A stretch of 64,000 nt of DNA from an uncultured Bacteroides sp. (GTDB lineage: Bacteria; Bacteroidota; Bacteroidia; Bacteroidales; Bacteroidaceae): NCBI RefSeq assembly GCF_963677715.1, contig NZ_OY782495.1:62001-126000 (forward strand). Reading direction: 5' to 3'. Below are positions 1 to 64,000 of this stretch, in pieces; the first letter of the stretch is position 1, and each line of letters opens with the position of its first letter. The translations under genes were made by a program, and so were the position numbers. Under the pieces are notes generated by a model that was given only the letters and a program-made list of their open reading frames with translations, had not been told where the DNA came from and did not search any database.

Positions 1-873
1 TCCCTGTCCGGTTTCGAAATACATCACATTGTCGCCTACCGTTCCCCGCTTCAGGCTCAGGGCGGCCTCGTGAGCCTCTTCGAGCATTTTCAAATTTACT
101 CCGAATCCGCTGTTTGCATCTTCCGTACCTGCAATGGATTGAAAAACCAAATCCACCGGTACTCCCTGGTTTATTAGATCGATTGTAGTACTTACATGTG
201 TCAGTACACAAGTTTGCGTGGGTATTTCATAGTGTCGGATAATCTCGTCGAGCATATAGTTTAGCTCCTTCAATACAGGAAAACTGTCACTCGCCGGATT
301 GATGCCAATTACGGCATCGCCCGATCCATACATCAACCCGTCGATGATACTTGCCGAAATACCTTTAAGGTCGTCGGTCGGATTGTTCGGTTGCAGCCGG
401 GCACTCAGACGGCCGGGCAGCCCGATGGTATTTCTGAATTTGGTGATTACCCGGCATTTTTTTGCTGCCAGAATAAGATCCTGATTGCGCATTATTTTGC
501 TTACCGCCGCTGCCATTTCCGGCGTTATTCCGGGGGCTACGGCACTCAGCATTTCGCTGGTGGTGTGTTCGTTGAGCAGCCAGTTACGAAAATCGCCTAC
601 GGTGAGGTGACTAATCGGCAGAAAAGCTTCGGCGTTGTGTGTATCTACAATCAGTCGGGTTACCTCGTCGCTTTCGTAGGGGATGAGTTGTTCTTCGAGA
701 AGAGTCTTGAGCGGCACATCAGCCAGTCTCATTTTGGCAGCAACCCGCTCTTCCATGCTTCCGGCGGAGATCCCGGCAAGGTCATCGCCCGAACGGGCAG
801 GCGATGCCTTAGCCAGAAGATCCTTCAAATCAACAAATTGATAAGTCTGATTACCTAAACTAATCCTATACAT
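1..873 (-). CDS. eutB: Ethanolamine ammonia-lyase large subunit (EutB), C-terminus cut off by window edge
   Basis: Translating the minus strand from the ATG at 873 gives 291 open codons running off the left edge. The protein has EutB hallmarks: a KASPARSGDDLAGI segment near residue 22, an IGINPASDS segment and a VNLKMLEEAHEAAL segment. EutB carries the active site of the adenosylcobalamin-dependent enzyme that converts ethanolamine to acetaldehyde and ammonia, working with EutC in the cytoplasm. It starts 24 bp after the stop of the ethanolamine permease, so the two are surely one operon; eutC is expected just outside the window. EutB is normally about 450 residues, so roughly a third is missing. 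No microcompartment shell genes are seen on this side, which fits a short permease-lyase type pathway. Confidence 0.93.
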   Translation of the reverse strand, partial: MYRISLGNQTYQFVDLKDLLAKASPARSGDDLAGISAGSMEERVAAKMRLADVPLKTLLEEQLIPYESDEVTRLIVDTHNAEAFLPISHLTVGDFRNWLLNEHTTSEMLSAVAPGITPEMAAAVSKIMRNQDLILAAKKCRVITKFRNTIGLPGRLSARLQPNNPTDDLKGISASIIDGLMYGSGDAVIGINPASDSFPVLKELNYMLDEIIRHYEIPTQTCVLTHVSTTIDLINQGVPVDLVFQSIAGTEDANSGFGVNLKMLEEAHEAALSLKRGTVGDNVMYFETGQG

Positions 874-897
874 TTTATTTTCATTTTAAACACCTTC

Positions 898-2283
898 TCA
901 ATCATCAATGGGAATCGTCACCGGAGCGGCGTTCTTTATGTTCACTCTTCTAAAGAAATAATAGTAACAATAAGCCAAAAACATCATACCGATAAATACC
1001 AGAAAGATAGAGAAGTTATAATAAATCATTGCAATCAGGCAAACCATGGCGCAAAACAGAGAGATAATAGGAAATACCGGATAGAAAGGTGCTTTGAACG
1101 GACGTTTCAGGTCCGGTTCGCTTTTTCTCAGTTTCAATAATGAGAACATGGAAACAATGTACATGGTAATGGAACCGAATACCGATAACGTAACGATGTT
1201 AGCCGTCAGAGGCAGATCACCGAAAACAATGATATTATCCGAGAAGATAGCCAGAATACCTATTACTCCTCCTGCCAGAATAGCCAGGTGTGGTGTTCTG
1301 AATCGTTTGCTAACGGTCGACAGAACTTCGGGCAAATATCCGGCCCGTGCCACGGCAAAAATCTGACGGGAATATCCCATAATGATACCATGAAAAGAGG
1401 CAATTAAACCGAATAAACCAAGCCACACCAACATGTGCAGCCATCCGCTTTTGCTACCCACTACTATCTTCATGGCCTGCGGAAGCGGATCGTTGATGTT
1501 GGCCAGTAAACTCCAATCGCCTACACCGCCCGCAAATACCATTACGCCCATAGCTAAAACTAAAAGAGTAAGAATGCCCCATATAAATGCTTTGGGTATT
1601 GTCTTTTTCGGGTTTTTGGCTTCTTCGGCCGCCATGGAAGCTCCTTCGATGGCCAGAAAAAACCAGATGGCAAAGGGAATGGCGGCAAAGATGCCCGACA
1701 GGGTGGATATAGAGAAAGTGTCACTGCCCGCCCAACCGTTATGGGTGAAGTTGCTTAATTCGAAACCGGGAGCTACCACGCCCATGAAAACCAGCAACTC
1801 AAAGATGGCCAGCAGTGTAACAACCAGTTCAAAAATAGCCGCAGTGGTTACCCCGACTACATTTAAACTCATAAAGATGAGATAGACTACTACCGCTACC
1901 ATTTGCGGATTTACTCCTTCAAACTGTACACTGAGATACGCTCCGATGGACATCGCTATGGCGGGAGGAGCAAAAATAAATTCGACCAGAGTAGAAAAGC
2001 CTCCTAAAAAACCTCCTACCGAACCATATGCTCGCTGCGCATAAGCAAAAGGCCCGCCGGCCTGCGGAATAGAGGTGGAAAGTTCCGTAAAACTAAAAAT
2101 AAAGGTCACATACATAATTGCAACAAAAGCTGTCGTAATCATAAAGCCCAATGTACCTGCTGATGCCCAACCGTAGCTCCAGCCAAAATATTCGCCCGAA
2201 ATAACCAGTCCGACGGCTATTCCCCAAAGATGAAAACTGTTCAAAGAACGTTTCAGAGTAGTTTTTTCTGTCTCTTTACCCAT
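898..2283 (-). CDS. eat: Ethanolamine permease, APC superfamily
   Basis: A 461-residue polytopic membrane protein of the amino acid-polyamine-organocation (APC) family, with about 12 hydrophobic segments, an N-terminal GLVISGEYFGWSYGW segment and an EGASMAAEEAKNP segment near residue 215, both typical of ethanolamine permeases. It should import ethanolamine across the inner membrane. The gene lies immediately upstream of eutB on the same strand, which fixes the substrate better than sequence alone. A promoter-like TATCTTTG lies about 30 bp upstream of the start. Another APC substrate is possible but unlikely given the neighbour. Confidence 0.88.
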   Translation of the reverse strand: MGKETEKTTLKRSLNSFHLWGIAVGLVISGEYFGWSYGWASAGTLGFMITTAFVAIMYVTFIFSFTELSTSIPQAGGPFAYAQRAYGSVGGFLGGFSTLVEFIFAPPAIAMSIGAYLSVQFEGVNPQMVAVVVYLIFMSLNVVGVTTAAIFELVVTLLAIFELLVFMGVVAPGFELSNFTHNGWAGSDTFSISTLSGIFAAIPFAIWFFLAIEGASMAAEEAKNPKKTIPKAFIWGILTLLVLAMGVMVFAGGVGDWSLLANINDPLPQAMKIVVGSKSGWLHMLVWLGLFGLIASFHGIIMGYSRQIFAVARAGYLPEVLSTVSKRFRTPHLAILAGGVIGILAIFSDNIIVFGDLPLTANIVTLSVFGSITMYIVSMFSLLKLRKSEPDLKRPFKAPFYPVFPIISLFCAMVCLIAMIYYNFSIFLVFIGMMFLAYCYYYFFRRVNIKNAAPVTIPIDD

Positions 2284-2313
2284 AACCTTTAAGTGTTTGT
2301 TAATAACTCAGGT

Positions 2314-2344
2314 CAAAGATATGTCATTGTTCTAATAAAAGCAA
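2314..2344 (-). promoter_or_regulatory. Bacteroides-type promoter for the eat-eutB operon
   Basis: On the minus strand TTG (2344-2342) is followed by 20 bp and then TATCTTTG (2321-2314), matching the Bacteroidetes -33/-7 pattern (TTTG, 19-21 bp, TAnnTTTG). It lies 30 bp upstream of the permease ATG. Confidence 0.65.
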
Positions 2345-2449
2345 TATATTTGCAATAAAATGATATCAATATTGATTATTAAGCATCAATAGTGTCTTTA
2401 TTAATTGCCTGTGGTGTTAATATGGTTATTTGTTTTTTTATATATATAA

Positions 2450-2503
2450 TAAGAGCGGCTGCTTCAAATCTACTCTTGGTATTATTTGAAACAGCCGCTC
2501 TTA
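2450..2503 (-). terminator. Strong hairpin terminator after the 2569-3234 gene
   Basis: TAAGAGCGGCTGCTTCAAAT at 2450-2469 pairs with the segment at 2484-2503 over 20 bp with one mismatch and a 14-nt loop. It lies 66 bp past the stop codon of the leftward gene at 2569. The following T-tract is imperfect. Confidence 0.6.
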
Positions 2504-2568
2504 TTGTCCTTATTTAGAGAAGGTGGTAACATAAAGATATCCCCTTATGAGTTAGCAAAGTACGCTAA

Positions 2569-3234
2569 TCATTTACGGAAATAGCCTCTTATCTTATTAT
2601 AGGCCTCACTATAGAGCTCGGCATCTTTGTCTTTTAGCGGATAGCTTTTGGCCGCAAGTATCGGAATTACTTTGACCGGATGATTCTTGGCATCGTAAAT
2701 GTTACCGCAAATGTTTCTGAATACTTTTCCGTCGACCGGTTGATAGTAAGGCTCTTCTATCGATTCCAAGCCTTTGCGGCGTGGTTGGGCACCATTCACA
2801 AAAGCTTCATCATCCCCATAAAATCCAAGTTTCTGTAGCCAATAGTTTGTCTGTAAAGACATGGTGAGCACACATTCAATGGTCGGGTATTGTTCTAACA
2901 GCCATTCGATATGCGATAATCCTTTGATGGCCTTTTCTTCCGGAATAAGCACCCTTTTTCCTTTGGGAGCAGGGGTTACATAGTCATTGCACAGATTAGT
3001 AATATACATTTCGGCGGGATTGACGCTATTAAGAGTGACGAAGGTGAGGTGATTGAATAAGTTGCGCGCTTCTACATTGCGGCTGCGTTCACCGTGATCT
3101 TCGGGGAAACTGCGAAAATAATAGTCGGCAAACATGGCCACTTCGGTTGCCGTGTCCGACCATTGCAGGTTCGAATCTTCGCCTATTACTAATAATCTTG
3201 CCGGTTCAGCTGGTTTTAAGTCTTTTGATCTCAT
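2569..3234 (-). CDS. Conserved protein, possibly uracil-DNA-glycosylase-like fold
   Basis: A 221-residue soluble protein without signal peptide or membrane segments. I do not recognise it firmly. The N-terminal LLVIGEDSNLQWS followed by NPAEMYITNLCN is reminiscent of the GEDP and N-L motifs of the uracil-DNA glycosylase superfamily, and the C-terminal part (RNICGNIYDAKNHPVKVIPI) could correspond to the region holding the second motif, but the canonical catalytic residues are not clear. It stands alone, with a TATCTTTG box at 3278-3271 upstream and a strong hairpin downstream. It diverges from the carbonic anhydrase gene. Treat the fold assignment as a guess. Confidence 0.5.
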   Translation of the reverse strand: MRSKDLKPAEPARLLVIGEDSNLQWSDTATEVAMFADYYFRSFPEDHGERSRNVEARNLFNHLTFVTLNSVNPAEMYITNLCNDYVTPAPKGKRVLIPEEKAIKGLSHIEWLLEQYPTIECVLTMSLQTNYWLQKLGFYGDDEAFVNGAQPRRKGLESIEEPYYQPVDGKVFRNICGNIYDAKNHPVKVIPILAAKSYPLKDKDAELYSEAYNKIRGYFRK

Positions 3235-3371
3235 ATCTTGTTTTTAATTGATGCCATTGGCTACTCGGTGCAAAGATACGCTTTTATCTCATCAAACATT
3301 TCTATTTAATTTATTGTTTTACTTTCCAGTCAGAGCAAACTTGTTTACTTACACTTTAAAAGATTGAAAAT

Positions 3372-4040
3372 ATGCAATCGGAATCTTTAAACGAAATGCT
3401 CGCAAATACGGTTTTAACCGAAGAACAACGAGCAAAATTGTCGCCTACAGATATATTAGACCTTTTAAAAAAAGGGAATAAAGACTTTACGGAAGATAAC
3501 TTAACCGTCAGAAACAATACGCAAAGAGTACGCGATGCGGCGATAGGGCAATACCCTTTGGCAGTGGTACTTTCGTGCCTGGACTCGAGAGTCCCGGTCG
3601 AAGATGTTTTTCATCGGGGCATTGGTGACTTGTTTGTAGCCAGAGTAGCCGGTAATATTGTAAATGATGATATTCTGGGTAGCCTTGAATATGCGTGTAA
3701 AATATCGGGGGCTAAGCTGATACTCGTATTAGGTCACGAATATTGCGGTGCCATCCAGTCTGCCATTGACGATGTGAAGCTGGGTAACATCACTACTTTA
3801 TTATCAAAAATACAACCAGCCGTAAAAGCCGCTTCAGAAGGCTTTAAAGGTGAACGTTCCTTTTCCAATTCCGAATTTGCTGATCTTGTTTGTGAGCATA
3901 ATATAAAGCTGTCAATCAATCAAATACGAAAAATGAGTCCTATCCTTAGAGAAATGGAAGAGCAAGAGCAGATCCTCATTGTTGGTAGCATGTATGACAT
4001 GAAAACCGGAGAGGTGCATTTCTTGAAAGATAATAGATGA
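3372..4040 (+). CDS. Beta-class carbonic anhydrase
   Basis: 222 residues, interconverting CO2 and bicarbonate in the cytoplasm. The zinc site of the beta class is complete: Cys69 and Asp71-Arg73 in the CLDSR motif, then His122 and Cys125 in GHEYCGA. The C-terminal MKTGEVHFL strand is also typical of the plant-like subgroup. The start ATG at 3372 gives a normal N-terminus; no signal peptide is seen, unlike some periplasmic relatives. Monocistronic: the next thing downstream is a decayed gene on the other strand. Confidence 0.92.
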   Translation: MQSESLNEMLANTVLTEEQRAKLSPTDILDLLKKGNKDFTEDNLTVRNNTQRVRDAAIGQYPLAVVLSCLDSRVPVEDVFHRGIGDLFVARVAGNIVNDDILGSLEYACKISGAKLILVLGHEYCGAIQSAIDDVKLGNITTLLSKIQPAVKAASEGFKGERSFSNSEFADLVCEHNIKLSINQIRKMSPILREMEEQEQILIVGSMYDMKTGEVHFLKDNR

Positions 4041-4047
4041 GTCATAA

Positions 4048-4410
4048 CTATACTATCCATTCATCGGCTTTAGAAGCATAATCCTGTATATCGTTAATAA
4101 GTTTGCTGGTATGGTAACCGTCGGCAACGGCATGGTTCACAAATACGGCTAGGGGAATGAGTACTTTATCCTGTTCGGAAAAGTATTTACCAAAACGAAT
4201 TAAAGGGAAAAGTAAGTCGGAAACTTCGTAGGTATCTTGTGCAAAGCCGGTGAAGCTTAGCCATGGTATGGAGGAGACGGAACAGAAGTTGGCCGGTTGG
4301 TTTGGGCGAGCCTTTATCTCTTTTACTGTTTTATATTGTTCAATGTCGTGAATAACGGCATTATAAAACTGATTTGAAATTTGGTTTTCATAATTATATT
4401 TGTTCTTTAT
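4048..4410 (-). pseudogene. Remnant of type A chloramphenicol acetyltransferase (C-terminal part only)
   Basis: The minus strand from 4410 to the stop at 4048 is open and encodes about 120 residues resembling the C-terminal half of CAT-A enzymes: SSIPWLSFTGF, then LIPLAVFVNHAVADGYH close to the end. The catalytic histidine region (HHxxxDG in intact enzymes) reads NHAVADG, keeping the second, catalytic His and the Asp-Gly. Upstream the frame meets TAG at 4411-4413 and there is no in-frame start, so roughly the first 100 residues are missing. It is tail-to-tail with the carbonic anhydrase gene, 7 bp from its stop. Probably an old deletion remnant. Confidence 0.75.
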
Positions 4411-4588
4411 CTATTCAAAGATACGCGTTTTTCTAACCACTAATATACGGATTTTGGTCGTATTTGTCTTTATACAACGAGTGATATTCCATTTGACTGA
4501 TCTTAATTTATGATACTTTTTGTTATTAGTTAGCTGCATAATGTTTAAAAATCTCTTTTGTGTGTGTGCTTTTGTGCAATATTATATT

Positions 4589-4596
4589 TATCTTTG
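4589..4596 (+). promoter_or_regulatory. -7 box (TATCTTTG) for the TPR regulator gene
   Basis: TATCTTTG lies 20 bp upstream of the ATG at 4617 and fits TAnnTTTG. No good -33 TTTG is seen at the right spacing. Confidence 0.5.
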
Positions 4597-4616
4597 TGAT
4601 GAAAAGATAAAGAATT

Positions 4617-6362
4617 ATGAAAAAATACGCAAAACTACTATTTATACTATATTGTTTATTTTGTCTCTGTTCTTGTAAAGATCGCTACTCTCCTCCTGTT
4701 TTAGCCACAGTAGATAGCCTCACTTACATCAATCCGGATAGTGCCATCGTTCTTTTAAGTTCAATAAAGGAGGATATGTCCCGTGAGCCGGAATCCACCC
4801 AGATGTATTATCACCTTTTGCAGATAAAAGCTAGAGACAAAGCCTATATTCCCCATACTTCGGATAGCATCATACTCTCTATTGTGCATTATTACGAAAA
4901 TCATACACATAAAGCACATCTTATGGAAGCCTATTACTTTGCCGGACGCGTTTACCGTGATCTCGGAGATTCCCCGCAGGCATTGAGCTATTTTCAGAAA
5001 GCAGCCGATGCGTCCAAAGAGAATACGGATTACAGGGCCGTTAGCCGGATATATAGCCAGATAGGAGAACTTTGCCTTTATCAGGATATATACGATGATG
5101 CACTCGCTGCATACAGAAATGCTTATCACTACAATGTATTGGCAAAAGACAGTGCCGGGCTTGTTTTTAGTTTGCGGGATCTTGGCTGCAATTATACGGG
5201 GCTTAATAATGCCGATAGTTCCCTATATTACTACAAAGCTGCTTATGCTTTAGCAGAAAGGCTCAATAATCATCGCTTAATGAATATTCTTCATGTAGAT
5301 TTAGCTGGACTTTACGTTCAACTAAAAAAATATAATGAAGCAAAAGAGGCTTTAAAACTTCCTGTTAATAACCGAAATAGAACCGATTTGAGTGCAATAT
5401 ATTCTATTTTTTCTAAACTATATTATCAGATCGGAAATATGGATTCTGCATTCTATTATTCGCATCGTATCATAGAAGATTGTGGAACCATTTATGCCAA
5501 GCAGTCTGCTCACTGGATATTGGCACAGATCGCAGAAAAAAAGGGGGATAGTTCAACCGTAATGGAGCAGATTAAGGAATATGCGGCATGTTCCGATTCA
5601 ATACAAAGGATGACTAATTCTGAGGTTATCGGGAAAATGCAATCGCTTTACAATTATCAGTTGCGTGAAAAAGAAAACCATCAATTGAGGGCGGAAAATG
5701 AGGAACAGCAACTTTGGATCGGTTATATCGTTTTTTTTCTTATTGTTATAATCGCTCTTGTTGTTATTTATATACAATATAACAAACGTAGAAAAGATAA
5801 GCTGAAAGAACAATTGACAAAATTGGAGCGGTTTAAGGAAGAACAATATCAGAAAAGCTCCCAATTCATAGAAGAGAATAAAGAACGAATCAAAAAACTG
5901 GAAGAAAAGTTGCAGGCTGCCCAAGAAGAAGGAGGTATTCGTCTCGCTTTGCTGCAAGCCCAACAAGAACAATACTTGCAGATTAACAGTAAGGTCGAAA
6001 TAGATAAACGCGCACAAGAACTTGCCGAAACGGCTTTTCTGCAATCTTCCATCTATAAACAAATCCATCAACTGGCAGGCGGTAACGGTACAATGACGAA
6101 TGTTGATTGGGAAAAACTGACCAAAGCTATCGATGGAACGTATGATGGCTTTACTTCCCGCCTCTATGCACTCCATTCTTTTAGTTCTATTGAACTGAAA
6201 ATTTGCCTATTGCTCAAGGCAAAAATTTCAGTTACTGGCATAGCTTTTATTACCGGCCGGTCAAAATCGGCCATTACTTCTGCACGAAAGAAAATGTATG
6301 AGAAAGTATATGGTGAAGCAGGTAAACCAGAGCAATGGGACGCCTTTATTGAACCGTTCTAA
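4617..6362 (+). CDS. TPR membrane sensor with coiled coil and C-terminal LuxR-like HTH
   Basis: 581 residues. An N-terminal lipoprotein-type signal ends at Cys20 (LCSC). Residues about 100-330 form tetratricopeptide repeats that would sit outside the cytoplasm; one membrane helix spans about 366-388; a charged coiled coil follows (about 390-440); the last 60 residues (ELKICLLLKAKISVTGIAFITGR and following) look like a LuxR/GerE-type helix-turn-helix. This is a one-piece sensor-regulator family common in Bacteroidetes: an extracytoplasmic signal changes a cytoplasmic DNA-binding domain. It opens the peptide natural-product island and is followed directly by five phased direct repeats at 6370-6424 that are candidate binding sites. 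Target genes are inferred from position only. Confidence 0.8.
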   Translation: MKKYAKLLFILYCLFCLCSCKDRYSPPVLATVDSLTYINPDSAIVLLSSIKEDMSREPESTQMYYHLLQIKARDKAYIPHTSDSIILSIVHYYENHTHKAHLMEAYYFAGRVYRDLGDSPQALSYFQKAADASKENTDYRAVSRIYSQIGELCLYQDIYDDALAAYRNAYHYNVLAKDSAGLVFSLRDLGCNYTGLNNADSSLYYYKAAYALAERLNNHRLMNILHVDLAGLYVQLKKYNEAKEALKLPVNNRNRTDLSAIYSIFSKLYYQIGNMDSAFYYSHRIIEDCGTIYAKQSAHWILAQIAEKKGDSSTVMEQIKEYAACSDSIQRMTNSEVIGKMQSLYNYQLREKENHQLRAENEEQQLWIGYIVFFLIVIIALVVIYIQYNKRRKDKLKEQLTKLERFKEEQYQKSSQFIEENKERIKKLEEKLQAAQEEGGIRLALLQAQQEQYLQINSKVEIDKRAQELAETAFLQSSIYKQIHQLAGGNGTMTNVDWEKLTKAIDGTYDGFTSRLYALHSFSSIELKICLLLKAKISVTGIAFITGRSKSAITSARKKMYEKVYGEAGKPEQWDAFIEPF

Positions 6363-6369
6363 TATAAAA

Positions 6370-6424
6370 CCGTACAAAAACCGTATAAAAGTTATAAAAA
6401 CCGCACAAAAACCGCACAAAAAAA
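6370..6424 (+). repeat. Five phased 10-11 bp direct repeats, candidate activator site
   Basis: Units CCGTACAAAAA, CCGTATAAAA, GTTATAAAAA, CCGCACAAAAA and CCGCACAAAAAAA follow each other at 6370, 6381, 6391, 6401 and 6412. The 10-11 bp period puts each unit on the same DNA face. They end 24 bp before the TAAGTTTG promoter box of the DUF3244 gene, where a -33 element should be but is not evident. The obvious candidate binder is the HTH protein encoded just upstream. Binding is inference. Confidence 0.55.
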
Positions 6425-6448
6425 TAGCTATTCAGAGAAAAAGTGTCC

Positions 6449-6456
6449 TAAGTTTG
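6449..6456 (+). promoter_or_regulatory. -7 box (TAAGTTTG) for the DUF3244 gene and possibly the precursor
   Basis: TAAGTTTG matches TAnnTTTG and lies 32 bp upstream of the ATG at 6489. The -33 region lacks TTTG, consistent with a promoter that needs an activator bound at the repeats immediately upstream. Confidence 0.55.
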
Positions 6457-6488
6457 TATGCATAATAATAATAATAAAATGATTTATT

Positions 6489-6854
6489 ATGAAACACTTA
6501 TTATTGGGATGTTTTTTTGTATTATTCTGCATTAATGCTTTTGCTGAAGAAGTGAATATTGATCTTGAAAAAGATAATCAGACAACAAGCACTCGTTCCT
6601 TAACCGTAGATCCTACTGTTACTCATGATGGAAATATCGTGTATATTTATTATTCCGATTATTTATTAGCAAATCTTCAAATTACCGTTAAGGATTTATC
6701 GGGAAATGCTGTGTATTCAAATACGGTTAGTGTATCCTGTAATCAACCTTATTCTTTTGTTTTAAATAATGTGGAGAATGGAGACTATGAAATAGAATTA
6801 AGCTACGGGAATATGTTATTATATGGCTATTTTTTAATTGAGATGATTGCCTAA
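6489..6854 (+). CDS. Small secreted DUF3244-family protein
   Basis: 121 residues with a clear signal peptide (cleavage near INAFA-EE, residue 19). The mature part is a single beta-sandwich-like module: RSLTVDPTVTHDGN, then NLQITVKDLSGNAVYSNTV and NGDYEIELSYGNMLLYGYF. This layout (RSL near the mature N-terminus, 'v.vkd..G..vys..v', final 'g..lyG.F.i') is that of DUF3244, a secreted family common in Bacteroides and often next to TPR/HTH regulators. Function is unknown. It lies between the regulator and the peptide precursor and is preceded by its own promoter and repeats. Confidence 0.75.
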   Translation: MKHLLLGCFFVLFCINAFAEEVNIDLEKDNQTTSTRSLTVDPTVTHDGNIVYIYYSDYLLANLQITVKDLSGNAVYSNTVSVSCNQPYSFVLNNVENGDYEIELSYGNMLLYGYFLIEMIA

Positions 6855-7030
6855 AAAAACAGGTAATATAAATTAGAAAAATAGAAATAAATAGAGTTTA
6901 ATATGTTACGATATTATTTCCTTACTGATTTTTAATGTTAGAATATATACTTATACAGTCCCTATCTGTATAATTAGGGAGCAGATGCCCAAAAGCTAAT
7001 AGAGTAGGCGAAATTTAAAAACAAATTACT

Positions 7031-7219
7031 ATGGTAACAAATGGTCAGTTTGTAATGTTAGAGAAGGGTGAAATTTTAGATGATTTATCCCTCGATATGA
7101 TTATCGGAGGAATAGATGATAAATTCACTCAACCAGGTGAATGCGATTTCTGCAATACTTGTGGAACTAGCAATAACTCGAGTAATGGCGATATGAGCCA
7201 ATCTATCTCTTTGGGTTAA
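7031..7219 (+). CDS. Double-glycine leader peptide precursor (RiPP/bacteriocin-like)
   Basis: 62 residues. The first 27 form a leader ending LSLDMIIGG, with acidic and hydrophobic residues spaced as in double-glycine leaders cut by C39 peptidases. Cleavage after Gly27 would release a 35-residue core beginning IDDKFTQPGE, holding three cysteines as C-x2-C-x2-C (C38, C41, C44) and a Ser/Asn/Gly-rich tail. This resembles the Bacteroidales 'GG natural product precursor' type (TIGR04149-like). The next gene is a radical SAM maturase and an ABC exporter with a C39 domain lies in the same run, so modification and leader-coupled export are expected. Modification chemistry is unknown. A terminator-like hairpin directly follows. 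Confidence 0.8.
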   Translation: MVTNGQFVMLEKGEILDDLSLDMIIGGIDDKFTQPGECDFCNTCGTSNNSSNGDMSQSISLG

Positions 7220-7230
7220 TCTGTAAATGA

Positions 7231-7266
7231 GATTGTGTTAATAAATAGCATTAACACAATCTTTTT
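7231..7266 (+). terminator. Hairpin terminator/attenuator after the precursor gene
   Basis: GATTGTGTTAAT (7231-7242) pairs perfectly with ATTAACACAATC (7250-7261), a 12-bp stem with a 7-nt loop, followed by TTTTT. It sits between the precursor stop and the maturase start, so it would let the precursor mRNA be more abundant than the enzyme mRNA. Confidence 0.8.
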
Positions 7267-7312
7267 ACATTGCATTATTTAGGAACTTATCTATAATATA
7301 TAACTATTTATA

Positions 7313-8668
7313 ATGGTAAACTTAGTAGTGTCTCTATACACACATTTCTTTCGAATGCATGACAATATTTGTCTATTATATAACAGTGAAAGCAATAGTT
7401 TTTTCAAAGTCTCAGAAGAGATTTTTGATTATATAGAAAAAATAGCTGAAGGTAAATATACTTCAATAAATCAAGAAACCAAAGAACTTCTAATAAAGCA
7501 TAATATTATTATCCCAGAAAACAAGAAATATTCATATTATAATAGAGTAAAGTTAATGAATTGCATGGATAGGTTTTACTCTAGCAAGTTAACCTTAAAC
7601 ATTATTCCGACTACTTGCTGTAATTTTTCTTGTTCTTACTGTTTTGAAAAAAATAAAACTAACTATACAATAACGGATGACATTATTGATAGTCTTATTC
7701 CATTTATAAATAAAAACGAAAGAATTAAAAAGCTAAGCCTAATGTGGTATGGAGGTGAACCGCTATTAGCATTTGGTAAAATCAAGCAGATCTTATCGCG
7801 GTTTGATAATGAAGTTCAGATTCCTATTGGCAGTCACTCTATTATTACTAATGGGTACTTGTTTGATCAAAAGGTAGTTGATTTTTTTAAGATACATCCA
7901 TTGACAGAAATTCAAATAACATTAGATGGAAATGAAAATGAACATAATCAAAAAAGATTCACGAGAACTGATAAGCATACGTTTAGTAAGATAATAAATA
8001 ATATTGATTTAATCTTAAACGAATTACCAAACACGCATGTGTTTATTCGTATCAATATTGATGAAAGTAATAAAACATCTTTTCAGTCTTTATATGAGCA
8101 ATTATATAAACGATGGGATGGAAAACGTTTTTCTATATATCCAGGATTTATCAGAATTGAAAATGCCCAGGAGACGCAAATGATCTCTCCATCAATTTTT
8201 GGTGACTCTCGTAGAAATTTCTTTCTAAGTCTCGAAGAAAAAGGTATAGAAGTAGATTTTTATCCAACAATTAGGGAAAAAGCATGTAGTGCTGTTAGAA
8301 TGAATTCTTACATTATTGGTCCAGAAGGAGAAATTTATAAATGTTGGAATGACGTTAGCAATAAAAATAAGATTATAGGATATATTAATAATAAAAAGTT
8401 AACAAATGTTGATTTACTGGCTAAATATATGGTAGATAGTACTATATTTGAAGATGCGAAATGTAGAGAATGCTTTTTTTTCCCTATTTGTGGTGGCGGA
8501 TGTCCACAATATAGGATACAAAATAAATATGAGAATGGTAATTATGATTTATGTGCCGTTCGAAATGATAAAAAGGATGATAAGCAATACCTAACTTTCT
8601 GTCTAGAAAAGCATTATCACAAGATTAAAGGCACAGAACAATCTATTATGATTCAAAACGATTTGTAA
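7313..8668 (+). CDS. Radical SAM/SPASM peptide maturase
   Basis: 451 residues. Residues about 1-95 form an N-terminal domain that may bind the precursor leader (RRE-like, not certain). The radical SAM cluster motif is C103-x3-C107-x2-C110 (CNFSCSYC), followed by MWYGGEPLL as expected for the GGEP motif that contacts SAM. The C-terminus is a SPASM domain: CSAVRMNSYIIGPEGEIYKC and CRECFFFPICGGGCP, ending with a last Cys in DLCAV, providing auxiliary iron-sulfur ligands. Such enzymes cut hydrogen from a peptide residue and make thioether or carbon-carbon crosslinks. The substrate is almost surely the upstream 62-residue precursor. The gene is visibly AT-rich compared with the flanking chromosome. 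Confidence 0.9.
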   Translation: MVNLVVSLYTHFFRMHDNICLLYNSESNSFFKVSEEIFDYIEKIAEGKYTSINQETKELLIKHNIIIPENKKYSYYNRVKLMNCMDRFYSSKLTLNIIPTTCCNFSCSYCFEKNKTNYTITDDIIDSLIPFINKNERIKKLSLMWYGGEPLLAFGKIKQILSRFDNEVQIPIGSHSIITNGYLFDQKVVDFFKIHPLTEIQITLDGNENEHNQKRFTRTDKHTFSKIINNIDLILNELPNTHVFIRINIDESNKTSFQSLYEQLYKRWDGKRFSIYPGFIRIENAQETQMISPSIFGDSRRNFFLSLEEKGIEVDFYPTIREKACSAVRMNSYIIGPEGEIYKCWNDVSNKNKIIGYINNKKLTNVDLLAKYMVDSTIFEDAKCRECFFFPICGGGCPQYRIQNKYENGNYDLCAVRNDKKDDKQYLTFCLEKHYHKIKGTEQSIMIQNDL

Positions 8669-8711
8669 TATATTAGTATAGTGAAAGTATTAAAAAGTGA
8701 ATAAAAAGAAA

Positions 8712-11030
8712 ATGGAGAAAAGGATCAGTATCTTAATATACATTTTGTCATTTGTTCCTATTTGTTTGAGAGCTCAATCTCTGGCTATTAAAGGCACAAT
8801 TCTAAGTAAAGAGAATAAGCCTATAGAGGCTGCAAATGTATATATTATGGATATGGACTCCACTATAATTACGGGGGGAAGCACTAATTCAATGGGTTTT
8901 TTTAATATTGAGCTACCATCAAAAGGTGATTATATCCTTTCGGCCAATTTTCTGGGATATCTAAAGCAAGAGCTGTTTTTAAAGGGAGTGGAGAAATCTA
9001 CAAATATCGGCAAACTATTTTTAAGTGAAGCAAATAAAATGCTTGATGAAGTAGTTGTTACTGCAAAATCTCAAATAAACCAATCGGATAAAACACTTTT
9101 GTTTCCAACCGAACTTCAGAAAAAGCATTCTACCGATGGTTTCAGCTTACTCAATAATCTAATGATTCCTCAACTGGATGTAGATGTATTGAAAAAGAAT
9201 GTTTCTTCTAAAGGAAAACCGGTGACCCTCTTGCTTAACGGCAGGCCCATTACCGACAATAGTGAAATTACAGCTCTCCGCCCCAAAGACATAATACGAA
9301 TAGAATACCATGAAATGCCAACCGGGGCTTTTGCTGAATATGAAAGTGTAATAAATTATATTACCCGCCAATATGAATTCGGTGGATACATAGGTATTAA
9401 TGGAACACAACAAACAACTTATGGCGAGGGAGATTATTTGGTTATAAGCCGTATTAATTACAAAGAAAACGAACATACGCTTGGGTATAATTTAGATTTT
9501 CTACACGATGACAAAATCCATAGAGAAGTCTCAGAATTATTCACTTATCCCAATAATGATGTTTTGTATAGGACAGAAAACAGCCAACCATCTATTGAGA
9601 AGAATCATACCCATCACATTTTCTATAATTACAATTTCAGAAATAAGCAAACTCAGATCAACATTAAACTTGGATATAAAAAATATGATTCAGATGAAGA
9701 TTTCAATTCATTGTTAAATTATAAAGGAACGGTTGAACAATCTCTAAAACTATCGAACGTCAGTAGTGAGAAGCAAAACAATCCTTATTTCTCTTTTTAT
9801 ACTGATTTAAAATTGAAGAAGCAACAATCTTTATATATTCGTGGAAGCATTGATTATTCAAGAAATCATTATAAATACGCTTATGAAGAAGAGAAAGAAA
9901 ATTCTGTTCCAAGTTCATTGTATACAAACGCAACGGAGGACTATTATTCTACCATATTGGGAGCAATATATACCAAAACATTCTCAAAAGGAAGAGAACT
10001 CTCGTTGAATCTACGTAATTATATTCATATATCTAAGAGCATTTACAATAATGGCAATGACATAAACAAGGAACATTTTACCACAAACGAGTCACTGTAT
10101 TCGCTCAACTTATCTAAAAAGTGGAAAAAGATGTTTCTGTCTGTTCGATTAGGTATGAGTTCTCTCTTCTATTTTCAGAAAGATGAAAGGGATAAAAAGT
10201 TTTGGTCATATAGGCCTGAAATGACTTTTCGTTATATTTTCAATGAAAGAAGCACATTTCAGTATAGAGGAGGACTAAATAATTCATTCCCAACATTATC
10301 GCTATTTACAAATACAGAACAAAATATTGACTTTATACAGAAAAAAGTCGGCAATCCATCTTTAAAAATAGTAGAAATCATCAGTAATCAATTATCTTAT
10401 TCATATACTTCTAAACAGTTTAATCTGAATTTGTTTTTTAATTATTTCCATAGCGAGCCTAATACGGGTAAACAAGTTATATATGATGGCACCTATTTCG
10501 TACATTCTTATATCAATAACGGTGGCTATAATTTGATCAATCCTGAATTGGGCGTAAGTGTTAAGTTATGGAGCAATCTGCTGAACTTCAAAATTAGTGG
10601 AGGGCTTTATCGGTATATCATAACAGGAGATAATAATATTTATAAAAATGATTGGTATATCAATCCCTCTTTAATGGTGTTCTATAAAAAGTTCAATTCC
10701 AATTTATATTACTACTCATCCCGAAAAGGAGTGTACGATAGTTTGGACCAATGGACAAGCGATAACCGATATGGGTTAACGGTTTCCTACAATACCGGAG
10801 GTTTATCGCTTGGCATCGGAACTCAAAATCCGTTTTCGACTTACCGTCGAACAAACAAAATAAATCTCAATATTTACTCATCACATAGCTTATCAAACAA
10901 CCAACAGAATGACCATCTGTTTTATATAAAAGTTGCTTATAATATAGACTTTGGACGCAAACATAAATATACTGAAATAAATGCCAGGAAAGGCACAAAT
11001 TCTGCTATCATGAAAAACACCAAAGAATAG
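8712..11030 (+). CDS. Outer-membrane beta-barrel protein with carboxypeptidase-regulatory-like N-domain
   Basis: About 772 residues. A GTG at 8697 is possible, but the ATG at 8712 gives a cleaner signal peptide (IYILSFVPICLRA-QS). Residues about 25-110 are a CarboxypepD-regulatory-like domain (IKGTILSKENKPIEAANVYI), then a reduced plug-like segment (LLLNGRPITDN) and a barrel of many aromatic beta strands, matching the OMP_b-brl_3 group of TonB-receptor relatives. No nutrient-binding partner lies next to it; instead it sits between the maturase and the peptidase-ABC exporter. It could be the outer-membrane pore for the modified peptide or its uptake/immunity receptor. AT-rich like the maturase gene. 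Confidence 0.8.
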   Translation: MEKRISILIYILSFVPICLRAQSLAIKGTILSKENKPIEAANVYIMDMDSTIITGGSTNSMGFFNIELPSKGDYILSANFLGYLKQELFLKGVEKSTNIGKLFLSEANKMLDEVVVTAKSQINQSDKTLLFPTELQKKHSTDGFSLLNNLMIPQLDVDVLKKNVSSKGKPVTLLLNGRPITDNSEITALRPKDIIRIEYHEMPTGAFAEYESVINYITRQYEFGGYIGINGTQQTTYGEGDYLVISRINYKENEHTLGYNLDFLHDDKIHREVSELFTYPNNDVLYRTENSQPSIEKNHTHHIFYNYNFRNKQTQINIKLGYKKYDSDEDFNSLLNYKGTVEQSLKLSNVSSEKQNNPYFSFYTDLKLKKQQSLYIRGSIDYSRNHYKYAYEEEKENSVPSSLYTNATEDYYSTILGAIYTKTFSKGRELSLNLRNYIHISKSIYNNGNDINKEHFTTNESLYSLNLSKKWKKMFLSVRLGMSSLFYFQKDERDKKFWSYRPEMTFRYIFNERSTFQYRGGLNNSFPTLSLFTNTEQNIDFIQKKVGNPSLKIVEIISNQLSYSYTSKQFNLNLFFNYFHSEPNTGKQVIYDGTYFVHSYINNGGYNLINPELGVSVKLWSNLLNFKISGGLYRYIITGDNNIYKNDWYINPSLMVFYKKFNSNLYYYSSRKGVYDSLDQWTSDNRYGLTVSYNTGGLSLGIGTQNPFSTYRRTNKINLNIYSSHSLSNNQQNDHLFYIKVAYNIDFGRKHKYTEINARKGTNSAIMKNTKE

Positions 11031-11037
11031 ATAAATC

Positions 11038-13260
11038 ATGAATAGGATGCGTAAGGATACGGCGAGGTTTCCTATATACAGGCAACATGACACTATGCAA
11101 TGTGGCGTGGTGTGTCTTCTAATGATATGTGAGCATTTTGGGCGAAAATATTCAATTGAATTTCTCTCGCGTTACTGTTTTGCCACTGCTGAAGGTGTGT
11201 CCCTACTTGGTATCAATGAAGCTGCAAATAAACTAGGCTTACACACCATCTGTGGACGAGTAACCGCGGAACAACTATCTGAAGCTCTCTTACCTTGCAT
11301 TCTTCACTGGAACCAGAACCATTTTGTTGTCCTATATAAAATAAAGGGGAAAGGGGCAAAAACTATATTTTACATTGCAGACCCGGGAAAAGGTTTATTA
11401 AAATATTCTCTTAATGATTTTAAAGAACATTGGATCAGTACCCAATCTAATAGAGAAGAAAAAGGTATTGCCATGTTTCTTCAACCAACTCCTATTTTCT
11501 ACAAAAAGGAGGGAGAAGGCAAAAGAGAAAAGCGTTCTTTTAGCTTTCTGTTTGGTTACGTCGGACAATATCGACGGTATTTCGGACAAGTAGTAATAGG
11601 CTTGCTAATTGGCAGCTTGTTACAACTTATTTTCCCATTTCTTACTCAAGCTATCGTCGATATTGGTATTACCCACCAAAACATTGGCTTCATTTATTTA
11701 ATTCTTGTAGGACAGTTGATGCTAACCCTTAGCCGGACATCCGTAGACTTTATCCGCCGATGGATAGTACTGCATATCAGCATGCGTATCAACATATCGC
11801 TCGTATCGGATTTCTTTATTAAATTGTTGAAACTACCGATGTCTTTCTTCGATACCAAACTGCTGGGAGACTTGATGCAGCGCATGAACGATCATAACCG
11901 GGTGGAAAAGTTCCTTACCACACAGATCTTGAGTGTAATGTTTTCTTTTTTAAGTTTCATCGTTTTTGGTATTGTTTTGTTATGGTATAACTTGTCCATA
12001 TTTGGCATATTCCTTTTGGGAAGCATTTGCTATGCCTTATGGATTGCTTTGTTTCTCAAAAGACGAAAACAGATTGATTATCTTTATTTTGAGAGTCAGG
12101 CAAAGAATAACAACAAAACTTATCAGTTCATCACTGCCATGCAGGAGATAAAGCTACAGGATTGCGAAGAACGTCGGCGATGGGAATGGGAGGATGTGCA
12201 GGCAGAACTTTTTGAAACCAACATGAAAAGCCTGAAATTGCAGCAGATGCAGGAAGCGGGAAGCATTTTTATCAATGAAATTAAAAATATAGTCATCACC
12301 GTTTTGGCAGCCACAGCTGTTATTAACGGCAGTATGACACTGGGTATGATGTTGGCTGTACAATACATTATAGGGCAACTGAACAGTCCTATTGAACAGT
12401 TAATGAGTTTTATCTATTCACTGCAAGATGTGAAGATTAGTTTGGAGCGTATCAATGAGATACATGAAATGGAGAATGAAGAGAGTAATTCAAATTCTTT
12501 GATGCAATTCCATGATAAGGATAGAAGTCTTCATCTTCAATATGTCGATTTCAAGTATGATCCGCATGGCCCGCATAAGATTCTGGACTGTGTAAACTTT
12601 ACCATACCCGAAGGTAAAGTGACTGCTATTGTAGGAACTAGCGGAAGTGGAAAAACAACTATTATTAAGTTACTGTTAGGTTATTATCATGTTTTGGGAG
12701 GTAAAATAAGCATCGGGCAAACGTCTTTGAATGAATATAATATGAAGTGGTGGCGCAGGCAATGCGGAGTGGTAATGCAAGATGGAGTGATTTTCTCGGA
12801 ATCCATTGCCCGCAACATCGCTGTGGACGACGGAGAGATTGACCAAGGAAAGTTAGTGGCGGCGGCACGGGTAGCCAATATAGAGGAATACATCATGCGA
12901 TTACCCTTAAAGTATAATACGCTTATCGGGCGAGATGGAGTCGGATTAAGTCAGGGGCAAAAACAGAGAATATTGATAGCACGGGCTGTATACAAAAATC
13001 CCCAATATATTTTTCTGGATGAAGCGACAAATGCATTGGATGCCAATAATGAACGGTCCATTGTGGAAAATCTGGCGGACTTCTACAAAGGAAAGACCGT
13101 AGTTATCGTAGCGCATAGACTTAGTACTGTAAAAAATGCAGATCAAATCGTAGTCATAGACAAAGGGCAGATTGTAGAAACAGGGCATCATAGCGAATTA
13201 ATAAATGCAAAAGGGGCTTATTACAGGTTGGTTAAAAATCAGTTAGAATTAGGTAGCTAA
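11038..13260 (+). CDS. Peptidase-containing ABC exporter (C39 peptidase + TM + ATPase)
   Basis: 740 residues in the standard bacteriocin-exporter order. N-terminal C39 peptidase: Gln16, catalytic Cys22 (QHDTMQCGVVC), His95 (NQNHFVVLY) and Asp115 (YIADPGKG) are all present, so it should cut double-glycine leaders. Residues about 170-460 carry six membrane segments. The ATPase has Walker A GTSGSGKTT, signature LSQGQ, Walker B YIFLDEATNALD and an H-loop IVAHRLST. It would remove the leader of the 62-residue precursor while exporting the core. The start is 8 bp after the barrel gene stop; the membrane-fusion protein follows after 11 bp. Confidence 0.93.
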   Translation: MNRMRKDTARFPIYRQHDTMQCGVVCLLMICEHFGRKYSIEFLSRYCFATAEGVSLLGINEAANKLGLHTICGRVTAEQLSEALLPCILHWNQNHFVVLYKIKGKGAKTIFYIADPGKGLLKYSLNDFKEHWISTQSNREEKGIAMFLQPTPIFYKKEGEGKREKRSFSFLFGYVGQYRRYFGQVVIGLLIGSLLQLIFPFLTQAIVDIGITHQNIGFIYLILVGQLMLTLSRTSVDFIRRWIVLHISMRINISLVSDFFIKLLKLPMSFFDTKLLGDLMQRMNDHNRVEKFLTTQILSVMFSFLSFIVFGIVLLWYNLSIFGIFLLGSICYALWIALFLKRRKQIDYLYFESQAKNNNKTYQFITAMQEIKLQDCEERRRWEWEDVQAELFETNMKSLKLQQMQEAGSIFINEIKNIVITVLAATAVINGSMTLGMMLAVQYIIGQLNSPIEQLMSFIYSLQDVKISLERINEIHEMENEESNSNSLMQFHDKDRSLHLQYVDFKYDPHGPHKILDCVNFTIPEGKVTAIVGTSGSGKTTIIKLLLGYYHVLGGKISIGQTSLNEYNMKWWRRQCGVVMQDGVIFSESIARNIAVDDGEIDQGKLVAAARVANIEEYIMRLPLKYNTLIGRDGVGLSQGQKQRILIARAVYKNPQYIFLDEATNALDANNERSIVENLADFYKGKTVVIVAHRLSTVKNADQIVVIDKGQIVETGHHSELINAKGAYYRLVKNQLELGS

Positions 13261-13271
13261 AAAGGTGCATT

Positions 13272-13745
13272 ATGGAAAAAATAGAGCTCAGAAGTGAGAA
13301 TGTACGTAAGATAATAGGAAAAATACCACCGGTACTTATAAGGAGTGGAATAAGTATTATTGCACTTATATTAGTATTATTAATGGTAGCAGCTGCATTT
13401 ATTCCTTATCCTGAAGTGCTTGAAGGAAAAATTATCATTACCGGAATTGATTCTAAAGAAGCCTATGCAAAAGGAGAACTATCCTACTCTCACATAACAC
13501 AAGTAAAACCCGGAATGAAAGTGGAAATAGAACTGGAGGGATATGATACCCAGAAGTATGGTTATCAACATGGAGTGATAACCGGCATTTCTCAAAAAGT
13601 GATTACCAAAAGGGAACGAAATTTATTTTCATTTGTTGTCACAATACAAAGTAGTTCTATCATAGAAAAAGGCATGAAAGGGAGAGTTTCTGTTATTTTA
13701 TCAAATAAAACATTACTGAGAAAGATACTGGATAAGAAGGAGTAA
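13272..13745 (+). CDS. Minimal HlyD-like membrane-fusion protein
   Basis: 157 residues, about a third of a usual HlyD/MFP. One membrane helix (about 24-46, ISIIALILVLLMVAAAFIPYPEV) is followed at once by a short beta-rich part (EGKIIITG, ITQVKPGMKVEIELEGY, GVITGISQKVI, IEKGMKGRVSVIL) that matches the membrane-proximal and barrel modules at the two ends of MFPs. The long alpha-helical hairpin and lipoyl halves that normally lie between them are absent. It follows the ABC exporter by 11 bp and presumably is its periplasmic adaptor. Whether it is functional without a hairpin is open; the clean ends suggest a natural short form rather than a broken gene. Confidence 0.75.
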   Translation: MEKIELRSENVRKIIGKIPPVLIRSGISIIALILVLLMVAAAFIPYPEVLEGKIIITGIDSKEAYAKGELSYSHITQVKPGMKVEIELEGYDTQKYGYQHGVITGISQKVITKRERNLFSFVVTIQSSSIIEKGMKGRVSVILSNKTLLRKILDKKE

Positions 13746-13779
13746 ATCAATAGTTTTTTTAAGTTCAAAAATGGCATTA

Positions 13780-13822
13780 TGGACTAGCTTAACTTTATGT
13801 CTTCATTTGCTTGGCTAGTCCA
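13780..13822 (+). terminator. Stem-loop between exporter operon and second barrel gene
   Basis: TGGACTAGC (13780-13788) pairs with GCTAGTCCA (13814-13822), 9 bp with a 25-nt loop, followed by the T-rich CTTTATTCTATAA. It may end the exporter transcript in part; the long loop weakens the call. Confidence 0.4.
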
Positions 13823-13844
13823 CTTTATTCTATAATATATATAA

Positions 13845-16160
13845 ATGAAACAGTACATAACACTATCTCTTTTTTCGATTCTATCGATCTTTTCTGCTGG
13901 AGCACAGCAAATCAAAGGAAGAGTCATTGACGGAGTAACTTCTGAGCCTTTGCCTTTTGCCAACATTTTAGTAGTGAATAAAGATTCTTCGGCGGTATCT
14001 GTCGGAACAGTGACGGATATGGATGGCAACTTTTTACTTGTGTCTAAAAAGGAAAAAGAGGCTGTCCGTATAAGTTATTTGGGGTATCTGAGCAAAGATA
14101 CGGTTATCGTAAGAAATGAACTTAACAAAATTACACTTGCGCAGGATGCAAAGATGCTGGGAGAAGTTGTTGTGAAGGGAGTGCGGAATCATTTTAAGAT
14201 GGAAAACGGAGGTATTGCCATGGATGTGGCAAGCAGCCCGTTAAAAAATATTGGTACGGCCAATGATGTGTTGGAGAAGCTGCCTTTTGTGGTGAAAGAA
14301 GGAGATGCATTTACTGTGCTAGGCAAGGGGAAACCTTTGATTTATATTAATAATCGTCTTGTAAGAAACGAGAATGAGCTGGAAAGGCTGGCTTCTGGAA
14401 ACATCAAAAAGGTGACTGTGATTACTAATCCGGGGCCCGAATACGATGCAACTGTTAGTGCTGTGATCCGTATTGAGGCAATACGCCCTCCGGGTGAGGG
14501 GTTGGGCGGGGAACTGTTGGGAGGGATAAAAGCGGCCAGACTGCTTTCTGCCAACGGAAGCCTTGACCTGAATTATCGCAAAAACAAACTGGATCTATTT
14601 GCCTATTACGGGTATACCGATGACAGGCGAAAAGTGAAAATGAAATGGGAGCAGAGCCTGAAATCCGACAGTCGGACAACGGGCATAAATAGCGGGGACA
14701 AAGAGAGGAGCGGCCGCAGAGAACATTATGTGGAAACCGGACTCAATTATGAGTTCAATGAACATCATTCGGCGGGCGTTCAATATACATACGACGGCAC
14801 TCCTTATGCGAGAGTGAACATGGGGATGCAGAGCGAAATGTACATTAACGATGCACTTTCCGAAGAATTTCCGACAACAGCTTTGGTAAACATTGACCGG
14901 AACTCTCATTTGCTGAATACTTACTATGTAGGCGACTTGTTCAGCTGGCTAAAAGCCCAGCTTGATTTTGATTATGCCAAGGGAAACAATGAGACCCTTC
15001 AGAATTCATGGTCGGGACGAGAGACTGATGAAAATGTGAATACCAAATCCCTACAGAATTACCATCTTTACGCCGGCAAACTCAGCCTGATCACTCCTTT
15101 GCGGAAAGGCGAACTCAAGTACGGAACGGAATTCAGCCGAACGACCAATGAGCAGAATTATATCGTCATTGATAATGAGGGAGCCGAAGACCTGACTTCA
15201 AATACAAATCTCTCCAGGCAGAAGATGTTTGCTGCATTTGCCAATTACTCCAACACTATCGGGAAATGGACATTGGGTGCAGGCGTACGTTTTGAAAATA
15301 CCGGCTTCGATTATTTTGAGGACGGAACTAAGATGGATGGGCAGAGCCGTACTTATACGGATTTTTTCCCAAATGCTTCTGTGAGCTATCGTACCGAAAG
15401 GATACAAATGATGTTGGGCTATCGTTCTACTATCGAACGCCCAAGCTATTACCAGCTCAGGAATAGTGTACAATATGACAATCCATATACTTACGAAGCC
15501 GGGAACCCGTATTTGAAACCGACAAGAATAGATGATATCACCTATACGTTGCTGTGGGGGAAGATAAAGGTTATGGCTGCTTACAAGCTGTACGATAACT
15601 TCTCATTACTGCTGCCGGGGCAATACGAAGATAAAGATATTATTATGTTCCGCCCCGAGAATTTGAAAAACGTACGCAACTTATCGGCATTCGGCTATTA
15701 TTCTCCGCACTTCGGAATATGGGAACCTGTAGCGGGTATCGGGATATTGAAAGATATTCTCAGCTATGGGGAAATAGTAAACCGGAGCTACGAAAAGCCC
15801 TATTTACGCTATAGTCTGAAAAACACACTTCGTTTGCCTGCCGGATTTACGGTAATGATAGATTTTCAGGGAAATTCGAAGGGACATTCAAGTCTGGATT
15901 ATATGTATGATAATTTCAGAATGGACATGCAGGTAACGAAGACATTTATGAATGATAAGCTTGTGCTGAATATGAAAGGAACGGATATTACTGGCTCATA
16001 CCGGCAAAAATACCTGATGGATGTATATCCGGTTACGTCATTCATTAACAAGGATCTCGATAGCCGCTCGTTTCAGCTCTCAATCCGATATAAATTCAAT
16101 GCTTCAAGAAGCAAATACAAAGGAACTTCGGCTTCCGAGGAAGAAAGACAGCGTATGTAA
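13845..16160 (+). CDS. Second TonB-receptor-like outer-membrane barrel of the peptide island
   Basis: 771 residues with signal peptide (FSILSIFSAGA-QQ), a CarboxypepD-regulatory-like domain (QIKGRVIDGVTSEPLPFANI), a plug-like domain (NDVLEKLPFVV, GKGKPLIYINNRLV, NIKKVTVITNPG) and a C-terminal barrel ending RSFQLSIRYKFNA. It belongs to the same OMP_b-brl_3 type as the 8712 gene but shares little direct identity by eye and is clearly richer in G+C. Ordinary TonB receptors import; here the context of a peptide exporter suggests a role in crossing the outer membrane, or import of the product. It is the last gene of the island. Confidence 0.8.
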   Translation: MKQYITLSLFSILSIFSAGAQQIKGRVIDGVTSEPLPFANILVVNKDSSAVSVGTVTDMDGNFLLVSKKEKEAVRISYLGYLSKDTVIVRNELNKITLAQDAKMLGEVVVKGVRNHFKMENGGIAMDVASSPLKNIGTANDVLEKLPFVVKEGDAFTVLGKGKPLIYINNRLVRNENELERLASGNIKKVTVITNPGPEYDATVSAVIRIEAIRPPGEGLGGELLGGIKAARLLSANGSLDLNYRKNKLDLFAYYGYTDDRRKVKMKWEQSLKSDSRTTGINSGDKERSGRREHYVETGLNYEFNEHHSAGVQYTYDGTPYARVNMGMQSEMYINDALSEEFPTTALVNIDRNSHLLNTYYVGDLFSWLKAQLDFDYAKGNNETLQNSWSGRETDENVNTKSLQNYHLYAGKLSLITPLRKGELKYGTEFSRTTNEQNYIVIDNEGAEDLTSNTNLSRQKMFAAFANYSNTIGKWTLGAGVRFENTGFDYFEDGTKMDGQSRTYTDFFPNASVSYRTERIQMMLGYRSTIERPSYYQLRNSVQYDNPYTYEAGNPYLKPTRIDDITYTLLWGKIKVMAAYKLYDNFSLLLPGQYEDKDIIMFRPENLKNVRNLSAFGYYSPHFGIWEPVAGIGILKDILSYGEIVNRSYEKPYLRYSLKNTLRLPAGFTVMIDFQGNSKGHSSLDYMYDNFRMDMQVTKTFMNDKLVLNMKGTDITGSYRQKYLMDVYPVTSFINKDLDSRSFQLSIRYKFNASRSKYKGTSASEEERQRM

Positions 16161-16186
16161 TTTCTCCTGAGAAATATTTTATTTTA

Positions 16187-16307
16187 TCTTCCATCTTCCA
16201 CCTTTTAACTGTAAGTAATTAATAGTCAGCACAATAATAGGTGGAAGATGCGCTTTTTTAGCCGATTTATCTTCCACCTTTATCTTCCATCTTCCACCCG
16301 GTGGAAG
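16187..16307. repeat. Cluster of ATCTTCCACC repeats in both orientations
   Basis: ATCTTCC/ATCTTCCACC units occur at about 16187-16202, 16269-16278 and 16282-16298, and the reverse complement GGTGGAAGAT at 16240-16249 and, truncated, 16300-16307. A further GGTGGAAGAT is at 19307-19316, past the VapE-like gene. The motif thus brackets the HU/VapE gene pair. Function unknown. Confidence 0.7.
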
Positions 16308-16309
16308 GC

Positions 16310-16918
16310 TTATTTTTCTGTAACTGTTCGCACGAAAAGAAGTTGATTTCCACGACCTATCCGCTCTATAACTCCCTGATTTACAAATAGATTGAGGTCG
16401 TTGAGCGCCTTGTTCTTTAACCGGCCGGTGATGTTGGTATAGGCCGTGCGGGTGATAAATGCGTTTTTATCAAGATACTGTTCCAACCTCTTTTTACGTT
16501 CGGCCTCGCTCAGTGCGGATGAAGAGCGGAAACCGTATTTGCTTACGCGTTCCACGAATCCGCGGGTGTGCTTTTTGAACCAGGCGGAAGCACGGAAGTT
16601 CACATTGTCGAAGTAGATAGAGTTTGAACGGATCTCTTTTTTATCCATTACGGGACGAGCTTTGAGCTTGGCCGAAAAATAGCCGATGTTGCCAAGTTCC
16701 ACATGATACCCGTCTACCAGGTAGTTGGATATCTTTTCGGTCAGTGCGCTGAGCACTCCTTCCAGATCTCCCACCGTGAAGGTGGAGGCTTCCGAAATTT
16801 CTTCCAATAACCGGCGGGTGCGGATGGTGCCGCTCGACACAATACGTGGGTGAAGGGGTTGTTTTTTACCGTCGCCGCTCGGGTTTGGGTTCTCTCTGAA
16901 ATCATACATTGCTGCCAT
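16310..16918 (-). CDS. HU-family (HU-HIG type) DNA-binding protein
   Basis: 202 residues. The N-terminal half (HPRIVSSGTIRTRRLLEEI, LEGVLSALTEKISNYLVDGYHVELGNIGYFSAKLKARPV) is the extended HU-like DNA-binding module found in Bacteroidetes; the C-terminal half (LEQYLDKNAFITRTAYTNIT, DLNLFVNQGVIERIGRGNQLLF) looks like a winged-helix module. It faces away from the VapE-like gene across a 296-bp region, a pairing seen repeatedly in Bacteroides. Its 3' end runs into the ATCTTCCACC repeats. Probably nucleoid- or element-associated; exact role unknown. Confidence 0.8.
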   Translation of the reverse strand: MAAMYDFRENPNPSGDGKKQPLHPRIVSSGTIRTRRLLEEISEASTFTVGDLEGVLSALTEKISNYLVDGYHVELGNIGYFSAKLKARPVMDKKEIRSNSIYFDNVNFRASAWFKKHTRGFVERVSKYGFRSSSALSEAERKKRLEQYLDKNAFITRTAYTNITGRLKNKALNDLNLFVNQGVIERIGRGNQLLFVRTVTEK

Positions 16919-17155
16919 AGTAATTCTCTTTAATTTGTATATTAATGTTTTTATAGGTAATCGGCGCGTGGGTTCTCATATCTAAACCGATGGGTTTACG
17001 TCTGAAAACCGATGATCCTGCTTATGTAAAACGATCGGCATGCATATGCGGGCTCACTTCCACTAGGCTTTAAAGATACTTAATTATGGCGTTAACTCCA
17101 AATAGAATGTGTACTATTATGCGTAGAAAAAGGTCTGTTTTATTGCCTGTAATTA

Positions 17156-17187
17156 TTTGCATTTTATTGTCGGAAATAGTATATTTG
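17156..17187 (+). promoter_or_regulatory. Full promoter for the VapE/BT4734-like gene
   Basis: TTTG (17156-17159), 20 bp, then TATATTTG (17180-17187): an exact Bacteroidetes -33/-7 arrangement, 27 bp upstream of the ATG at 17215. Two copies of AAACCGATG (near 16985 and 17008) lie further upstream; their role is unknown. Confidence 0.75.
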
Positions 17188-17214
17188 TACATCAATAAAA
17201 AATGAAACGGAAGA

Positions 17215-19299
17215 ATGAAAATAACCCTTTTGAGAAAGGAGGATACGCGTGATGTCCTTAGAATAGTAAAGCTGAATACAGCGTTGGAAAACATGAAAAT
17301 GGAAACCCGTTTAAAACCTGTTTCTACATTGCGGCAAAACCTGCAATATGCCAGTAATGACAGCCGCATTATAAATATTGAGAGAATACCGCGGATGGTT
17401 TTTCAAACAGAATTTGAAAGGAGTGAGGATGCCCCTCTTATGAAAGCATACAATGGTCTTGTTATGATAAGTGTAGGAGGGCTGGGCGGTGTTCGTGAAG
17501 CTGCCGCAGTTCGCCGCAGGGTGTCTGCTTTGCCGCAAACGATGGTGGCATTTATTGGGGCGAGTGCCCGAAGCGTTAAGATAATCGTTCCGTTTTCTCG
17601 TCCGGACGGCTCGTTGCCGCAAACCTATGAAGAAGCCGAATTGTTTCATGCAAGTGCTTACCGATGGGCTGTGAGCTTCTATCAGGGGCAGTTGCAATCT
17701 TATAATTACAGAGTAACTTTGCAACGTCCGTCTTTGGAGAGCGGGTGCCGTTTTTCGTATGATCCCGATTTGTATTTCTCCCCCGACGCATATCCCATTC
17801 ATTTGGAACAGCCCGTGCAGATGCCTGCCGAAAGGACGTACAGGCAAGTGGTTGAGGCTGAAACGGATCCGTTAAAACGCATGATGCCGGGTTATAAGCG
17901 AACCGAAATTATATCTACTTTATTTGAAACATCGTTATACGCCGCTCTGGGGGAGATCGGAAATTATCGGGAGGGTGGAGATGTGAAGCCGCTTCTTACG
18001 GAGCTGGCACGCAATTGTTTCCATTCGGGCATTCCCGAAGAAGAGGTTGTGGGGTGGACTATGATGCATTTTCGCCGAAAAATAAAGGAGATTCTGGTGA
18101 GGCAAACGGTGCATAATGTATATTCGGTAGAAAAATATTTCGGTAAGTCGCCTTGCCTGCCCCTGAAGCAATCGATGGCTATCCAGACGGACGAATTCAT
18201 GAATCGTCGCTATGATTTTCGCTATAACACCATGTCTACCGTGGTGGAATACAGGGAGAAGAACACCTTCTTTTTTGATTTTCGTCCGTTAACGGAACGC
18301 GTGCTGAATACCATTGCGGTGAATGCTTTGAATGAGGGATTGGATCTGTGGGACAGGGATGTGAAACGTTGGGTAAACTCGGGACGTGTGCCGTTGTTTT
18401 CGCCCATTGAAGATTTTTTGTGCGATTTGCCCCTATGGGACGGTAAAGACCGCATCCGTGCGCTGGCCTCTTATGTGCCTTGTGAAAACGGACATTGGCC
18501 CGATTTCTTTCATCGCTGGTTCTTATCCATGGTGGCTCATTGGCGCGGAACAGATAAAAAATACGCCAACTCCACGTCGCCTCTGCTCATTGGCGAACAA
18601 GGATGCGGGAAGTCTACTTTTTGTTTGAATATTCTGCCGCCGCCCCTTCGTCTGTATTATACGGACAGCATAGACTTTAGCCGTAAGCGTGATGCGGAGT
18701 TGCAGCTCAACCGTTTTGCGCTGATCAACATTGACGAGTTCGACCAGGTCAGTGCCAATCATCAGGGCTTTTTGAAACATATTTTGCAAAAGCCGGTGGT
18801 GAATACGCGCAAACCCCACCAGACGGCGGTGCAGGAATTGCGGCGCTATGCTTCTTTTATAGCAACCAGTAACCATGCCGATCTGCTGACGGACACTTCC
18901 GGAAGTCGTCGTTTTATTTGCATCAACGTAACGGGCACAATCCGCAATGATGTGGCGATTAATTACGGACAACTGTATGCTCAGGCGGTGCAGGAGATAC
19001 GAAATGGCGAGCGGTACTGGTTCTCGCCCGAGGAGGAAGCCATTATGATGGAAAGCAATCAGGAATTTGAGCAGCAGAACCCTGCGGAGCAATTGTTTCA
19101 ACAATATTTTTGCCTTGCAGAGGAGGGGGAAGACTGTGAGAAACTACTGGCTGTTGAAATACTGGGACGGTTACAGAAAAAAAGCGGATTCAAACTCTCA
19201 TCAACGAAAATAGTACACTTCGGGCGCATACTCAGAAAGCTGAATGTGCCGATGAAAAAGGCCAAAAACGGTAATTATTACTGTGTAAAGGAACGCTGA
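17215..19299 (+). CDS. BT4734-like N-domain + VapE-type ATPase
   Basis: 694 residues. Residues about 50-190 match the primase-like BT4734/BF3469 N-terminal domain; residues about 390-630 are a virulence-associated-protein-E ATPase with Walker A LLIGEQGCGKST and Walker B ALINIDEFD, followed by FIATSNHADLL. This domain pair resembles phage and satellite primase-helicases. The promoter ends 27 bp upstream, supporting this start. The gene faces the HU-like gene and both are bracketed by ATCTTCCACC repeats, suggesting a small, possibly immobilised element. No integrase or other mobility gene is seen. Confidence 0.82.
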   Translation: MKITLLRKEDTRDVLRIVKLNTALENMKMETRLKPVSTLRQNLQYASNDSRIINIERIPRMVFQTEFERSEDAPLMKAYNGLVMISVGGLGGVREAAAVRRRVSALPQTMVAFIGASARSVKIIVPFSRPDGSLPQTYEEAELFHASAYRWAVSFYQGQLQSYNYRVTLQRPSLESGCRFSYDPDLYFSPDAYPIHLEQPVQMPAERTYRQVVEAETDPLKRMMPGYKRTEIISTLFETSLYAALGEIGNYREGGDVKPLLTELARNCFHSGIPEEEVVGWTMMHFRRKIKEILVRQTVHNVYSVEKYFGKSPCLPLKQSMAIQTDEFMNRRYDFRYNTMSTVVEYREKNTFFFDFRPLTERVLNTIAVNALNEGLDLWDRDVKRWVNSGRVPLFSPIEDFLCDLPLWDGKDRIRALASYVPCENGHWPDFFHRWFLSMVAHWRGTDKKYANSTSPLLIGEQGCGKSTFCLNILPPPLRLYYTDSIDFSRKRDAELQLNRFALINIDEFDQVSANHQGFLKHILQKPVVNTRKPHQTAVQELRRYASFIATSNHADLLTDTSGSRRFICINVTGTIRNDVAINYGQLYAQAVQEIRNGERYWFSPEEEAIMMESNQEFEQQNPAEQLFQQYFCLAEEGEDCEKLLAVEILGRLQKKSGFKLSSTKIVHFGRILRKLNVPMKKAKNGNYYCVKER

Positions 19300-19407
19300 C
19301 GCCGCAGGTGGAAGATGCATTTTGCGTTTTTTGTTTTTATAGGGGGATGTTTTTGCTTTTATTTACCATTACTATGATACAGTTTTAGATATGATATAAA
19401 CAAAAAA

Positions 19408-20103
19408 TTAGTATCCAACCGGAACAGCATAAGATTGTCTTGTCCATTTCCCTTTATAATAAGAATTGGTTACTCCTACGCCAATACCCAGTTTTCTTGT
19501 TACCTTGAATTGAATGCCTGCTCCATAGTAATTTGCGTTTCCAATAGATGACGGAACTCTAGGATCAATGCCTTCCCTGATAGAAAATTGGCCCATTCCA
19601 ACTAATTGAACGCGATCGTGTAATTTAAAGATGATGTCTAATTTCAAAGAGCCGTTAATATATGGATCTGGCTGAATAGTACCAAAATAGGTAGATGACA
19701 AGAATAAGTTCAGATTTGCAGTTAATCGATCACTTACGATAAAATGACTTTGCATACCCTGTAATGTAATACCTTCAAAAGGATTATAAGATGAATAATT
19801 ATAAGGCGTTATACGGATGTCCTGATTATTTAATTCGGGCCAGATCTTATTATTTATATTGAATAGTGGAGATATTATCGCAGAGTCTGAACGATGTATA
19901 GAATTAGCAATAGCTTCATTACTCTCTATGTATTTATCGGGTGAGAGTTCTAAATTTCTCATTTCTATAGGAATTGGGATTTGTTTCTTTGAGTTGTTCT
20001 CTATTCTGACACTATCTTTTTTATTCAGATTTTGAGAATGTACTATCTGAATAGAAAAGAACAGGGTTAAGGTGAATAGTGATGGTAAAAAATGGTTTTT
20101 CAT
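19408..20103 (-). CDS. Secreted protein of unknown function, probably outer-membrane associated
   Basis: 231 residues with a signal peptide (FTLTLFFSIQIVHS-QN). The second half alternates beta strands with aromatic residues (HFIVSDRLTANLNLFLSSTYFG, GIQFKVTRKLGIGVGVTNSYYKG), like a small outer-membrane barrel. I do not recognise the family. It is divergent from the histidine kinase gene 249 bp away, so it may be a target of that two-component system; this is inference from position. Confidence 0.6.
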   Translation of the reverse strand: MKNHFLPSLFTLTLFFSIQIVHSQNLNKKDSVRIENNSKKQIPIPIEMRNLELSPDKYIESNEAIANSIHRSDSAIISPLFNINNKIWPELNNQDIRITPYNYSSYNPFEGITLQGMQSHFIVSDRLTANLNLFLSSTYFGTIQPDPYINGSLKLDIIFKLHDRVQLVGMGQFSIREGIDPRVPSSIGNANYYGAGIQFKVTRKLGIGVGVTNSYYKGKWTRQSYAVPVGY

Positions 20104-20352
20104 ACTTATAATCTTTTATGAATGTTAAAGTATAAAGCTTGCGTTAATTACAGTAATATTCTCTGTGAAATCATCAGCAAAAATAAAAAGAATACTCTGT
20201 TTTTCATCTTATATTTGTTTTGTGACAAAGATCAGGGAAATATGGATATCAAAGTGTAATCTCCTGCTTATATAGTCTTAACTAGTCTTATTACATGCAA
20301 GAAAATTCAAATAATCATTGTAATTTTGAGCGTATACAAAATGAAATATTAA

Positions 20353-21783
20353 ATGGAATCATTTCATCGGTTTAAATATATTGTCATAATCATCATTTCA
20401 GCTATCTTTGTTGTCTTTTTATGGCAACTATATTGGTTGAGAGGATTGTATGACTCTATCGAGAACGAGACGATAGACAATGTCATGTCGTGTATAGAGG
20501 ATGCTGACAATGAAGAGTTGCAGTATCGTTTGGATATGATAAGCAGGACATCAACACAACACCGGACAATTTCAATAGATAAGTCTTTGACCGGTGAATC
20601 GGATTCGACAACCAACGTCATAGAAACAACCACTCGCAGTACTGTAAATGAGAATGATACTACAATTAAAATTCATTCGCAAAACAAAGAGATAGACATA
20701 GCCGTATTTAACCAGATCGCGAAGGAAATAAGGCTCGCCCTTCATCAGTCATTAGATACCACTATTACTATCAATTTGAATGCATTAGACAGTTTGACCT
20801 CCTTGAATTTCAAGCGTAAGGGGATTGATGCAGCGGTCTGTTATTCAGAAATAATTAATTTAAATACGAATAAAGTTTCCTACACTTCACTACATGGAGC
20901 ATCATTCAGTAAAAACACACAAGCTTTTTTATACATCTATGATACGGAAAATCATTATGCTTATAAAATATATACGACCCCGTTAGAAAAAACGATTTTG
21001 AAGCAAATGTCAGGTATCCTTATCACGACCTTTCTTATTATTTTGATCCTTGGTTTCGCCTTCGTCTATTTTATCAGGACTGTTATGAAACAACGGACAT
21101 TGGAGGAAATGAAAGATGATTTTACTAATAATATGACACATGAGTTAAAAACGCCAATTGCCGTAGCATACTCCGCTGCGGATACCTTACTTCATTTTAA
21201 ACAAGGTGACAACAAGGAAAAACGAAATAATTATCTTCAAATATGCATTGATGAACTTTTTAACTTGAGTGAGTTAGTGGAGCAGATTCTTTCAATGAGT
21301 ATGGAACGAAGAAAATCATTGATACTCTGTAAAGAAGAGATAATAATTAGGGATATGATATACTCTCTTATTGAACAGCATAAATTAAAATCGGATAAAG
21401 AGATTATTTTTAATGTGGATGTTTATCCGGAGAATCTGAGAATAAAAGCAGACCATTTTCATCTCAATAACATAATGAGTAATTTGATAGATAATGCAAT
21501 TAAATACTCCATGGGAAAAGCAATAGTAGAAATAAATGTTTATCAGAAAGATAAGTACTCTTTCATAACAGTGAAAGATCATGGTATCGGTATCTCCTCC
21601 GAAGATCAAAAATATATATTTGACAAATTCTACCGTGTACCTTATGGAAATCTTCATAAAGTAAAGGGCTATGGATTAGGATTATTCTATGTAAAAACAA
21701 TGATAGAAAAACATTACGGAACAGTATCTGTTAAAAGTACATTGGATAAAGGGTCTGTTTTCACAATTAAAATTCCTACCTAA
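20353..21783 (+). CDS. Sensor histidine kinase
   Basis: 476 residues. Two membrane helices (about 8-30 and 220-242) enclose a periplasmic sensor region of no recognised domain. The H-box is DFTNNMTHELKTPIA (phosphorylated His near residue 263); the ATPase part has NLIDNAIKYS (N-box), DHGIGIS (G1) and GYGLGLFYVK (G2). The stop codon touches the ATG of the response regulator gene, so the two are co-translated. General layout resembles RprX-type kinases of Bacteroides, but the similarity is not enough to use the name. Signal unknown. Confidence 0.92.
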   Translation: MESFHRFKYIVIIIISAIFVVFLWQLYWLRGLYDSIENETIDNVMSCIEDADNEELQYRLDMISRTSTQHRTISIDKSLTGESDSTTNVIETTTRSTVNENDTTIKIHSQNKEIDIAVFNQIAKEIRLALHQSLDTTITINLNALDSLTSLNFKRKGIDAAVCYSEIINLNTNKVSYTSLHGASFSKNTQAFLYIYDTENHYAYKIYTTPLEKTILKQMSGILITTFLIILILGFAFVYFIRTVMKQRTLEEMKDDFTNNMTHELKTPIAVAYSAADTLLHFKQGDNKEKRNNYLQICIDELFNLSELVEQILSMSMERRKSLILCKEEIIIRDMIYSLIEQHKLKSDKEIIFNVDVYPENLRIKADHFHLNNIMSNLIDNAIKYSMGKAIVEINVYQKDKYSFITVKDHGIGISSEDQKYIFDKFYRVPYGNLHKVKGYGLGLFYVKTMIEKHYGTVSVKSTLDKGSVFTIKIPT

Positions 21784-22470
21784 ATGAGTAATAAAACGAA
21801 TCGAGTTCTTTTAGTAGAAGATGAACAAACGCTTGCAATGATAATAAAAGATACATTGGAAGATGAAGGTTTTGAAATGTGTCTTGCTAAAGATGGGAAG
21901 CAAGGATTAAAAAGTTTTTTTGAAGAAAAGCCCGATGTCATGATAGCTGATGTGATGATGCCGAATATGGATGGCTTCGAAATGCTTAGGAATATTAGAC
22001 AATCGGATAGAAATACTCCGGTTCTTTTCCTGACAGCTCGCTCTTCTATTAATGATTTGGTTGAAGGTTTTGAGTTGGGAGCAAATGACTATTTGAAAAA
22101 GCCTTTTAATATGCGAGAACTTATCATCAGAGTTAAGGCTCTTATTAATAAGGCCTATATGGAAAAGTGTGAAGATAAAAAATATGAAATAGGTGGTTAT
22201 CTTTTTGATCCGATAACTCAGAAATTATTATTTTCAGGTACAGAAATCGAACTCTCTCATCGCGAATCAGAAATTCTAAAATGCTTATGTGTGAATCGTA
22301 ATAATGTAGTAGAAACAAAAAATTTATTGATTCAACTATGGGGGGATGATAGTTTTTTCAAAGGTCGTAGTTTGCACGTTTTTATCACGAAATTAAGACA
22401 CAAGTTATCGTCTGATGATAAAATCAGGATTATCAATGTCAGAGGAATAGGATATAAGCTGATATCATAA
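21784..22470 (+). CDS. OmpR/PhoB-family response regulator
   Basis: 228 residues. Receiver domain (1-120) with acidic pocket EDE near residue 12, phospho-acceptor Asp in MIADVMMP (about residue 58), Thr in FLTAR and Lys in LKKPFN. The C-terminal winged helix (about 135-228) ends with the typical LHVFITKLRHKL and NVRGIGYKL. It starts directly after the kinase stop codon. Regulated genes are unknown; the divergent secreted protein at 19408 is one candidate. Confidence 0.93.
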   Translation: MSNKTNRVLLVEDEQTLAMIIKDTLEDEGFEMCLAKDGKQGLKSFFEEKPDVMIADVMMPNMDGFEMLRNIRQSDRNTPVLFLTARSSINDLVEGFELGANDYLKKPFNMRELIIRVKALINKAYMEKCEDKKYEIGGYLFDPITQKLLFSGTEIELSHRESEILKCLCVNRNNVVETKNLLIQLWGDDSFFKGRSLHVFITKLRHKLSSDDKIRIINVRGIGYKLIS

Positions 22471-22510
22471 GACAAAATTTTGATAATAAATGAATATGAT
22501 CGCTTATAAT

Positions 22511-22551
22511 TTAAAAGAACAAGCTCGGCATTACCGGGCTTGTTCTTTTAA
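22511..22551. terminator. Bidirectional hairpin terminator
   Basis: AAAAGAACAAGCTCGG pairs with CCGGGCTTGTTCTTTT across a 5-nt loop (one G-U pair). A-tract on one side and T-tract on the other allow it to serve both the response regulator gene and the convergent GH3 gene. Confidence 0.85.
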
Positions 22552-22577
22552 GTACTTAGTTAATTAAGACTTTCAGT

Positions 22578-24887
22578 CTATTTATGGTTTTTCGCACTGA
22601 TCTCCTTCACATGTCTGTCCGGTTGAAGTGCATAATGATCTTTTTCGATCACCGTGCTCTTATCCAGATTGAATGTGGCTGTTGCCCGTATGTTGCGAGA
22701 CGAAGACCCTACTTTCACTTCATATTTCCCGGCATCGGCAACCCATGAGCTTATGCCGCTCCAAAAAGAAGCCAACGCCCGGCCATCGAGCGTAAATGTC
22801 AATGTCTGGCTTTCGTTGGGTTTCAAAAGGTGTGTCTTTGCAAAGCCTTTCAGTTCCTGAACCGGTTTTTCAATGGTGTTTTGCGGAGCGCTCAGGTACA
22901 ACTGAACAACCTCTTTTCCGGCTACTTTCCCTGTATTTGTAACGGTAACGGTAACGTCTATCTTGTCATTGAAAGTAGTGCTGCTCAATTTCAGATCAGA
23001 ATACTTGAAAGTGGTATAAGAGAGTCCGTAACCGAATTCGTATGACGGCTTTACATTGAAAGAGTCGTAATAGCGGTATCCCACATAAATGCCATCCGTA
23101 TAGAATGAGTTGATCGGATTATCGGATGGTTCTCCCGGGAAAGTCTTTGAAGAAGGTACATCGGCATATTTTACCGGGAATGTTTGTGCCGTTCTTCCTG
23201 ACGGAGCAACTTTGCCGCTCAGAATATTAGCTACTGCATTGCCACCTTCCTGACCGGTTTGCCATGCCAGCAGAATAGCGTCCGGATAATTCTTCCAACT
23301 TTCGGTCTCGATAGCTCCGCCTATATTTAAAACAACCACTACTTTCTTTTTGGCAGCGTGATAAGCGTCGCATACCTGCTGAATCATGTTTCGTTCGGCA
23401 TCGGAAAGAACGAAGTAGTCATTTTCTTTTCTATCCCATCCTTCGCCTGTAGTGCGTCCGAGAGTGATTACGGCAATGTCTGTTTTCTTTGCGCATGTGC
23501 GTATTAAGTTCTCAGAAAGTCCTATTTCCGACATCTTGTCGATTGCAAATTTCTTATCACCTCCAACTTCCTTTTTGGCATCTGTTACTGTACCAAGTAT
23601 TGAATCGATAATATTGGTGTAATAGTTCTTTAAAGGAACTGCCAACTTGTATTTTGCATTCTCCAACCCTTCTTGTAAAGAAACGGCATGGTGGTAATTT
23701 ACCTCTCCGCTACCGCTACCGCCTGTGATGAAATGATAGGACGTTTTACCAAACAGCGCCACTTCTTTTACTTTCTTGAATGGCAAAGCATTATTATCGT
23801 TTTTGAGTAATACCATTCCTTCTTCGGCAGCATGGAGCGCTGTCAGTGCATTCTCTTTCAGGTTGGGTTTGTTTGAATAATGATAGTCCTTGAAACGGGG
23901 TGTTCTCATTACGTATTCGAGAATACGGGATATGTTTTCGTCGAGTACCTTTTCATCCAATCGTCCGTCTTTGACCGCTTTGAGCAATTCTTTAGCTTGT
24001 TTCTGTTCTCCGGGCATTATCATGTCGTTTCCCGCATGCATTTGGTTTACCCAGTCTGTGCCACTGGTCCAGTCGGTGGTAACCATTCCTTTGAATCCCC
24101 ATTCTTTGCGAAGAACCGTTGTCAATAAATCATGGTTCTCGGCCGAGTGAAAACCGTTTATGCGGTTATAGGAAGACATCACCGTCCAGGGATCGGACTC
24201 TTTAACCGCTATTTCGAAGCCACGCAGATAAATCTCTCTTAAAGCACGTTGGCTAATCACTTCATTGATAGATCCGCGGTTTGTCTCCTGATTGTTGGCC
24301 GCAAAGTGCTTTATTGATGTTCCGACTCCTTCGGATTGAATGCCCCGTACCAATGCCGCAGCCATTTTACCGGCAACGACCGGATCTTCCGAGAAATACT
24401 CGAAATTTCTTCCGTTCAACGGATTGCGCTGTATGTTCAGGGCAGGTGCCAACAACACATCACAGCCATACTCTAAAACTTCGTTTCCCATTGCTTTACC
24501 CACTTGTTCCTCTAAATCGGTATTCCATGTAGATGCCATGGCAGTTGCTGTGGGAAATGCAGTGCAGTAGCGGGTACCCTGTGCGTTATCAGGTTCCGCT
24601 ACAATTCGTAATCCGGCAGGCCCGTCCGCCATCACCGTAGGAGTAATTCCCAAGCGGGGAATGTCATAGGTACATCCGGCTGCCCCGGGAACAATCACAG
24701 TGGGTTTGCCATCTTTAGGGTTGCTCCATGTGGCATTTCCCAGGCCCATCACCATATCTACTTTCTCTTCGAGTGTCATTGCTGCAATGACATCTTTAAC
24801 TTTATCTTTCCCCAGTTGAGGAAGAGATTGGGCAAAAGTCTGCCCGGCGAGCAGGCATACAATAATTGATAAATTTCTTTTCTTCAT
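22578..24887 (-). CDS. Glycoside hydrolase family 3 beta-glucosidase (BglX-like), secreted
   Basis: 769 residues. Signal peptide at the start (IIVCLLAGQTFA-QS). N-terminal GH3 TIM barrel with SIKHFAANNQE and the nucleophile Asp in MVTTDWTSG (near residue 270); the middle alpha/beta domain has MVLLKNDNNALPF and AVITLGRTTGEGWDR; the C-terminal Fn3-like domain begins near YEFGYGLSYTTF. The family removes glucose or other sugars from the non-reducing end of beta-linked oligosaccharides, in the periplasm. It is not next to SusC/SusD genes, so the polymer it serves is unknown. Confidence 0.9.
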   Translation of the reverse strand: MKKRNLSIIVCLLAGQTFAQSLPQLGKDKVKDVIAAMTLEEKVDMVMGLGNATWSNPKDGKPTVIVPGAAGCTYDIPRLGITPTVMADGPAGLRIVAEPDNAQGTRYCTAFPTATAMASTWNTDLEEQVGKAMGNEVLEYGCDVLLAPALNIQRNPLNGRNFEYFSEDPVVAGKMAAALVRGIQSEGVGTSIKHFAANNQETNRGSINEVISQRALREIYLRGFEIAVKESDPWTVMSSYNRINGFHSAENHDLLTTVLRKEWGFKGMVTTDWTSGTDWVNQMHAGNDMIMPGEQKQAKELLKAVKDGRLDEKVLDENISRILEYVMRTPRFKDYHYSNKPNLKENALTALHAAEEGMVLLKNDNNALPFKKVKEVALFGKTSYHFITGGSGSGEVNYHHAVSLQEGLENAKYKLAVPLKNYYTNIIDSILGTVTDAKKEVGGDKKFAIDKMSEIGLSENLIRTCAKKTDIAVITLGRTTGEGWDRKENDYFVLSDAERNMIQQVCDAYHAAKKKVVVVLNIGGAIETESWKNYPDAILLAWQTGQEGGNAVANILSGKVAPSGRTAQTFPVKYADVPSSKTFPGEPSDNPINSFYTDGIYVGYRYYDSFNVKPSYEFGYGLSYTTFKYSDLKLSSTTFNDKIDVTVTVTNTGKVAGKEVVQLYLSAPQNTIEKPVQELKGFAKTHLLKPNESQTLTFTLDGRALASFWSGISSWVADAGKYEVKVGSSSRNIRATATFNLDKSTVIEKDHYALQPDRHVKEISAKNHK

Positions 24888-25125
24888 GACTCTTTTCGTA
24901 TTTTAATTCAAGATATTAGTTTTCATTTACGGTTGTAATACAAGAAGTGAGCACTCATAGCGATAATATATTGTTATTTATGCCGTTATTTATAGCTTAA
25001 GTGATATTATGTTAGCATTACGAAGATAATGGTAATATTTGAATTAGCCTATTACAGCATTAATTTTTGGCTCTTCAATTTTTCTCTTTGTTCCTTTTCA
25101 GCATACTCTCATTTTTCTTGTTGTC

Positions 25126-25671
25126 TCAGTGCTTCTGAGAGTGTTGCCACTCCTGAGATGTTATGGAAAAGCATTCCATATCCATAATTGCATCGTCATA
25201 TCTTACTTCACATTGTCTAAGACAACCTTCATGGTGGAATCCGCATTTTTCAATTACTCGGCGAGATCGCCAATTATCGGGATAGCAAGTACAGCTAATC
25301 AAGTCTAGTGATAATTCGTTGAATCCGTATGAGATTACAGCTTTGGCGGCCTCTGTCATGAATCCCTTTCCCCACTGTCCTTCTGCAAGTGCATATCCAA
25401 TTATCATGGTTTTAGGATTCTGACGGCGTGGATCCGATATCAACCCGATGGTGCCGATCAATTTATTACCTTCTTCAAGGACAATCCCAAATATATTTTC
25501 TTGTCCTATGAATATTTGCCTCATGATTTCTTGAGTTTCCTCAATGCTTTCATGATGCTTCCATCCGGCTGCAATCCCTACATTGGGACTACGGCTGTAT
25601 TCATAAATATCTTTTGCATCCGACTCCTCAATGGGGCGAAGTAAAAGCCGTGGAGTTTCAATATTTCCCAT
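25126..25671 (-). CDS. GNAT acetyltransferase (RimJ/RimL-like)
   Basis: 181 residues, opening with IETPRLLLRPIEESD, with the acetyl-CoA-binding segment YALAEGQWGKGFMTEAAKAV and the terminal YPDNWRSRRVIEKCGFHHEG, all typical of the ribosomal-protein-N-acetyltransferase-like group. It would move acetyl from acetyl-CoA to an amine; the substrate cannot be told. The start lies 1 bp after the stop of the small cysteine protein gene, so they are one transcript. Confidence 0.88.
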   Translation of the reverse strand: MGNIETPRLLLRPIEESDAKDIYEYSRSPNVGIAAGWKHHESIEETQEIMRQIFIGQENIFGIVLEEGNKLIGTIGLISDPRRQNPKTMIIGYALAEGQWGKGFMTEAAKAVISYGFNELSLDLISCTCYPDNWRSRRVIEKCGFHHEGCLRQCEVRYDDAIMDMECFSITSQEWQHSQKH

Positions 25672-25672
25672 T

Positions 25673-25855
25673 TCAGTATTTCTTGAAATTATACTTCTTT
25701 CTCAATCCTTCCTGTTCTTCAGGAGAAAGCGAAGTAAAATAAGCCTTCCACCCCGGGCAGAAGTTGATGTGCCAACGCCAAAACTTACCCATAAATGATT
25801 TAGGGCTTTTGTCAAATTTTGCTCGTAGGGAGCATTTGCTGCAATTTGCTTCCAT
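25673..25855 (-). CDS. Small conserved cysteine-containing protein
   Basis: 60 residues starting MEANCSKCSLRAKFDKSPKS, then GKFWRWHINFCPGWKAYF. CxxC near the start and a later Cys with a His (WRWHINFC) could bind one zinc. I recall very similar short proteins in Bacteroides and clostridia, always unannotated. It precedes the acetyltransferase gene by 1 bp. The coding frame is preferred over overlapping ones because of the CxxC/WRWH pattern. Function unknown. Confidence 0.6.
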   Translation of the reverse strand: MEANCSKCSLRAKFDKSPKSFMGKFWRWHINFCPGWKAYFTSLSPEEQEGLRKKYNFKKY

Positions 25856-25983
25856 GTTTCATGTTTATCATTTGTTACTCGATGTGCCAATAGGCCTTTA
25901 TTATTATGAAAATCACACTCCATAGGTAGTAGCCCGAGCAGTTTGTATGATGCCTTTTATGGACTGTTGTTGATTCTTTGAAT

Positions 25984-28347
25984 TTATAATTTAATAGTAT
26001 CGATAAATTCTCCAATAATTCGAAAATCATCTCCGTCGGCATCATTGATAATGATCGGATTGTATTGCTCATTTTTAGGTTTTAAAATAATCTGTTCATG
26101 CTGCCATTCCCCATATTCATTATAGTTTTTTTTACTTGTATAGACCTTTATGGAATAACTTCCGGCATTGTCCGCATCATAAGAGTTTGTATGTTGGGCA
26201 AGTACAATTTTGTTTTGTCGACTCCCGGCAGGATTGGCTCTGAATATACAATAATCACCATCTTGAATGGTCGGTTCCATCGAGTGCCCTATAGCTTGTA
26301 CTATATACATGTTACGATTTAATCGGCCCAAGCCGTCAGCTTTTATCCAACCTAGTTCTTCTACCATTTCTCCTTCGCCAAAATATCCGCAAGCTGCTCG
26401 GATAGAGTATAAAGGTAAGAAATCTATGTACTTGACATCGTTATTGACCTCCGCTTCAATACGAATTTCTTCTTTTGGCTTTTCTGCTAATGGTTGCAAT
26501 TGGTTTTGGAGGTGTTCGGCCAACGCCGGATCACAGCAATATATATAACACCCTTTCATTCCCCGCGTCATTAGCGTTCGATAGGTATTTTTTATGATCT
26601 CATCTGCTTCTTGCAAAGCTTGCTCTTTTTGGCGCTTAAGAAGAGATTTAAATCCTTTAACTGATTGATCATTTTTAGAGCGTTGACTAACATCGGTGAC
26701 CACTTTCTCTTGCTCGAAGCGCATATCATTGCCAATGATTACTCCTACATAGTCCAATTCTAACCCTTGGCATGTATGTATACAACCTATCTCTTTTACA
26801 GAAGTAGGAGAAATAATCCATGTAGTACCATCGTCTTTCAAATTCCATTTTCTTTTGAAGTCGAATTGGGGAATCGTTATGTCATATGCTTGTTGATCGT
26901 GTTTGCTGTTCCAATCCCAACAATATCCTGCAACAACTCTTGAACGATTGTTTTTTTTATTTTTTAATTCTATCGTTTTGCATAGCTCATTAGGATCTGT
27001 GAATATTCTAAAATCATAATCTTCTTGTGAAAGATATATGTTAGCGGTATCTTTGATTTGGAGAGCATTGTCCAACCAGCTTAAATATCCATCCGAACCA
27101 TTGCAACGGAACTGTGAACTAAGTTTGGCTGTTTGTATATTAGCACCATATTCCTCCGCATATTTTTCAATCGCCCGTTTTGAGCCAATATCTTTAATAT
27201 GAATTCGCTGCCTGTCGTCAACAAAGAAAATAGAAAATCTGGCGGAATTAATGATTTCAATAATTTGGTTTTCACCTAGATTGCCGTAAAGACCGCTTTT
27301 TAGATTCAAACGGTGGGCTTCATCTACAATCAATGTGTCAAATGTGTTTTGGGGTGTGTCTGCGAATTTTCCACTCCCGACAAACAGATTATTAATAAAA
27401 CTTCTTTTGAAATTACCCGTAAGTTTGGCTGTGTATACATCTCTTGGCGCTGCATTCTTAGAAACGTATTGGGATACCAATCCTTCTTTAGTCAATTGAA
27501 CTAATAAGTTTATAGCGACAACACTTTTTCCGGTTCCGGGTCCACCTTCAACTATTAAGACTTGTTTTTTGCCATTAACTGCAGAGTATGCCATCTTCAA
27601 CGCTGTTTCATATACAATCTTTTGATCGTCAAGCAGTACAAATTCTTCATTGCCTTGTAACATTGAAGAAAGAGCATCTGCTAATTGCTTGGATGGTTTT
27701 AGTTTGCCTTTGTCAATGAACCAAACGATATCTTCTTTCGCACCGTATTTGATCTGTTGTTTGATTAAGTCTTGCAGCTTTTGTGCATCGGATTTAAAAA
27801 ACAGAGGCGCTTTATTAATATATTCTTGATAACAGACATTTGTTATGATATCATCTTCTTGATAATTATGCAGAAAGGCACAGGGTATTAAGCTAATGTT
27901 TTGTTCTCTGACAGTTTCGTTATAATTCTCTAGCATATAAGCATATGACCATGCTTGATATGAGGGATGGGTTGTTTCTTGTTCACCATGTTGAAAACGA
28001 GTCTTGATAATCCCCGATTTATTAGAGAGTTTGGTTTGTTCCCATTGTTTGAGCTCGATGATAATAATATTACTCTTTCGGTCCGTATTCAGTCCGGAAA
28101 TAATAAAATCAACTCGTTTTGATGTTAATGGTATTTGGTATTCAATGGCAATACCTGAGTCGTCTGGTATTTCGTTGGTGTTAATCACTTTGTACATATG
28201 CATCATAGAATTTTTCCATGATAGTACTTCATTAGGAGAAGTATGTCTTCCTAAGTGGCTAAAAAAAGCACCATCTATTTCATCCGCAATTTTTCCATTA
28301 AATACATCTTCTATAAATCCTTTTTTTGAAGCGTGGTAGATAATCAT
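25984..28347 (-). CDS. PD-(D/E)XK nuclease-like + DUF2075 helicase + S24 LexA-like peptidase fusion
   Basis: 787 residues in three parts. Residues about 60-130: nuclease-like fold with Asp80 (KRVDFIISG) and Glu98-x-Lys100 (IIIELKQW). Residues about 240-610: Schlafen-group-3/DUF2075 helicase with Walker A GGPGTGKS (about 268-275), Walker B IVDEAHRL, LSSQFRCNG and THTCQGLE-like late motif (IHTCQGLELD). Residues about 640-787: S24 peptidase with catalytic Ser689 (GHSMEPTI) and Lys734 (SIKVY), as in LexA/UmuD. The gene overlaps the MazG-like gene by ATGA. The combination suggests a nucleic-acid-damage or phage-responsive system, with the protease perhaps releasing or switching the helicase-nuclease. 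That role is inference; the domains are clear. Confidence 0.85.
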   Translation of the reverse strand: MIIYHASKKGFIEDVFNGKIADEIDGAFFSHLGRHTSPNEVLSWKNSMMHMYKVINTNEIPDDSGIAIEYQIPLTSKRVDFIISGLNTDRKSNIIIIELKQWEQTKLSNKSGIIKTRFQHGEQETTHPSYQAWSYAYMLENYNETVREQNISLIPCAFLHNYQEDDIITNVCYQEYINKAPLFFKSDAQKLQDLIKQQIKYGAKEDIVWFIDKGKLKPSKQLADALSSMLQGNEEFVLLDDQKIVYETALKMAYSAVNGKKQVLIVEGGPGTGKSVVAINLLVQLTKEGLVSQYVSKNAAPRDVYTAKLTGNFKRSFINNLFVGSGKFADTPQNTFDTLIVDEAHRLNLKSGLYGNLGENQIIEIINSARFSIFFVDDRQRIHIKDIGSKRAIEKYAEEYGANIQTAKLSSQFRCNGSDGYLSWLDNALQIKDTANIYLSQEDYDFRIFTDPNELCKTIELKNKKNNRSRVVAGYCWDWNSKHDQQAYDITIPQFDFKRKWNLKDDGTTWIISPTSVKEIGCIHTCQGLELDYVGVIIGNDMRFEQEKVVTDVSQRSKNDQSVKGFKSLLKRQKEQALQEADEIIKNTYRTLMTRGMKGCYIYCCDPALAEHLQNQLQPLAEKPKEEIRIEAEVNNDVKYIDFLPLYSIRAACGYFGEGEMVEELGWIKADGLGRLNRNMYIVQAIGHSMEPTIQDGDYCIFRANPAGSRQNKIVLAQHTNSYDADNAGSYSIKVYTSKKNYNEYGEWQHEQIILKPKNEQYNPIIINDADGDDFRIIGEFIDTIKL

Positions 28348-28685
28348 AGTTCGTTGTATTTCTTTGCAACACCTTTTGCTTTTTCTATTGGATACTTCTC
28401 TATATTCTTTTTTAGTTTGTCTAGAATAATATTTTTAATATCCAGATTATATTTATGGGCTATAAGAAATCCATAATTCATAATATCGGCTAATTCTTCT
28501 TTTACCTTTTCAATATCTACTTCTTCTGGCTTTTTCCAAAGAAATGCTTCATTTAACTCTGATGCTTCTATAGAGAGAGCTAGGGCTAAGTCTTTCCCAT
28601 TATGAAATTGATCCCACTCTCTTTCTTGGGTAAAAGAAACTATTTGGTCCATAATTTCCTCTATATCGGTTTTCTGGTTTTGCAT
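28344..28685 (-). CDS. MazG-like nucleotide pyrophosphohydrolase
   Basis: 113 residues, all helical, with the EASELNEAFLWK and EELADIMNYG segments that supply the acidic metal ligands (ExxE...ExxD) of MazG/dCTPase-like enzymes. Such enzymes split NTPs or dNTPs into monophosphate and pyrophosphate. Its stop overlaps the start of the helicase fusion gene (ATGA), so the two proteins are made together. It could clean modified nucleotides or deplete dNTPs when the partner is active; this is inference. Confidence 0.82.
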   Translation of the reverse strand: MQNQKTDIEEIMDQIVSFTQEREWDQFHNGKDLALALSIEASELNEAFLWKKPEEVDIEKVKEELADIMNYGFLIAHKYNLDIKNIILDKLKKNIEKYPIEKAKGVAKKYNEL

Positions 28686-28952
28686 GTTACTTTATTGTTA
28701 TATACTTTTAAAACCTATCAATCAAATTTCAGGAAGTGTTTTTTATGGATTATGTTTACATGAAAATCGTTTCATCGTTCTTTGTTTTTTCAACTACTCC
28801 CTTTATTCGATTTATAAGTTAATATTTTTGCACTAAACTTCTCTATCCACAAAACTATAAAATAAATTGTTATATAAAGAGAGAAAGAAGGGTTTTATTT
28901 CCTTTTTTCAAATGTTCTATCTTCTTTTTGTGTTAATTTATTATATTCCAAA

Positions 28953-29247
28953 TCATAGGCTTAATGTAGCATTCTTTACGATAGAAGCGTTATAGAGGCT
29001 CTTTCCGAAATGACCGAGTAGTTGCTTCTTCAGGTTGCAGGCATCTTTGTAGGGTAGATTGTCTAGCAGACGGGAGACGCCCCAAGCTACGCCTATTTTT
29101 TTGAATAGCTGGAAGTAGGGACAGGTTTTGGCATCGGCGGAGAAACGGGTTGGGTTCACGATGGTGATGTAAGGAACATCGGGTGTGGCATGGAGAGCTG
29201 TTAAGTGTGCCGCATGCAACTGTTTGCCTTGGAGGATTGGCTGTTGG
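28953..29247 (-). pseudogene. Decayed DUF6078-family gene fragment
   Basis: Minus-strand pieces in two frames resemble DUF6078 proteins of Bacteroides: first NSQSSKANSCMRH, then after a frame change LTALHATPDVPYITIVNP, CPYFQLFKKIGVAWGVSRLLD and LPYKDACNLKKQLLGHFGKS, ending early at 28953. The N-terminus is replaced by the HTH fragment upstream and the C-terminus is missing. DUF6078 has no known function. Family name from memory, not checked. Confidence 0.5.
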
Positions 29248-29352
29248 AGCAATGCTTAGATTACGTCTGAGGCGAGCCAGTTTAATTTGTTCGCCTACAA
29301 TTTTCTGTGCTAATTTCCAGGGAAGTTCAGTTCCCATTGTATTCTTTGCCAT
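29248..29352 (-). pseudogene. 5' fragment of a HipB/XRE-type regulator gene
   Basis: From ATG 29352 about 35 codons read like the N-terminus of Bacteroides HipB-like antitoxins (IVGEQIKLARLRRNLSIA), then identity stops exactly where DUF6078-like coding begins in another frame. The recognition helix is lost, so it cannot bind DNA. A large inverted repeat upstream may be its former operator. No hipA-like toxin gene is seen. Confidence 0.6.
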
Positions 29353-29355
29353 ATG

Positions 29356-29415
29356 CTTAACCTATCATATAATATGTGAATATGCTGCTCTTTATTTATT
29401 ATATGATAGGTTGAG
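29356..29415. promoter_or_regulatory. 18-bp inverted repeat upstream of the broken HipB gene
   Basis: CTTAACCTATCATATAAT at 29356-29373 and ATTATATGATAGGTTGAG at 29398-29415 are inverted copies with one mismatch, 24 bp apart, starting 3 bp upstream of the fragment's ATG. Position and symmetry fit a former autoregulatory operator. Confidence 0.5.
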
Positions 29416-29569
29416 TAGAATATTTCTGTTTTTTATTTACTCAGGATCATAGATTTATCAGGATAGTGAGTGAATATTTTTGAAAGTGCAGTACCAGTTT
29501 TCTCTTCCTTGATATTGTTTGTTTGATGCAAAAGACTTATTTTTGTTAGTAAATCAAATAATAACGAAT

Positions 29570-30796
29570 ATGCCTGGTTGGAAGTCTGATTGGTTTTCTA
29601 CCTCAATGAAATTTGGGGATACCTTAAAACTGAATACGAAGGAAGGCTTAAAGGATATGGCGAAACTACTGGGGGTTTCCATTCCTTCAAAGTTGAGAAA
29701 ACATGAGTATGCAATGTCTCTTGCAGAGGCCATCTTGTTTTGTCCGGAAGAATGGTTGACGCAGTTGACTCAGTATGAGTTGACTTTGCTCCGAAGGCTG
29801 GTCGATGCGGGCCCCGATGGCTATGTGGAAGAACCCTGTATATTTATAGGAAATACGTTGATGCCTTTTTTGCTTGTAATGGTCGATGATTATTCGGCAG
29901 AAGAGGGTCGGGTACGCTATATGATCTATGATGAATTGCGTGAGGCCATAGCACCGCATATTGATAATGTCTTGTCTTCCAAAGAACAAGCTGTTCGTTT
30001 CACAGTAGAGCAGTATGCTTATGGTATTGTGAATCTTTATGGCTTTCTCCCTTATTTAAAAATACTTGAACTGCTGAATGAGTATTTGCAGGATTCGGTG
30101 ACCAAAGTAGAAATCAGCAGGAGTATGGCGAAGTCTGTACTAATAAAGAGGCTGACATATAATATGGTAGATGTCTATAATTCAACTATTTATGTAGTAT
30201 CTCCTTTCTTGTCGGATCCAGAGGAGTTGGAAGAAAAATTGCGCGAGAGACCTGAAATAAAGGATATGAAATACTTTTCTAAAAAGGAAGTGTCTGAAGC
30301 CGGAAGGATGCCTTCGCCTCACATTCCTTGCGCATGCTCGGATGAATTGCAAGAGTATATGATGGCTCGCTTGGGATATACGGAAGCCGCCGCAGAAGAT
30401 AAATTTTTATATTTGTGGCTCAATATGCAGGCGGATGCGAACAGTATGTCTGTCATTTCTTCCATTATTGGCGGCAAACTTTCTTCTCTGGAGGAGCTGC
30501 AAGAAGCCATAGAGATCTTTATGGAGTATTGCAACCAATGCCCTCGTTGGTTTTTTAGAGGGTATTCTTCTACTGAAGTTCATGAATTGTTTGATAAAAG
30601 TAAACTGATGAAAACTCCTCCTCGTTTGATGGCAGGCCCTAATATGAAAGCTGCCGGTATGGACATTACTCCTAAGATGCAGGCGGATTTTGATAATCTA
30701 TTTTACAATGCTTTTTCCGGACAAAATGTGGGGCGAAATGATCCTTGTCCTTGCGGAAGCGGGAAGAAGTATAAAAAGTGTTGTGGGAGGAATTAG
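29570..30796 (+). CDS. SEC-C zinc-motif protein, otherwise unknown
   Basis: 408 residues from the ATG at 29570 (MPGWKSDW); a TTG at 29519 is in frame but less likely. The last 22 residues form a complete SEC-C motif, [20 protein letters not shown], the zinc-binding tail first seen in SecA, which often links proteins to ribosomes or SecB-like partners. The rest is a helical region ([20 protein letters not shown]) resembling unannotated proteins of Bacteroidales and Firmicutes. No membrane segments. Function unknown; monocistronic. Confidence 0.75.
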
Positions 30797-30804
30797 TTTC
30801 AGAT

Positions 30805-30905
30805 TAGTTATTCCGATTGTGCTCGATGACATTGGAAAGAAGTCTGACCGTGTTCTTTAAATCTGCTAATTGCTTGGCTTTAACTTGTTGATTGATAGCA
30901 TACAT
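30805..30905 (-). CDS. Possible 33-residue small protein downstream of mnmE
   Basis: Minus strand ATG at 30905 opens 33 codons (starts MYAINQQVKAKQLADLKNTV, ends HNRNN) with stop at 30805-30807. It is 16 bp past the mnmE stop in the same direction and would form one amphipathic helix. Coding is plausible from lysine/glutamine-rich helical composition, but length is too short to be sure. Confidence 0.3.
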
Positions 30906-30921
30906 ATCTTTTAATTATCTT

Positions 30922-32319
30922 TTACTTGCCGATGCAAAAGTGTTGAAATATATTTTTCAGCACCATGTCATTGGTCACTTCTCCGGCAATGTCGTTGAGG
31001 TGGAAAATGCACTCACGGATGTCCTGAGAAAGGAAATCTCCTGTAATACCGCTGTCTATGCCTTGCTGTACGCGATGGATGGCTTCGAGGGCACGGGTTA
31101 GTGCTTCGTAGTGGCGCACATTGGTGACGATTACATCATTCTGGGTGACTGTGGGGAGTTGTGCGGCTTTTATCAGCAATTGTTCCAATTCATTGGTATG
31201 GGTGCGTTGCTTAGCCGAAATGAAGATGTGATAGATGTCTTTAGCGGTTAGGGCAGAGAGATGGGCAGTCAGTGCTTGCTGCTGTGCGCTGTCTATCAGG
31301 TCGGCTTTGTTGAGCACGAGGATGAGGCGTTTGCCTTCGCAACGAGGGAGTATCTTGTCGGACAGCTCTTTTATCTGTTCGGTTGCATCAGCAGAGTCGA
31401 TCATCCAAAGAACGATTTCGGCTTGGTCGAGTTTCTGGAAGGTACGCTCTATGCCGAGTGATTCGATGGTGTCGGTGGTATCGCGAATGCCGGCAGTGTC
31501 GATGAAACGGAAGGTGATGCCGCCGATGTTGGTGGTGTCTTCAATGACATCGCGGGTGGTGCCGTGAATGTCGCTCACAATGGCTTTGTCTTCATTGAGC
31601 AAGACATTGAGCAAGGTGGATTTTCCGGCATTGGTTTCACCGATGATGGCTACGGGCACGCCGTTCTTGATGGCATTGCCTACGCTAAAGGAGTGAACCA
31701 GGCGGGCAATGACTTTTTCTATGTTATCGGCCAGTTGGCGCAATTGGTCACGGTTGGCAAATTCCACATCTTCTTCGCTGAAGTCGAGTTCCAACTCTAT
31801 CATGGAGGTGAAGTTGAGTAGCCGAGTGCGCAGTTCTGCCAGTTCTTTGCTGAAACCGCCCCGCATCTGACTCATGGCGAGGCGATGAGTGGCAGCGGAA
31901 GAGGAAGCAATGAGGTCGGCTACGGCTTCGGCCTGACTGAGGTCCATCTTGCCGTTGAGAAAGGCCCGTTGGGTATACTCTCCCGGTTGGGCCATGCGGC
32001 AGCCTTGCCTTATGAGGAGTTGCATCACTTGTTGAAGGATGTAGATAGAGCCGTGGCAGGCTATTTCTGTGGAGTTTTCGCCCGTATAGGAGTGGGGCGA
32101 GCGGAAGAGGCTGACCAGTACTTCATCTACCACTTCGTCTTCATTGACGATTTGTCCGAAGGTGAGGGTATAGGGCTTTTGTTGCGAAAGTGTCTTTCCG
32201 CTGATTGCGGGAACAAAGATGCTTTCGGTGATTCTTATGGCGTCGGGTCCTGATACCCGGATGGTACCGATGGCGCCTCCCTGGGCAGTGGCTATGGCAC
32301 AGATGGTGTCCAAATTCAT
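30922..32319 (-). CDS. mnmE: tRNA modification GTPase MnmE
   Basis: 465 residues, usual length. The N-terminal folate-binding domain begins DTICAIATAQGGAIGTIRVSG; the G domain has GETNAGKSTLLN (P-loop), DIHGTTRD (switch I), DTAGIRDT (G3) and NKADL (G4); the C-terminus ends FCIGK, with the cysteine needed for activity. With MnmG it installs the carboxymethylaminomethyl group on U34 of certain tRNAs. The gene follows an exonuclease gene by 2 bp in a leftward run of three. Confidence 0.97.
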   Translation of the reverse strand: MNLDTICAIATAQGGAIGTIRVSGPDAIRITESIFVPAISGKTLSQQKPYTLTFGQIVNEDEVVDEVLVSLFRSPHSYTGENSTEIACHGSIYILQQVMQLLIRQGCRMAQPGEYTQRAFLNGKMDLSQAEAVADLIASSSAATHRLAMSQMRGGFSKELAELRTRLLNFTSMIELELDFSEEDVEFANRDQLRQLADNIEKVIARLVHSFSVGNAIKNGVPVAIIGETNAGKSTLLNVLLNEDKAIVSDIHGTTRDVIEDTTNIGGITFRFIDTAGIRDTTDTIESLGIERTFQKLDQAEIVLWMIDSADATEQIKELSDKILPRCEGKRLILVLNKADLIDSAQQQALTAHLSALTAKDIYHIFISAKQRTHTNELEQLLIKAAQLPTVTQNDVIVTNVRHYEALTRALEAIHRVQQGIDSGITGDFLSQDIRECIFHLNDIAGEVTNDMVLKNIFQHFCIGK

Positions 32320-32321
32320 TT

Positions 32322-32825
32322 TTATAGGTTGGTTAAATAGTTAAGATAAAGTTTGGCACAGCCGCGGGCGTCTGATAAAGCTTCGTGGTGGGTCAGGGTA
32401 ATGCCTTGCCTGTCACAACAAGCATTGAGGGTAGCCGGTTTATAACCCAATGAACGGTAGATGCGGCAGGTACATTCCCAACGGTCGGGTAGGAGCAGGT
32501 CTTCATAATCAAGCCCATACATGTGCATGGTTCGTTTGAGTACGTTGCGGTCGAATGATTCGTTGTGTGCCACAACCGTTTTCCCGAGCAAGCGTTCTCT
32601 TACTTCCGGATAGATGGCATGAAAGCCGGGAAGTGAGGCGGTTATTTCGGGGGTGATGCCGTGTACTTTAATGTTCTGCCACCAATATTCATTCTCAGGC
32701 GGCTGGATGAGACGGTAGTATTCATCGGTAATGAGCCCGTTCTCAACCGTCACAATACCGACGGCACAGGCGCTTTCCATGTGACCGGTGGCTGTTTCGA
32801 AGTCTATGGCGGCAAATGAGTGCAT
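32322..32825 (-). CDS. DnaQ-like 3'-5' exonuclease (DEDDh)
   Basis: 167 residues with the three exonuclease motifs: AAIDFETA (Asp, Glu), VVAHNESFDRNVL, and THHEALSDARGCAKL (His, Asp). Stand-alone domain similar to the epsilon-subunit fold but much shorter than PolC and without other domains; it may act in DNA or RNA trimming. Stop and start codons abut the neighbouring genes (2 bp to mnmE, 0 bp from the nucleoside phosphorylase stop), showing one operon. Confidence 0.9.
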   Translation of the reverse strand: MHSFAAIDFETATGHMESACAVGIVTVENGLITDEYYRLIQPPENEYWWQNIKVHGITPEITASLPGFHAIYPEVRERLLGKTVVAHNESFDRNVLKRTMHMYGLDYEDLLLPDRWECTCRIYRSLGYKPATLNACCDRQGITLTHHEALSDARGCAKLYLNYLTNL

Positions 32826-33704
32826 CTAGATTCTGTCGAGCACTGCCTTTACCAGTGTGTCAATGGTATTCTTGTATCCCGTATTGGCTTCTTTGATGAG
32901 GCGGTTGGCTATCACCATGCAAACGGTCATTGCTTTGTGTCCCATTAATTTGCTCAAGCCGGCAAGGGCCGAACTTTCCATTTCGAAATTGGTAATCTTA
33001 TAGCCGTTGTATTCAAAGGTTTCTATCTTGTCGTTTTGCTTGGGGTCGGCAAGGGGCACTCGCAGTTCGCGACCTTGTGGACCGAAGAAGCCTCCGGCGG
33101 CAATGGTTACTCCGCGTACCATTTCTTTTTGGGCGATGCGGTCGATAAGTTCTGCATTGGCATTTATCACATAAGGTGCCGGAGCACACAGATTGCCTGT
33201 CCACCCCATGTGGTTCAGGAAAGCTCTTTCAAAAGCTAAGTCACAAACGGAATTTCTGCCGGCATAAAAATTGAGCAAGCCGTCGAAACCTATGGATTTT
33301 TCGGAACAGACAAATGTTCCTACAGGAGTATTAGGTTGTAAACCTCCACAGGTACCGATACGTACCAGTTCTAACTGACGAAAGTTTTCTTTCTCTTCGC
33401 GGGTATTGAAATCAATATTGGCCAGAGCATCCAACTCGTTCATCACGATGTCGATGTTATCGCAACCAATGCCGGTAGAGACTACTGTAATGCGCTTGCC
33501 TTGGTAAGTCCCCGTGACGGTTTTAAACTCACGGCTTTCTATCTCACACTCTTTCTCTTCGAAATGTGCCGCTACAAGAGCTACGCGCCCGGGATCGCCT
33601 ACAAGTATTACTTTATCGGCCAGCTGTTCGGGCTTTACGTGTAAATGAAAAATGGAACCGTCTTCGTTAATAAGAAGTTCGGATGAAGCAAAATATTTTT
33701 TCAT
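32826..33704 (-). CDS. Nucleoside phosphorylase, uridine-phosphorylase-like
   Basis: 292 residues of the PNP/UDP family. Phosphate-binding VILVGDPGRVALVA, then VVSTGIGCDNIDIVMNEL, ELVRIGTCGGLQPN and TNFEMESSALAGLSKLMGH carry the usual ribose- and phosphate-contact residues. It would split a nucleoside to base and ribose-1-phosphate for salvage. Longer than E. coli Udp (253) because of a short N-terminal extension (SSELLINEDGS). Base specificity cannot be told from sequence. Confidence 0.88.
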   Translation of the reverse strand: MKKYFASSELLINEDGSIFHLHVKPEQLADKVILVGDPGRVALVAAHFEEKECEIESREFKTVTGTYQGKRITVVSTGIGCDNIDIVMNELDALANIDFNTREEKENFRQLELVRIGTCGGLQPNTPVGTFVCSEKSIGFDGLLNFYAGRNSVCDLAFERAFLNHMGWTGNLCAPAPYVINANAELIDRIAQKEMVRGVTIAAGGFFGPQGRELRVPLADPKQNDKIETFEYNGYKITNFEMESSALAGLSKLMGHKAMTVCMVIANRLIKEANTGYKNTIDTLVKAVLDRI

Positions 33705-33732
33705 GCGGTTATTCTTTTTTTTATGGAATAAG

Positions 33733-33758
33733 AAAGGCGGAGTCTAACCCCCGCCTTT
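33733..33758 (-). terminator. Hairpin terminator after floA
   Basis: AAAGGCGG (33733-33740) and CCGCCTTT (33751-33758) form an 8-bp stem with a 10-nt loop; on the minus strand it is followed by CTTATT. It separates floA from the nucleoside phosphorylase operon. Confidence 0.7.
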
Positions 33759-33779
33759 ACTCTATTGTACTGTAATTGA

Positions 33780-34778
33780 TTATTCAGTTAGAGATTTATC
33801 GGGAGCTGTGCTACTCGGTTTAGCTATGTTATCACGCATAGAAGTGTCGGCTACGATATTCTTCATCTTGTAATAATCCATGATGCCCATGTTGCCACTG
33901 CGGAATGCATCGGCCATCGCTTTTGGCACTTCTGCTTCGGCCTGAATCACTGTGGCGCGAGCTTCCTGTGCTTTGGCTTTCATTTCTTGTTCGTAGGCAA
34001 CGGCCATTGCGCGACGCTCTTCGGCTTTGGCCTGAGCGATGTTCTTGTCGGCATTTGCCTGATCCATTTGTAAGGCTGCACCAATGTTCTTACCAATATC
34101 AATATCAGCGATATCAATGGATAGAATTTCGAAGGCTGTTCCGGCATCCAATCCTTTACTAAGAACTAACTTAGAAATTGAATCCGGGTTTTCTAATACC
34201 GTTTTATGGGTGGCAGAAGAACCGATAGAGGATACGATACCCTCGCCTACACGGGCCAGGATAGTGTCTTCGCCTGCACCACCTACTAACTGGCGGATGT
34301 TGGCACGAACAGTAACACGGGCTTTGGCTATGAGCTGGATACCATCTTTGGCAACAGCTGTGACGGGCGGAGTGTCAATAACCTTAGGGTTTACAGACAT
34401 TTGAACGGCCTGAAACACATCACGACCGGCAAGGTCGATAGCGGTAGCCATCTGGAAAGTCAGTTCAATATTCGCTTTAGATGCGGAGACAAGTGCATGC
34501 ACTACTTTTTCTACATGACCTCCGGCCAGATAATGGGCTTCCAATTCGTCTCGGCTAATGTCTCTAAGACCTGCTTTATGAGCTTCGATAAGTCCCGGTA
34601 CGATGATATAAGGAGGAACATTACGAATGCGCATCAAAAATAGTTGTATCAGCGACATGTTTACGCCTGATACCTTGGCCGAAAGCCAGAGGAAGAAGGG
34701 AACATAATGGAAAAAGAGGATCAGGAAGATAACTCCTCCCGTAACCAGTAAGAGAGTTAAATACATCGGCTCAATCAT
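33780..34778 (-). CDS. floA: Flotillin-like protein FloA
   Basis: 332 residues. N-terminal membrane hairpin ([26 protein letters not shown]), then the SPFH-like body ([44 protein letters not shown]) and a coiled part rich in Ala/Glu ([25 protein letters not shown] in part), all as in YqfA/FloA. FloA scaffolds membrane microdomains and influences fluidity. It follows the nfeD-like gene by 28 bp, the usual partner arrangement. Confidence 0.95.
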
Positions 34779-34806
34779 AATGAATCATTTAATTTAGTGA
34801 GTATTA

Positions 34807-35274
34807 TTATTTCAATTTTTTAACCAGAATGACACTATCGTTTATTCGGTCTACTACAATCTTCGTGTCTTTATCCAGAAACCCGTCGGCGGATTTAACT
34901 TCTATAATTTCTCCGTCAATGTTGGCATAGCCAATCAGTGCCAGGCGGGTAGTGCATATACCTACGTCTCCTACTTTTACATTTTCGGCGGCATGCCGGT
35001 CTATCTTGGACGTAATATTCTTCTTTAAAGCCAGTTTATCCAGCGTATTTGATCGCATGAACCAAATTAGTGAACCTATACAGGCGATGACAGATATAAT
35101 CAGCGTAATGAAACCGGCTGCTTCTCCCATATGGGTAAATGCATAGTAATTAGCATAACCAATCAATGCCAGTGCTGAAATGCCGGCTATGCTGATGCCG
35201 GGGATAACAAACAGTTCTACCAGAAAAAGCGCTACTGCTGCTATAATAAGCACTATGATGATAAGAATATCCAT
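34807..35274 (-). CDS. NfeD-like membrane protein
   Basis: 155 residues. Two or three membrane helices in the first 75 residues (ILIIIVLIIAAVALFLVELFVIPG, ALIGYANYYAFTH, GFITLIISVIACIGSLIWFM) and a C-terminal OB-fold (VGDVGICTTRLALIGYANIDGEIIEVKS) typical of short NfeD proteins. NfeD and flotillins are paired and their products interact in known cases. The serine-protease domain of long NfeD forms is absent. Confidence 0.9.
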   Translation of the reverse strand: MDILIIIVLIIAAVALFLVELFVIPGISIAGISALALIGYANYYAFTHMGEAAGFITLIISVIACIGSLIWFMRSNTLDKLALKKNITSKIDRHAAENVKVGDVGICTTRLALIGYANIDGEIIEVKSADGFLDKDTKIVVDRINDSVILVKKLK

Positions 35275-35277
35275 AAG

Positions 35278-36714
35278 TTATTGTTTTTTTATATACATTA
35301 TTTCTTTGTTGCGGGCATTAATGGCCAGCGTGTCCAGCTCTTGAGACATCTCTTGTGTGCGTTTCTCCAGATCAAGAATAGCGGGGGCCATTTTTAAACG
35401 TTCTGTTTTATCGGCTTCGGCATAACTTTGTCGCTGAGCGTTTAGCTTCTCTGTTTGCTGAAAATAATCGGCAGACATTTGCTGATATTTAAGGAACAGA
35501 GTTTTAGCTTCCGGCGATTTAAACCGATCGATACTGTAATAGGTAGAATCGTTATTGATTACAAATTCAAAGTCTACAGCTTTTTCTTTACGTGGTTGGT
35601 GGTTTATAGCTGCTTTCAGTCTCTCTTTGGCTTCTTTTACTACTCCTTTGTCTTTCCACGTTTCTTTTAAAGCATGTAACTGTGCTAAATGAAGCATTAA
35701 ATCGGGGTCTGTAGCTTCGTAGTTGTATATTCGTTTGGAGGCATTGGGTATAAAGACATAAATGCATACTTTGTTTTCGGGCTGGTAACGATCGGAAGCA
35801 AACCATCCTAATTCATTGTATTCGTCTATAGCATACATGTAATCATTATATGGAGAATTAAAAGGCATCCCTACATTTTCGGGCGTCAGATAGTCGTCCG
35901 TATCTGTATTATAGCGGGTTACAAAGATGTCATATCCTCCCATGGAAGCTTCTCCGTCATTCGCAAAATAGAGGGTTGTTCCGTCTGTTAAGACAAAGGG
36001 ATAATTTGAGTTCCCATTGCCATTAATACTTGCTGAAAGTGGATTGCTATCGCCCCATTTATCGAGCATCTTATTTTTTGAAACGATATTTAAGGCATTG
36101 TTCTTGCCCCGTTCGCTGTAATAAACTTTATTCCCTATTTCAGTTTCGTATACGGTTCCTTCATTTTTGCCTTCCTGCTTAAAATAGTCATTGTAAGTAA
36201 ATAGCTTACCCGATTCTTCATTGAGTTTATAGGTGTCTAGGAAGTGGGCTTTGTCTACTACAAAGCTGTCTATAATGCAAACATCTTCTACACCTTTTAG
36301 CATTCGGGCGTTATTCTTGGCCTTTGCAAGAAGTTGTTCTGCTTCATCGGTAGGAAGTTTCTTTTTATTGAGAATATCAATATATTCTTCATAGCTTTTC
36401 ACTGCGTCTTCGAACCGGTAGAGGGCGTTGTAAGATTCTCCCATATATAAAGGGGCGTTCTGTATTTTTCTTTTTGCGGCCAGTTCCAGATGAGGCAATG
36501 CTTCTTGCGGGGCATCGGTCTTTAGACAGCACACGCCATACCAATAGTTGTAGTTTGCGCTTGATGGTTGGGATTGAACATATTTTTTAAATACAGGCTT
36601 GGCTTTTGCATATTCCCCCTTTAAAAACAGAGCCTTAGCTTGTTCCAGCGTTTGCCCTGAAACAGAGGCCAATATGCAACAGAATAGGAAAGATATAATA
36701 TGTCTTTTTCTCAT
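35278..36714 (-). CDS. Secreted TPR + PD40 beta-propeller protein
   Basis: 478 residues with signal peptide (IISFLFCCILASVSG-QT). Residues about 22-140 are TPR-like (QALFLKGEYAKAKPVFKKYV with GEYAKA spacing); residues about 190-330 carry PD40 propeller units (DGTTLYFANDGEASMGGYDIF, GWFASDRYQPENKVCIY). The C-terminal part is helical. Similar proteins with an added OmpA domain are part of Bacteroidetes envelope systems; here no OmpA domain is present. It leads the nfeD-floA run, 3 bp upstream of nfeD. Function unknown. Confidence 0.8.
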   Translation of the reverse strand: MRKRHIISFLFCCILASVSGQTLEQAKALFLKGEYAKAKPVFKKYVQSQPSSANYNYWYGVCCLKTDAPQEALPHLELAAKRKIQNAPLYMGESYNALYRFEDAVKSYEEYIDILNKKKLPTDEAEQLLAKAKNNARMLKGVEDVCIIDSFVVDKAHFLDTYKLNEESGKLFTYNDYFKQEGKNEGTVYETEIGNKVYYSERGKNNALNIVSKNKMLDKWGDSNPLSASINGNGNSNYPFVLTDGTTLYFANDGEASMGGYDIFVTRYNTDTDDYLTPENVGMPFNSPYNDYMYAIDEYNELGWFASDRYQPENKVCIYVFIPNASKRIYNYEATDPDLMLHLAQLHALKETWKDKGVVKEAKERLKAAINHQPRKEKAVDFEFVINNDSTYYSIDRFKSPEAKTLFLKYQQMSADYFQQTEKLNAQRQSYAEADKTERLKMAPAILDLEKRTQEMSQELDTLAINARNKEIMYIKKQ

Positions 36715-36832
36715 ACTTGGTTCTGTTTTCTTTCAGATTTCCAAAAATACAAAGAATTTAGATATAATGCTTCCTTACTGCCTCTCTATTATGTTAATTT
36801 TTCATTAATACATAGCGATTCATTCGGAAATG

Positions 36833-37849
36833 CTATTTTACTACATACTTTTTCATATTTCTAGAGAAGTAAGTCTTTAATCCGCCTATGGAATCACTGT
36901 AAATAAAGCAGGCTTCAATTTCGGGATGCACATTGGCAAAAGCTTCCGCTTTTTCTAATCCCATTACCATAAAGGCTGTAGCCAGTGCGTCTGCCGTCAT
37001 GCAATCTTTGGCCACAACGGTGGTCGATAACAGGCTGTGTTGCACCGGGTATCCGGTATGAGGATCGATGGTATGTGCATACTTTTTCCCATTTTTATAG
37101 TAAAAATTCCGGTAGTTCCCTGAAGTGGCCATGCCTACATCGGTTAGCTGAAGAATGGTCTGTAGCTCCTGATTTATTGAAAGTGAATCGTCGACAGGTT
37201 TATTAACGCCTATGCGCCAGGGTGCTTTCTGGGGATTATATCCTTTGGCCACAATTTCGCCGCCAATTTCTACCATGTAATTTTTAATTCCTTTCTTTGC
37301 GAGTAGTTGTCCGATCACATCGCTGGCATAACCTTTGGCGACTGCACTACAATCGAGCATTGTGCGGGGGTCTTGTTTGACCACCTTCCCGTCTTTGAGG
37401 GATACTTTACGGTAACCTACCATTTGGAGTAAACTATCGATGGTGAGGCTGTCTACCTGTTCGCTTTTCTTAAAGCCAAATCCCCACGCATTTACCAGTG
37501 GTGCTACGGTAATGTCAAAAGCTCCTTCTGTCTCTTCGGATATTTGCATAGAGCGTTTGAAAACATTTAAGAAGAGTGTGTCGGGAGTTACCTCTTTATT
37601 TTGATTGATTAATGAGATCACTGAAGTGTCATTAAACATGGAGAGAGACCCGTCGAAATGTTTAAAAGCCTTTTCTATTTCAGGTTTTAAATCGCCATCG
37701 TACTGATAAGTGATGTGATAGACAGTTCCAAAAACCAACCCTTCAATGCTGTTGAAAGGAGCCTGTTGCTGGCGGCGGATAATATAAATTGTACCTAAAA
37801 TGAATGGAATGAGCCATAGTAGGTGTAGTCTTGATTTTTTATTTTCCAT
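36833..37849 (-). CDS. apbE: FAD:protein FMN transferase (ApbE)
   Basis: 338 residues with an N-terminal membrane anchor (LHLLWLIPFILGTIYII). ApbE hallmarks: GTVYHITYQYDG, AFDITVAPLVNAWGFG, LDCSAVAKGYASDVIG, NYMVEIGGEIVAKG and YAHTIDPHTGYPV with the catalytic metal-binding region TTVVAKDCMTADALATAFMVMG. It attaches FMN covalently to threonines of proteins such as NqrB/NqrC and RnfG, outside the inner membrane. Single gene with intergenic gaps on both sides. Confidence 0.94.
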   Translation of the reverse strand: MENKKSRLHLLWLIPFILGTIYIIRRQQQAPFNSIEGLVFGTVYHITYQYDGDLKPEIEKAFKHFDGSLSMFNDTSVISLINQNKEVTPDTLFLNVFKRSMQISEETEGAFDITVAPLVNAWGFGFKKSEQVDSLTIDSLLQMVGYRKVSLKDGKVVKQDPRTMLDCSAVAKGYASDVIGQLLAKKGIKNYMVEIGGEIVAKGYNPQKAPWRIGVNKPVDDSLSINQELQTILQLTDVGMATSGNYRNFYYKNGKKYAHTIDPHTGYPVQHSLLSTTVVAKDCMTADALATAFMVMGLEKAEAFANVHPEIEACFIYSDSIGGLKTYFSRNMKKYVVK

Positions 37850-37887
37850 AAGTTAAACTATTATTGTAAAAACGGATATTAAATTAT

Positions 37888-38643
37888 TTAGAGTGGTAAT
37901 TTGTAAATTAAAGAATAGGTGAGTCCCATTTGGGAAGATCCATAAGTGCCAAATCCCGGTACGTACCAGGGATCGCCATATTTACTGGCAGAGGAGGATG
38001 TGCGATATTTCATCCGAACAGACCAACCCATCATGAAATTTTTGTAAACCTGAACCTGTACTCCGGCTACTAATTCGAACCATTGCATGTTGCCTTTTAA
38101 ACCTTTGTGTTTAAAGGGAACGTTGCCTCCCCATACTCCATCTTCCAGATTCGGATTCGAATTACTGTCCTTCCAAACGGGATCGGTTATCGGCAGTGTC
38201 TCTATATCGTAGCTAAAACTACTAGCGCCGTATCTGAGCCCTACATAAAAGAAACTTTCGGTTCTTTTATTGTACATCGTATTATAATTCATTCCCAAAC
38301 GAAAATAGGGGGCGCCGCTTTTATAATGAATGCCATCGTCGCTCCATGTATCCGTTTTGCCATAACCTATTTCGGCCACCGGGAAGAATCTGTTCTTCAA
38401 ATTGACATCAATACTGACCTCGGAACTTAAAAAGTCGCCACCCAGAAGATTACTTCCCGCTCCATAGAGATCTGCACCGATATAGGTCCCGTTATAGAAC
38501 GGAAACACCTCTTTTACCTCTTTCTTTGCTACCTTTTTGCCGCTTGGCCTTGTACTTTGTGCCTGTAGCGGTAACGCTGAGCCCGAAAGAAAAAGAATGA
38601 GAAGCAATATATTAATAGAAAAGTTTAAGATTTTCTGTCCCAT
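37888..38643 (-). CDS. DUF6048-like outer-membrane protein
   Basis: 251 residues, signal peptide (ILLLILFLSGSALPLQA-QS), then a beta-rich protein with repeated aromatic strands (GTYIGADLYGAGSNLLGGDFLSSE in part, FFPVAEIGYGKTDTW, SFFYVGLRYGASSFSY, MMGWSVRMKYR), likely a small barrel. Overlaps the preceding gene by 32 bp, so translation is coupled. DUF6048 and DUF6452 genes sit side by side in Bacteroides; name recalled, not checked. Function unknown. Confidence 0.65.
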   Translation of the reverse strand: MGQKILNFSINILLLILFLSGSALPLQAQSTRPSGKKVAKKEVKEVFPFYNGTYIGADLYGAGSNLLGGDFLSSEVSIDVNLKNRFFPVAEIGYGKTDTWSDDGIHYKSGAPYFRLGMNYNTMYNKRTESFFYVGLRYGASSFSYDIETLPITDPVWKDSNSNPNLEDGVWGGNVPFKHKGLKGNMQWFELVAGVQVQVYKNFMMGWSVRMKYRTSSSASKYGDPWYVPGFGTYGSSQMGLTYSLIYKLPL

Positions 38644-39094
38644 CTGTGTTAGCGTCTTTGTTGGAGATATAAATAGAATCGAGTTTATGTTTGGAGTAAC
38701 TTTTTGAAATAATACTCTGTTGCATCTGGTATCCGCAATCCATCGATATAAATTTAGGGGTGTTACTATGCCCGATGATAATTGTATCGGTTAGGGTAGC
38801 ACTATAGTGTATGACAAATATAGTCGAGTCTTTTGTATATCGAAGGGGTAATGCAATATCATGTACTTTCTTTTGGTTGTTTATAATGATGGAATCTGTA
38901 CCAAATGCTGTAACGGTTAGTGAATCTAAGGTATCTTTTTTGGCGGTTATTGTATTAGGTGCCAGCGTGTAAAGGTAGCACCTCAGCATGGGCCTGCCAT
39001 CCAGAGAGCAACTGGTTTCTTCTGCACAAGAGGATATACCGATCAAAACGGTGATTACCGCTAACAGGAAAATAATTCTCACTAAATTTTTCAT
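38612..39094 (-). CDS. DUF6452-like lipoprotein
   Basis: 160 residues with a lipoprotein signal (IIFLLAVITVLIGISSC, lipid Cys near residue 23) and a small beta domain (LRCYLYTLAPNTITAKKDTLDSL in part, GYQMQQSIISKSYSKHKLDSIYI). It is the first gene of a two-gene unit with the DUF6048-like protein, overlapping its start by 32 bp. Function unknown. Confidence 0.65.
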   Translation of the reverse strand: MKNLVRIIFLLAVITVLIGISSCAEETSCSLDGRPMLRCYLYTLAPNTITAKKDTLDSLTVTAFGTDSIIINNQKKVHDIALPLRYTKDSTIFVIHYSATLTDTIIIGHSNTPKFISMDCGYQMQQSIISKSYSKHKLDSIYISNKDANTDGTENLKLFY

Positions 39095-39155
39095 ACCATA
39101 CGTATTATAAATTCAAACATACTTTTTTATATTCTCACGGTCACACGGCTTTTAA

Positions 39156-40112
39156 TCAGAGTGTAGTTTCTATCTGGTAGTTGTTACGTTCGGGCGCATT
39201 TCTGGAAATCAATTCTCCCAGAAAACCGGCGAGAAAAAGCTGTGTACCTAATATCATGGCCGTAAGCGAAAGGTAGAAGTATGGAGAATCGGTTACTAGC
39301 CGATAGGGCATGCCACTATACATATTGTATAACTTTGAAGCACCTACTGCCACAACGGATATGAAACCCAAAAAGAACATCAGAGATCCCAGTAATCCGA
39401 AAAAATGCATAGGCTTTACGCCGAATGCAGACAGGAACCAAAGAGATAGCAGATCAAGATATCCGTTAAAAAAGCGATTCCAGCCTCCGAATTTAGTCTT
39501 ACCGAATTTACGCGATTGATGATGTACTATTTTCTCTCCTATTTTATCGAATCCGGCGTTTTTGGCCAGATAGGGAATATAGCGATGCATTTCTCCATAT
39601 ACTTCAATATTCTTCACTACATCTTTGCGGTATGCTTTCAGTCCGCAATTAAAGTCGTGTAGATTCCTGATGCCCGATATTCTGCGTGCCGTGGCATTAA
39701 ACACTTTGGTGGGTAGCGTTTTTGAAAGCGGATCGTATCTTTTTTGTTTCCAGCCGGATACCAAGTCGTAGCCTTCATCCGTTATCATGTGGTACAGGCC
39801 GGGGATTTCGTCGGGACTATCCTGGAGGTCGGCATCCATTGTGATTACCACGTTCCCTTCTGCTTGTCTGAATCCGCAATATAATGCAGGTGATTTGCCG
39901 TAATTTCGTCTGAATTTTATACCTTTTATTTTATCGCCTGATTGTTTTTTGAGTTGTTCAATTACTTCCCACGAACGATCGGTACTCCCGTCGTTCACAA
40001 ATATCACTTCATGGGAAAAGTGATTCGCTATCATCACTTTTTCAATCCATGCATATAGTTCGGAGAGTGACTCTTCTTCATTAAATAGGGGGATTATAAC
40101 AGATATGTCCAT
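39156..40112 (-). CDS. Family 2 glycosyltransferase, GtrB/DPM1-like, with membrane tail
   Basis: 318 residues. GT-A fold with VIIPLFNEEESL, VNDGSTDRSWEV, and the DXD-like ITMDADLQDSP; an amphipathic segment near KFGGWNRFFNGYLDLL; and two C-terminal membrane helices (ALFGVKPMHF.. and LSLTAMILGTQLFLAGFLGEL). This type makes polyprenyl-phosphate-linked sugars on the cytoplasmic face of the inner membrane. It follows a DUF4199 membrane protein gene by 24 bp, a pairing common in Bacteroidetes. Confidence 0.9.
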   Translation of the reverse strand: MDISVIIPLFNEEESLSELYAWIEKVMIANHFSHEVIFVNDGSTDRSWEVIEQLKKQSGDKIKGIKFRRNYGKSPALYCGFRQAEGNVVITMDADLQDSPDEIPGLYHMITDEGYDLVSGWKQKRYDPLSKTLPTKVFNATARRISGIRNLHDFNCGLKAYRKDVVKNIEVYGEMHRYIPYLAKNAGFDKIGEKIVHHQSRKFGKTKFGGWNRFFNGYLDLLSLWFLSAFGVKPMHFFGLLGSLMFFLGFISVVAVGASKLYNMYSGMPYRLVTDSPYFYLSLTAMILGTQLFLAGFLGELISRNAPERNNYQIETTL

Positions 40113-40136
40113 AATTTAAGTGCAAATTATTAATGG

Positions 40137-40670
40137 TTAAGCCGTTTTCTTTCGCTTCATTACAATTAATGCTGTTGGAATGGCGAGGATGCTGCCGTAA
40201 AAAATGTTTTGTGAAAGTAACTGTAAGGTAATTTGGATTGGTGATAGCATACGTACAGTTGCCATTGCATCTTTAAGTTGGACTATGTAAGTCTCCATTC
40301 CGGGCAGATTTGCCTGCAAAGCACCGTTTAGCATAGAGGTGTATGTAGCAATGATGTAGCCATGATCCAGAAACCGGAAATATAAAAAATGAGCCATGGC
40401 TGTGAGTAATGCTGCAAACATGTACATGAATACTGTAAATAGCCATGCGTGTACGAACCGGATTTCGCCTCCGCATATTTTATTGCGATACATTCTAGTA
40501 TAATAATAGCCCATGAATGGCACCCCTAGTGTTAAACCCAAAAATAGAAATAAAAGGAACGGGATGGTCAACCCTATAGGAAACAGGATGAATTTGAGTA
40601 TCCAATAAGCTCCCATATAAGTGCCGAAGTGCATGGCGTATTTCTGTAAATGAATTCTGTTTTCTGTCAT
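40137..40670 (-). CDS. DUF4199 integral membrane protein
   Basis: 177 residues with four membrane helices (YWILKFILFPIGLTIPFLLFLFLG in part, FMYMFAALLTAMAHFLYF, LLSQNIFYGSILAIPTALIV) and a cytoplasmic tail VMKRKKTA. Layout fits DUF4199. A -7 box on the minus strand (TAACTTTG, 40697-40690) precedes it by 20 bp. Co-transcribed with the glycosyltransferase; function unknown. Confidence 0.78.
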   Translation of the reverse strand: MTENRIHLQKYAMHFGTYMGAYWILKFILFPIGLTIPFLLFLFLGLTLGVPFMGYYYTRMYRNKICGGEIRFVHAWLFTVFMYMFAALLTAMAHFLYFRFLDHGYIIATYTSMLNGALQANLPGMETYIVQLKDAMATVRMLSPIQITLQLLSQNIFYGSILAIPTALIVMKRKKTA

Positions 40671-40878
40671 TCTTTCTAATTATAATGCACAAAGTTACTA
40701 CTTTTCTGTGGAAATGATTTCTAATTGGTTATAAGTTTAGGCTTAAAGTTTGTGATTTAGAATGTTATTTTGAGCTTCTATTAATTTATTTTTTCTTTTT
40801 GGCTTTTTTATTTTCTCTTTTAACTGATTGAAACGTAAATACTTACCAATTTGTTTCATAAAAAGTGGTGGTGCCCTA

Positions 40879-40908
40879 TTGCAGGTTAACCAAAAAGATC
40901 TACCTTTG
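40879..40908 (+). promoter_or_regulatory. Promoter of the SRP RNA/tRNA-Thr unit
   Basis: TTG (40879-40881), 19 bp, then TACCTTTG (40901-40908). The expected start point is about 6 bp later, exactly at the GGGTAAG that opens the RNA stem at 40914. Confidence 0.75.
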
Positions 40909-40913
40909 CACTC

Positions 40914-41009
40914 GGGTAAGTCCTATACGGCTAGCTCCCTTCGAATCCTCCAGGGCTTGATCGCAGCAAAGGTAGTTGGTTGTAGCGGCGCGATATAGTA
41001 AGCTTACCC
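40914..41009 (+). ncRNA. ffs: Probable small signal recognition particle RNA (4.5S)
   Basis: A 96-nt segment closed by a perfect GGGTAAG/CTTACCC stem, with further pairs CTATA/TATAG and GCTA/TAGC leading to an apical CCAGG...GCAGCAAAGG that matches the conserved symmetric loop of SRP domain IV (AGG on one side, GCAGC on the other). It begins at the predicted start point of a strong promoter and lies 6 bp before a tRNA gene. It would bind Ffh and direct membrane-protein targeting. The apical loop TTGATC is not the canonical GGAA, hence some doubt. Confidence 0.68.
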
Positions 41010-41015
41010 ACCCCC

Positions 41016-41089
41016 GCCTCTTTAGCTCAGTTGGCCAGAGCACGTGATTTGTAATCTCGGGGTCGTTGGTTCGAATCCGACAAGAGGCT
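41016..41089 (+). tRNA. tRNA-Thr (TGT)
   Basis: 74 nt. Acceptor GCCTCTT/AAGAGGC, D-arm GCTC/GAGC, anticodon loop TTTGTAA with anticodon TGT, T-arm GTTGG/CCGAC around TTCGAAT. The anticodon stem CGTGA/TCTCG has one T-T mismatch. CCA is not encoded. Probably transcribed with the RNA just upstream and ended by the hairpin at 41092. Confidence 0.95.
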
Positions 41090-41091
41090 CA

Positions 41092-41133
41092 AAAAAGGAT
41101 TGTCTGTGAAACTATCAGATAATCCTTTTTTAT
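41092..41133 (+). terminator. Rho-independent terminator after tRNA-Thr
   Basis: AAAAAGGATTGTCTG (41092-41106) pairs with CAGATAATCCTTTTT (41116-41130), 15 bp with one G-U pair and a 9-nt loop, followed by T-tract. Confidence 0.88.
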
Positions 41134-41187
41134 TTGATATTTTTATGTAGATTTGTAGATACTCTTTGCCCTAAAGCAGAAGAATTT

Positions 41188-44088
41188 ATGAAAAACAACC
41201 TTTATACATCTTTCCGTTTAATCTGTTTGCTGATTTTTTTCAGCGCAACGACTCTCCCTGCATTTGCCGACTGGAATAATTTTATTATCAATTATAACAA
41301 AAACCTTTTCGGTAAAGGCTCACAGACGTGGCAGGTCGCATCTTACAATAACAACTGGGTTTATTTTGCCAATAAGAATGGAATGCTGCAGTTTGATGGT
41401 AGCTCATGGAATGTGTTTCCCCTTAATAATCAATCGGATGTGCGTTCTGTACATCCGTCTACGAGTCAGAAATGTATCTATGTCGGTGGAATTAATGAAT
41501 TTGGCTATTTTAAGCCGGGCAATGACGGTAAATTGGTTTATGTCTGTTTGTCTGATTCAGTGCCGGAACCGGACCGATTTATAGGGAATGTCTGGCGGAT
41601 TCATGAGAATGATAATATCCTCTATTTACAAGGAGACGGCAAAGTACTGAAACTTCTTAATGGAAAATATACGACTATAGACGCACAAAGGAAAATTGAT
41701 TGTTCGGAAATGGTTAACGGCATTTTATATATTGGAACTGATAAAGGAGTATGGGTGCTTGTAGGAAATACCTTTTTCCCTTTGCAGGGAGCCGAATCGT
41801 TAGTATCTAAACGAATACGTGGCATTATACCGCATAAAAAAGGTGTTATTATCGTTACGGCTTATGATGGATTGTACTACTGTGATGGGAGAACAACTGT
41901 TCCTTTTATCACGGGGGCTGAGTCGTTCATGAAAGAAAATGAAATTTTTTGTGCTGCAGCTTTAGGCGATTTGATTGCTCTGGGTACGGTGCATAAGGGC
42001 ATATTGGTGGTAGATAAGAAGTCTTTGCATATAAAATATATTAATGAGAACAACGGGCTACAAAACAATACGGTTTTATCTGTGGCTTTTGATGGCTTGA
42101 ATAATCTCTGGGCAGGTTTAGATAACGGGATTGATTATATATGCTTAAATTCTTCGTTAACAAATTTGTATGCGTATCCATTTTCTTTCGGAACGGGCTA
42201 TGCTGCTCTTCTTGCTGATCATTATTTGTATTTAGGGACGAACCGGGGATTATATTATACTAAATATCCTGTTGAATTGAATGATAAATTACCCGATATT
42301 CGTCCTGTGTCTCAATCGAGTGGACAGGTTTGGAACCTTTGTAAAGTTGGTAGTGATTTGTTCTGTCTGCATGATCGGGGCATCTTTTTACTAAAGGGTA
42401 CTTCAATGAAGGAAATCGGGCACATTAACGGTGCATGGTGTTGCCAACCTGTAATGGGTACTAAGAATAAGATGTTTGTAGGCGTTTACGATGGACTGTA
42501 TTTGCTGGAAAAAGTGAAAAATGAGTGGAAAGTATCATGGAAAATACAGGGATTATTCGATTCATGCCGTTTTTTTGAGCAGGAATCACCCAATGTTCTT
42601 TGGGTATTTAATTCTGATAAAACACTCAGGGTCGAATTGGATGCACTTTTATCTCGTGTTGTAAAGATCAAAAGCTATGGAGTCGAAAAAGGATTTCCTT
42701 CTGACAGGGATGTTTATGTTAGTAAAGTTAGTGGGAAAATATGTTTTGCTACTCCGAAAGGAATTTATCAATATAATGAGAAAACCGATAGGATGGAGCA
42801 CTATCAGGAGATGGATAATTTGCTGAACGGTACAACTTCCTATTCTCGATTAGTAGAGTTTGATAATCATCTCATTAGTTTGAGTCATAAAGATATTTGC
42901 ATAGCAAATCTTCAAACCTATAAGAGAGGAGCCGGAACGAGTATTGTTCCTATTGAATTTCCTGCTTTAGAGTTAGTACAGGGAGCGGAAAACGTGACTC
43001 CTATTACTGATTCTTTGATCATTATACCAAATGATTATGGTTTTGCTTTATTGAAAGTTCCTTCTTCTAACCTTAAAAGAGGCGATGATAAATCGATGTA
43101 CGTTAGGAAGGTTTATCTTTCTTATCCCAAAGATTCATTAATATATATGGGTAATTTTCTTGGGAAAAAAGAGGTCCCGAGCATTCCGTATTCGCGGAAT
43201 GCTATTCGTATAGAGTATGGCATCTCTTCTTTTATTCAGGGAAAAGAAAGTGGTTATCAATATAGATTAAATCAGGAGAATTGGTCTGATTTTACAAATT
43301 CACAGACAAAGGAGTATAGTAATTTGCCCGAAGGTGAATATACGTTTGAAGTCAGGGCTGTTTTTCAAAACGGTACGATGTCCACCGATCGGTTTTCATT
43401 TAAAATTTTACCTCCATGGTATCGTACAGGGATGGCTTATGCAAGCTATTTTGTTTTATTTCTGTTGGTCTTGTGGTATCTTTATCGATGGGACGACGTG
43501 CGCGTTAAACGTAAAAAACAGCAGGCTGTAGTTGAAAAAGATAAAGAACTTCAATATTTAGAAAAAGAATATAAGGAAAAAAGTGCCCTTAAGGAAAGGC
43601 AAATAATGGAGTTGGAAAAAGATAAACTCGAGTATGATTTGCAGCATAAAAGTCAGGAAATGGCTAATCTGATGATTAATTTTGTGCGCAAGAACGAGAT
43701 GCTTACAGAGATAAAATCTGATTTATTTAAAATAATATCCATATTGAAAGGGGATGGGGCAACCAAAGAGCCTAAAAAAATGTTGTTGTTGGTCAATAAT
43801 AAAATTGATTCTAATATTCAGGCCGATGATGTTTTAAAAAGAATAGAGGAACAATTTGATTTGATTCATAATAACTTCATGAAACATCTGCATGAAAAAT
43901 ACCCTGATCTTTCGTTGAATGAGCGCATGATGTGCGCTTACCTTAAAATGAATCTTTCTTCTAAAGAAATCGCACCGTTGCTTAATATTTCCATCCGGGG
44001 TGTTGAGACTATCCGTTATCGCCTTAGAAAGAAATTCTCTCTCGAACGGGAAGATAGTTTAACCGATTATTTGAATACAACATTTTAA
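41188..44088 (+). CDS. Membrane-spanning PUL regulator: propeller sensor, Y_Y_Y, TM, coiled coil, LuxR-type HTH
   Basis: 966 residues from ATG 41188; an earlier TTG at 41134 is in frame but lies next to the terminator and gives no signal peptide. Signal peptide LIFFSATTLPAFA; about 30-670 is a propeller of Reg_prop-like repeats (NGMLQFDGSSWNVFPL, DNLWAGLDNGIDYI type); about 680-742 a Y_Y_Y domain; membrane helix about 748-768; coiled coil to about 860; C-terminal HTH about 905-960 (LSLNERMMCAYLKMNLSSKE). The sensor resembles that of hybrid two-component regulators, but kinase and receiver domains are absent: the HTH is attached directly. It lies upstream of susC and should switch on this locus when beta-glucan oligosaccharides bind outside. 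Confidence 0.85.
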   Translation: MKNNLYTSFRLICLLIFFSATTLPAFADWNNFIINYNKNLFGKGSQTWQVASYNNNWVYFANKNGMLQFDGSSWNVFPLNNQSDVRSVHPSTSQKCIYVGGINEFGYFKPGNDGKLVYVCLSDSVPEPDRFIGNVWRIHENDNILYLQGDGKVLKLLNGKYTTIDAQRKIDCSEMVNGILYIGTDKGVWVLVGNTFFPLQGAESLVSKRIRGIIPHKKGVIIVTAYDGLYYCDGRTTVPFITGAESFMKENEIFCAAALGDLIALGTVHKGILVVDKKSLHIKYINENNGLQNNTVLSVAFDGLNNLWAGLDNGIDYICLNSSLTNLYAYPFSFGTGYAALLADHYLYLGTNRGLYYTKYPVELNDKLPDIRPVSQSSGQVWNLCKVGSDLFCLHDRGIFLLKGTSMKEIGHINGAWCCQPVMGTKNKMFVGVYDGLYLLEKVKNEWKVSWKIQGLFDSCRFFEQESPNVLWVFNSDKTLRVELDALLSRVVKIKSYGVEKGFPSDRDVYVSKVSGKICFATPKGIYQYNEKTDRMEHYQEMDNLLNGTTSYSRLVEFDNHLISLSHKDICIANLQTYKRGAGTSIVPIEFPALELVQGAENVTPITDSLIIIPNDYGFALLKVPSSNLKRGDDKSMYVRKVYLSYPKDSLIYMGNFLGKKEVPSIPYSRNAIRIEYGISSFIQGKESGYQYRLNQENWSDFTNSQTKEYSNLPEGEYTFEVRAVFQNGTMSTDRFSFKILPPWYRTGMAYASYFVLFLLVLWYLYRWDDVRVKRKKQQAVVEKDKELQYLEKEYKEKSALKERQIMELEKDKLEYDLQHKSQEMANLMINFVRKNEMLTEIKSDLFKIISILKGDGATKEPKKMLLLVNNKIDSNIQADDVLKRIEEQFDLIHNNFMKHLHEKYPDLSLNERMMCAYLKMNLSSKEIAPLLNISIRGVETIRYRLRKKFSLEREDSLTDYLNTTF

Positions 44089-44218
44089 CTTTGCTCGCAT
44101 TGTCTGTGGCAATCTTTATGAAAATCATAGATTGCCATTCTTTTTATGTTTTATAACATAGCTGGCGAATTGTTTAAGCGTATGCATAATAATCTGATTA
44201 TTAGTGCATTATATATTA

Positions 44219-44261
44219 TTGACGTATTATTAACGTATTAATATTTATTAATTGACGTATT
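44219..44261 (+). repeat. Three phased TTRACGTATT repeats upstream of susC
   Basis: TTGACGTATT at 44219-44228, TTAACGTATT at 44230-44239 and TTGACGTATT at 44252-44261. Start-to-start distances are 11 and 22 bp, so all copies face the same side of the helix. The cluster ends 42 bp before the -7 box of susC, where an activator would bind. The regulator encoded just upstream is the likely binder (inference). Confidence 0.6.
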
Positions 44262-44302
44262 CATAGATAAGTGAAAATAGGTGAATATGTAGATTAAAGC
44301 TT

Positions 44303-44310
44303 TATGTTTG
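44303..44310 (+). promoter_or_regulatory. -7 box (TATGTTTG) of the susC operon
   Basis: TATGTTTG fits TAnnTTTG and lies 45 bp upstream of the susC ATG at 44355. No TTTG at -33, as expected for an activator-dependent promoter. An in-frame ATG at 44304 falls inside this box, so it is not the translation start. Confidence 0.65.
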
Positions 44311-44354
44311 CATTGTTCAAACGAACAAATGAGTTAATCTTAATTTATCAAATT

Positions 44355-47300
44355 ATGAAAAAGTTATTATCCTTCTTTTTTCTATTAGGGATTACACTTA
44401 CTGTATTTTCTCAAAACATACAGGTTCAGGGTGTGATCGTGAGTGGGCAAGATAATGAACCTTTGCCTGGAGTAAATGTGGTGGTAAAGGGTACTGCCAA
44501 TGGTACTATAACTGGCCTTGATGGTCGGTTCTCTCTGAATGTCCCTTCTAATTGTGTTTTACTTATTTCTTATGTGGGCTATAAAAGTCAGGATGTAGCA
44601 GTAAAAGGTGCTAGATCTCTTCGAGTGGTGTTACAAGAAGATACAGAAGCCCTTGATGAAGTTATAGTTGTTGGTTATGGAGTTCAGAAAAAAAGTGTTG
44701 TCACGGCTGCGATTAGTCGTGTAAGTGCTGACGAGCTAAATACAACTAGACCTTCACGTGTGGAGGATGCTTTGAAAGGAAAAGTTTCTGGCGTACAAAT
44801 TACGCAAAGTTCGGGTCAACCAGGTTCCGATTCTAAAGTACGTATTCGTGGTATTGGTACCATTAATAACTCGGACCCACTTTATATTGTAGATGGAATG
44901 GCTATTGACGGAGGTATTAGTTATTTAAATCCTCTTGATATACAATCTGTTGAAATTTTAAAGGATGCAGCGTCGGGTGCTATATATGGAGCACGTGCTG
45001 CTAATGGCGTTGTTTTGGTGACAACAAAATCTGGTCAGTCTGGAAAAACCTCAATTAATTATGATTTTAGTTATGGTTGGCAACGTCCTTGGAAAGAAAA
45101 AGAGGTGTTGAATGCTCAACAATACATGACTATTATGAATGAAATGGATGTAAATGACGGAGGAACAGCTACTTATGACTTGAACTCTTTCAAGGGGAAC
45201 GGTACAAACTGGCAAAAAGAGACCTTTAATTATGATGCTCCTGTTCAGAATCATCAGGTTAGTATTAATGGAGGTAGTGACAAAGTTCAGTATTTTCTTT
45301 CATTTGGCTATTTTACTCAAGATGGTATTGTAGGAGGAGATTATGGAAAGTCTAATTATGAACGTTATAGTGTGCGTTCTAACTCTACTTATACTGTTTT
45401 TGAAACCAAGGAACGTAATTTCTTGAATAAGATAAGAGCTGGTGTAAATATGAGTTATTCTCGTGCTAAATCGACTGGCATTGAAACAAATTCTGAATAC
45501 GGTTCTGTTTTAGGTAGTGCTGCTTCTTTTTCTCCATTAGTTTCAGTATATGCGACAGATGAAGCCGGAAAACAAATATTGGCAGATCATCCTACAGCAG
45601 TTGTTGATGCAAATGGACGTGTTTTCTCTTTGCCACCTTCTGGTTATCAAGAATTGGCAAATCCACTTGCACAATTGAGTTCTCCAACGAATACTTTTAA
45701 TAATGAAGATAAATTTGTGGGAACTTTTTGGGCAGAATTGGACGTACTTCCAGGTTTGAAATTTAAAAGTAGTTATGGAAGTGATTTAGCGTTTTGGGGT
45801 TCTGATGGCTATTCTTATGAATACTATATGGGCAGCATGAAGCAAAGTACAAATAGCTGGGTTAATAGTGCTTTGAATCGTGGTTATAGATGGCAGATTG
45901 AAAATACACTAAGTTATAATAAAACTTTCGCTGAGAAACATAATTTGTCAGTAGTATTAGGACAGTCAGCCAGCAAATATACAGTTCGTAATCTATCTGG
46001 AACTGATTATGATTTGTTTAGTACTGATCCTAGTAAAGCAAATATTAATTCTGGTATTGCCGATAGGGATAAAGAACGTGTAGATGGTGGAACTAATGGA
46101 TTTGACTTTGAATCATTAGCTTCTTATTTTGGTCGTGTAGATTATAATTATGCAGAGCGGTATATGCTTCAAGCTACAGTTCGCCGTGACGGTTCTTCTC
46201 ACTTTGGGCCTAAAAATAAATGGGCTACATTCCCTGCATTCTCTTTAGGTTGGAATTTATCAAATGAACCTTACATGCAAAATATTCCAGACTGGGTTAA
46301 TTTATTAAAGTTTCGTTTTAGCTGGGGTAAAAATGGTAATCAGTCTATTGGTAATTTCCGTTATACAGCTTTGTTGGATGGAGGCCAGAACTATTATTAT
46401 GGAGGATCATATGACGCTGCTTCTAATTCTAAAGGAGGAGCAATGCAATATGGAACCTCGCCTGCAGCATTACCCAATGCTGATATTAAATGGGAAGAAT
46501 CTCAACAGGTTGACTTAGGCTTTGATACTCGTTTATTTAAGAGCGCTATGAATTTTAGTGTCGATTATTTCAAGAAAAAAACTAATGGTATGTTGATGGA
46601 ACAGCCGATTCCCGGATATGTAGGATTTGGTGCTCCGACTGCCAATGCAGGAAAAATGCAAAACTGGGGTCTTGAATTTGAGTTGGGTTGGAAACATTCT
46701 ATTGGTGATTTTAATTATTCATTGTCTGCTAATGCAACTTATATGAAGAATGAGCTAATAGATTTGGGTAACGATTCAGGTATGACTGTGTACGAGAGTG
46801 CAGGTGCTTCCGGTCTTGGCGATTATGTAAAAGCCGAAAATGGTGAAGTCTTTCCTTACTTTTATGGAAAGAAGACAGCTGGTATTTTCCAAAATCAGCA
46901 AGAAATAGACGAATATGTAAATTCTGATGGAACTATTATACAGCCTAATGCTAAACCGGGTGATGTTCGTTTTGTTGATTTGGATGACAACGGTAAAATA
47001 GATGATGGAGATAAGACGAAAATAGGAAAAGGTATGCCGGACTGGACTTTTGGTTTTACTGTTACGGCAGATTATAAGAATTTTGATTTAAATCTGTTTT
47101 TCCAGGGAAGTTTAGGCAATGATATATATGACTTCTGCCAACGTGCTGATATTCCTAGAATGAATCGTCCTGAATGGTACATGGATCGTTGGCATGGTGA
47201 AGGTACTTCTAATAGAATACCTAGAGTTACTTCTTCTGACACGAATGGCAACTGGTCTTCTTCAGATCTTTATGTTCATGATGGTTCTTATATGCGTTTG

Positions 47301-47522
47301 AAAACAGCACAGTTGGGTTATACTTTACCAATTTATTTAACTCGTAAAGTATCGGTTCAAAAATTACGCATTTATGTTGCTGCTGAGAACTTGTTGACTC
47401 TTACAGGTTATAAAGGATTTGACCCTGAAATTGCTTCTGGTAGTTATACTACTATCGGCATTGATCGTGGTATCTACCCTCAAGCTAGAACAATTTCTGT
47501 TGGTGCAAACATTTCATTTTAA
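44355..47522 (+). CDS. SusC-family TonB-dependent outer-membrane transporter
   Basis: 1055 residues. Signal peptide LGITLTVFS-QN, CarboxypepD-regulatory-like domain (VQGVIVSGQDNEPLPGVNVVVKGT in part), TonB-box-like DEVIVVGYGVQKK, plug with SRVEDALKGKVSGVQI and SGAIYGARAANGVVLVTTK, then a large barrel ending PQARTISVGANISF. Imports oligosaccharides across the outer membrane with energy from TonB. First structural gene of the locus; susD follows after 20 bp. The substrate, a beta-1,3- or mixed-linkage glucan, is inferred from the GH16 and GH3 partners. Confidence 0.96.
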   Translation: MKKLLSFFFLLGITLTVFSQNIQVQGVIVSGQDNEPLPGVNVVVKGTANGTITGLDGRFSLNVPSNCVLLISYVGYKSQDVAVKGARSLRVVLQEDTEALDEVIVVGYGVQKKSVVTAAISRVSADELNTTRPSRVEDALKGKVSGVQITQSSGQPGSDSKVRIRGIGTINNSDPLYIVDGMAIDGGISYLNPLDIQSVEILKDAASGAIYGARAANGVVLVTTKSGQSGKTSINYDFSYGWQRPWKEKEVLNAQQYMTIMNEMDVNDGGTATYDLNSFKGNGTNWQKETFNYDAPVQNHQVSINGGSDKVQYFLSFGYFTQDGIVGGDYGKSNYERYSVRSNSTYTVFETKERNFLNKIRAGVNMSYSRAKSTGIETNSEYGSVLGSAASFSPLVSVYATDEAGKQILADHPTAVVDANGRVFSLPPSGYQELANPLAQLSSPTNTFNNEDKFVGTFWAELDVLPGLKFKSSYGSDLAFWGSDGYSYEYYMGSMKQSTNSWVNSALNRGYRWQIENTLSYNKTFAEKHNLSVVLGQSASKYTVRNLSGTDYDLFSTDPSKANINSGIADRDKERVDGGTNGFDFESLASYFGRVDYNYAERYMLQATVRRDGSSHFGPKNKWATFPAFSLGWNLSNEPYMQNIPDWVNLLKFRFSWGKNGNQSIGNFRYTALLDGGQNYYYGGSYDAASNSKGGAMQYGTSPAALPNADIKWEESQQVDLGFDTRLFKSAMNFSVDYFKKKTNGMLMEQPIPGYVGFGAPTANAGKMQNWGLEFELGWKHSIGDFNYSLSANATYMKNELIDLGNDSGMTVYESAGASGLGDYVKAENGEVFPYFYGKKTAGIFQNQQEIDEYVNSDGTIIQPNAKPGDVRFVDLDDNGKIDDGDKTKIGKGMPDWTFGFTVTADYKNFDLNLFFQGSLGNDIYDFCQRADIPRMNRPEWYMDRWHGEGTSNRIPRVTSSDTNGNWSSSDLYVHDGSYMRLKTAQLGYTLPIYLTRKVSVQKLRIYVAAENLLTLTGYKGFDPEIASGSYTTIGIDRGIYPQARTISVGANISF

Positions 47523-47542
47523 TCTATTAAAACCAGAGCGTT

Positions 47543-49099
47543 ATGAAAAATTATAAACAATTACTTATAGCTATCGTGTTGTCTAGTGGAGCTATGCTGA
47601 CAACCTCTTGTAGCGATGATTTTTTGACTGCAAATCCTACAGAAAAGGATGCTGTAGGTGGTGCAGCCAATGAAACAACTATTCTCAATGATTTAGCATC
47701 TGCCTATCAAATATTGTTGATGGATTCTTATGCTAACTCCAATTATAATAGTATCTTTTTAATGAGCGATTTATGCTCAGATGATATTTATAAAGGTGGA
47801 GGTAATGCTGGAGACCAAGGGCAGTTATATAAAATGGAAAACTACAATGCAACTCCGGCTGAACTCCCTAGCGGTTTGTGGAGTATTTATTTTACAGGTT
47901 TGGCTCGTTGTAACAATACTTTGATTGCATGTGATAATGCTGTTGATGTCGAAGATGTTACTTTGAAAAGATTGAGAGGCGAAGCTTTGACTTTGCGTGC
48001 TTATTATGTACATTTGCTTTGGAAATTTTGGGGAAATGTTCCCATTTATGATGGTTTGCTAGAAGCTCCTTATGTAACTCCTCAGTTGACAGCTGATGAA
48101 GTTTATGCAAAAATAATGGCCGATTTGGATGAGGTTATTAGTGGTAATTACTTGCCTATGACTACAACTGGAGCTCTTTTGGCTCGTGTAAATATGGCAA
48201 CTGCTATGATGTTGCGTGCTCGTGTCGTTTTATATCAAAAAGATACAAGTCGTTATGCTGACATTACAAATGACATGGCTACTATTATCAAGAATAAAGA
48301 TTATGATCTTATGAATAGCTTTGGAGATATTTGGACTGACGAGAATGAATTCTGTAAAGAGTCTATTTTTGAATCAAATCAATACCCCGAAGGCCGTACT
48401 TGGGGAGGGGCATGGTCTGGTTATGGTACGAATTATCCTGCTTTTATTTCTCCGAGTGATCTGGCTGTTGCAAGTGATGCACCTTTTGGTACACCAAAGG
48501 GCGGATGGGCTTTCGGGCCTGTTCGTACAGCAACTTGGAATATGTATGAAACGGGTGATACTCGTCGTGAAGGGTCCATTAATGATTTTAACGATTTGAC
48601 GAAATATACTTATACTACACGTTTCCAAAATACTGGCTATTTTATGGCTAAATATTGTGCTCGCGTAGGCTATAATCAAGTGACCTCTGGTGATAATGAT
48701 TTGAACTATTGTAATAACATGCGTATCTTCCGTTTTGCTGAGACTTTGTTGAATTATGCTGAATTGGTAAAAATGGATGGTCAGGCAGAACAGCAAGGGG
48801 TGAGTGCTCAAGATTGTTTGGATCGTATTCGCGACCGTGCATTCGGTGATGCTAATCATCGTATCGAGGCTACTGAAGCTAATATTAAATCCGAGCGTCG
48901 TAAAGAGTTTATGGGTGAAGGACTTAGATATTGGGATTTAATACGTTGGGGAGATGCCGCAACTGTATTGACAGAAGATGATAATGTGTTTCAAATTCAC
49001 CGTGCATGGACAGAAAGCAAGAAATATCTGCCAATTCCGGAGAGTGAGATTAATAAAACAGTAGGAACTGCGTATCCTTTGGTGCAAAATCCATATTAA
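47543..49099 (+). CDS. SusD-family surface glycan-binding lipoprotein
   Basis: 518 residues. Lipoprotein signal with lipid Cys near residue 23 (LTTSCSDDF), the LTANPTEKDA start, TPR-like core (LRGEALTLRAYYVHLLWKFWGNVP in part) and the terminal RRKEFMGEGLRYWDLIRWGDA, all diagnostic of SusD. Sits as a lid on SusC and binds the sugar. No separate SusE/F-like or SGBP-B gene follows, which is unusual for beta-glucan loci. Confidence 0.95.
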   Translation: MKNYKQLLIAIVLSSGAMLTTSCSDDFLTANPTEKDAVGGAANETTILNDLASAYQILLMDSYANSNYNSIFLMSDLCSDDIYKGGGNAGDQGQLYKMENYNATPAELPSGLWSIYFTGLARCNNTLIACDNAVDVEDVTLKRLRGEALTLRAYYVHLLWKFWGNVPIYDGLLEAPYVTPQLTADEVYAKIMADLDEVISGNYLPMTTTGALLARVNMATAMMLRARVVLYQKDTSRYADITNDMATIIKNKDYDLMNSFGDIWTDENEFCKESIFESNQYPEGRTWGGAWSGYGTNYPAFISPSDLAVASDAPFGTPKGGWAFGPVRTATWNMYETGDTRREGSINDFNDLTKYTYTTRFQNTGYFMAKYCARVGYNQVTSGDNDLNYCNNMRIFRFAETLLNYAELVKMDGQAEQQGVSAQDCLDRIRDRAFGDANHRIEATEANIKSERRKEFMGEGLRYWDLIRWGDAATVLTEDDNVFQIHRAWTESKKYLPIPESEINKTVGTAYPLVQNPY

Positions 49100-49191
49100 T
49101 CTGCAGTTAAACATTATAGGATAGTGGAGATGGGTTTATTCTTCTCCACTATCTGATTTTTTGTCTTGTAGATTCATTGATATTTTTATTT

Positions 49192-50043
49192 ATGAAGATG
49201 GTAAATTTTATTTTATTATTTGGGTGCTTTTCTTTGATGAGTTTCTCTTGTTCTGGAAATAATAATCTGAATACAGCAATCGAAGAGGCTCCTATTATTA
49301 AAATACCCGAGGGCTACAAATTAGTATGGCAAGATGAATTTAATAATTCTCGTCTGAGTAATGGAAAGCCATCATTGCCCAATACTTCCGATTGGAGGTA
49401 TGAAACCGGTAACGGCGGATGGGGAAACAATGAATTAGAAAACTATATTCCCGGTGTTTCGGGTACTGATACATGTGCTGTTGTTTCCAATAGCACCTTA
49501 AAGATAATTGCTAAGAAGAAAGGCAATGAGGTTATTTCTGTGCGAATGAATACTATAAAGAGTTGGACTTATGGGTATTTTGAGGCGCGACTTAAATTGC
49601 CACAGGGCAAAGGCACATGGCCTGCTTTTTGGATGATGCCCAGAAATTATACAGCTTGGCCGGATGATGGTGAGATAGATATAATGGAAGAAGTAGGCTA
49701 CAGAGCCAACTACGTCTCCTCATCCATCCACTGTTTGGCTTATAATCATAATATTGGTACGCAGAAAACAGCGGAAAAGTATGTTTCTACTGCTGAATCA
49801 GACTTTCATACGTATGCTTTGGAATGGACTGCTGACTACATTAAAGGTTATGTTGATGGCGAAAATTATTTTACGTTTGTTAATGATGGGACTGGCAATA
49901 AGAACACATGGCCTTTTAATGCACCTTTCTATTTGAAATTAAATTTGGCTTGGGGAGGTGATTGGGGAGGCTCTCAGGGTGTGGACGAAAGTAAGCTACC
50001 GGCAACTTATGAAATTGACTATATACGTGTATTTCAAAAATAA
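49192..50043 (+). CDS. GH16 endo-beta-glucanase (laminarinase/lichenase type), lipoprotein
   Basis: 283 residues from ATG 49192 (a TTG at 49177 is less likely). Lipid Cys20 in MSFSCSG. Catalytic GH16 motif Glu161-Ile-Asp163-Ile-Met-Glu166 preceded by WPAFWMMP, plus GYFEARLKLPQGKGTW and FHTYALEWT. The extra residue in ExDxxE marks the beta-1,3-glucanase side of the family. Probably cuts glucan at the cell surface into pieces for SusC/SusD. Confidence 0.93.
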   Translation: MKMVNFILLFGCFSLMSFSCSGNNNLNTAIEEAPIIKIPEGYKLVWQDEFNNSRLSNGKPSLPNTSDWRYETGNGGWGNNELENYIPGVSGTDTCAVVSNSTLKIIAKKKGNEVISVRMNTIKSWTYGYFEARLKLPQGKGTWPAFWMMPRNYTAWPDDGEIDIMEEVGYRANYVSSSIHCLAYNHNIGTQKTAEKYVSTAESDFHTYALEWTADYIKGYVDGENYFTFVNDGTGNKNTWPFNAPFYLKLNLAWGGDWGGSQGVDESKLPATYEIDYIRVFQK

Positions 50044-50061
50044 TTAATTTATAAGGTTAAT

Positions 50062-52311
50062 ATGAAAATATCAAAAATGCTGTCGGTTTGTTTGCTGCTG
50101 ATTCCTTTAGTTTCGTGTGCAGAAAAGCCGGAATCTAAGGAAAAGGTAATTGAGAGCAAGATTGAAAGTTTACTTTCCAAAATGACATTGGAAGAAAAAA
50201 TCGGTCAAATGAATCAGATTAGTTCTTTCGGCAACATAGAGGAGATGAGCATGATTATTAAAAAAGGAGAAGTTGGCTCTATCCTTAACGAAGTAGATCC
50301 GGTTCGTGTGAATGCTTTGCAGCACGTAGCTATGGAAGAGTCTCGTTTGGGAATTCCATTATTAATAGCTAGGGATGTTATCCATGGTTTTAAAACTATT
50401 TTTCCTATTCCATTGGGACAGGCTGCTTCTTTTGATCCGGATATGGTGAAAGAAGGTGCTCGCGTTGCTGCTATAGAGGCCTCTTCTGTGGGTATACGCT
50501 GGACGTTTGCTCCTATGATAGACATAGCCCGCGATCCGCGTTGGGGACGCATTGCTGAGGGGTGTGGTGAGGATACTTACTTAACTTCGGTGATGGGAGC
50601 CGCTATGGTGAAAGGTTTTCAAGGTGATTCGCTGAATGACTCGACGGCTATTGCCGCTTGTCCGAAGCATTTCGTAGGATATGGTGCTACCGAAGGTGGA
50701 CGTGATTATAATTCAACATTTATTCCCGAACGTCGCTTGCGTAATGTCTATTTACCTTCATTTGAAGCTGCCGCTAAGGCGGGTGCGGCCACTTACATGA
50801 CTTCGTTTAACGATAATGATGGCGTTCCTTCGTCGGGAAATGAATTTATATTAAGGCAGGTTCTTCGTAAAGAATGGGGATTTGACGGATTGGTCGTATC
50901 CGATTGGGCTTCTATAAAAGAAATGATTACTCACGGTTTTGTAGCCAATGAAAAAGAGGCTGCTATGAAAGCAGTGAATGCAGGTGTTGATATGGAAATG
51001 GTGAGCTATACTTACATGAATAACCTGAAAGCATTGATTAAAGAAGGGAAAGTAAAAGAAGAGACGATTGATAATGCGGTTCGCAATATCTTACGTGTTA
51101 AGTTCCGGTTAGGCTTATTTGATAATCCTTATGTTGGCGTAAATCGTTCTTCTGTAATTTATTCGGATGCTCATTTGGCTGCAGCTAAACGTGCGGCGGT
51201 TGAATCGGTTATTTTATTAAAGAATAGCAAGAATGTGTTACCTATTAAAGGAACGGTAAAGACTATAGCAGTGGTTGGCCCTATGGCCGATGCTCCATAC
51301 GAACAAATGGGTACATGGGTGTTTGACGGAGATAAAACTCATACACAAACGCCCCTGAAAGCTATCAAAGAGATGTATGGAGATAAGGTACAGGTTCTTT
51401 ACGAACCGGGATTGGCTTTTAGCCGCGACAAAAATATGGCGGGTGTGGCAAAAGCTGCTGCTGTTGCTGCCAGGGCAGATGTGATTTTGGCTTTTGTGGG
51501 CGAAGAATCTATTTTATCCGGAGAAGCTCATTGTCTGGCTGATTTGAATCTTCAGGGAGCTCAATCGGAATTGATTGCTGCACTGGCTAAAACAGGAAAG
51601 CCCGTAGTAACAATTGTGATGGCCGGCCGCCCTCTGACTATTGGTAAAGAAGCAGATCTTTCTGCGGCAGTTCTCTATTCATTCCATCCGGGTACTATGG
51701 GTGGCCCCGCATTGGCCGATTTATTATTTGGTAAGGAAGACCCGAGTGGCAAAACACCGGTTACATTCCCTAAGATGGTGGGACAGATTCCTATTTATTA
51801 TGCTCACAATAATAGCGGCAGACCGGCAACACATCATGAAACTCTGGTAAATGATATACCTGTGGAAGCCGGACAAACATCTCTTGGTTGCACCTCTTTT
51901 TATATGGATGCCGGCTTTGATCCGCTCTATCCGTTTGGGTTCGGCTTGTCTTATACAACATTTGCTTATAGTAATGTGAAGCTTTCTTCTAAAGAACTGA
52001 AGAAAGATGAAGTGTTGACAGTTACATTCGACCTCGAAAATACGGGCAAGTATGAGGGCACTGAAGTTGCTCAGCTTTATATACGAGATAAAGTTGGTTC
52101 TGTTACTCGTCCGGTAAAAGAGCTGAAGCGTTTTACGCGAGTTACACTTAAACCCGGGGAAAAGAAAAATGTATTGTTTCAACTTCCCGTGAGTGAGTTA
52201 GCTTTTTGGAATATTAATATGGAGAAGGTTGTTGAACCGGGAGATTTTGGCCTGTGGGTAGCAACTGATAGTCAAAGTGGAAAAGAAATTTCGTTTAAGG
52301 TAGTAGATTGA
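50062..52311 (+). CDS. GH3 beta-glucosidase of the glucan locus, lipoprotein or periplasmic
   Basis: 749 residues. Signal with Cys19 (LIPLVSCAEKP). GH3 barrel with RDVIHGFKTIFPIPLGQ, KHFVGYGATEGGRDYN, nucleophile Asp in GLVVSDWASI, second domain with VILLKNSKNVLPIKG and Fn3-like C-terminus from FGFGLSYTTF on. BglX-like. It should release glucose from imported beta-oligosaccharides. Last gene of the locus, 18 bp after the GH16 gene; a strong terminator follows. Different in subfamily from the GH3 at 22578. Confidence 0.94.
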   Translation: MKISKMLSVCLLLIPLVSCAEKPESKEKVIESKIESLLSKMTLEEKIGQMNQISSFGNIEEMSMIIKKGEVGSILNEVDPVRVNALQHVAMEESRLGIPLLIARDVIHGFKTIFPIPLGQAASFDPDMVKEGARVAAIEASSVGIRWTFAPMIDIARDPRWGRIAEGCGEDTYLTSVMGAAMVKGFQGDSLNDSTAIAACPKHFVGYGATEGGRDYNSTFIPERRLRNVYLPSFEAAAKAGAATYMTSFNDNDGVPSSGNEFILRQVLRKEWGFDGLVVSDWASIKEMITHGFVANEKEAAMKAVNAGVDMEMVSYTYMNNLKALIKEGKVKEETIDNAVRNILRVKFRLGLFDNPYVGVNRSSVIYSDAHLAAAKRAAVESVILLKNSKNVLPIKGTVKTIAVVGPMADAPYEQMGTWVFDGDKTHTQTPLKAIKEMYGDKVQVLYEPGLAFSRDKNMAGVAKAAAVAARADVILAFVGEESILSGEAHCLADLNLQGAQSELIAALAKTGKPVVTIVMAGRPLTIGKEADLSAAVLYSFHPGTMGGPALADLLFGKEDPSGKTPVTFPKMVGQIPIYYAHNNSGRPATHHETLVNDIPVEAGQTSLGCTSFYMDAGFDPLYPFGFGLSYTTFAYSNVKLSSKELKKDEVLTVTFDLENTGKYEGTEVAQLYIRDKVGSVTRPVKELKRFTRVTLKPGEKKNVLFQLPVSELAFWNINMEKVVEPGDFGLWVATDSQSGKEISFKVVD

Positions 52312-52331
52312 AAGATTGTTTTTTGAGAATT

Positions 52332-52377
52332 AAGCAGGGTAGATGTGCTGCATAGTGCATCTATCCTGCTTTTTTTG
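52332..52377 (+). terminator. Terminator of the glucan locus
   Basis: AGCAGGGTAGATG and CATCTATCCTGCT form a 13-bp stem (one G-U) with a 12-nt loop, followed by seven T. It lies 21 bp after the GH3 stop. Confidence 0.9.
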
Positions 52378-52519
52378 TTTAAAAGTGCGGGTTCGTAAAT
52401 AAGTGTTTGTGGTAACGGCTTTTATTGGTCTGTTCCCGTGGAAGGTCTCTGTTTTGATTTTTCTGTTATTGTATTTGATTGTGGCGTGTTTTGTCGGAAT
52501 GCATTCAGGCTCTTTTTCT

Positions 52520-52527
52520 TACCTTTG
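52520..52527 (+). promoter_or_regulatory. -7 box (TACCTTTG) of fucO
   Basis: TACCTTTG lies 37 bp upstream of the fucO ATG and matches TAnnTTTG; no -33 TTTG at normal spacing. Confidence 0.5.
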
Positions 52528-52564
52528 TGTATAGGCTATATATTATCAATAAAAATAAAAGAGG

Positions 52565-53719
52565 ATGAACAGAATTATTTTAAACGAAACTTCTTACTTC
52601 GGAGCAGGCTGTCGTAGTGTTATTGCGGTGGAAGCTGCCCGTCGCAGTTTTAAAAAAGCTTTTTTTGTCACAGACAAAGATCTTATTAAGTTTGGGGTTG
52701 CTGCTGAGATAACGAAAGTACTCGAAGAGGCAAAGATCCCTTATGAACTTTACAGTGATGTAAAGGCTAATCCTACCATCGCCAATGTGCAAAATGGGGT
52801 GGCTGCATTCAAAAAGTCGGGTGCAGACTTTATTGTTGCTCTGGGCGGAGGATCATCTATTGATACGGCAAAAGGGATAGGTATTGTGGTTAATAATCCT
52901 GATTTTGCCGATGTGAAATCTCTGGAAGGTGTGGCTGATACAAAGAATAAAGCTGTTCCTACTTTTGCTTTGCCTACTACTGCGGGTACTGCTGCCGAGG
53001 TAACCATTAATTATGTTATTATCGACGAGGCTGCGAAGAAGAAAATGGTTTGTGTAGATCCGAATGATATTCCTGCTGTGGCTATTGTAGATCCTGAATT
53101 GATGTATTCTATGCCTAAAGGGCTGACTGCCGCTACCGGTATGGATGCTTTGACACATGCCATTGAGAGTTTCATTACTCCGGGTGCATGGGCTATGAGT
53201 GATATGTTTGAGGTGAAAGCCATCGAGATGATTGCTCAAAATCTGAAAGCGGCTGTTGATAACGGTAAAGATATGGTTGCACGCGAGGCTATGTCTCAGG
53301 CCCAGTACATTGCCGGAATGGGATTTTCAAATGTAGGTTTAGGTATTGTTCACTCCATGGCACATCCGTTGGGTGCATTCTACGATACCCCTCACGGTGT
53401 GGCCAATGCTTTGCTGTTGCCATACGTTATGGAATACAATGCAGACTCTGCTGCAGCTCCGAAATACAAAGACATTGCCAAGGCAATGGGAGTGGATGTA
53501 GAAGGTATGAGCTGCGAAGAGGGAGTTAAGGCTGCTATTGAGGCTGTGAAATCACTCTCTATCAGCATCAATATACCACAAAAGCTGCATGAGATCGGCG
53601 TAAAAGAAGAAGATATCCCTGCATTAGCTGTTGCAGCATTCAACGATGTTTGTACGGGCGGAAACCCTCGCACTACTTCAGTGGCTGATATCGAAATATT
53701 GTATCGTAAAGCTTTTTAG
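52565..53719 (+). CDS. fucO: Lactaldehyde reductase, iron-containing alcohol dehydrogenase
   Basis: 384 residues, usual FucO length. Opens MNRIILNETSYFGAGC; nucleotide-binding ALGGGSSIDTAKGIG; iron ligands in MDALTHAIES and GIVHSMAHPLGAFYDTPHG; FNDVCTGGNPRTTS near the end. Reduces L-lactaldehyde to 1,2-propanediol with NADH after fucose or rhamnose breakdown. Monocistronic; no fucose or rhamnose genes are close by. Related group III alcohol dehydrogenases with other substrates cannot be excluded. Confidence 0.9.
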   Translation: MNRIILNETSYFGAGCRSVIAVEAARRSFKKAFFVTDKDLIKFGVAAEITKVLEEAKIPYELYSDVKANPTIANVQNGVAAFKKSGADFIVALGGGSSIDTAKGIGIVVNNPDFADVKSLEGVADTKNKAVPTFALPTTAGTAAEVTINYVIIDEAAKKKMVCVDPNDIPAVAIVDPELMYSMPKGLTAATGMDALTHAIESFITPGAWAMSDMFEVKAIEMIAQNLKAAVDNGKDMVAREAMSQAQYIAGMGFSNVGLGIVHSMAHPLGAFYDTPHGVANALLLPYVMEYNADSAAAPKYKDIAKAMGVDVEGMSCEEGVKAAIEAVKSLSISINIPQKLHEIGVKEEDIPALAVAAFNDVCTGGNPRTTSVADIEILYRKAF

Positions 53720-53755
53720 GAAACACATATCTGCAAGATTTATGCTATAAAAATG

Positions 53756-54529
53756 CTACACAAATAATTCCGGTTCCCTTCTGGCTTGAAAATTCTCATG
53801 CAGATAGGCACGAAATGGAGTCTCAAAGCTACGGGCATGCTCGGGGCACTCCTTTACACAAGCGCAACATTTGATGCACAAAGCCGGATCGTTAAATGTG
53901 CCCTCGTCTTCTGTGAGCGAGATAGCTCCCGTTGGGCATACATCGATGCAATATCCGCATTGAATACACAATGCTCCGTCCGTGCTCGGTGCCTGAGGGG
54001 TATGCTTCCCTTTTTCTTTGTATGGGAAGTTTCCCTTCACGCTTAGCGTAGGCACATCAAATTTTGATAGCTGCTGCCATTTTTTAAAAGCTTCTTGTCC
54101 TAATTGGCGGGCTACTGCCAGATCTTTTTCATCCGGTCTGCCTTCTGCAATAGGCATTTCCGGGCTACTATAAGAATGTTCCCCGATGAAAGCGCCACCG
54201 GCTATGGGGATAAAACCCTGTTGACTAACCGTGTCGCATAATTCTTTTAGCGCATCCTCATAATCCCGGTTTCCATATAATGCTACAGCAATGACGGGCG
54301 TTTGCGTACCTTTGAACGATCGTAAACGCTCCATTGCAGTTTCCGCTACCCGTCCGCCATACACAGGCACTGCAATAATAACCAAACCATTGTCAATGGT
54401 CGTAACTTCTTTAGGAACTTCATAGGTTATATCCCATTCAGACCCGATGGGCATATCCATCCCTTTTGCCATGGCATGTGCTATTTTGGCCGAAGTGTGG
54501 GTAGGAGAGAAATAAAGTAAATGTATCAT
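53756..54529 (-). CDS. Flavodoxin-ferredoxin fusion (EFR1 family)
   Basis: 257 residues from ATG 54529 (a TTG at 54538 is in frame but falls in a promoter-like box). Flavodoxin-like N-half starting MIHLLYFSPTHTSAKIAHAM and VIIAVPVYGGRVAETAM; C-half with two 4Fe-4S motifs, CIQCGYCIDVCPTG and CIKCCACVKECPEH. Cytoplasmic electron carrier. TACCTTTG on the minus strand (54543-54536) lies only 7 bp upstream of the ATG, so the mRNA would have almost no leader. Confidence 0.9.
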   Translation of the reverse strand: MIHLLYFSPTHTSAKIAHAMAKGMDMPIGSEWDITYEVPKEVTTIDNGLVIIAVPVYGGRVAETAMERLRSFKGTQTPVIAVALYGNRDYEDALKELCDTVSQQGFIPIAGGAFIGEHSYSSPEMPIAEGRPDEKDLAVARQLGQEAFKKWQQLSKFDVPTLSVKGNFPYKEKGKHTPQAPSTDGALCIQCGYCIDVCPTGAISLTEDEGTFNDPALCIKCCACVKECPEHARSFETPFRAYLHENFQARREPELFV

Positions 54530-54761
54530 GAGAGACAAAGGTATGTATTGTTTTTAATATTTGAGATCTTTGCCACGATAATACTCTTTGATTGATAATA
54601 TTCTTTATTTTTTATGATTATATTTGTTCATTATTAATAATGAAGAGAAAGTTGACAATGTCTATTAACATGAGGATGATTTTTAATTAGTTTGCGACTT
54701 GTAAGTAATTCTTTTCAGAGACAGATAATCTATTTTAAAGGCTAGAGGAACAACTATCAAT

Positions 54762-55097
54762 ATGGATAAACTCAATATTCTTTGGACAACAGACAATAAG
54801 GATACTATTTTTAACATGTTGTCAATGTATGCCACTAATTCTATTAGAAAGAACTGGTATGAACAGGTTAATGTTATCATTTGGGGGGCTTCAGCAAGGC
54901 TGGTCGGTCACGATGTGCAGGTGCAGACTGAAATTATGGAAATGCTGCACGCAGGGGTAACTATTGAAGCCTGTAAAGATTGCTGTGATAATTTTGGGGT
55001 TACGGAAATTTTAACTAAGCTTGGTGTAACAGTTCGTTATATGGGGGAACCGATGACTTCTTATATCAAGAAGGGAGAATATCTTATTACGGTGTAG
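54762..55097 (+). CDS. DsrE-family protein
   Basis: 111 residues: LNILWTTDNKDTIFNMLSMY, VIIWGASARLV, EIMEMLHAGVTIEACKDCCDNFGV, LGVTVRYMGEPMTSYI, as in DsrE/YchN-like small sulfur-relay proteins. The CKDCC segment supplies cysteines near the usual active position. One base pair separates it from the HigA-like gene, so they are co-transcribed, an odd pairing. Function unknown. Confidence 0.8.
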   Translation: MDKLNILWTTDNKDTIFNMLSMYATNSIRKNWYEQVNVIIWGASARLVGHDVQVQTEIMEMLHAGVTIEACKDCCDNFGVTEILTKLGVTVRYMGEPMTSYIKKGEYLITV

Positions 55098-55098
55098 T

Positions 55099-55416
55099 AT
55101 GAGCAAAGAGTTAAGGTTATACGCACCGACACATCCCGGGGATGTACTAAAAGATGAATTGCAAGCACGTGGAATCAGCCAAAAACGATTCGCGGAAATT
55201 ATATCTGTGTCATACACGATGTTGAATGAAATAATAAACTGTAAACGCCCTGTTAGTGCTGAAATGGCTTTGGTGCTAGAGGCCGCTTTAGGTATCAACG
55301 CATCGCTTTGGAACAATATGCAAAGCCGATATAACCTAGAAATGGCACGCCGAAATAAAGACAATACAGGAAAGTTAGAGACTATTAGAAAACTGTGTGC
55401 TTCGATAGCTCGGTAG
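55099..55416 (+). CDS. HigA-family XRE regulator without adjacent toxin
   Basis: 105 residues: PTHPGDVLKDELQARGISQKRFAE in part, then VSYTMLNEIINCKRPVSAEMAL and LGINASLWNNMQSRYNLE, a full HigA (VapI) antitoxin pattern. HigA is normally preceded by higB; here the upstream gene is DsrE-like and no HigB is seen. Either an orphan regulator or an antitoxin with a partner elsewhere. Last clear host gene before the tRNA remnant. Confidence 0.82.
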   Translation: MSKELRLYAPTHPGDVLKDELQARGISQKRFAEIISVSYTMLNEIINCKRPVSAEMALVLEAALGINASLWNNMQSRYNLEMARRNKDNTGKLETIRKLCASIAR

Positions 55417-55629
55417 CAAACTGCTTTACTTTAATATAGGAATACACGTCGTTTCGCTGGAACAACGGCTAAAGACAGTGCTATCATCATGTAAAAATTT
55501 CTTGGTACAAGCATCCGACAAGCACATATACCCAAATTTGGGACAAAATGCGCTTTTTTTAATTCATACATGGTTTTCACTATTTTCTGAAACCCCTTAT
55601 AACAGGGCGTTTCGCCTTTATAATTGCTG
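55417..55629. other. Intergenic region with a tRNA-type terminator, no gene seen
   Basis: No convincing coding frame. On the minus strand AGGCG-AAA-CGCC (within about 55602-55618) forms a small hairpin 3' of the tRNA remnant, as for a natural tRNA terminator, which supports the view that this is the original downstream flank of a host tRNA gene. Confidence 0.4.
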
Positions 55630-55671
55630 TGGAGAGTATCGGACTCGAACCGATCACCTTAACACTGCCAG
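55630..55671 (-). tRNA. 3' half of a tRNA gene (probably Ala-GGC); candidate attL
   Basis: On the minus strand from 55671: CTGGCAG (anticodon loop, U33, anticodon GGC), TGTTA stem half, AGGTG, T-arm ATCGG-TTCGAGT-CCGAT, acceptor half ACTCTCC and discriminator A. The bases 5' of the loop do not pair with TGTTA, so the 5' half is absent. Phage immunity genes begin about 140 bp further on. This is what a phage leaves at one end after integrating at an anticodon loop. The rebuilt whole tRNA would be at the other prophage end, outside the window. Confidence 0.6.
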
Positions 55672-55814
55672 ACTTTAGTAATATATATCCTTATTCCGTT
55701 GATTATTAATTCATTATATTGATTATTGTAATCTAAAAGATATGCGTTGGTAAATGCAATACTAAATGCTTGCTGTTTTTGTTTAATATTTTATTTATGA
55801 TAAAGACAATACTA

Positions 55815-56072
55815 TTATTTAGTAACTTTTATTTTCAAAGAAACAAATAACGTGATCATCATAGTTAATGCAGCAGGAAGCAAACTTCCCATAAAAGTTC
55901 CTATATAATATGAATCCTCAGATAGCCCCATCAATATGGATATTATTATATCTAACAATAAAGGGACAAAAATAGACACCAAAATCTTTATTGACCTATT
56001 CTTAGGATGATAGTACTTTGAAATAAAAATTCCAATAACTACAGCTATCACCATTGTTATAAATTGAAACAT
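55815..56072 (-). CDS. Small membrane protein at the prophage end
   Basis: 85 residues with three hydrophobic segments (FITMVIAVVIGIFISKYY, IKILVSIFVPLLLDIIISILM in part, FMGSLLPAALTMMITLFVSL). No family recognised. It lies between the candidate att site and the repressor gene, in the position where lysogenic phages carry conversion or exclusion genes. Role unknown. Confidence 0.55.
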   Translation of the reverse strand: MFQFITMVIAVVIGIFISKYYHPKNRSIKILVSIFVPLLLDIIISILMGLSEDSYYIGTFMGSLLPAALTMMITLFVSLKIKVTK

Positions 56073-56136
56073 ATTCCTATATCATTTAAATTATAAAATC
56101 CCTATCTTACCACTTTTTTAGTGAATAAATCTATAA

Positions 56137-56517
56137 TTACGCACTTTTCTCATTTTTTCTATCCCCGAGACGTAATTGCTCCCGGAGCAAATTGTTTTCA
56201 CCCTCTAAACGTCCTATCTCTTTATAAGATTCTTTCAGCTCATCCTTAAGAGACTTCACTTCATCCTTCAATCGGATATCCTCCGGGCTTGAATCAACTA
56301 CCGTTATGGGACCATCCTTCAACATGGAACCTTCACCAGTTAATAACCATTCGATGTTCAAATCAGGATATAATTTTATAATATCCTCCAACGTTTCTAA
56401 AGAGAAATTTTTTGTACTATTCAAATACCCATTACTCTTCCCTATTGATTCTAAAAACTTATATAATGGGATATTTTTACCCTTCAAATATTTTTTTATA
56501 TTGCTAGTGGTCTCCAT
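56137..56517 (-). CDS. Prophage XRE-type repressor with coiled-coil tail
   Basis: 126 residues. N-terminal helix-turn-helix (SNIKKYLKGKNIPLYKFLESI in part, IGKSNGYLNSTKNFSLETLEDI in part) ending in NIEWLLTGEGSML, a phrase typical of Bacteroides phage repressors, then a charged coiled coil (about 80-120). The S24 autocleavage domain of CI is absent, so induction must use another route. It is the second gene of a leftward pair and the probable binder of the 15-bp palindromes at 57051 and 57116. Confidence 0.75.
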   Translation of the reverse strand: METTSNIKKYLKGKNIPLYKFLESIGKSNGYLNSTKNFSLETLEDIIKLYPDLNIEWLLTGEGSMLKDGPITVVDSSPEDIRLKDEVKSLKDELKESYKEIGRLEGENNLLREQLRLGDRKNEKSA

Positions 56518-56526
56518 CTTTTTTAT

Positions 56527-57042
56527 CTATTTCCATAAAGTGCCAATCCAGAAAAATAAAGTCGCAATAAGCATCCATATCATTATATTATTAATTATGA
56601 ATTTATTTCTTTTTTCTCTTTTTCTTCTATCTAATTCGTGGATACACGCCTCTACTTTTTCTTTAGATAAATACCATGAATCAGAAAATGGGATATAGCA
56701 ACTCATTGAATTTACGGATCTAATTTCTTCTATATCTTTATCCAATAAACCAATAAACATATTCTTAATTATCAAATCTTTTTCTTTTTTCGCAATCCAC
56801 TCTTCTTTAAAGAATATATCCCTTAAACATGAATAACATTTAGCATAAATTCCAAAGAAAGCGACAATAAAAGCAACAAAAATAAATATGTCTATTGCAT
56901 TATATAAATAAGATTCATACCCTACATATATATGATTAGATAGAAATCTAAATACCAACCCCAATGCTATCGCTATTATTGAAATTGCAACAATACATAG
57001 CAAATAAAATGTGGTCTTTTTTATTTCTATTTTAGTTTTCAT
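56527..57042 (-). CDS. Prophage membrane protein, first gene of the immunity operon
   Basis: 171 residues. Two membrane helices near the N-terminus (TTFYLLCIVAISIIAIALGLVF in part and AIDIFIFVAFIVAFFGIYA) and one at the C-terminus (NIMIWMLIATLFFWIGTLW). The central part (KKEKDLIIKNMFIGLLDKDIEEI in part) is charged and cytoplasmic. Starts 9 bp from the first operator palindrome and ends 9 bp before the repressor gene. Could be an exclusion protein; no family recognised. Confidence 0.6.
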   Translation of the reverse strand: MKTKIEIKKTTFYLLCIVAISIIAIALGLVFRFLSNHIYVGYESYLYNAIDIFIFVAFIVAFFGIYAKCYSCLRDIFFKEEWIAKKEKDLIIKNMFIGLLDKDIEEIRSVNSMSCYIPFSDSWYLSKEKVEACIHELDRRKREKRNKFIINNIMIWMLIATLFFWIGTLWK

Positions 57043-57050
57043 TCACAGCG

Positions 57051-57065
57051 TATAGTTAAACTATA
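57051..57065. promoter_or_regulatory. Operator palindrome, copy 1
   Basis: TATAGTTAAACTATA, a perfect 15-bp palindrome, 9 bp upstream of the leftward immunity operon's first ATG. Identical to copy 2 at 57116. A weaker TTATACTATAA lies between them near 57080-57090. Confidence 0.75.
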
Positions 57066-57106
57066 CTAAAATAAAGCAGTTATACTATAATTTTAATCGC
57101 TTTATG

Positions 57107-57136
57107 TTGATTTATTATAGTTAAACTATATCTTTG
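57107..57136 (+). promoter_or_regulatory. Early promoter PR with overlapping operator (copy 2)
   Basis: TTG (57107-57109), 19 bp, TATCTTTG (57129-57136). The perfect palindrome TATAGTTAAACTATA at 57116-57130 fills the spacer and overlaps the first two bases of the -7 box, so a bound repressor would block the promoter. Copies 1 and 2 are 65 bp apart. Confidence 0.78.
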
Positions 57137-57165
57137 CAGCAGTTAGTTAGCAAATAATAAAAAAC

Positions 57166-57250
57166 GGATATAAAAATGGCTGTCATTACATAAGCAATGA
57201 TAACAAATAAATAACCGAAGGCAAATGTAATGGCTTTCATTTTTATATCC
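57166..57250 (+). promoter_or_regulatory. Long stem-loop in the early-mRNA leader
   Basis: GGATATAAAAATG (57166-57178) pairs with CATTTTTATATCC (57238-57250); after a 5/5 internal loop CATTACAT (57184-57191) pairs with ATGTAATG (57225-57232). The 33-nt apical loop and a five-codon frame starting at 57176 lie inside. The whole structure occupies the leader between the promoter and the first gene. Confidence 0.55.
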
Positions 57251-57270
57251 AAATAAATTAGTTAGAAAGT

Positions 57271-57492
57271 ATGGAACTAGAAAGAATTACAGTAAAAGAA
57301 CTGAGAAAAATTAAACCCGGGAACAAAAGGACTTACCGATTACCTGGACCGCGCGCACTGAACAATGCTAAGACCGTAACATCTTATGCCACTACGTCTT
57401 ATCCTGAACTCGGAGTGAAATACAAACTCACGACGAACAGAGCGGCCCTAGAGGTAACGATAGAAGCAATCTCTACCAAAGAAGTGCAGTAA
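57271..57492 (+). CDS. Small phage early protein, unknown
   Basis: 73 residues, basic (KELRKIKPGNKRTYRLPGPRALNN in part; SYPELGVKYKLTTNRA). No family recognised. First gene of the rightward early operon; its stop overlaps the next start by 1 bp, showing coupling. May be a DNA- or RNA-binding regulator given its charge, but this is only a guess. Confidence 0.6.
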   Translation: MELERITVKELRKIKPGNKRTYRLPGPRALNNAKTVTSYATTSYPELGVKYKLTTNRAALEVTIEAISTKEVQ

Positions 57493-57746
57493 TGCCATTC
57501 AAGGAAGGCGTAATAAGTAAGGAAGCTTTAAAACTGGAATCAATTTATGATGCCGTCGATAAAGTTTCAATTAGTAAGAACGATGCCATTAAAATAATTG
57601 GTAGAACGAAATTAGAGAGGCTAGTAGATCGAGGTCTCATACGAGTAGAAAAATCATCATCGAATAATCAGCATGCGAAATGGAAGTGTAACGCTTCCGA
57701 TGTGCTGAGAAATATTGAGAACTATGATTATGGTACAGATTTTTAA
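57492..57746 (+). CDS. Phage early protein with HTH-like segment
   Basis: 84 residues. SISKNDAIKIIGRTKLERLVDRGLI in part reads like a short helix-turn-helix followed by a wing (VEKSSSNNQHAKWKCNASDV). Overlaps the previous gene by 1 bp and the antirepressor start by 17 bp. Could be an excisionase-like or Cro-like factor; not assigned. Confidence 0.6.
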   Translation: MPFKEGVISKEALKLESIYDAVDKVSISKNDAIKIIGRTKLERLVDRGLIRVEKSSSNNQHAKWKCNASDVLRNIENYDYGTDF

Positions 57747-58482
57747 AAACGCACAGTTCGGCGAGATAAGAACCGCCGAATTAAATGGAGAACCGATCTT
57801 TTGTCTGGCGGATGTATGCAGCATCCTTGGGCTTACCTCAAAAGGAGTGGCACAGCGTTTATCAGACGGGGCAATTTCAAATTACCCCATAATCGACGCT
57901 CTAGGAAGAGAACAAATGGCCAACTTCGTAAATGAAGACGGCTTGTATGATGCGATCCTCGACAGTCGTAAACCTGAAGCTAAACAGTTTCGCAAATGGG
58001 TGACTTCCGAAATCCTTCCGTCTGTCCGGAAACATGGCGCATACCTCACTAAAGAAACAATCAATAAGGCCTTGACTGATCCTGACACTATAATTCAGCT
58101 CGCCATGCAGCTCAAGGAAGAGAGGGCGGAAAAAGAGAGGCTGTCGATGCAGAACGACCTACAAAGCAACCAGTTGAAATTATCAGCCCCAAAAGTACAG
58201 TACTTTGACACTGTACTTCAATCGAAGAGCACACATACCACTAACCAGATCGCGAAAGAATTAGGAATGAGCGCCGTCACTCTAAACAGAAAATTAAAGG
58301 ACTTAAATATCCAGTACTGGCAATCAGGCCAATGGCTACTTGCTCATCGATATCAGAATAAGGGCTATACTCAAAGCAGAACCTACCAATATACAGATTC
58401 ATGCGGAGCAATAAAAACCAATATGCTTACCGTATGGACGGAGGCTGGTAGATTAGCAATACATAAATGGATGGAACTATGA
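57730..58482 (+). CDS. Phage antirepressor, BRO-N + KilAC domains
   Basis: 250 residues from ATG 57730 (an in-frame TTG at 57715 and ATG at 57724 are weaker). BRO-N domain: GEIRTAELNGEPIFCLADVCSILG in part, RKPEAKQFRKWVTSEILPSVRKHG. KilAC domain in the second half: SQTTNQIAKELGMSAVTLNRKL-like and TNMLTVWTEAGRLAIHKWM. Such proteins counteract or replace repressors during phage switching. Its stop overlaps the next start (ATGA). Confidence 0.85.
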   Translation: MVQIFKNAQFGEIRTAELNGEPIFCLADVCSILGLTSKGVAQRLSDGAISNYPIIDALGREQMANFVNEDGLYDAILDSRKPEAKQFRKWVTSEILPSVRKHGAYLTKETINKALTDPDTIIQLAMQLKEERAEKERLSMQNDLQSNQLKLSAPKVQYFDTVLQSKSTHTTNQIAKELGMSAVTLNRKLKDLNIQYWQSGQWLLAHRYQNKGYTQSRTYQYTDSCGAIKTNMLTVWTEAGRLAIHKWMEL

Positions 58483-58694
58483 AAACAAAAAAAATATTAT
58501 TAGTAATCCTTTCAATAATACTTGTCTTTGCGTGCAGATATGCTGGCAGAGTTGAATTTACCGATGATGTGATAGGTTCTATGGACGACAGCACATATAA
58601 GATCGTGTTATCTGATCTGGGAGGGACGGCGACAGATGCTGAAATAGCAGCTTATTATGTAAAGTATCAAAAACATTACGATTCTATTAAGTAA
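58479..58694 (+). CDS. Small phage lipoprotein
   Basis: 71 residues from ATG 58479, which overlaps the antirepressor stop. Signal KILLVILSIILVFAC with lipid Cys19, then a short acidic mature part (DDVIGSMDDSTYKIVLSDLGG in part). A perfect 10-bp hairpin covers the stop codon (58687-58712). Might be a superinfection-exclusion lipoprotein; unproven. Confidence 0.6.
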   Translation: MKTKKILLVILSIILVFACRYAGRVEFTDDVIGSMDDSTYKIVLSDLGGTATDAEIAAYYVKYQKHYDSIK

Positions 58695-58712
58695 GCCAAA
58701 CCGCTTACTTAA
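58687..58712 (+). terminator. Hairpin over the lipoprotein stop codon
   Basis: TTAAGTAAGC (58687-58696) and GCTTACTTAA (58703-58712), perfect 10-bp stem with 6-nt loop CAAACC; no T-tract follows, so it may be a processing or stability element rather than a terminator. Confidence 0.45.
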
Positions 58713-58752
58713 TAACTAAGCCAAAAGGCAAGCGATCTTATTCTTATTGTAA

Positions 58753-58853
58753 AGCACGAACCGGCGAATTCATTACCCGGACGCAGTACTCACTCTGCTA
58801 GATTTCGTGTGACATAGAACGAAAGTTCGGCTAGATAAAAGTCTTATAAGACT
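58753..58853 (+). ncRNA. Possible structured RNA, three-way junction plus GNRA hairpin
   Basis: CACGAA (58755-58760) pairs with TTCGTG (58804-58809), enclosing hairpins CCGG/CCGG and GCAG/CTGC; next GAAC-GAAA-GTTC (58817-58828) with a GNRA loop and AGTCT-TATA-AGACT (58840-58853). No coding frame of note. Compact ordered stems suggest an RNA, but hand-found stems of 4-6 bp can be chance. Confidence 0.25.
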
Positions 58854-59001
58854 AGGGCACGATAATAGAATGCGTGAGCACCTCTATAAGATGTATTGAC
58901 AGCTTTAGATAATCCCGGTGTACTTTGATCGGTTATCCGGGAACAATGAAGCTCGTGAGAGCGATTAGTCATATCTATTTAGATTTAAAAGTTAGTAAAG
59001 C

Positions 59002-59023
59002 CCTGTACCAAGCGTGGTACAGG
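59002..59023 (+). other. Strong stem-loop before the tRNA-Leu-like gene
   Basis: CCTGTACCA (59002-59010) and TGGTACAGG (59015-59023) form a perfect 9-bp stem with loop AGCG, ending 6 bp before the tRNA-like 5' end. Could be a processing signal. A GCTC-GTGA-GAGC hairpin lies at 58951-58962. Confidence 0.45.
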
Positions 59024-59029
59024 CAAAAC

Positions 59030-59232
59030 GGAGAAGTGGCGGAATTGGTAGACGCTATTAGGGATATGAAAATCAGGAAAGTGGCTGTAGGTTTTCTGAG
59101 GGTGATGTCCAATCATTGTTCACATAAGAACCCCAAGATTGAAAAGTATAACGTACACTCTGGAGGTTGCAACCCTTTTCATAAAAATGATATGAGTGAA
59201 TCATTGTACAGGTTCAAGTCCTGTCTTCTCCA
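59030..59232 (+). tRNA. tRNA-Leu-like gene with about 120-nt insertion
   Basis: 5' part 59030-59056 is canonical tRNA-Leu: GGAGAAG acceptor, TG, GCG/CGC D-stem around GAATTGGTAGA. 3' part has a variable-arm-like AATGAT/ATCATT stem (59186-59205), T-arm ACAGG-TTCAAGT-CCTGT and CTTCTCC, which pairs perfectly with the 5' acceptor, then A. A normal tRNA-Leu is about 85 nt; this is 203 nt. No proper anticodon arm can be drawn and I could not match the insert to group I intron core motifs. Either an intron-bearing tRNA or a disrupted/mimic gene. Not a protein: the open frame across it is a typical tRNA artefact. Confidence 0.5.
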
Positions 59233-59303
59233 CGATAAATCCAACCCTGAAAATAATAGGACGCTCACTGGGGCAATGGTTGGCAGCCGGAAAGACGGCA
59301 CAC

Positions 59304-59385
59304 GGGCGGTTATATTTTCGTTGGCTGAAATTGCGGTGAGGTGCACCAATAATCCGTGAGGCTGGTTCGACTCCGGCACCGTCCA
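59304..59385 (+). tRNA. Second tRNA-like element, degenerate
   Basis: Acceptor GGGCGGT/ACCGTCC (one G-U), T8-A9, D-arm ATTT/AAAT with GG in the loop, and T-arm GCTGG-TTCGACT-CCGGC, discriminator A: 82 nt. The anticodon arm is poor (3 bp, no U33), so it is not a working standard tRNA. A stem CACGG (59301-59305)/CCGTG (59354-59358) is an alternative fold. A GGACGCT at about 59259 could be another 5' partner. Confidence 0.35.
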
Positions 59386-59433
59386 CAAGCCTTTAAAGAG
59401 AGTATAATTTAAAACAATTTTAAATATTTAATC

Positions 59434-60384
59434 ATGTTAGAAAGAATCCAAGTAAAAGTGGAAGAACTCAATTCCTTAGTACCTACTAAAATAGTAGAAC
59501 ATAAAGATGTTGAAAGAAAATTCGTACAAATGTACGACGCAATTTGGGGATCACGAATGGGTAGACAGATCTATGAAAAAGAAGTATTCAACTTTCAAAA
59601 AGTGCTCCGAGAAAACCCGTCAGTGGCCGAATGCAGCAAAATGTCCTTATATGGATGTTTTCTTGATATGGCCGTAAACGGGCTATCACTGGACAACACC
59701 TCTCACCCTCATTGTTATCTCATCCCTCGCAATGTAAAGACAGGACACAAAGATGCAAACAACCGTGATATATATGAGAAGAGAGCTAATGTATCCGTAA
59801 CCGGCTATGGTGAACTTACCATGCGTATGCGATGTGGGCAAATAAAATATGCCGATAATCCTGTAGTCATCTATGAAGGTGATATTTTTTCCGTTGGATT
59901 AGATAATGGAGTGAAGAAAATTACTTATTCAGCAAAGATTCCTCGTATATCGACAAAAGTAATAGGCGCCTTCATCCGAATTGTAAGAACAGACGGGTCA
60001 GAAGACTATCAATGGCTACTAGAAGGCGATATTCAACGCCTGGCAAACTATTCAGCACGAAGCAACGACTATTGGAAAGACGGACAAAAAATACAAGGAA
60101 AAGCAAACGCCTTGTATACGTCAAATCTATCAGGCATCGATCCGGGATTTCTTGAAAATAAAATGATCAAGCATGCTTTTGACGCTTATCCTAAAGTACG
60201 CACGGGCCAATTTACCATAATGGAAACAATCGAAGAAGAACCTACGGCAATAGATTACGGCATTGCGGAGGAAATTAATCAGGAACAAGAAGTAATCACT
60301 CCGTTCGGTCCAGAAGAACCGGAAACAGTACCTCCAACCATAACCCCTGAGGTTACTCAGGCAGATGAAGAAGACGGATTTTAA
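59434..60384 (+). CDS. recT: RecT-family single-strand annealing protein
   Basis: 316 residues. The RecT core shows in KMSLYGCFLDMAVNGLSLDN and PHCYLIPRNV, VSVTGYGELTMRMR and YWKDGQKIQGKANALYTSN; the acidic tail (about 250-316) is typical. It pairs complementary single strands in phage recombination, working with a RecE-like 5'-3' exonuclease, probably the PD-(D/E)XK protein two genes on. Confidence 0.88.
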   Translation: MLERIQVKVEELNSLVPTKIVEHKDVERKFVQMYDAIWGSRMGRQIYEKEVFNFQKVLRENPSVAECSKMSLYGCFLDMAVNGLSLDNTSHPHCYLIPRNVKTGHKDANNRDIYEKRANVSVTGYGELTMRMRCGQIKYADNPVVIYEGDIFSVGLDNGVKKITYSAKIPRISTKVIGAFIRIVRTDGSEDYQWLLEGDIQRLANYSARSNDYWKDGQKIQGKANALYTSNLSGIDPGFLENKMIKHAFDAYPKVRTGQFTIMETIEEEPTAIDYGIAEEINQEQEVITPFGPEEPETVPPTITPEVTQADEEDGF

Positions 60385-60405
60385 CATTAATAATAAATCA
60401 ACAAT

Positions 60406-61605
60406 ATGGCAACAGAATTAATAAAAGTGGAGGCATTTACCTCTATTATGCAAACGGCGCCCGATTCCCTTAACAGAAATCAAGCGTCAGTAGAAAATAG
60501 TAATAATGCAGGGCAAACACTTATCGATACGATAGAATCTTGCGGAGGAATGACGGACGAACTCGACGTTAAGGTGTCGGAATACCTCGGTAAGATACGA
60601 ATCACGAAAACAAAGATGGAGGAGCGTCGCAAACCCATCACGCAAATCTTTGATCAAGTTCGCAATGTCTTTACCACTCTGGAAAAGAACATCGACATAA
60701 AAGACAAAACCACCGTCCCCGGCAAACTGTCCTTTATGCGTGATCAATATGCCACCAAAAAATTGGAGGAAGAGAAAAAACGTAAAGCTGAGACTCTTCG
60801 CCGCCAGAATATTGAAAATGAAAAAGTGACCTACAAGGCATCCCTTGAAATGGCTATTAGCAGACATTTCAACGATTACTTTAATAGTAATTCCGCCCTT
60901 CTTTCTCAGATATGGAAAAGCCTCAACTATTCCAATTTTGCGGAGAAGGAGAATATAATCAGAGAGTGGTCGCTTATGTATCCGTCCGAACATTACAAGA
61001 TGTTTAGAGATACGGTTTCCACGTACTATCTTGATCCGATTACAAAAACCAATATCCAAACGGAAGTGGCCACTGGAAAATACGAAGCTTTGGTTCAGCA
61101 ATACAAATTCGACATGGAGGATTTGAGACAGTCTTTTATTGATCGTTTGCCATCACGACAAAAAGAGATCATGGAGATTGAAGCACTCCGTAAGGTCAAT
61201 GAACAAGAGGCCGAAAAAAAGGAGCATGAACGTAGGGAGCGTGAAGATATGGAACGCAAGCAACGCGAACTAGAAGCGGCTCAGGCACAAGCCAAACAAG
61301 AAGCTGTTTCGGCGGCAGCCGCGCAGGTCAGTCAGATGAACAATTTATTTGATGCATCGGCGGCAACCGTAACGTCAACCCCAGTTAAAGCTAAGGTAAC
61401 GGAAAAGATTCAAATACTTCACCCTGCTGGAATTCTTGAAATTTATCAAATGTGGTGGGCAGATGAAGGACAATCCCTCCCCATTGACGAACTTGAAAAG
61501 ATTCACAAGAAGATGATAACTTTCTGTGAAAAGAAAGCGAATAAGGACGATGAACATATCAAATCGAACTACATAAAATATGTGGACGACGTAAAAGCTA
61601 AATAA
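60406..61605 (+). CDS. Coiled-coil phage protein, unknown
   Basis: 399 residues between recT and the nuclease gene. N-terminal helical region (KVSEYLGKIRITKTKMEERRKPITQIFDQ in part), coiled coils around 120-160 and 260-310 (EKKEHERREREDMERKQREL), then a globular C-terminus (AGILEIYQMWWADEGQSLP). Resembles recombination-module accessory proteins of Bacteroides phages. Position suggests a role in recombination; no family named. Confidence 0.65.
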   Translation: MATELIKVEAFTSIMQTAPDSLNRNQASVENSNNAGQTLIDTIESCGGMTDELDVKVSEYLGKIRITKTKMEERRKPITQIFDQVRNVFTTLEKNIDIKDKTTVPGKLSFMRDQYATKKLEEEKKRKAETLRRQNIENEKVTYKASLEMAISRHFNDYFNSNSALLSQIWKSLNYSNFAEKENIIREWSLMYPSEHYKMFRDTVSTYYLDPITKTNIQTEVATGKYEALVQQYKFDMEDLRQSFIDRLPSRQKEIMEIEALRKVNEQEAEKKEHERREREDMERKQRELEAAQAQAKQEAVSAAAAQVSQMNNLFDASAATVTSTPVKAKVTEKIQILHPAGILEIYQMWWADEGQSLPIDELEKIHKKMITFCEKKANKDDEHIKSNYIKYVDDVKAK

Positions 61606-61606
61606 A

Positions 61607-62269
61607 ATGGCTATCAATAATCCTGATACATACTATGATAGAAGTGAGGTTAGCAATTCTGACCTCACTGAGTTGAAAAACTACCTATACCCAACTACTC
61701 AGTACGGAGACAAGGAAGCGGCATTCAAGTTCGGTACGCTGATAGACGCAATGATTACAGAAGCTGATCGAGTCGACTACTTCAAAAGAACCGTTGATAA
61801 TGTTCGCTATGCTCAGGACGATTTTGAATTGGCCGACGCTATGAAGAAATCACTTCGCATGGAGGCTCGAAAAGACCAATTCTTGGCAAAAGTTCTCGAG
61901 CTATCAGACACTCAGAAATTTATGGTCAACAAAAATCAAAAGTTCGAGTACGGCAACTTCACGTATACTCTTGACACACGCTGTAAATGGGATTGGTGGT
62001 TACCTACTTTTAATTTCGGCGGCGACCTCAAATCTACGTTTGCCGAAACAGCCTCACAATTCATGGAAGCTTTTTATCATTTCGATTATGATCGTTCACG
62101 CTCGTGGTACATGGACATAGCGGGAAGCAACAAAGATTTTATTTATGCGATTAGCAAGAAGAATCTCAAAGTTTTCAAAATCTTCATAAACAGAGGCGAC
62201 GAGATATATTTAAAAGGTAAAGCGAAGTACGACGAACTTACATTTAAGTACTGGATGCTGTTTGCTTAA
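61607..62269 (+). CDS. PD-(D/E)XK nuclease-like protein (RecE-type partner)
   Basis: 220 residues. DRSEVSNSDLTELKNY and AAFKFGTLIDAMITEADRV are the start of phage PDDEXK-like exonucleases; GGDLKSTFAETASQF supplies the Asp and Lys of the active site (D-x-K) and FHFDYDRSRSWYMD the later helix. Starts 1 bp after the previous stop. With RecT it would form a recombination pair. Confidence 0.8.
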   Translation: MAINNPDTYYDRSEVSNSDLTELKNYLYPTTQYGDKEAAFKFGTLIDAMITEADRVDYFKRTVDNVRYAQDDFELADAMKKSLRMEARKDQFLAKVLELSDTQKFMVNKNQKFEYGNFTYTLDTRCKWDWWLPTFNFGGDLKSTFAETASQFMEAFYHFDYDRSRSWYMDIAGSNKDFIYAISKKNLKVFKIFINRGDEIYLKGKAKYDELTFKYWMLFA

Positions 62270-62286
62270 TTTTTAAAACAAAAGAT

Positions 62287-62697
62287 ATGATTATCACACC
62301 GAAAGATAAGATTGAAGCCGAACTGATAGAAATAGACAATTTTCTAAATACCGCGATGAGTGAAGACGGTACAGAAGCAGTACAGAGAGGTAATGAACTT
62401 GCTATCTATATTGCCAGGAGTGGAAAACTCGTGGCTGATGCCAAATATCACCTCAATGAAGCTCTAAAGGATGAAGTATTTGACATACTTAAAGAAACAG
62501 CAAAAAATGCTAAGGCTACTTCAAAAGCTGTTAATGCCATCATTGATTCTATCTGCAAGGAAGAAAGATATCTAGTTGATTGGAGCGATAGAATTAACAG
62601 GACGGCCACGCATCAACTCTCATGGTGTGTAACCGTGGTTAGTAAAGCAAAAGAAGAAATGAGAATGGCCGGCTACGGCAATAATATGAAATCTTAG
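62287..62697 (+). CDS. Phage protein of unknown function
   Basis: 136 residues, all-helical (LIEIDNFLNTAMSEDGTEAVQ, IYIARSGKLVADAKYHLNEAL, SKAVNAIIDSICKEERYLVDW). A plausible small phage early protein; no motif recognised. Same strand and spacing as its neighbours, so part of the operon. Confidence 0.6.
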   Translation: MIITPKDKIEAELIEIDNFLNTAMSEDGTEAVQRGNELAIYIARSGKLVADAKYHLNEALKDEVFDILKETAKNAKATSKAVNAIIDSICKEERYLVDWSDRINRTATHQLSWCVTVVSKAKEEMRMAGYGNNMKS

Positions 62698-62720
62698 TAT
62701 AAATTTTAAAAAACAAACGT

Positions 62721-63350
62721 ATGGAGAAATCAAAAAATGTGATTGAAAAAGCTAATATCAGAGCTGATCGATTGGAAGCCTCTTATAAAGAGAAATACAC
62801 TGAAGCCAACTACGCCAACGATGTTACAAAGAAATGCGATCAGATCATACACGCTGATTTGAAAGCAGCATTTAAGGCGCTAGTACCTTTCCTTATTACG
62901 ATTACCGAACAGCCGGAAGCGAAGCTGTTCAATTTAGGAAATATCGATCAGGTACCGAATGAAGACTTAGAGCTGGAAATTAGCAAGTATGTAGTCACCG
63001 GGTACAGTAACGGGGGCTCCGATGAATCTGCAGGTGTTACGATCATCGGACAAAAATGTCTAAAGTCAGGGCAGGTACTCAACTTAATTGCGCCGTTTAC
63101 AAAGTTTTCAAACGGTGATAATGCTGACGGATATAAATTCTGCGGTGAATTGGAGCTAGCCGTTCAACGATGTGATTGGGAGGTGTCAGAATATCTCTTT
63201 AGTGAGAAATATGGCATCAAGCAAGAAACGCTTGACTTTGATGTCCCGGATGAGTCGACCGTAGACGGAGTAAAGGAGATGAAAAAGGGTAAAGGACGAA
63301 AACTAAAAGCTACGGAAGAAGCGCAAAAGGTTTTTGATGAGACCGCATAG
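62721..63350 (+). CDS. Phage protein of unknown function
   Basis: 209 residues. N-terminal charged helix, then a mixed domain (YVVTGYSNGGSDESAGVTIIGQ, LNLIAPFTKFSNGDNADGYKF in part), lysine-rich end (KGKGRKLKATEEA). The central part recalls small DNA-metabolism proteins of Bacteroides phages, but no family can be named. A hairpin terminator follows 14 bp past the stop. Confidence 0.6.
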   Translation: MEKSKNVIEKANIRADRLEASYKEKYTEANYANDVTKKCDQIIHADLKAAFKALVPFLITITEQPEAKLFNLGNIDQVPNEDLELEISKYVVTGYSNGGSDESAGVTIIGQKCLKSGQVLNLIAPFTKFSNGDNADGYKFCGELELAVQRCDWEVSEYLFSEKYGIKQETLDFDVPDESTVDGVKEMKKGKGRKLKATEEAQKVFDETA

Positions 63351-63363
63351 TAAAAGTAGAAAC

Positions 63364-63400
63364 AAGGGGATGTCTAAGAACGGCATCCCCTTCTTATTTG
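63364..63400 (+). terminator. Phage terminator
   Basis: AAGGGGATG (63364-63372) pairs with CATCCCCTT (63384-63392), 9 bp, 11-nt loop, then TCTTATTT. It lies between the 62721 gene and the helicase gene, so helicase expression needs read-through or its own promoter. Confidence 0.75.
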
Positions 63401-63409
63401 AAAAGGACG

Positions 63410-64000
63410 ATGAATATAGTACTTAAAGATGGCGTGTTCGAGCTGCAATTCAGATATCGACCGATTATTGTAGATAAGATCAAACAGATAGAGGGAAGAA
63501 AGTACAATTCTATGTCCAAGATATGGACAGTACCAGCCTCCAGAAGAATAGAACTTGAAAAGCTTGCATATCAGATAAGACAGTTTGAACCCGTGACTTG
63601 GGGCGGAGGAGATCACCATGAGACTATCAGGCAAGAAGAAGATGTGGCATACAACATTCCGGAGTTACGTCCTCTTGCATGTGACCACGAATTGAAGATA
63701 CAACCATACCCCTATCAACTGGAAGGAATACAACGAGGATTGGAATTAAAGCGATTTATGAACACCGATGAACCCGGCTTAGGGAAAACAATTCAATCTA
63801 TAGCTACGATCAACTTAGCTAATTCGTTCCCCTGCTTGGTTATTTGTCCTTCATCTTTAAAGATTAATTGGGAAAGAGAATGGCATAAATTTACCGATAA
63901 AAAAGCGATGGTACTATCTGATAGCGTTCGCGAAACTTGGCCATTTTTTTGGCAAACAGGCATGTACCAAGTATTCATTGTCAACTACGAATCTCTAAAG
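63410..64000 (+). CDS. SNF2-family (SMARCAL1/HARP-like) helicase, cut by window edge
   Basis: 197 codons from ATG 63410 to the right edge. Residues about 1-60 form a HARP-like N-terminal fold (FELQFRYRPIIVDKIKQIEG in part, YNSMSKIWTVPASR). The ATPase begins at LKIQPYPYQLEGIQRGLELKRFM with Walker A-like TDEPGLGKTIQS, then CLVICPSSLKINWEREW and VFIVNYESLK. Annealing-helicase-like phage SNF2 proteins act in DNA replication or recombination. C-terminal part unseen. Confidence 0.88.
   Translation, partial: MNIVLKDGVFELQFRYRPIIVDKIKQIEGRKYNSMSKIWTVPASRRIELEKLAYQIRQFEPVTWGGGDHHETIRQEEDVAYNIPELRPLACDHELKIQPYPYQLEGIQRGLELKRFMNTDEPGLGKTIQSIATINLANSFPCLVICPSSLKINWEREWHKFTDKKAMVLSDSVRETWPFFWQTGMYQVFIVNYESLK

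Follow-up and report, generated by a model that had tools for sequence, protein, structure and literature searches.

The island at 4617-16160 of the window (the whole stretch of 64,000 nucleotides of Bacteroides DNA analysed here) raises the question of what peptide such a set of genes would make, and by what route the product would cross the outer membrane. Our best reading is an exchangeable island for a secreted RiPP, for which we infer the chemistry, the role and the direction of the barrels.

Composition of the island

By ORF check the genes of the island are intact, run in one direction and are separated by short gaps. All the named genes are open and full-length, with the coordinates given in the preliminary description, and every part listed there is present. 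That list had no DUF3244 gene, direct repeats, TAAGTTTG or hairpin behind the precursor gene, which are included here:

4589..4596, + strand: TATCTTTG, a match to the -7 consensus TAnnTTTG, ahead of the sensor gene
4617..6362, + strand: membrane one-component regulator (sensor) with TPR repeats, one TM segment at ~366-386 and a coiled coil
6366..6421, + strand: putative operator, ACCGCAC/ACCGTAC-type repeats at 11-nt spacing
6449..6456, + strand: TAAGTTTG, promoter-like box of the DUF3244-to-barrel operon, matching TAnnTTTG
6489..6854, + strand: secreted DUF3244 protein, 121 aa (PF11589, 58.4 bits vs 25)
7031..7219, + strand: precursor peptide, 62 aa, leader 1-27 ending in IIGG, core 28-62
7229..7263, + strand: hairpin of 14 pairs with T after it, in the precursor-maturase gap (z -4.3)
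7313..8668, + strand: radical SAM (rSAM)/SPASM peptide maturase, 451 aa (PF04055, 56.1 bits vs 29.5; TIGR04085 SPASM, 57.6 vs 27)
8697..11030, + strand, GTG start: OMP1, TonB-receptor-type barrel with CarboxypepD domain, plug and TonB-box-like LDEVVV; candidate outer-membrane exit
11038..13260, + strand: C39-peptidase ABC exporter (PCAT), 740 aa, assigned by Pfam domains and catalytic residues
13272..13745, + strand: mini membrane fusion protein (MFP), 157 aa, TM helix and beta domain without helical hairpin
13845..16160, + strand: OMP2, second barrel and last gene of the island (PF14905, 189 bits vs 27)
16283..16308, + strand: terminator-like hairpin past OMP2

The evidence for the last hairpin is weak, since the region holds 12 such structures against 8.3 expected from shuffles. 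No immunity gene was recognised.

The synteny survey in Bacteroidales proposed earlier was productive: the order precursor-rSAM-barrel-PCAT-mini MFP is repeated in relatives from several families, and these loci and their alignments support the view that GG-leader peptide, SPASM maturase and C39 exporter form one conserved unit. What recurs is a cassette of GG-leader precursor, SPASM maturase, TonB-receptor-type barrel and C39 exporter, often with a mini MFP. The description of a compact island with a single precursor is correct here and fails as a general rule, relatives L038, L045 and L047 having two precursors.

With one relative, DNA identity is high solely in the sensor/DUF3244 block and in the barrel gene that ends the island, and the other interior genes differ; the DNA homology with G191 begins at 4570, ahead of the sensor gene. 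Orthologs of the left flank (about 2571-4024) occur without the island in four genomes (G191, G349, G032 and G177), in none of them with a colinear right flank, so that no clean empty site can be defined. Insertion linked to a tRNA was discarded, the sole tRNA gene in the window lying at 41016.

The precursor and its maturase

The precursor is as first described, 62 residues with a leader ending in IIGG and a C-x2-C-x2-C core, the latter formed by Cys 38, 41 and 44 (CDFCNTC). Among 28 aligned precursors, which were selected for their precursor-like look, the GG site and cysteines are retained, with the second Gly and third Cys invariant and the first Gly and first Cys each at least 90% conserved. 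The expected co-occurrence with the maturase was also borne out: in 21/30 named relatives a small GG plus Cys/Asn ORF precedes the maturase gene on the same strand, at most 3 kb upstream (opposite strand 0/30, downstream 2/30), by a search pattern composed after the sequences had been viewed. The exact core motif is missing in the other 9/30. Different GG/Cys peptides take its place in L057, L059, L060, L061, L062 and L066; no GG/Cys precursor was seen in L050 and L064, and L065 is cut off. In the distant rSAM loci L067-L084 the core motif was found in 5/18, one of these being a duplicate of L038.

The maturase has the general features of SPASM peptide maturases, namely a CxxxCxxC motif (CNFSCSYC at 103-110) and a SPASM domain with seven cysteines (325, 344, 384, 387, 393, 397 and 414). 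These seven, together with EIYKCWND, are invariant across 27 aligned maturases. When the cysteine pattern of the core was placed on the maturase tree (24 rows, labels set by hand), it required 6 changes, compared with a minimum of 10 and a mean of 14.6 after shuffling; 0/500 shuffles were as low. Judged from these alignments, the spacing of the core cysteines is shown to follow the maturase tree, as enzyme-substrate coevolution.

The curated families suggested at the outset did not accommodate either protein. The precursor matches neither TIGR04149 nor any other NCBIfam model at E<=1, while 12/28 of its relatives match TIGR04149 at that threshold (best 3.3e-5). The enzyme passes none of the maturase models among the best 25 of 52 families (Clo7bot 187.4 bits against a cut-off of 600, TIGR04463 187.3/525, CefB 179.6/600, PapB 124.5/340), leaving its general rSAM/SPASM domains as the only curated models passed by the pair. 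Against PDB sequences it gave six weak matches, the best to ChlB at 3.1e-6.

The gap between precursor and maturase genes also reaches z<=-3 in 13/21 relatives, and its hairpin may serve as an attenuator or processing stop.

A shared regulatory head

The sensor matches TPR_12 at 45 bits (Pfam cut-off 30.1) and BT3442_fam at 103 bits, against a cut-off of 940; judged by eye, its N-terminal end is signal/lipobox-like and its C-terminal end HTH-like. Direct repeats at 11-nt spacing, forming the putative operator, occur in 26/29 loci of the sensor family compared with 1.6 expected, and in 0/15 upstream controls. The -7 consensus of Bacteroides promoters is TAnnTTTG; after TAAGTTTG, a single further match occurs on the + strand of 4000-16200, at 8443 within the maturase gene. 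The DUF3244 protein gave no meaningful match to PDB sequences. A MACPF gene stands behind the sensor in L139 (24.5 bits vs 21.5). From gene sizes, L139, L144 and L154 had been considered as like MACPF clusters, an idea we dropped: the check, which covered L139 alone, found 1 MACPF protein among the 6 scanned, with products of ordinary genes such as Met-tRNA synthetase among the rest.

Export parts and the outer membrane

C39 exporters cut GG leaders. The exporter has the parts of a PCAT, a C39 domain with its Cys-His-Asp and Gln residues (PF03412, 102.4 bits vs 22), a TM domain (PF00664, 104.7 vs 28) and an ATPase (PF00005, 103.8 vs 25), and the catalytic residues, called complete in the preliminary description, are indeed in the sequence as Q16, C22, H95 and D115. 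The "unusual export set" noted there can now be stated more sharply as an MFP without a helical hairpin and a first barrel with a TonB-receptor fold. The mini MFP departs from the HlyD type in that its TM and beta parts are present and the hairpin segment is absent; on aligning 7 mini with 15 full MFPs, reference residues 94-288 of the full proteins are missing. It scores 31.3 bits against TIGR01843 (cut-off 208.65), has no meaningful match among PDB sequences, and is modelled as a TM helix and beta domain without a hairpin (pLDDT 77), with MacA as the nearest fold. Proteins of this kind, 155-230 aa long, occupy the MFP position in many relatives' loci. OMP1 matches no Pfam plug or barrel model; its structural model has a TonB-receptor fold, a barrel with plug (pLDDT 81.8; Foldseek). 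The TonB box LDEVVV lies at 116-121, columns L116, E118 and V121 being at least 90% conserved in 27 rows, of which 17 fit the strict TonB-box pattern.

We used a census of PCATs, 84/93 of which had room for a neighbourhood count, to examine the relationship between barrel and MFP type. A barrel lay within 4 kb of the PCAT in 0/29 loci with a full MFP, 24/30 with a mini MFP (leaving 6/30 without one) and 17/25 with no MFP. A subset of 58 PCATs picked solely by C39 match gave 0/26, 11/17 and 7/15, respectively, and 40 PCATs from outside the family gave 0/32 with a full MFP and 2/8 with none, mini MFPs being absent there. The association comes largely from a single PCAT clade, in which 30 of the 33 rows have a barrel and 0 a full MFP. 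After correction for phylogeny, 10 independent pairs remained, of which 3.1 agreed, 0 disagreed and 6.9 showed no difference (p 0.25); the association is thus not significant on the tree because there are too few independent switches, although its direction is the same. Nor is the barrel tied to the mini MFP alone, given that L053, L072 and L125 combine a full MFP with an rSAM-barrel pair farther off and L081 with such a pair on the other strand. Exceptions included, the association leans towards the barrels as the exit.

The genome has 33 matches to PF02321 (TolC-type), none closer to the island than about 49 kb; a TolC partner could act in trans. We rejected TolC adjacency as a diagnostic: it is too rare, occurring at 4/29 full-MFP loci and in 0/32 of those outside the family, and thus the lack of a nearby TolC proves nothing. 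As a set, the export parts suggest an outer-membrane route other than a TolC channel.

Alternative readings

Another way to view the barrels is as receptors: the modified peptide would carry metal or serve as a signal, leave the cell by a different route (TolC in trans) and then be taken back or sensed through OMP1 and OMP2. The TonB-box-like motif and plug of OMP1 fit such a function, as do its nearest solved folds, the 50 listed all being TonB-dependent importers, several of them for heme, siderophores or copper; a Cys-rich core could bind metal, and the full-MFP islands L125, L072 and L053 have barrels too. We nevertheless consider this reading doubtful, for it leaves unexplained why barrels mostly lie within 4 kb of mini-MFP exporters and not of full-MFP ones, and no siderophore or metal genes were noted within the island.

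The enzyme, for its part, rather than forming thioethers, might epimerise, form C-C bonds or make some other change, with the cysteines forming disulfides or binding metal. The best-scoring models (Clo7bot, TIGR04463, CefB, PapB, geopeptide and DynA) differ in chemistry and are all under cut-off, which leaves room for this; that the cysteine spacing, unlike other residues, is conserved and follows the maturase tree makes it rather unlikely. That the island is silent or decaying is very improbable. The same genome does have a second, degenerate locus, a sensor-DUF3244-C39 fragment, and orthologs of the maturase from other members of the genus are far removed, reaching 43% identity at best, but the frames of the island are full-length and its active-site residues, read from the ORF translations and the maturase alignment, are conserved.

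Proposed mechanism

We give an even chance to the proposal that a single RiPP comes from one regulated operon, which also provides for its modification and secretion, as follows. The TPR/HTH regulator would sense an envelope signal and act at the 11-nt-spaced repeats before the DUF3244 gene. The hairpin past the precursor gene would cause the 62-aa precursor to be produced in larger amounts than the enzymes. The SPASM enzyme would link at least one of C38, C41 and C44 to nearby residues, most likely by thioethers to the Asn/Thr/Ser stretch GTSNN at -2 Da each. The calculated mass of the core is 3671.48 Da without modification, and 3669.46, 3667.44 or 3665.43 Da with one, two or three links. 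From what is known of the family, the C39 exporter would cut after G27 and move the 35-residue core over the inner membrane, from where the core may exit via OMP1, the mini MFP coupling the exporter to this barrel and not to TolC. OMP2 could be a second exit, or a receptor for uptake or immunity. The role of the RiPP is probably competitive, and rival Bacteroidales would most likely be its targets, given that islands carrying MACPF toxin genes are headed by the same family of sensors and that relatives swap the cassette among themselves.

More tentatively, Bacteroidales may possess a TolC-free form of peptide secretion, in which a C39 exporter, a hairpin-stripped MFP and an outward, TonB-energised barrel are the shared export end to which peptide/maturase modules can be attached interchangeably, under one regulator family with a shared repeat operator. 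The modules vary from SPASM enzymes in this island to VKOR-thioredoxin-C39 proteins in L127 and L146.

The significance of the association between mini MFP and TonB-receptor-type barrel is that it makes the outer-membrane crossing of Bacteroidales peptides approachable by deletion. Additionally, a maturase family with co-varying CxC, CC..C and CxxCxxC cores gives enzymologists a set of substrates supplied by nature, and through the repeat operator one can approach the question of what switches such islands on.

Comparison with known systems

Close to the island are the RiPP clusters that Fernandez-Cantos et al. 2023 describe from Bacteroidales; they too combine an rSAM enzyme, a GG-leader precursor, a PCAT and an outer-membrane protein, and TPR genes occur in BGC2 as well as BGC9 (PMC10352776). 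That survey asks why clusters such as BGC6-9 have a PCAT and an OMP with no MFP identified, and its account leaves the matter open; here, a mini MFP of 155-230 aa fills the place in many loci. BGC2 may or may not be the island's own cassette, going by its description. TIGR04149 precursors (CFB group) have the GG leader and rSAM context in common with the island, whose own precursor is no match, and the PapB, CefB, Clo7bot and TIGR04463 maturases share the rSAM and SPASM domains, the island's enzyme scoring 124-187 bits against their cut-offs of 340-600.

Bacteroidetocins are likewise Bacteroidales GG-leader Cys peptides with a C39 exporter; according to their description, however, they depend on a thiol oxidoreductase together with a TM protein and have no rSAM enzyme, and their outer-membrane crossing is left open there, lysis being possible (PMC6671954). 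Neither gene of that type is present in 4617-16160. Graspetide loci of branch 5 have SPASM enzymes and a C39 exporter as the island does, and also HlyD; they use an ATP-grasp ligase, none of which was identified in the island, and for Bacteroidetes the same paper predicts export by way of TonB-receptor-related proteins (PMC8939145). A precedent for the latter is Oar of Myxococcus xanthus, a TonB transporter required for secretion of the protease PopC, which has the CarboxypepD domain, plug, TonB box and barrel (22-strand) seen in OMP1; Oar exports a protein, and unlike in the island no PCAT or MFP partner is described in that account (PMC6434023). The head of the island, finally, resembles that of the BT_3442-BT_3433 cluster, with a TPR sensor and a DUF3244-type Ig-fold protein, the effectors being MACPF proteins in that cluster and a RiPP in the island (PMC2954219).

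Island layout and signals

In this 3.9 Mb genome (window: contig C3, 62,001-126,000), positions 4617-16160 encode, in one orientation throughout, a sensor, a DUF3244 protein, a precursor, a radical SAM/SPASM maturase, a first barrel (OMP1), a C39 ABC exporter, a 157-residue fusion protein and a second barrel (OMP2). Two features follow the sensor gene:

6366-6421: ACCGTAC/ACCGCAC repeats, after the sensor gene
6449, + strand: TAAGTTTG box, upstream of the DUF3244 gene

The box fits the Bacteroides promoter consensus TAnnTTTG, whose sole later plus-strand occurrence as far as the end of OMP2 lies at 8443, within the maturase gene. A terminator-like hairpin follows OMP2, such hairpins being hardly more numerous than in shuffles. 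Immediately past OMP2 are direct repeats (TTTATCTTCCATCTTCCACC, 16183-16298), and the right flank (16310-19299) has two genes that are possibly mobile-element remnants, one HU-like and the other large and, by eye, VirE/primase-like.

In 26 of the 29 sensor loci, against 1.6 expected from dinucleotide shuffles, the gap between the sensor and the next gene carries a direct repeat with core GYRC spaced at 10-12 nt (11 in nearly every case). The pattern was noticed first and tested afterwards; upstream of the sensor it occurred in 0 of 15 stretches. The sensor has a single TM segment near residues 366-386, and thus its periplasmic TPR part, on this predicted topology, could control the cytoplasmic HTH. 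The same sensor family heads an island holding a MACPF gene (L139) and, according to a passage in PMC2954219, the island BT_3442-BT_3433. A sensor paralog (51%) with DUF3244 lies elsewhere in the genome (L133, G000:C1:499000-515500), with CRISPR-Cas genes (DevR/Csa2, Cas3) several kb downstream.

Exporters with a short fusion protein and a barrel

We surveyed the 93 distinct C39 exporters in the fetched loci and counted the 84 with room on both sides, calling a membrane fusion protein (MFP) mini below 270 residues and scoring a barrel if it lay on the same strand within 4 kb. None of the 29 exporters adjoining a full-length MFP had a barrel, versus 24 of the 30 with a mini MFP (19 directly upstream) and 17 of the 25 with no MFP found. 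For 58 exporters from 60 Bacteroidaceae regions picked by C39 match alone, the corresponding counts were 0/26, 11/17 and 7/15 (mini versus full, Fisher 2.2e-6, the rows being related). Outside the Bacteroidaceae, we chose 40 exporters from the phylum's remaining families: 32 had a full MFP and no barrel, 8 had no MFP (two with barrels), and none was a mini-only locus, L253, with a 192-residue match beside a full MFP, being scored as full.

On the exporter tree the barrel state changes at least 11 times, and a single clade of 33 that includes the window's exporter has 30 members with a barrel and none with a full MFP. Contrary to the simple rule, in L053, L072 and L125 a full MFP adjoins the exporter and a radical SAM-barrel pair lies more than 4 kb off, and in L081 such a pair is on the opposite strand; L053 and L072 had insufficient room and were left out of the survey count. 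Because of these exceptions, and because independent switches are few (of 10 independent pairs, about 3 have different MFP types as well, each in the expected direction; p 0.25), we put the chance that the barrel is the exit for the peptide at about even, its main rival being a receptor. In the OMP1 model (pLDDT 81.8, pTM 0.73) a CarboxypepD domain and a plug-like domain accompany a large barrel, and its 50 listed PDB matches are all TonB-dependent receptors. The 157-residue protein aligns to both ends of full-length MFPs, with reference residues 94-288 absent (7 mini, 15 full sequences); its model (pLDDT 77, pTM 0.59) consists of one TM helix and a beta domain, and is similar to MacA across 89 columns (2.2 Å).

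Precursor and maturase

The precursor (MVTN...IIGG) has a 35-residue core containing CDFCNTCGTSNNSSNG. Scanning named genomes once with the maturase yielded 30 loci that carry a relative (29-44% identity), 29 of them from organisms named as Bacteroidales-type and one (L064) from an Acidobacteria MAG. Using a pattern written post hoc, we found a small same-strand ORF with a GG leader followed by Cys-Cys-Cys/Asn within 3 kb upstream in 21 of the 30, with 0/30 on the opposite strand and 2/30 downstream as controls. The pattern-negative loci comprise three with Cys-rich GG peptides of different spacing (L057, L060, L066), three with GG and other Cys peptides (L059, L061, L062), one where the contig ends (L065), and two with no precursor seen (L050, L064). 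A further 18 loci, with mostly more distant maturases, gave the pattern in 5, one a second copy of L038. The precursor-maturase gap forms a hairpin at z<=-3 in 13 of 21 folded loci, the window among them. In L138 a precursor-like ORF (oriented 3428-3691) has a GG leader and four near-repeats GCGCxCGxGAG, with a radical SAM gene downstream.

The GG site and the first and last core cysteines of the preliminary description are kept by 28 chosen precursors (G27 and C44 invariant; G26 and C38 at least 90%). The families it proposed to check were not borne out: no NCBIfam model matched the precursor at E<=1, yet 12 of the 28 relatives match TIGR04149, and the maturase reached the cut-off of no maturase model among the 25 matches listed of 52, the best, Clo7bot and TIGR04463, giving 187 bits against 600 and 525. 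It passes the domain-level models SPASM and Radical_SAM only.

Across 27 maturases the EIYKCWND motif and seven SPASM cysteines are invariant. Core-spacing labels, which we set manually in 24 rows, fit the maturase tree with 6 changes, where all 500 shuffles needed at least 10; CxCxC, double CxC and 'other' are each confined to one side of a branch, CC..C is not, and the window is a lone CxxCxxC branch. Since SPASM thioethers typically link Cys to Asn, Thr or Asp, as stated in a passage of PMC8939145, the conserved Asn after the last core Cys would be a natural candidate for the partner in a putative thioether.

Probable exchange between relatives

Genome G191 shares DNA with the window at 4570-6832 (80% identity) and 13822-16161 (85%), the blocks having edges at the sensor promoter, the DUF3244 end and the OMP2 gene; between them two exporter pieces alone match, and in G191 an exporter with a full MFP is accompanied by two SPASM enzymes and by different precursors and barrels. 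At E<=1e-150, OMP2 relatives occur in 10 of the 158 genomes that represent the genus. Upstream of three further relatives (72-77% identity) the genes differ: another SPASM enzyme (G032), a VKOR-thioredoxin-C39 protein (G349), and peptidases with a barrel (G055). The outer flanks differ too, and therefore the island has no one fixed site.

Other arrangements were seen. L146 (2098-10563) reads sensor, DUF3244, GG peptide, Porph_ging, VKOR/C39/Trx, barrel, C39 exporter (78%) and mini MFP, its back end the same as the window's and its front non-radical SAM. In the window's own genome, L005 (G000:C3:1-20000, 3709-10795) is a second peptide island with a VKOR/thioredoxin/C39 fusion, a 69-residue Gly/Cys-rich peptide, a C39 exporter and a full-length HlyD, and L006 (G000:C4:1-8000, 2991-6185) is a degenerate one with a sensor, DUF3244, a 51-residue C39 fragment and a glycosyltransferase-like gene, near a gene that by eye is an IstB-like ATPase.

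Comparison with known systems

In the open-access PMC literature searched we found no paper describing a mini MFP paired with a TonB-type barrel. The general kind is already known: PMC10352776 reports radical SAM/C39 exporter/barrel clusters, and exporter with barrel lacking an MFP; one sentence in PMC8939145 predicts export of graspetides by TonB-receptor-related proteins; and Oar, a CarboxypepD TonB transporter, is described in PMC6434023 as acting in secretion, an experimental precedent. The island is therefore a variant of this known kind.
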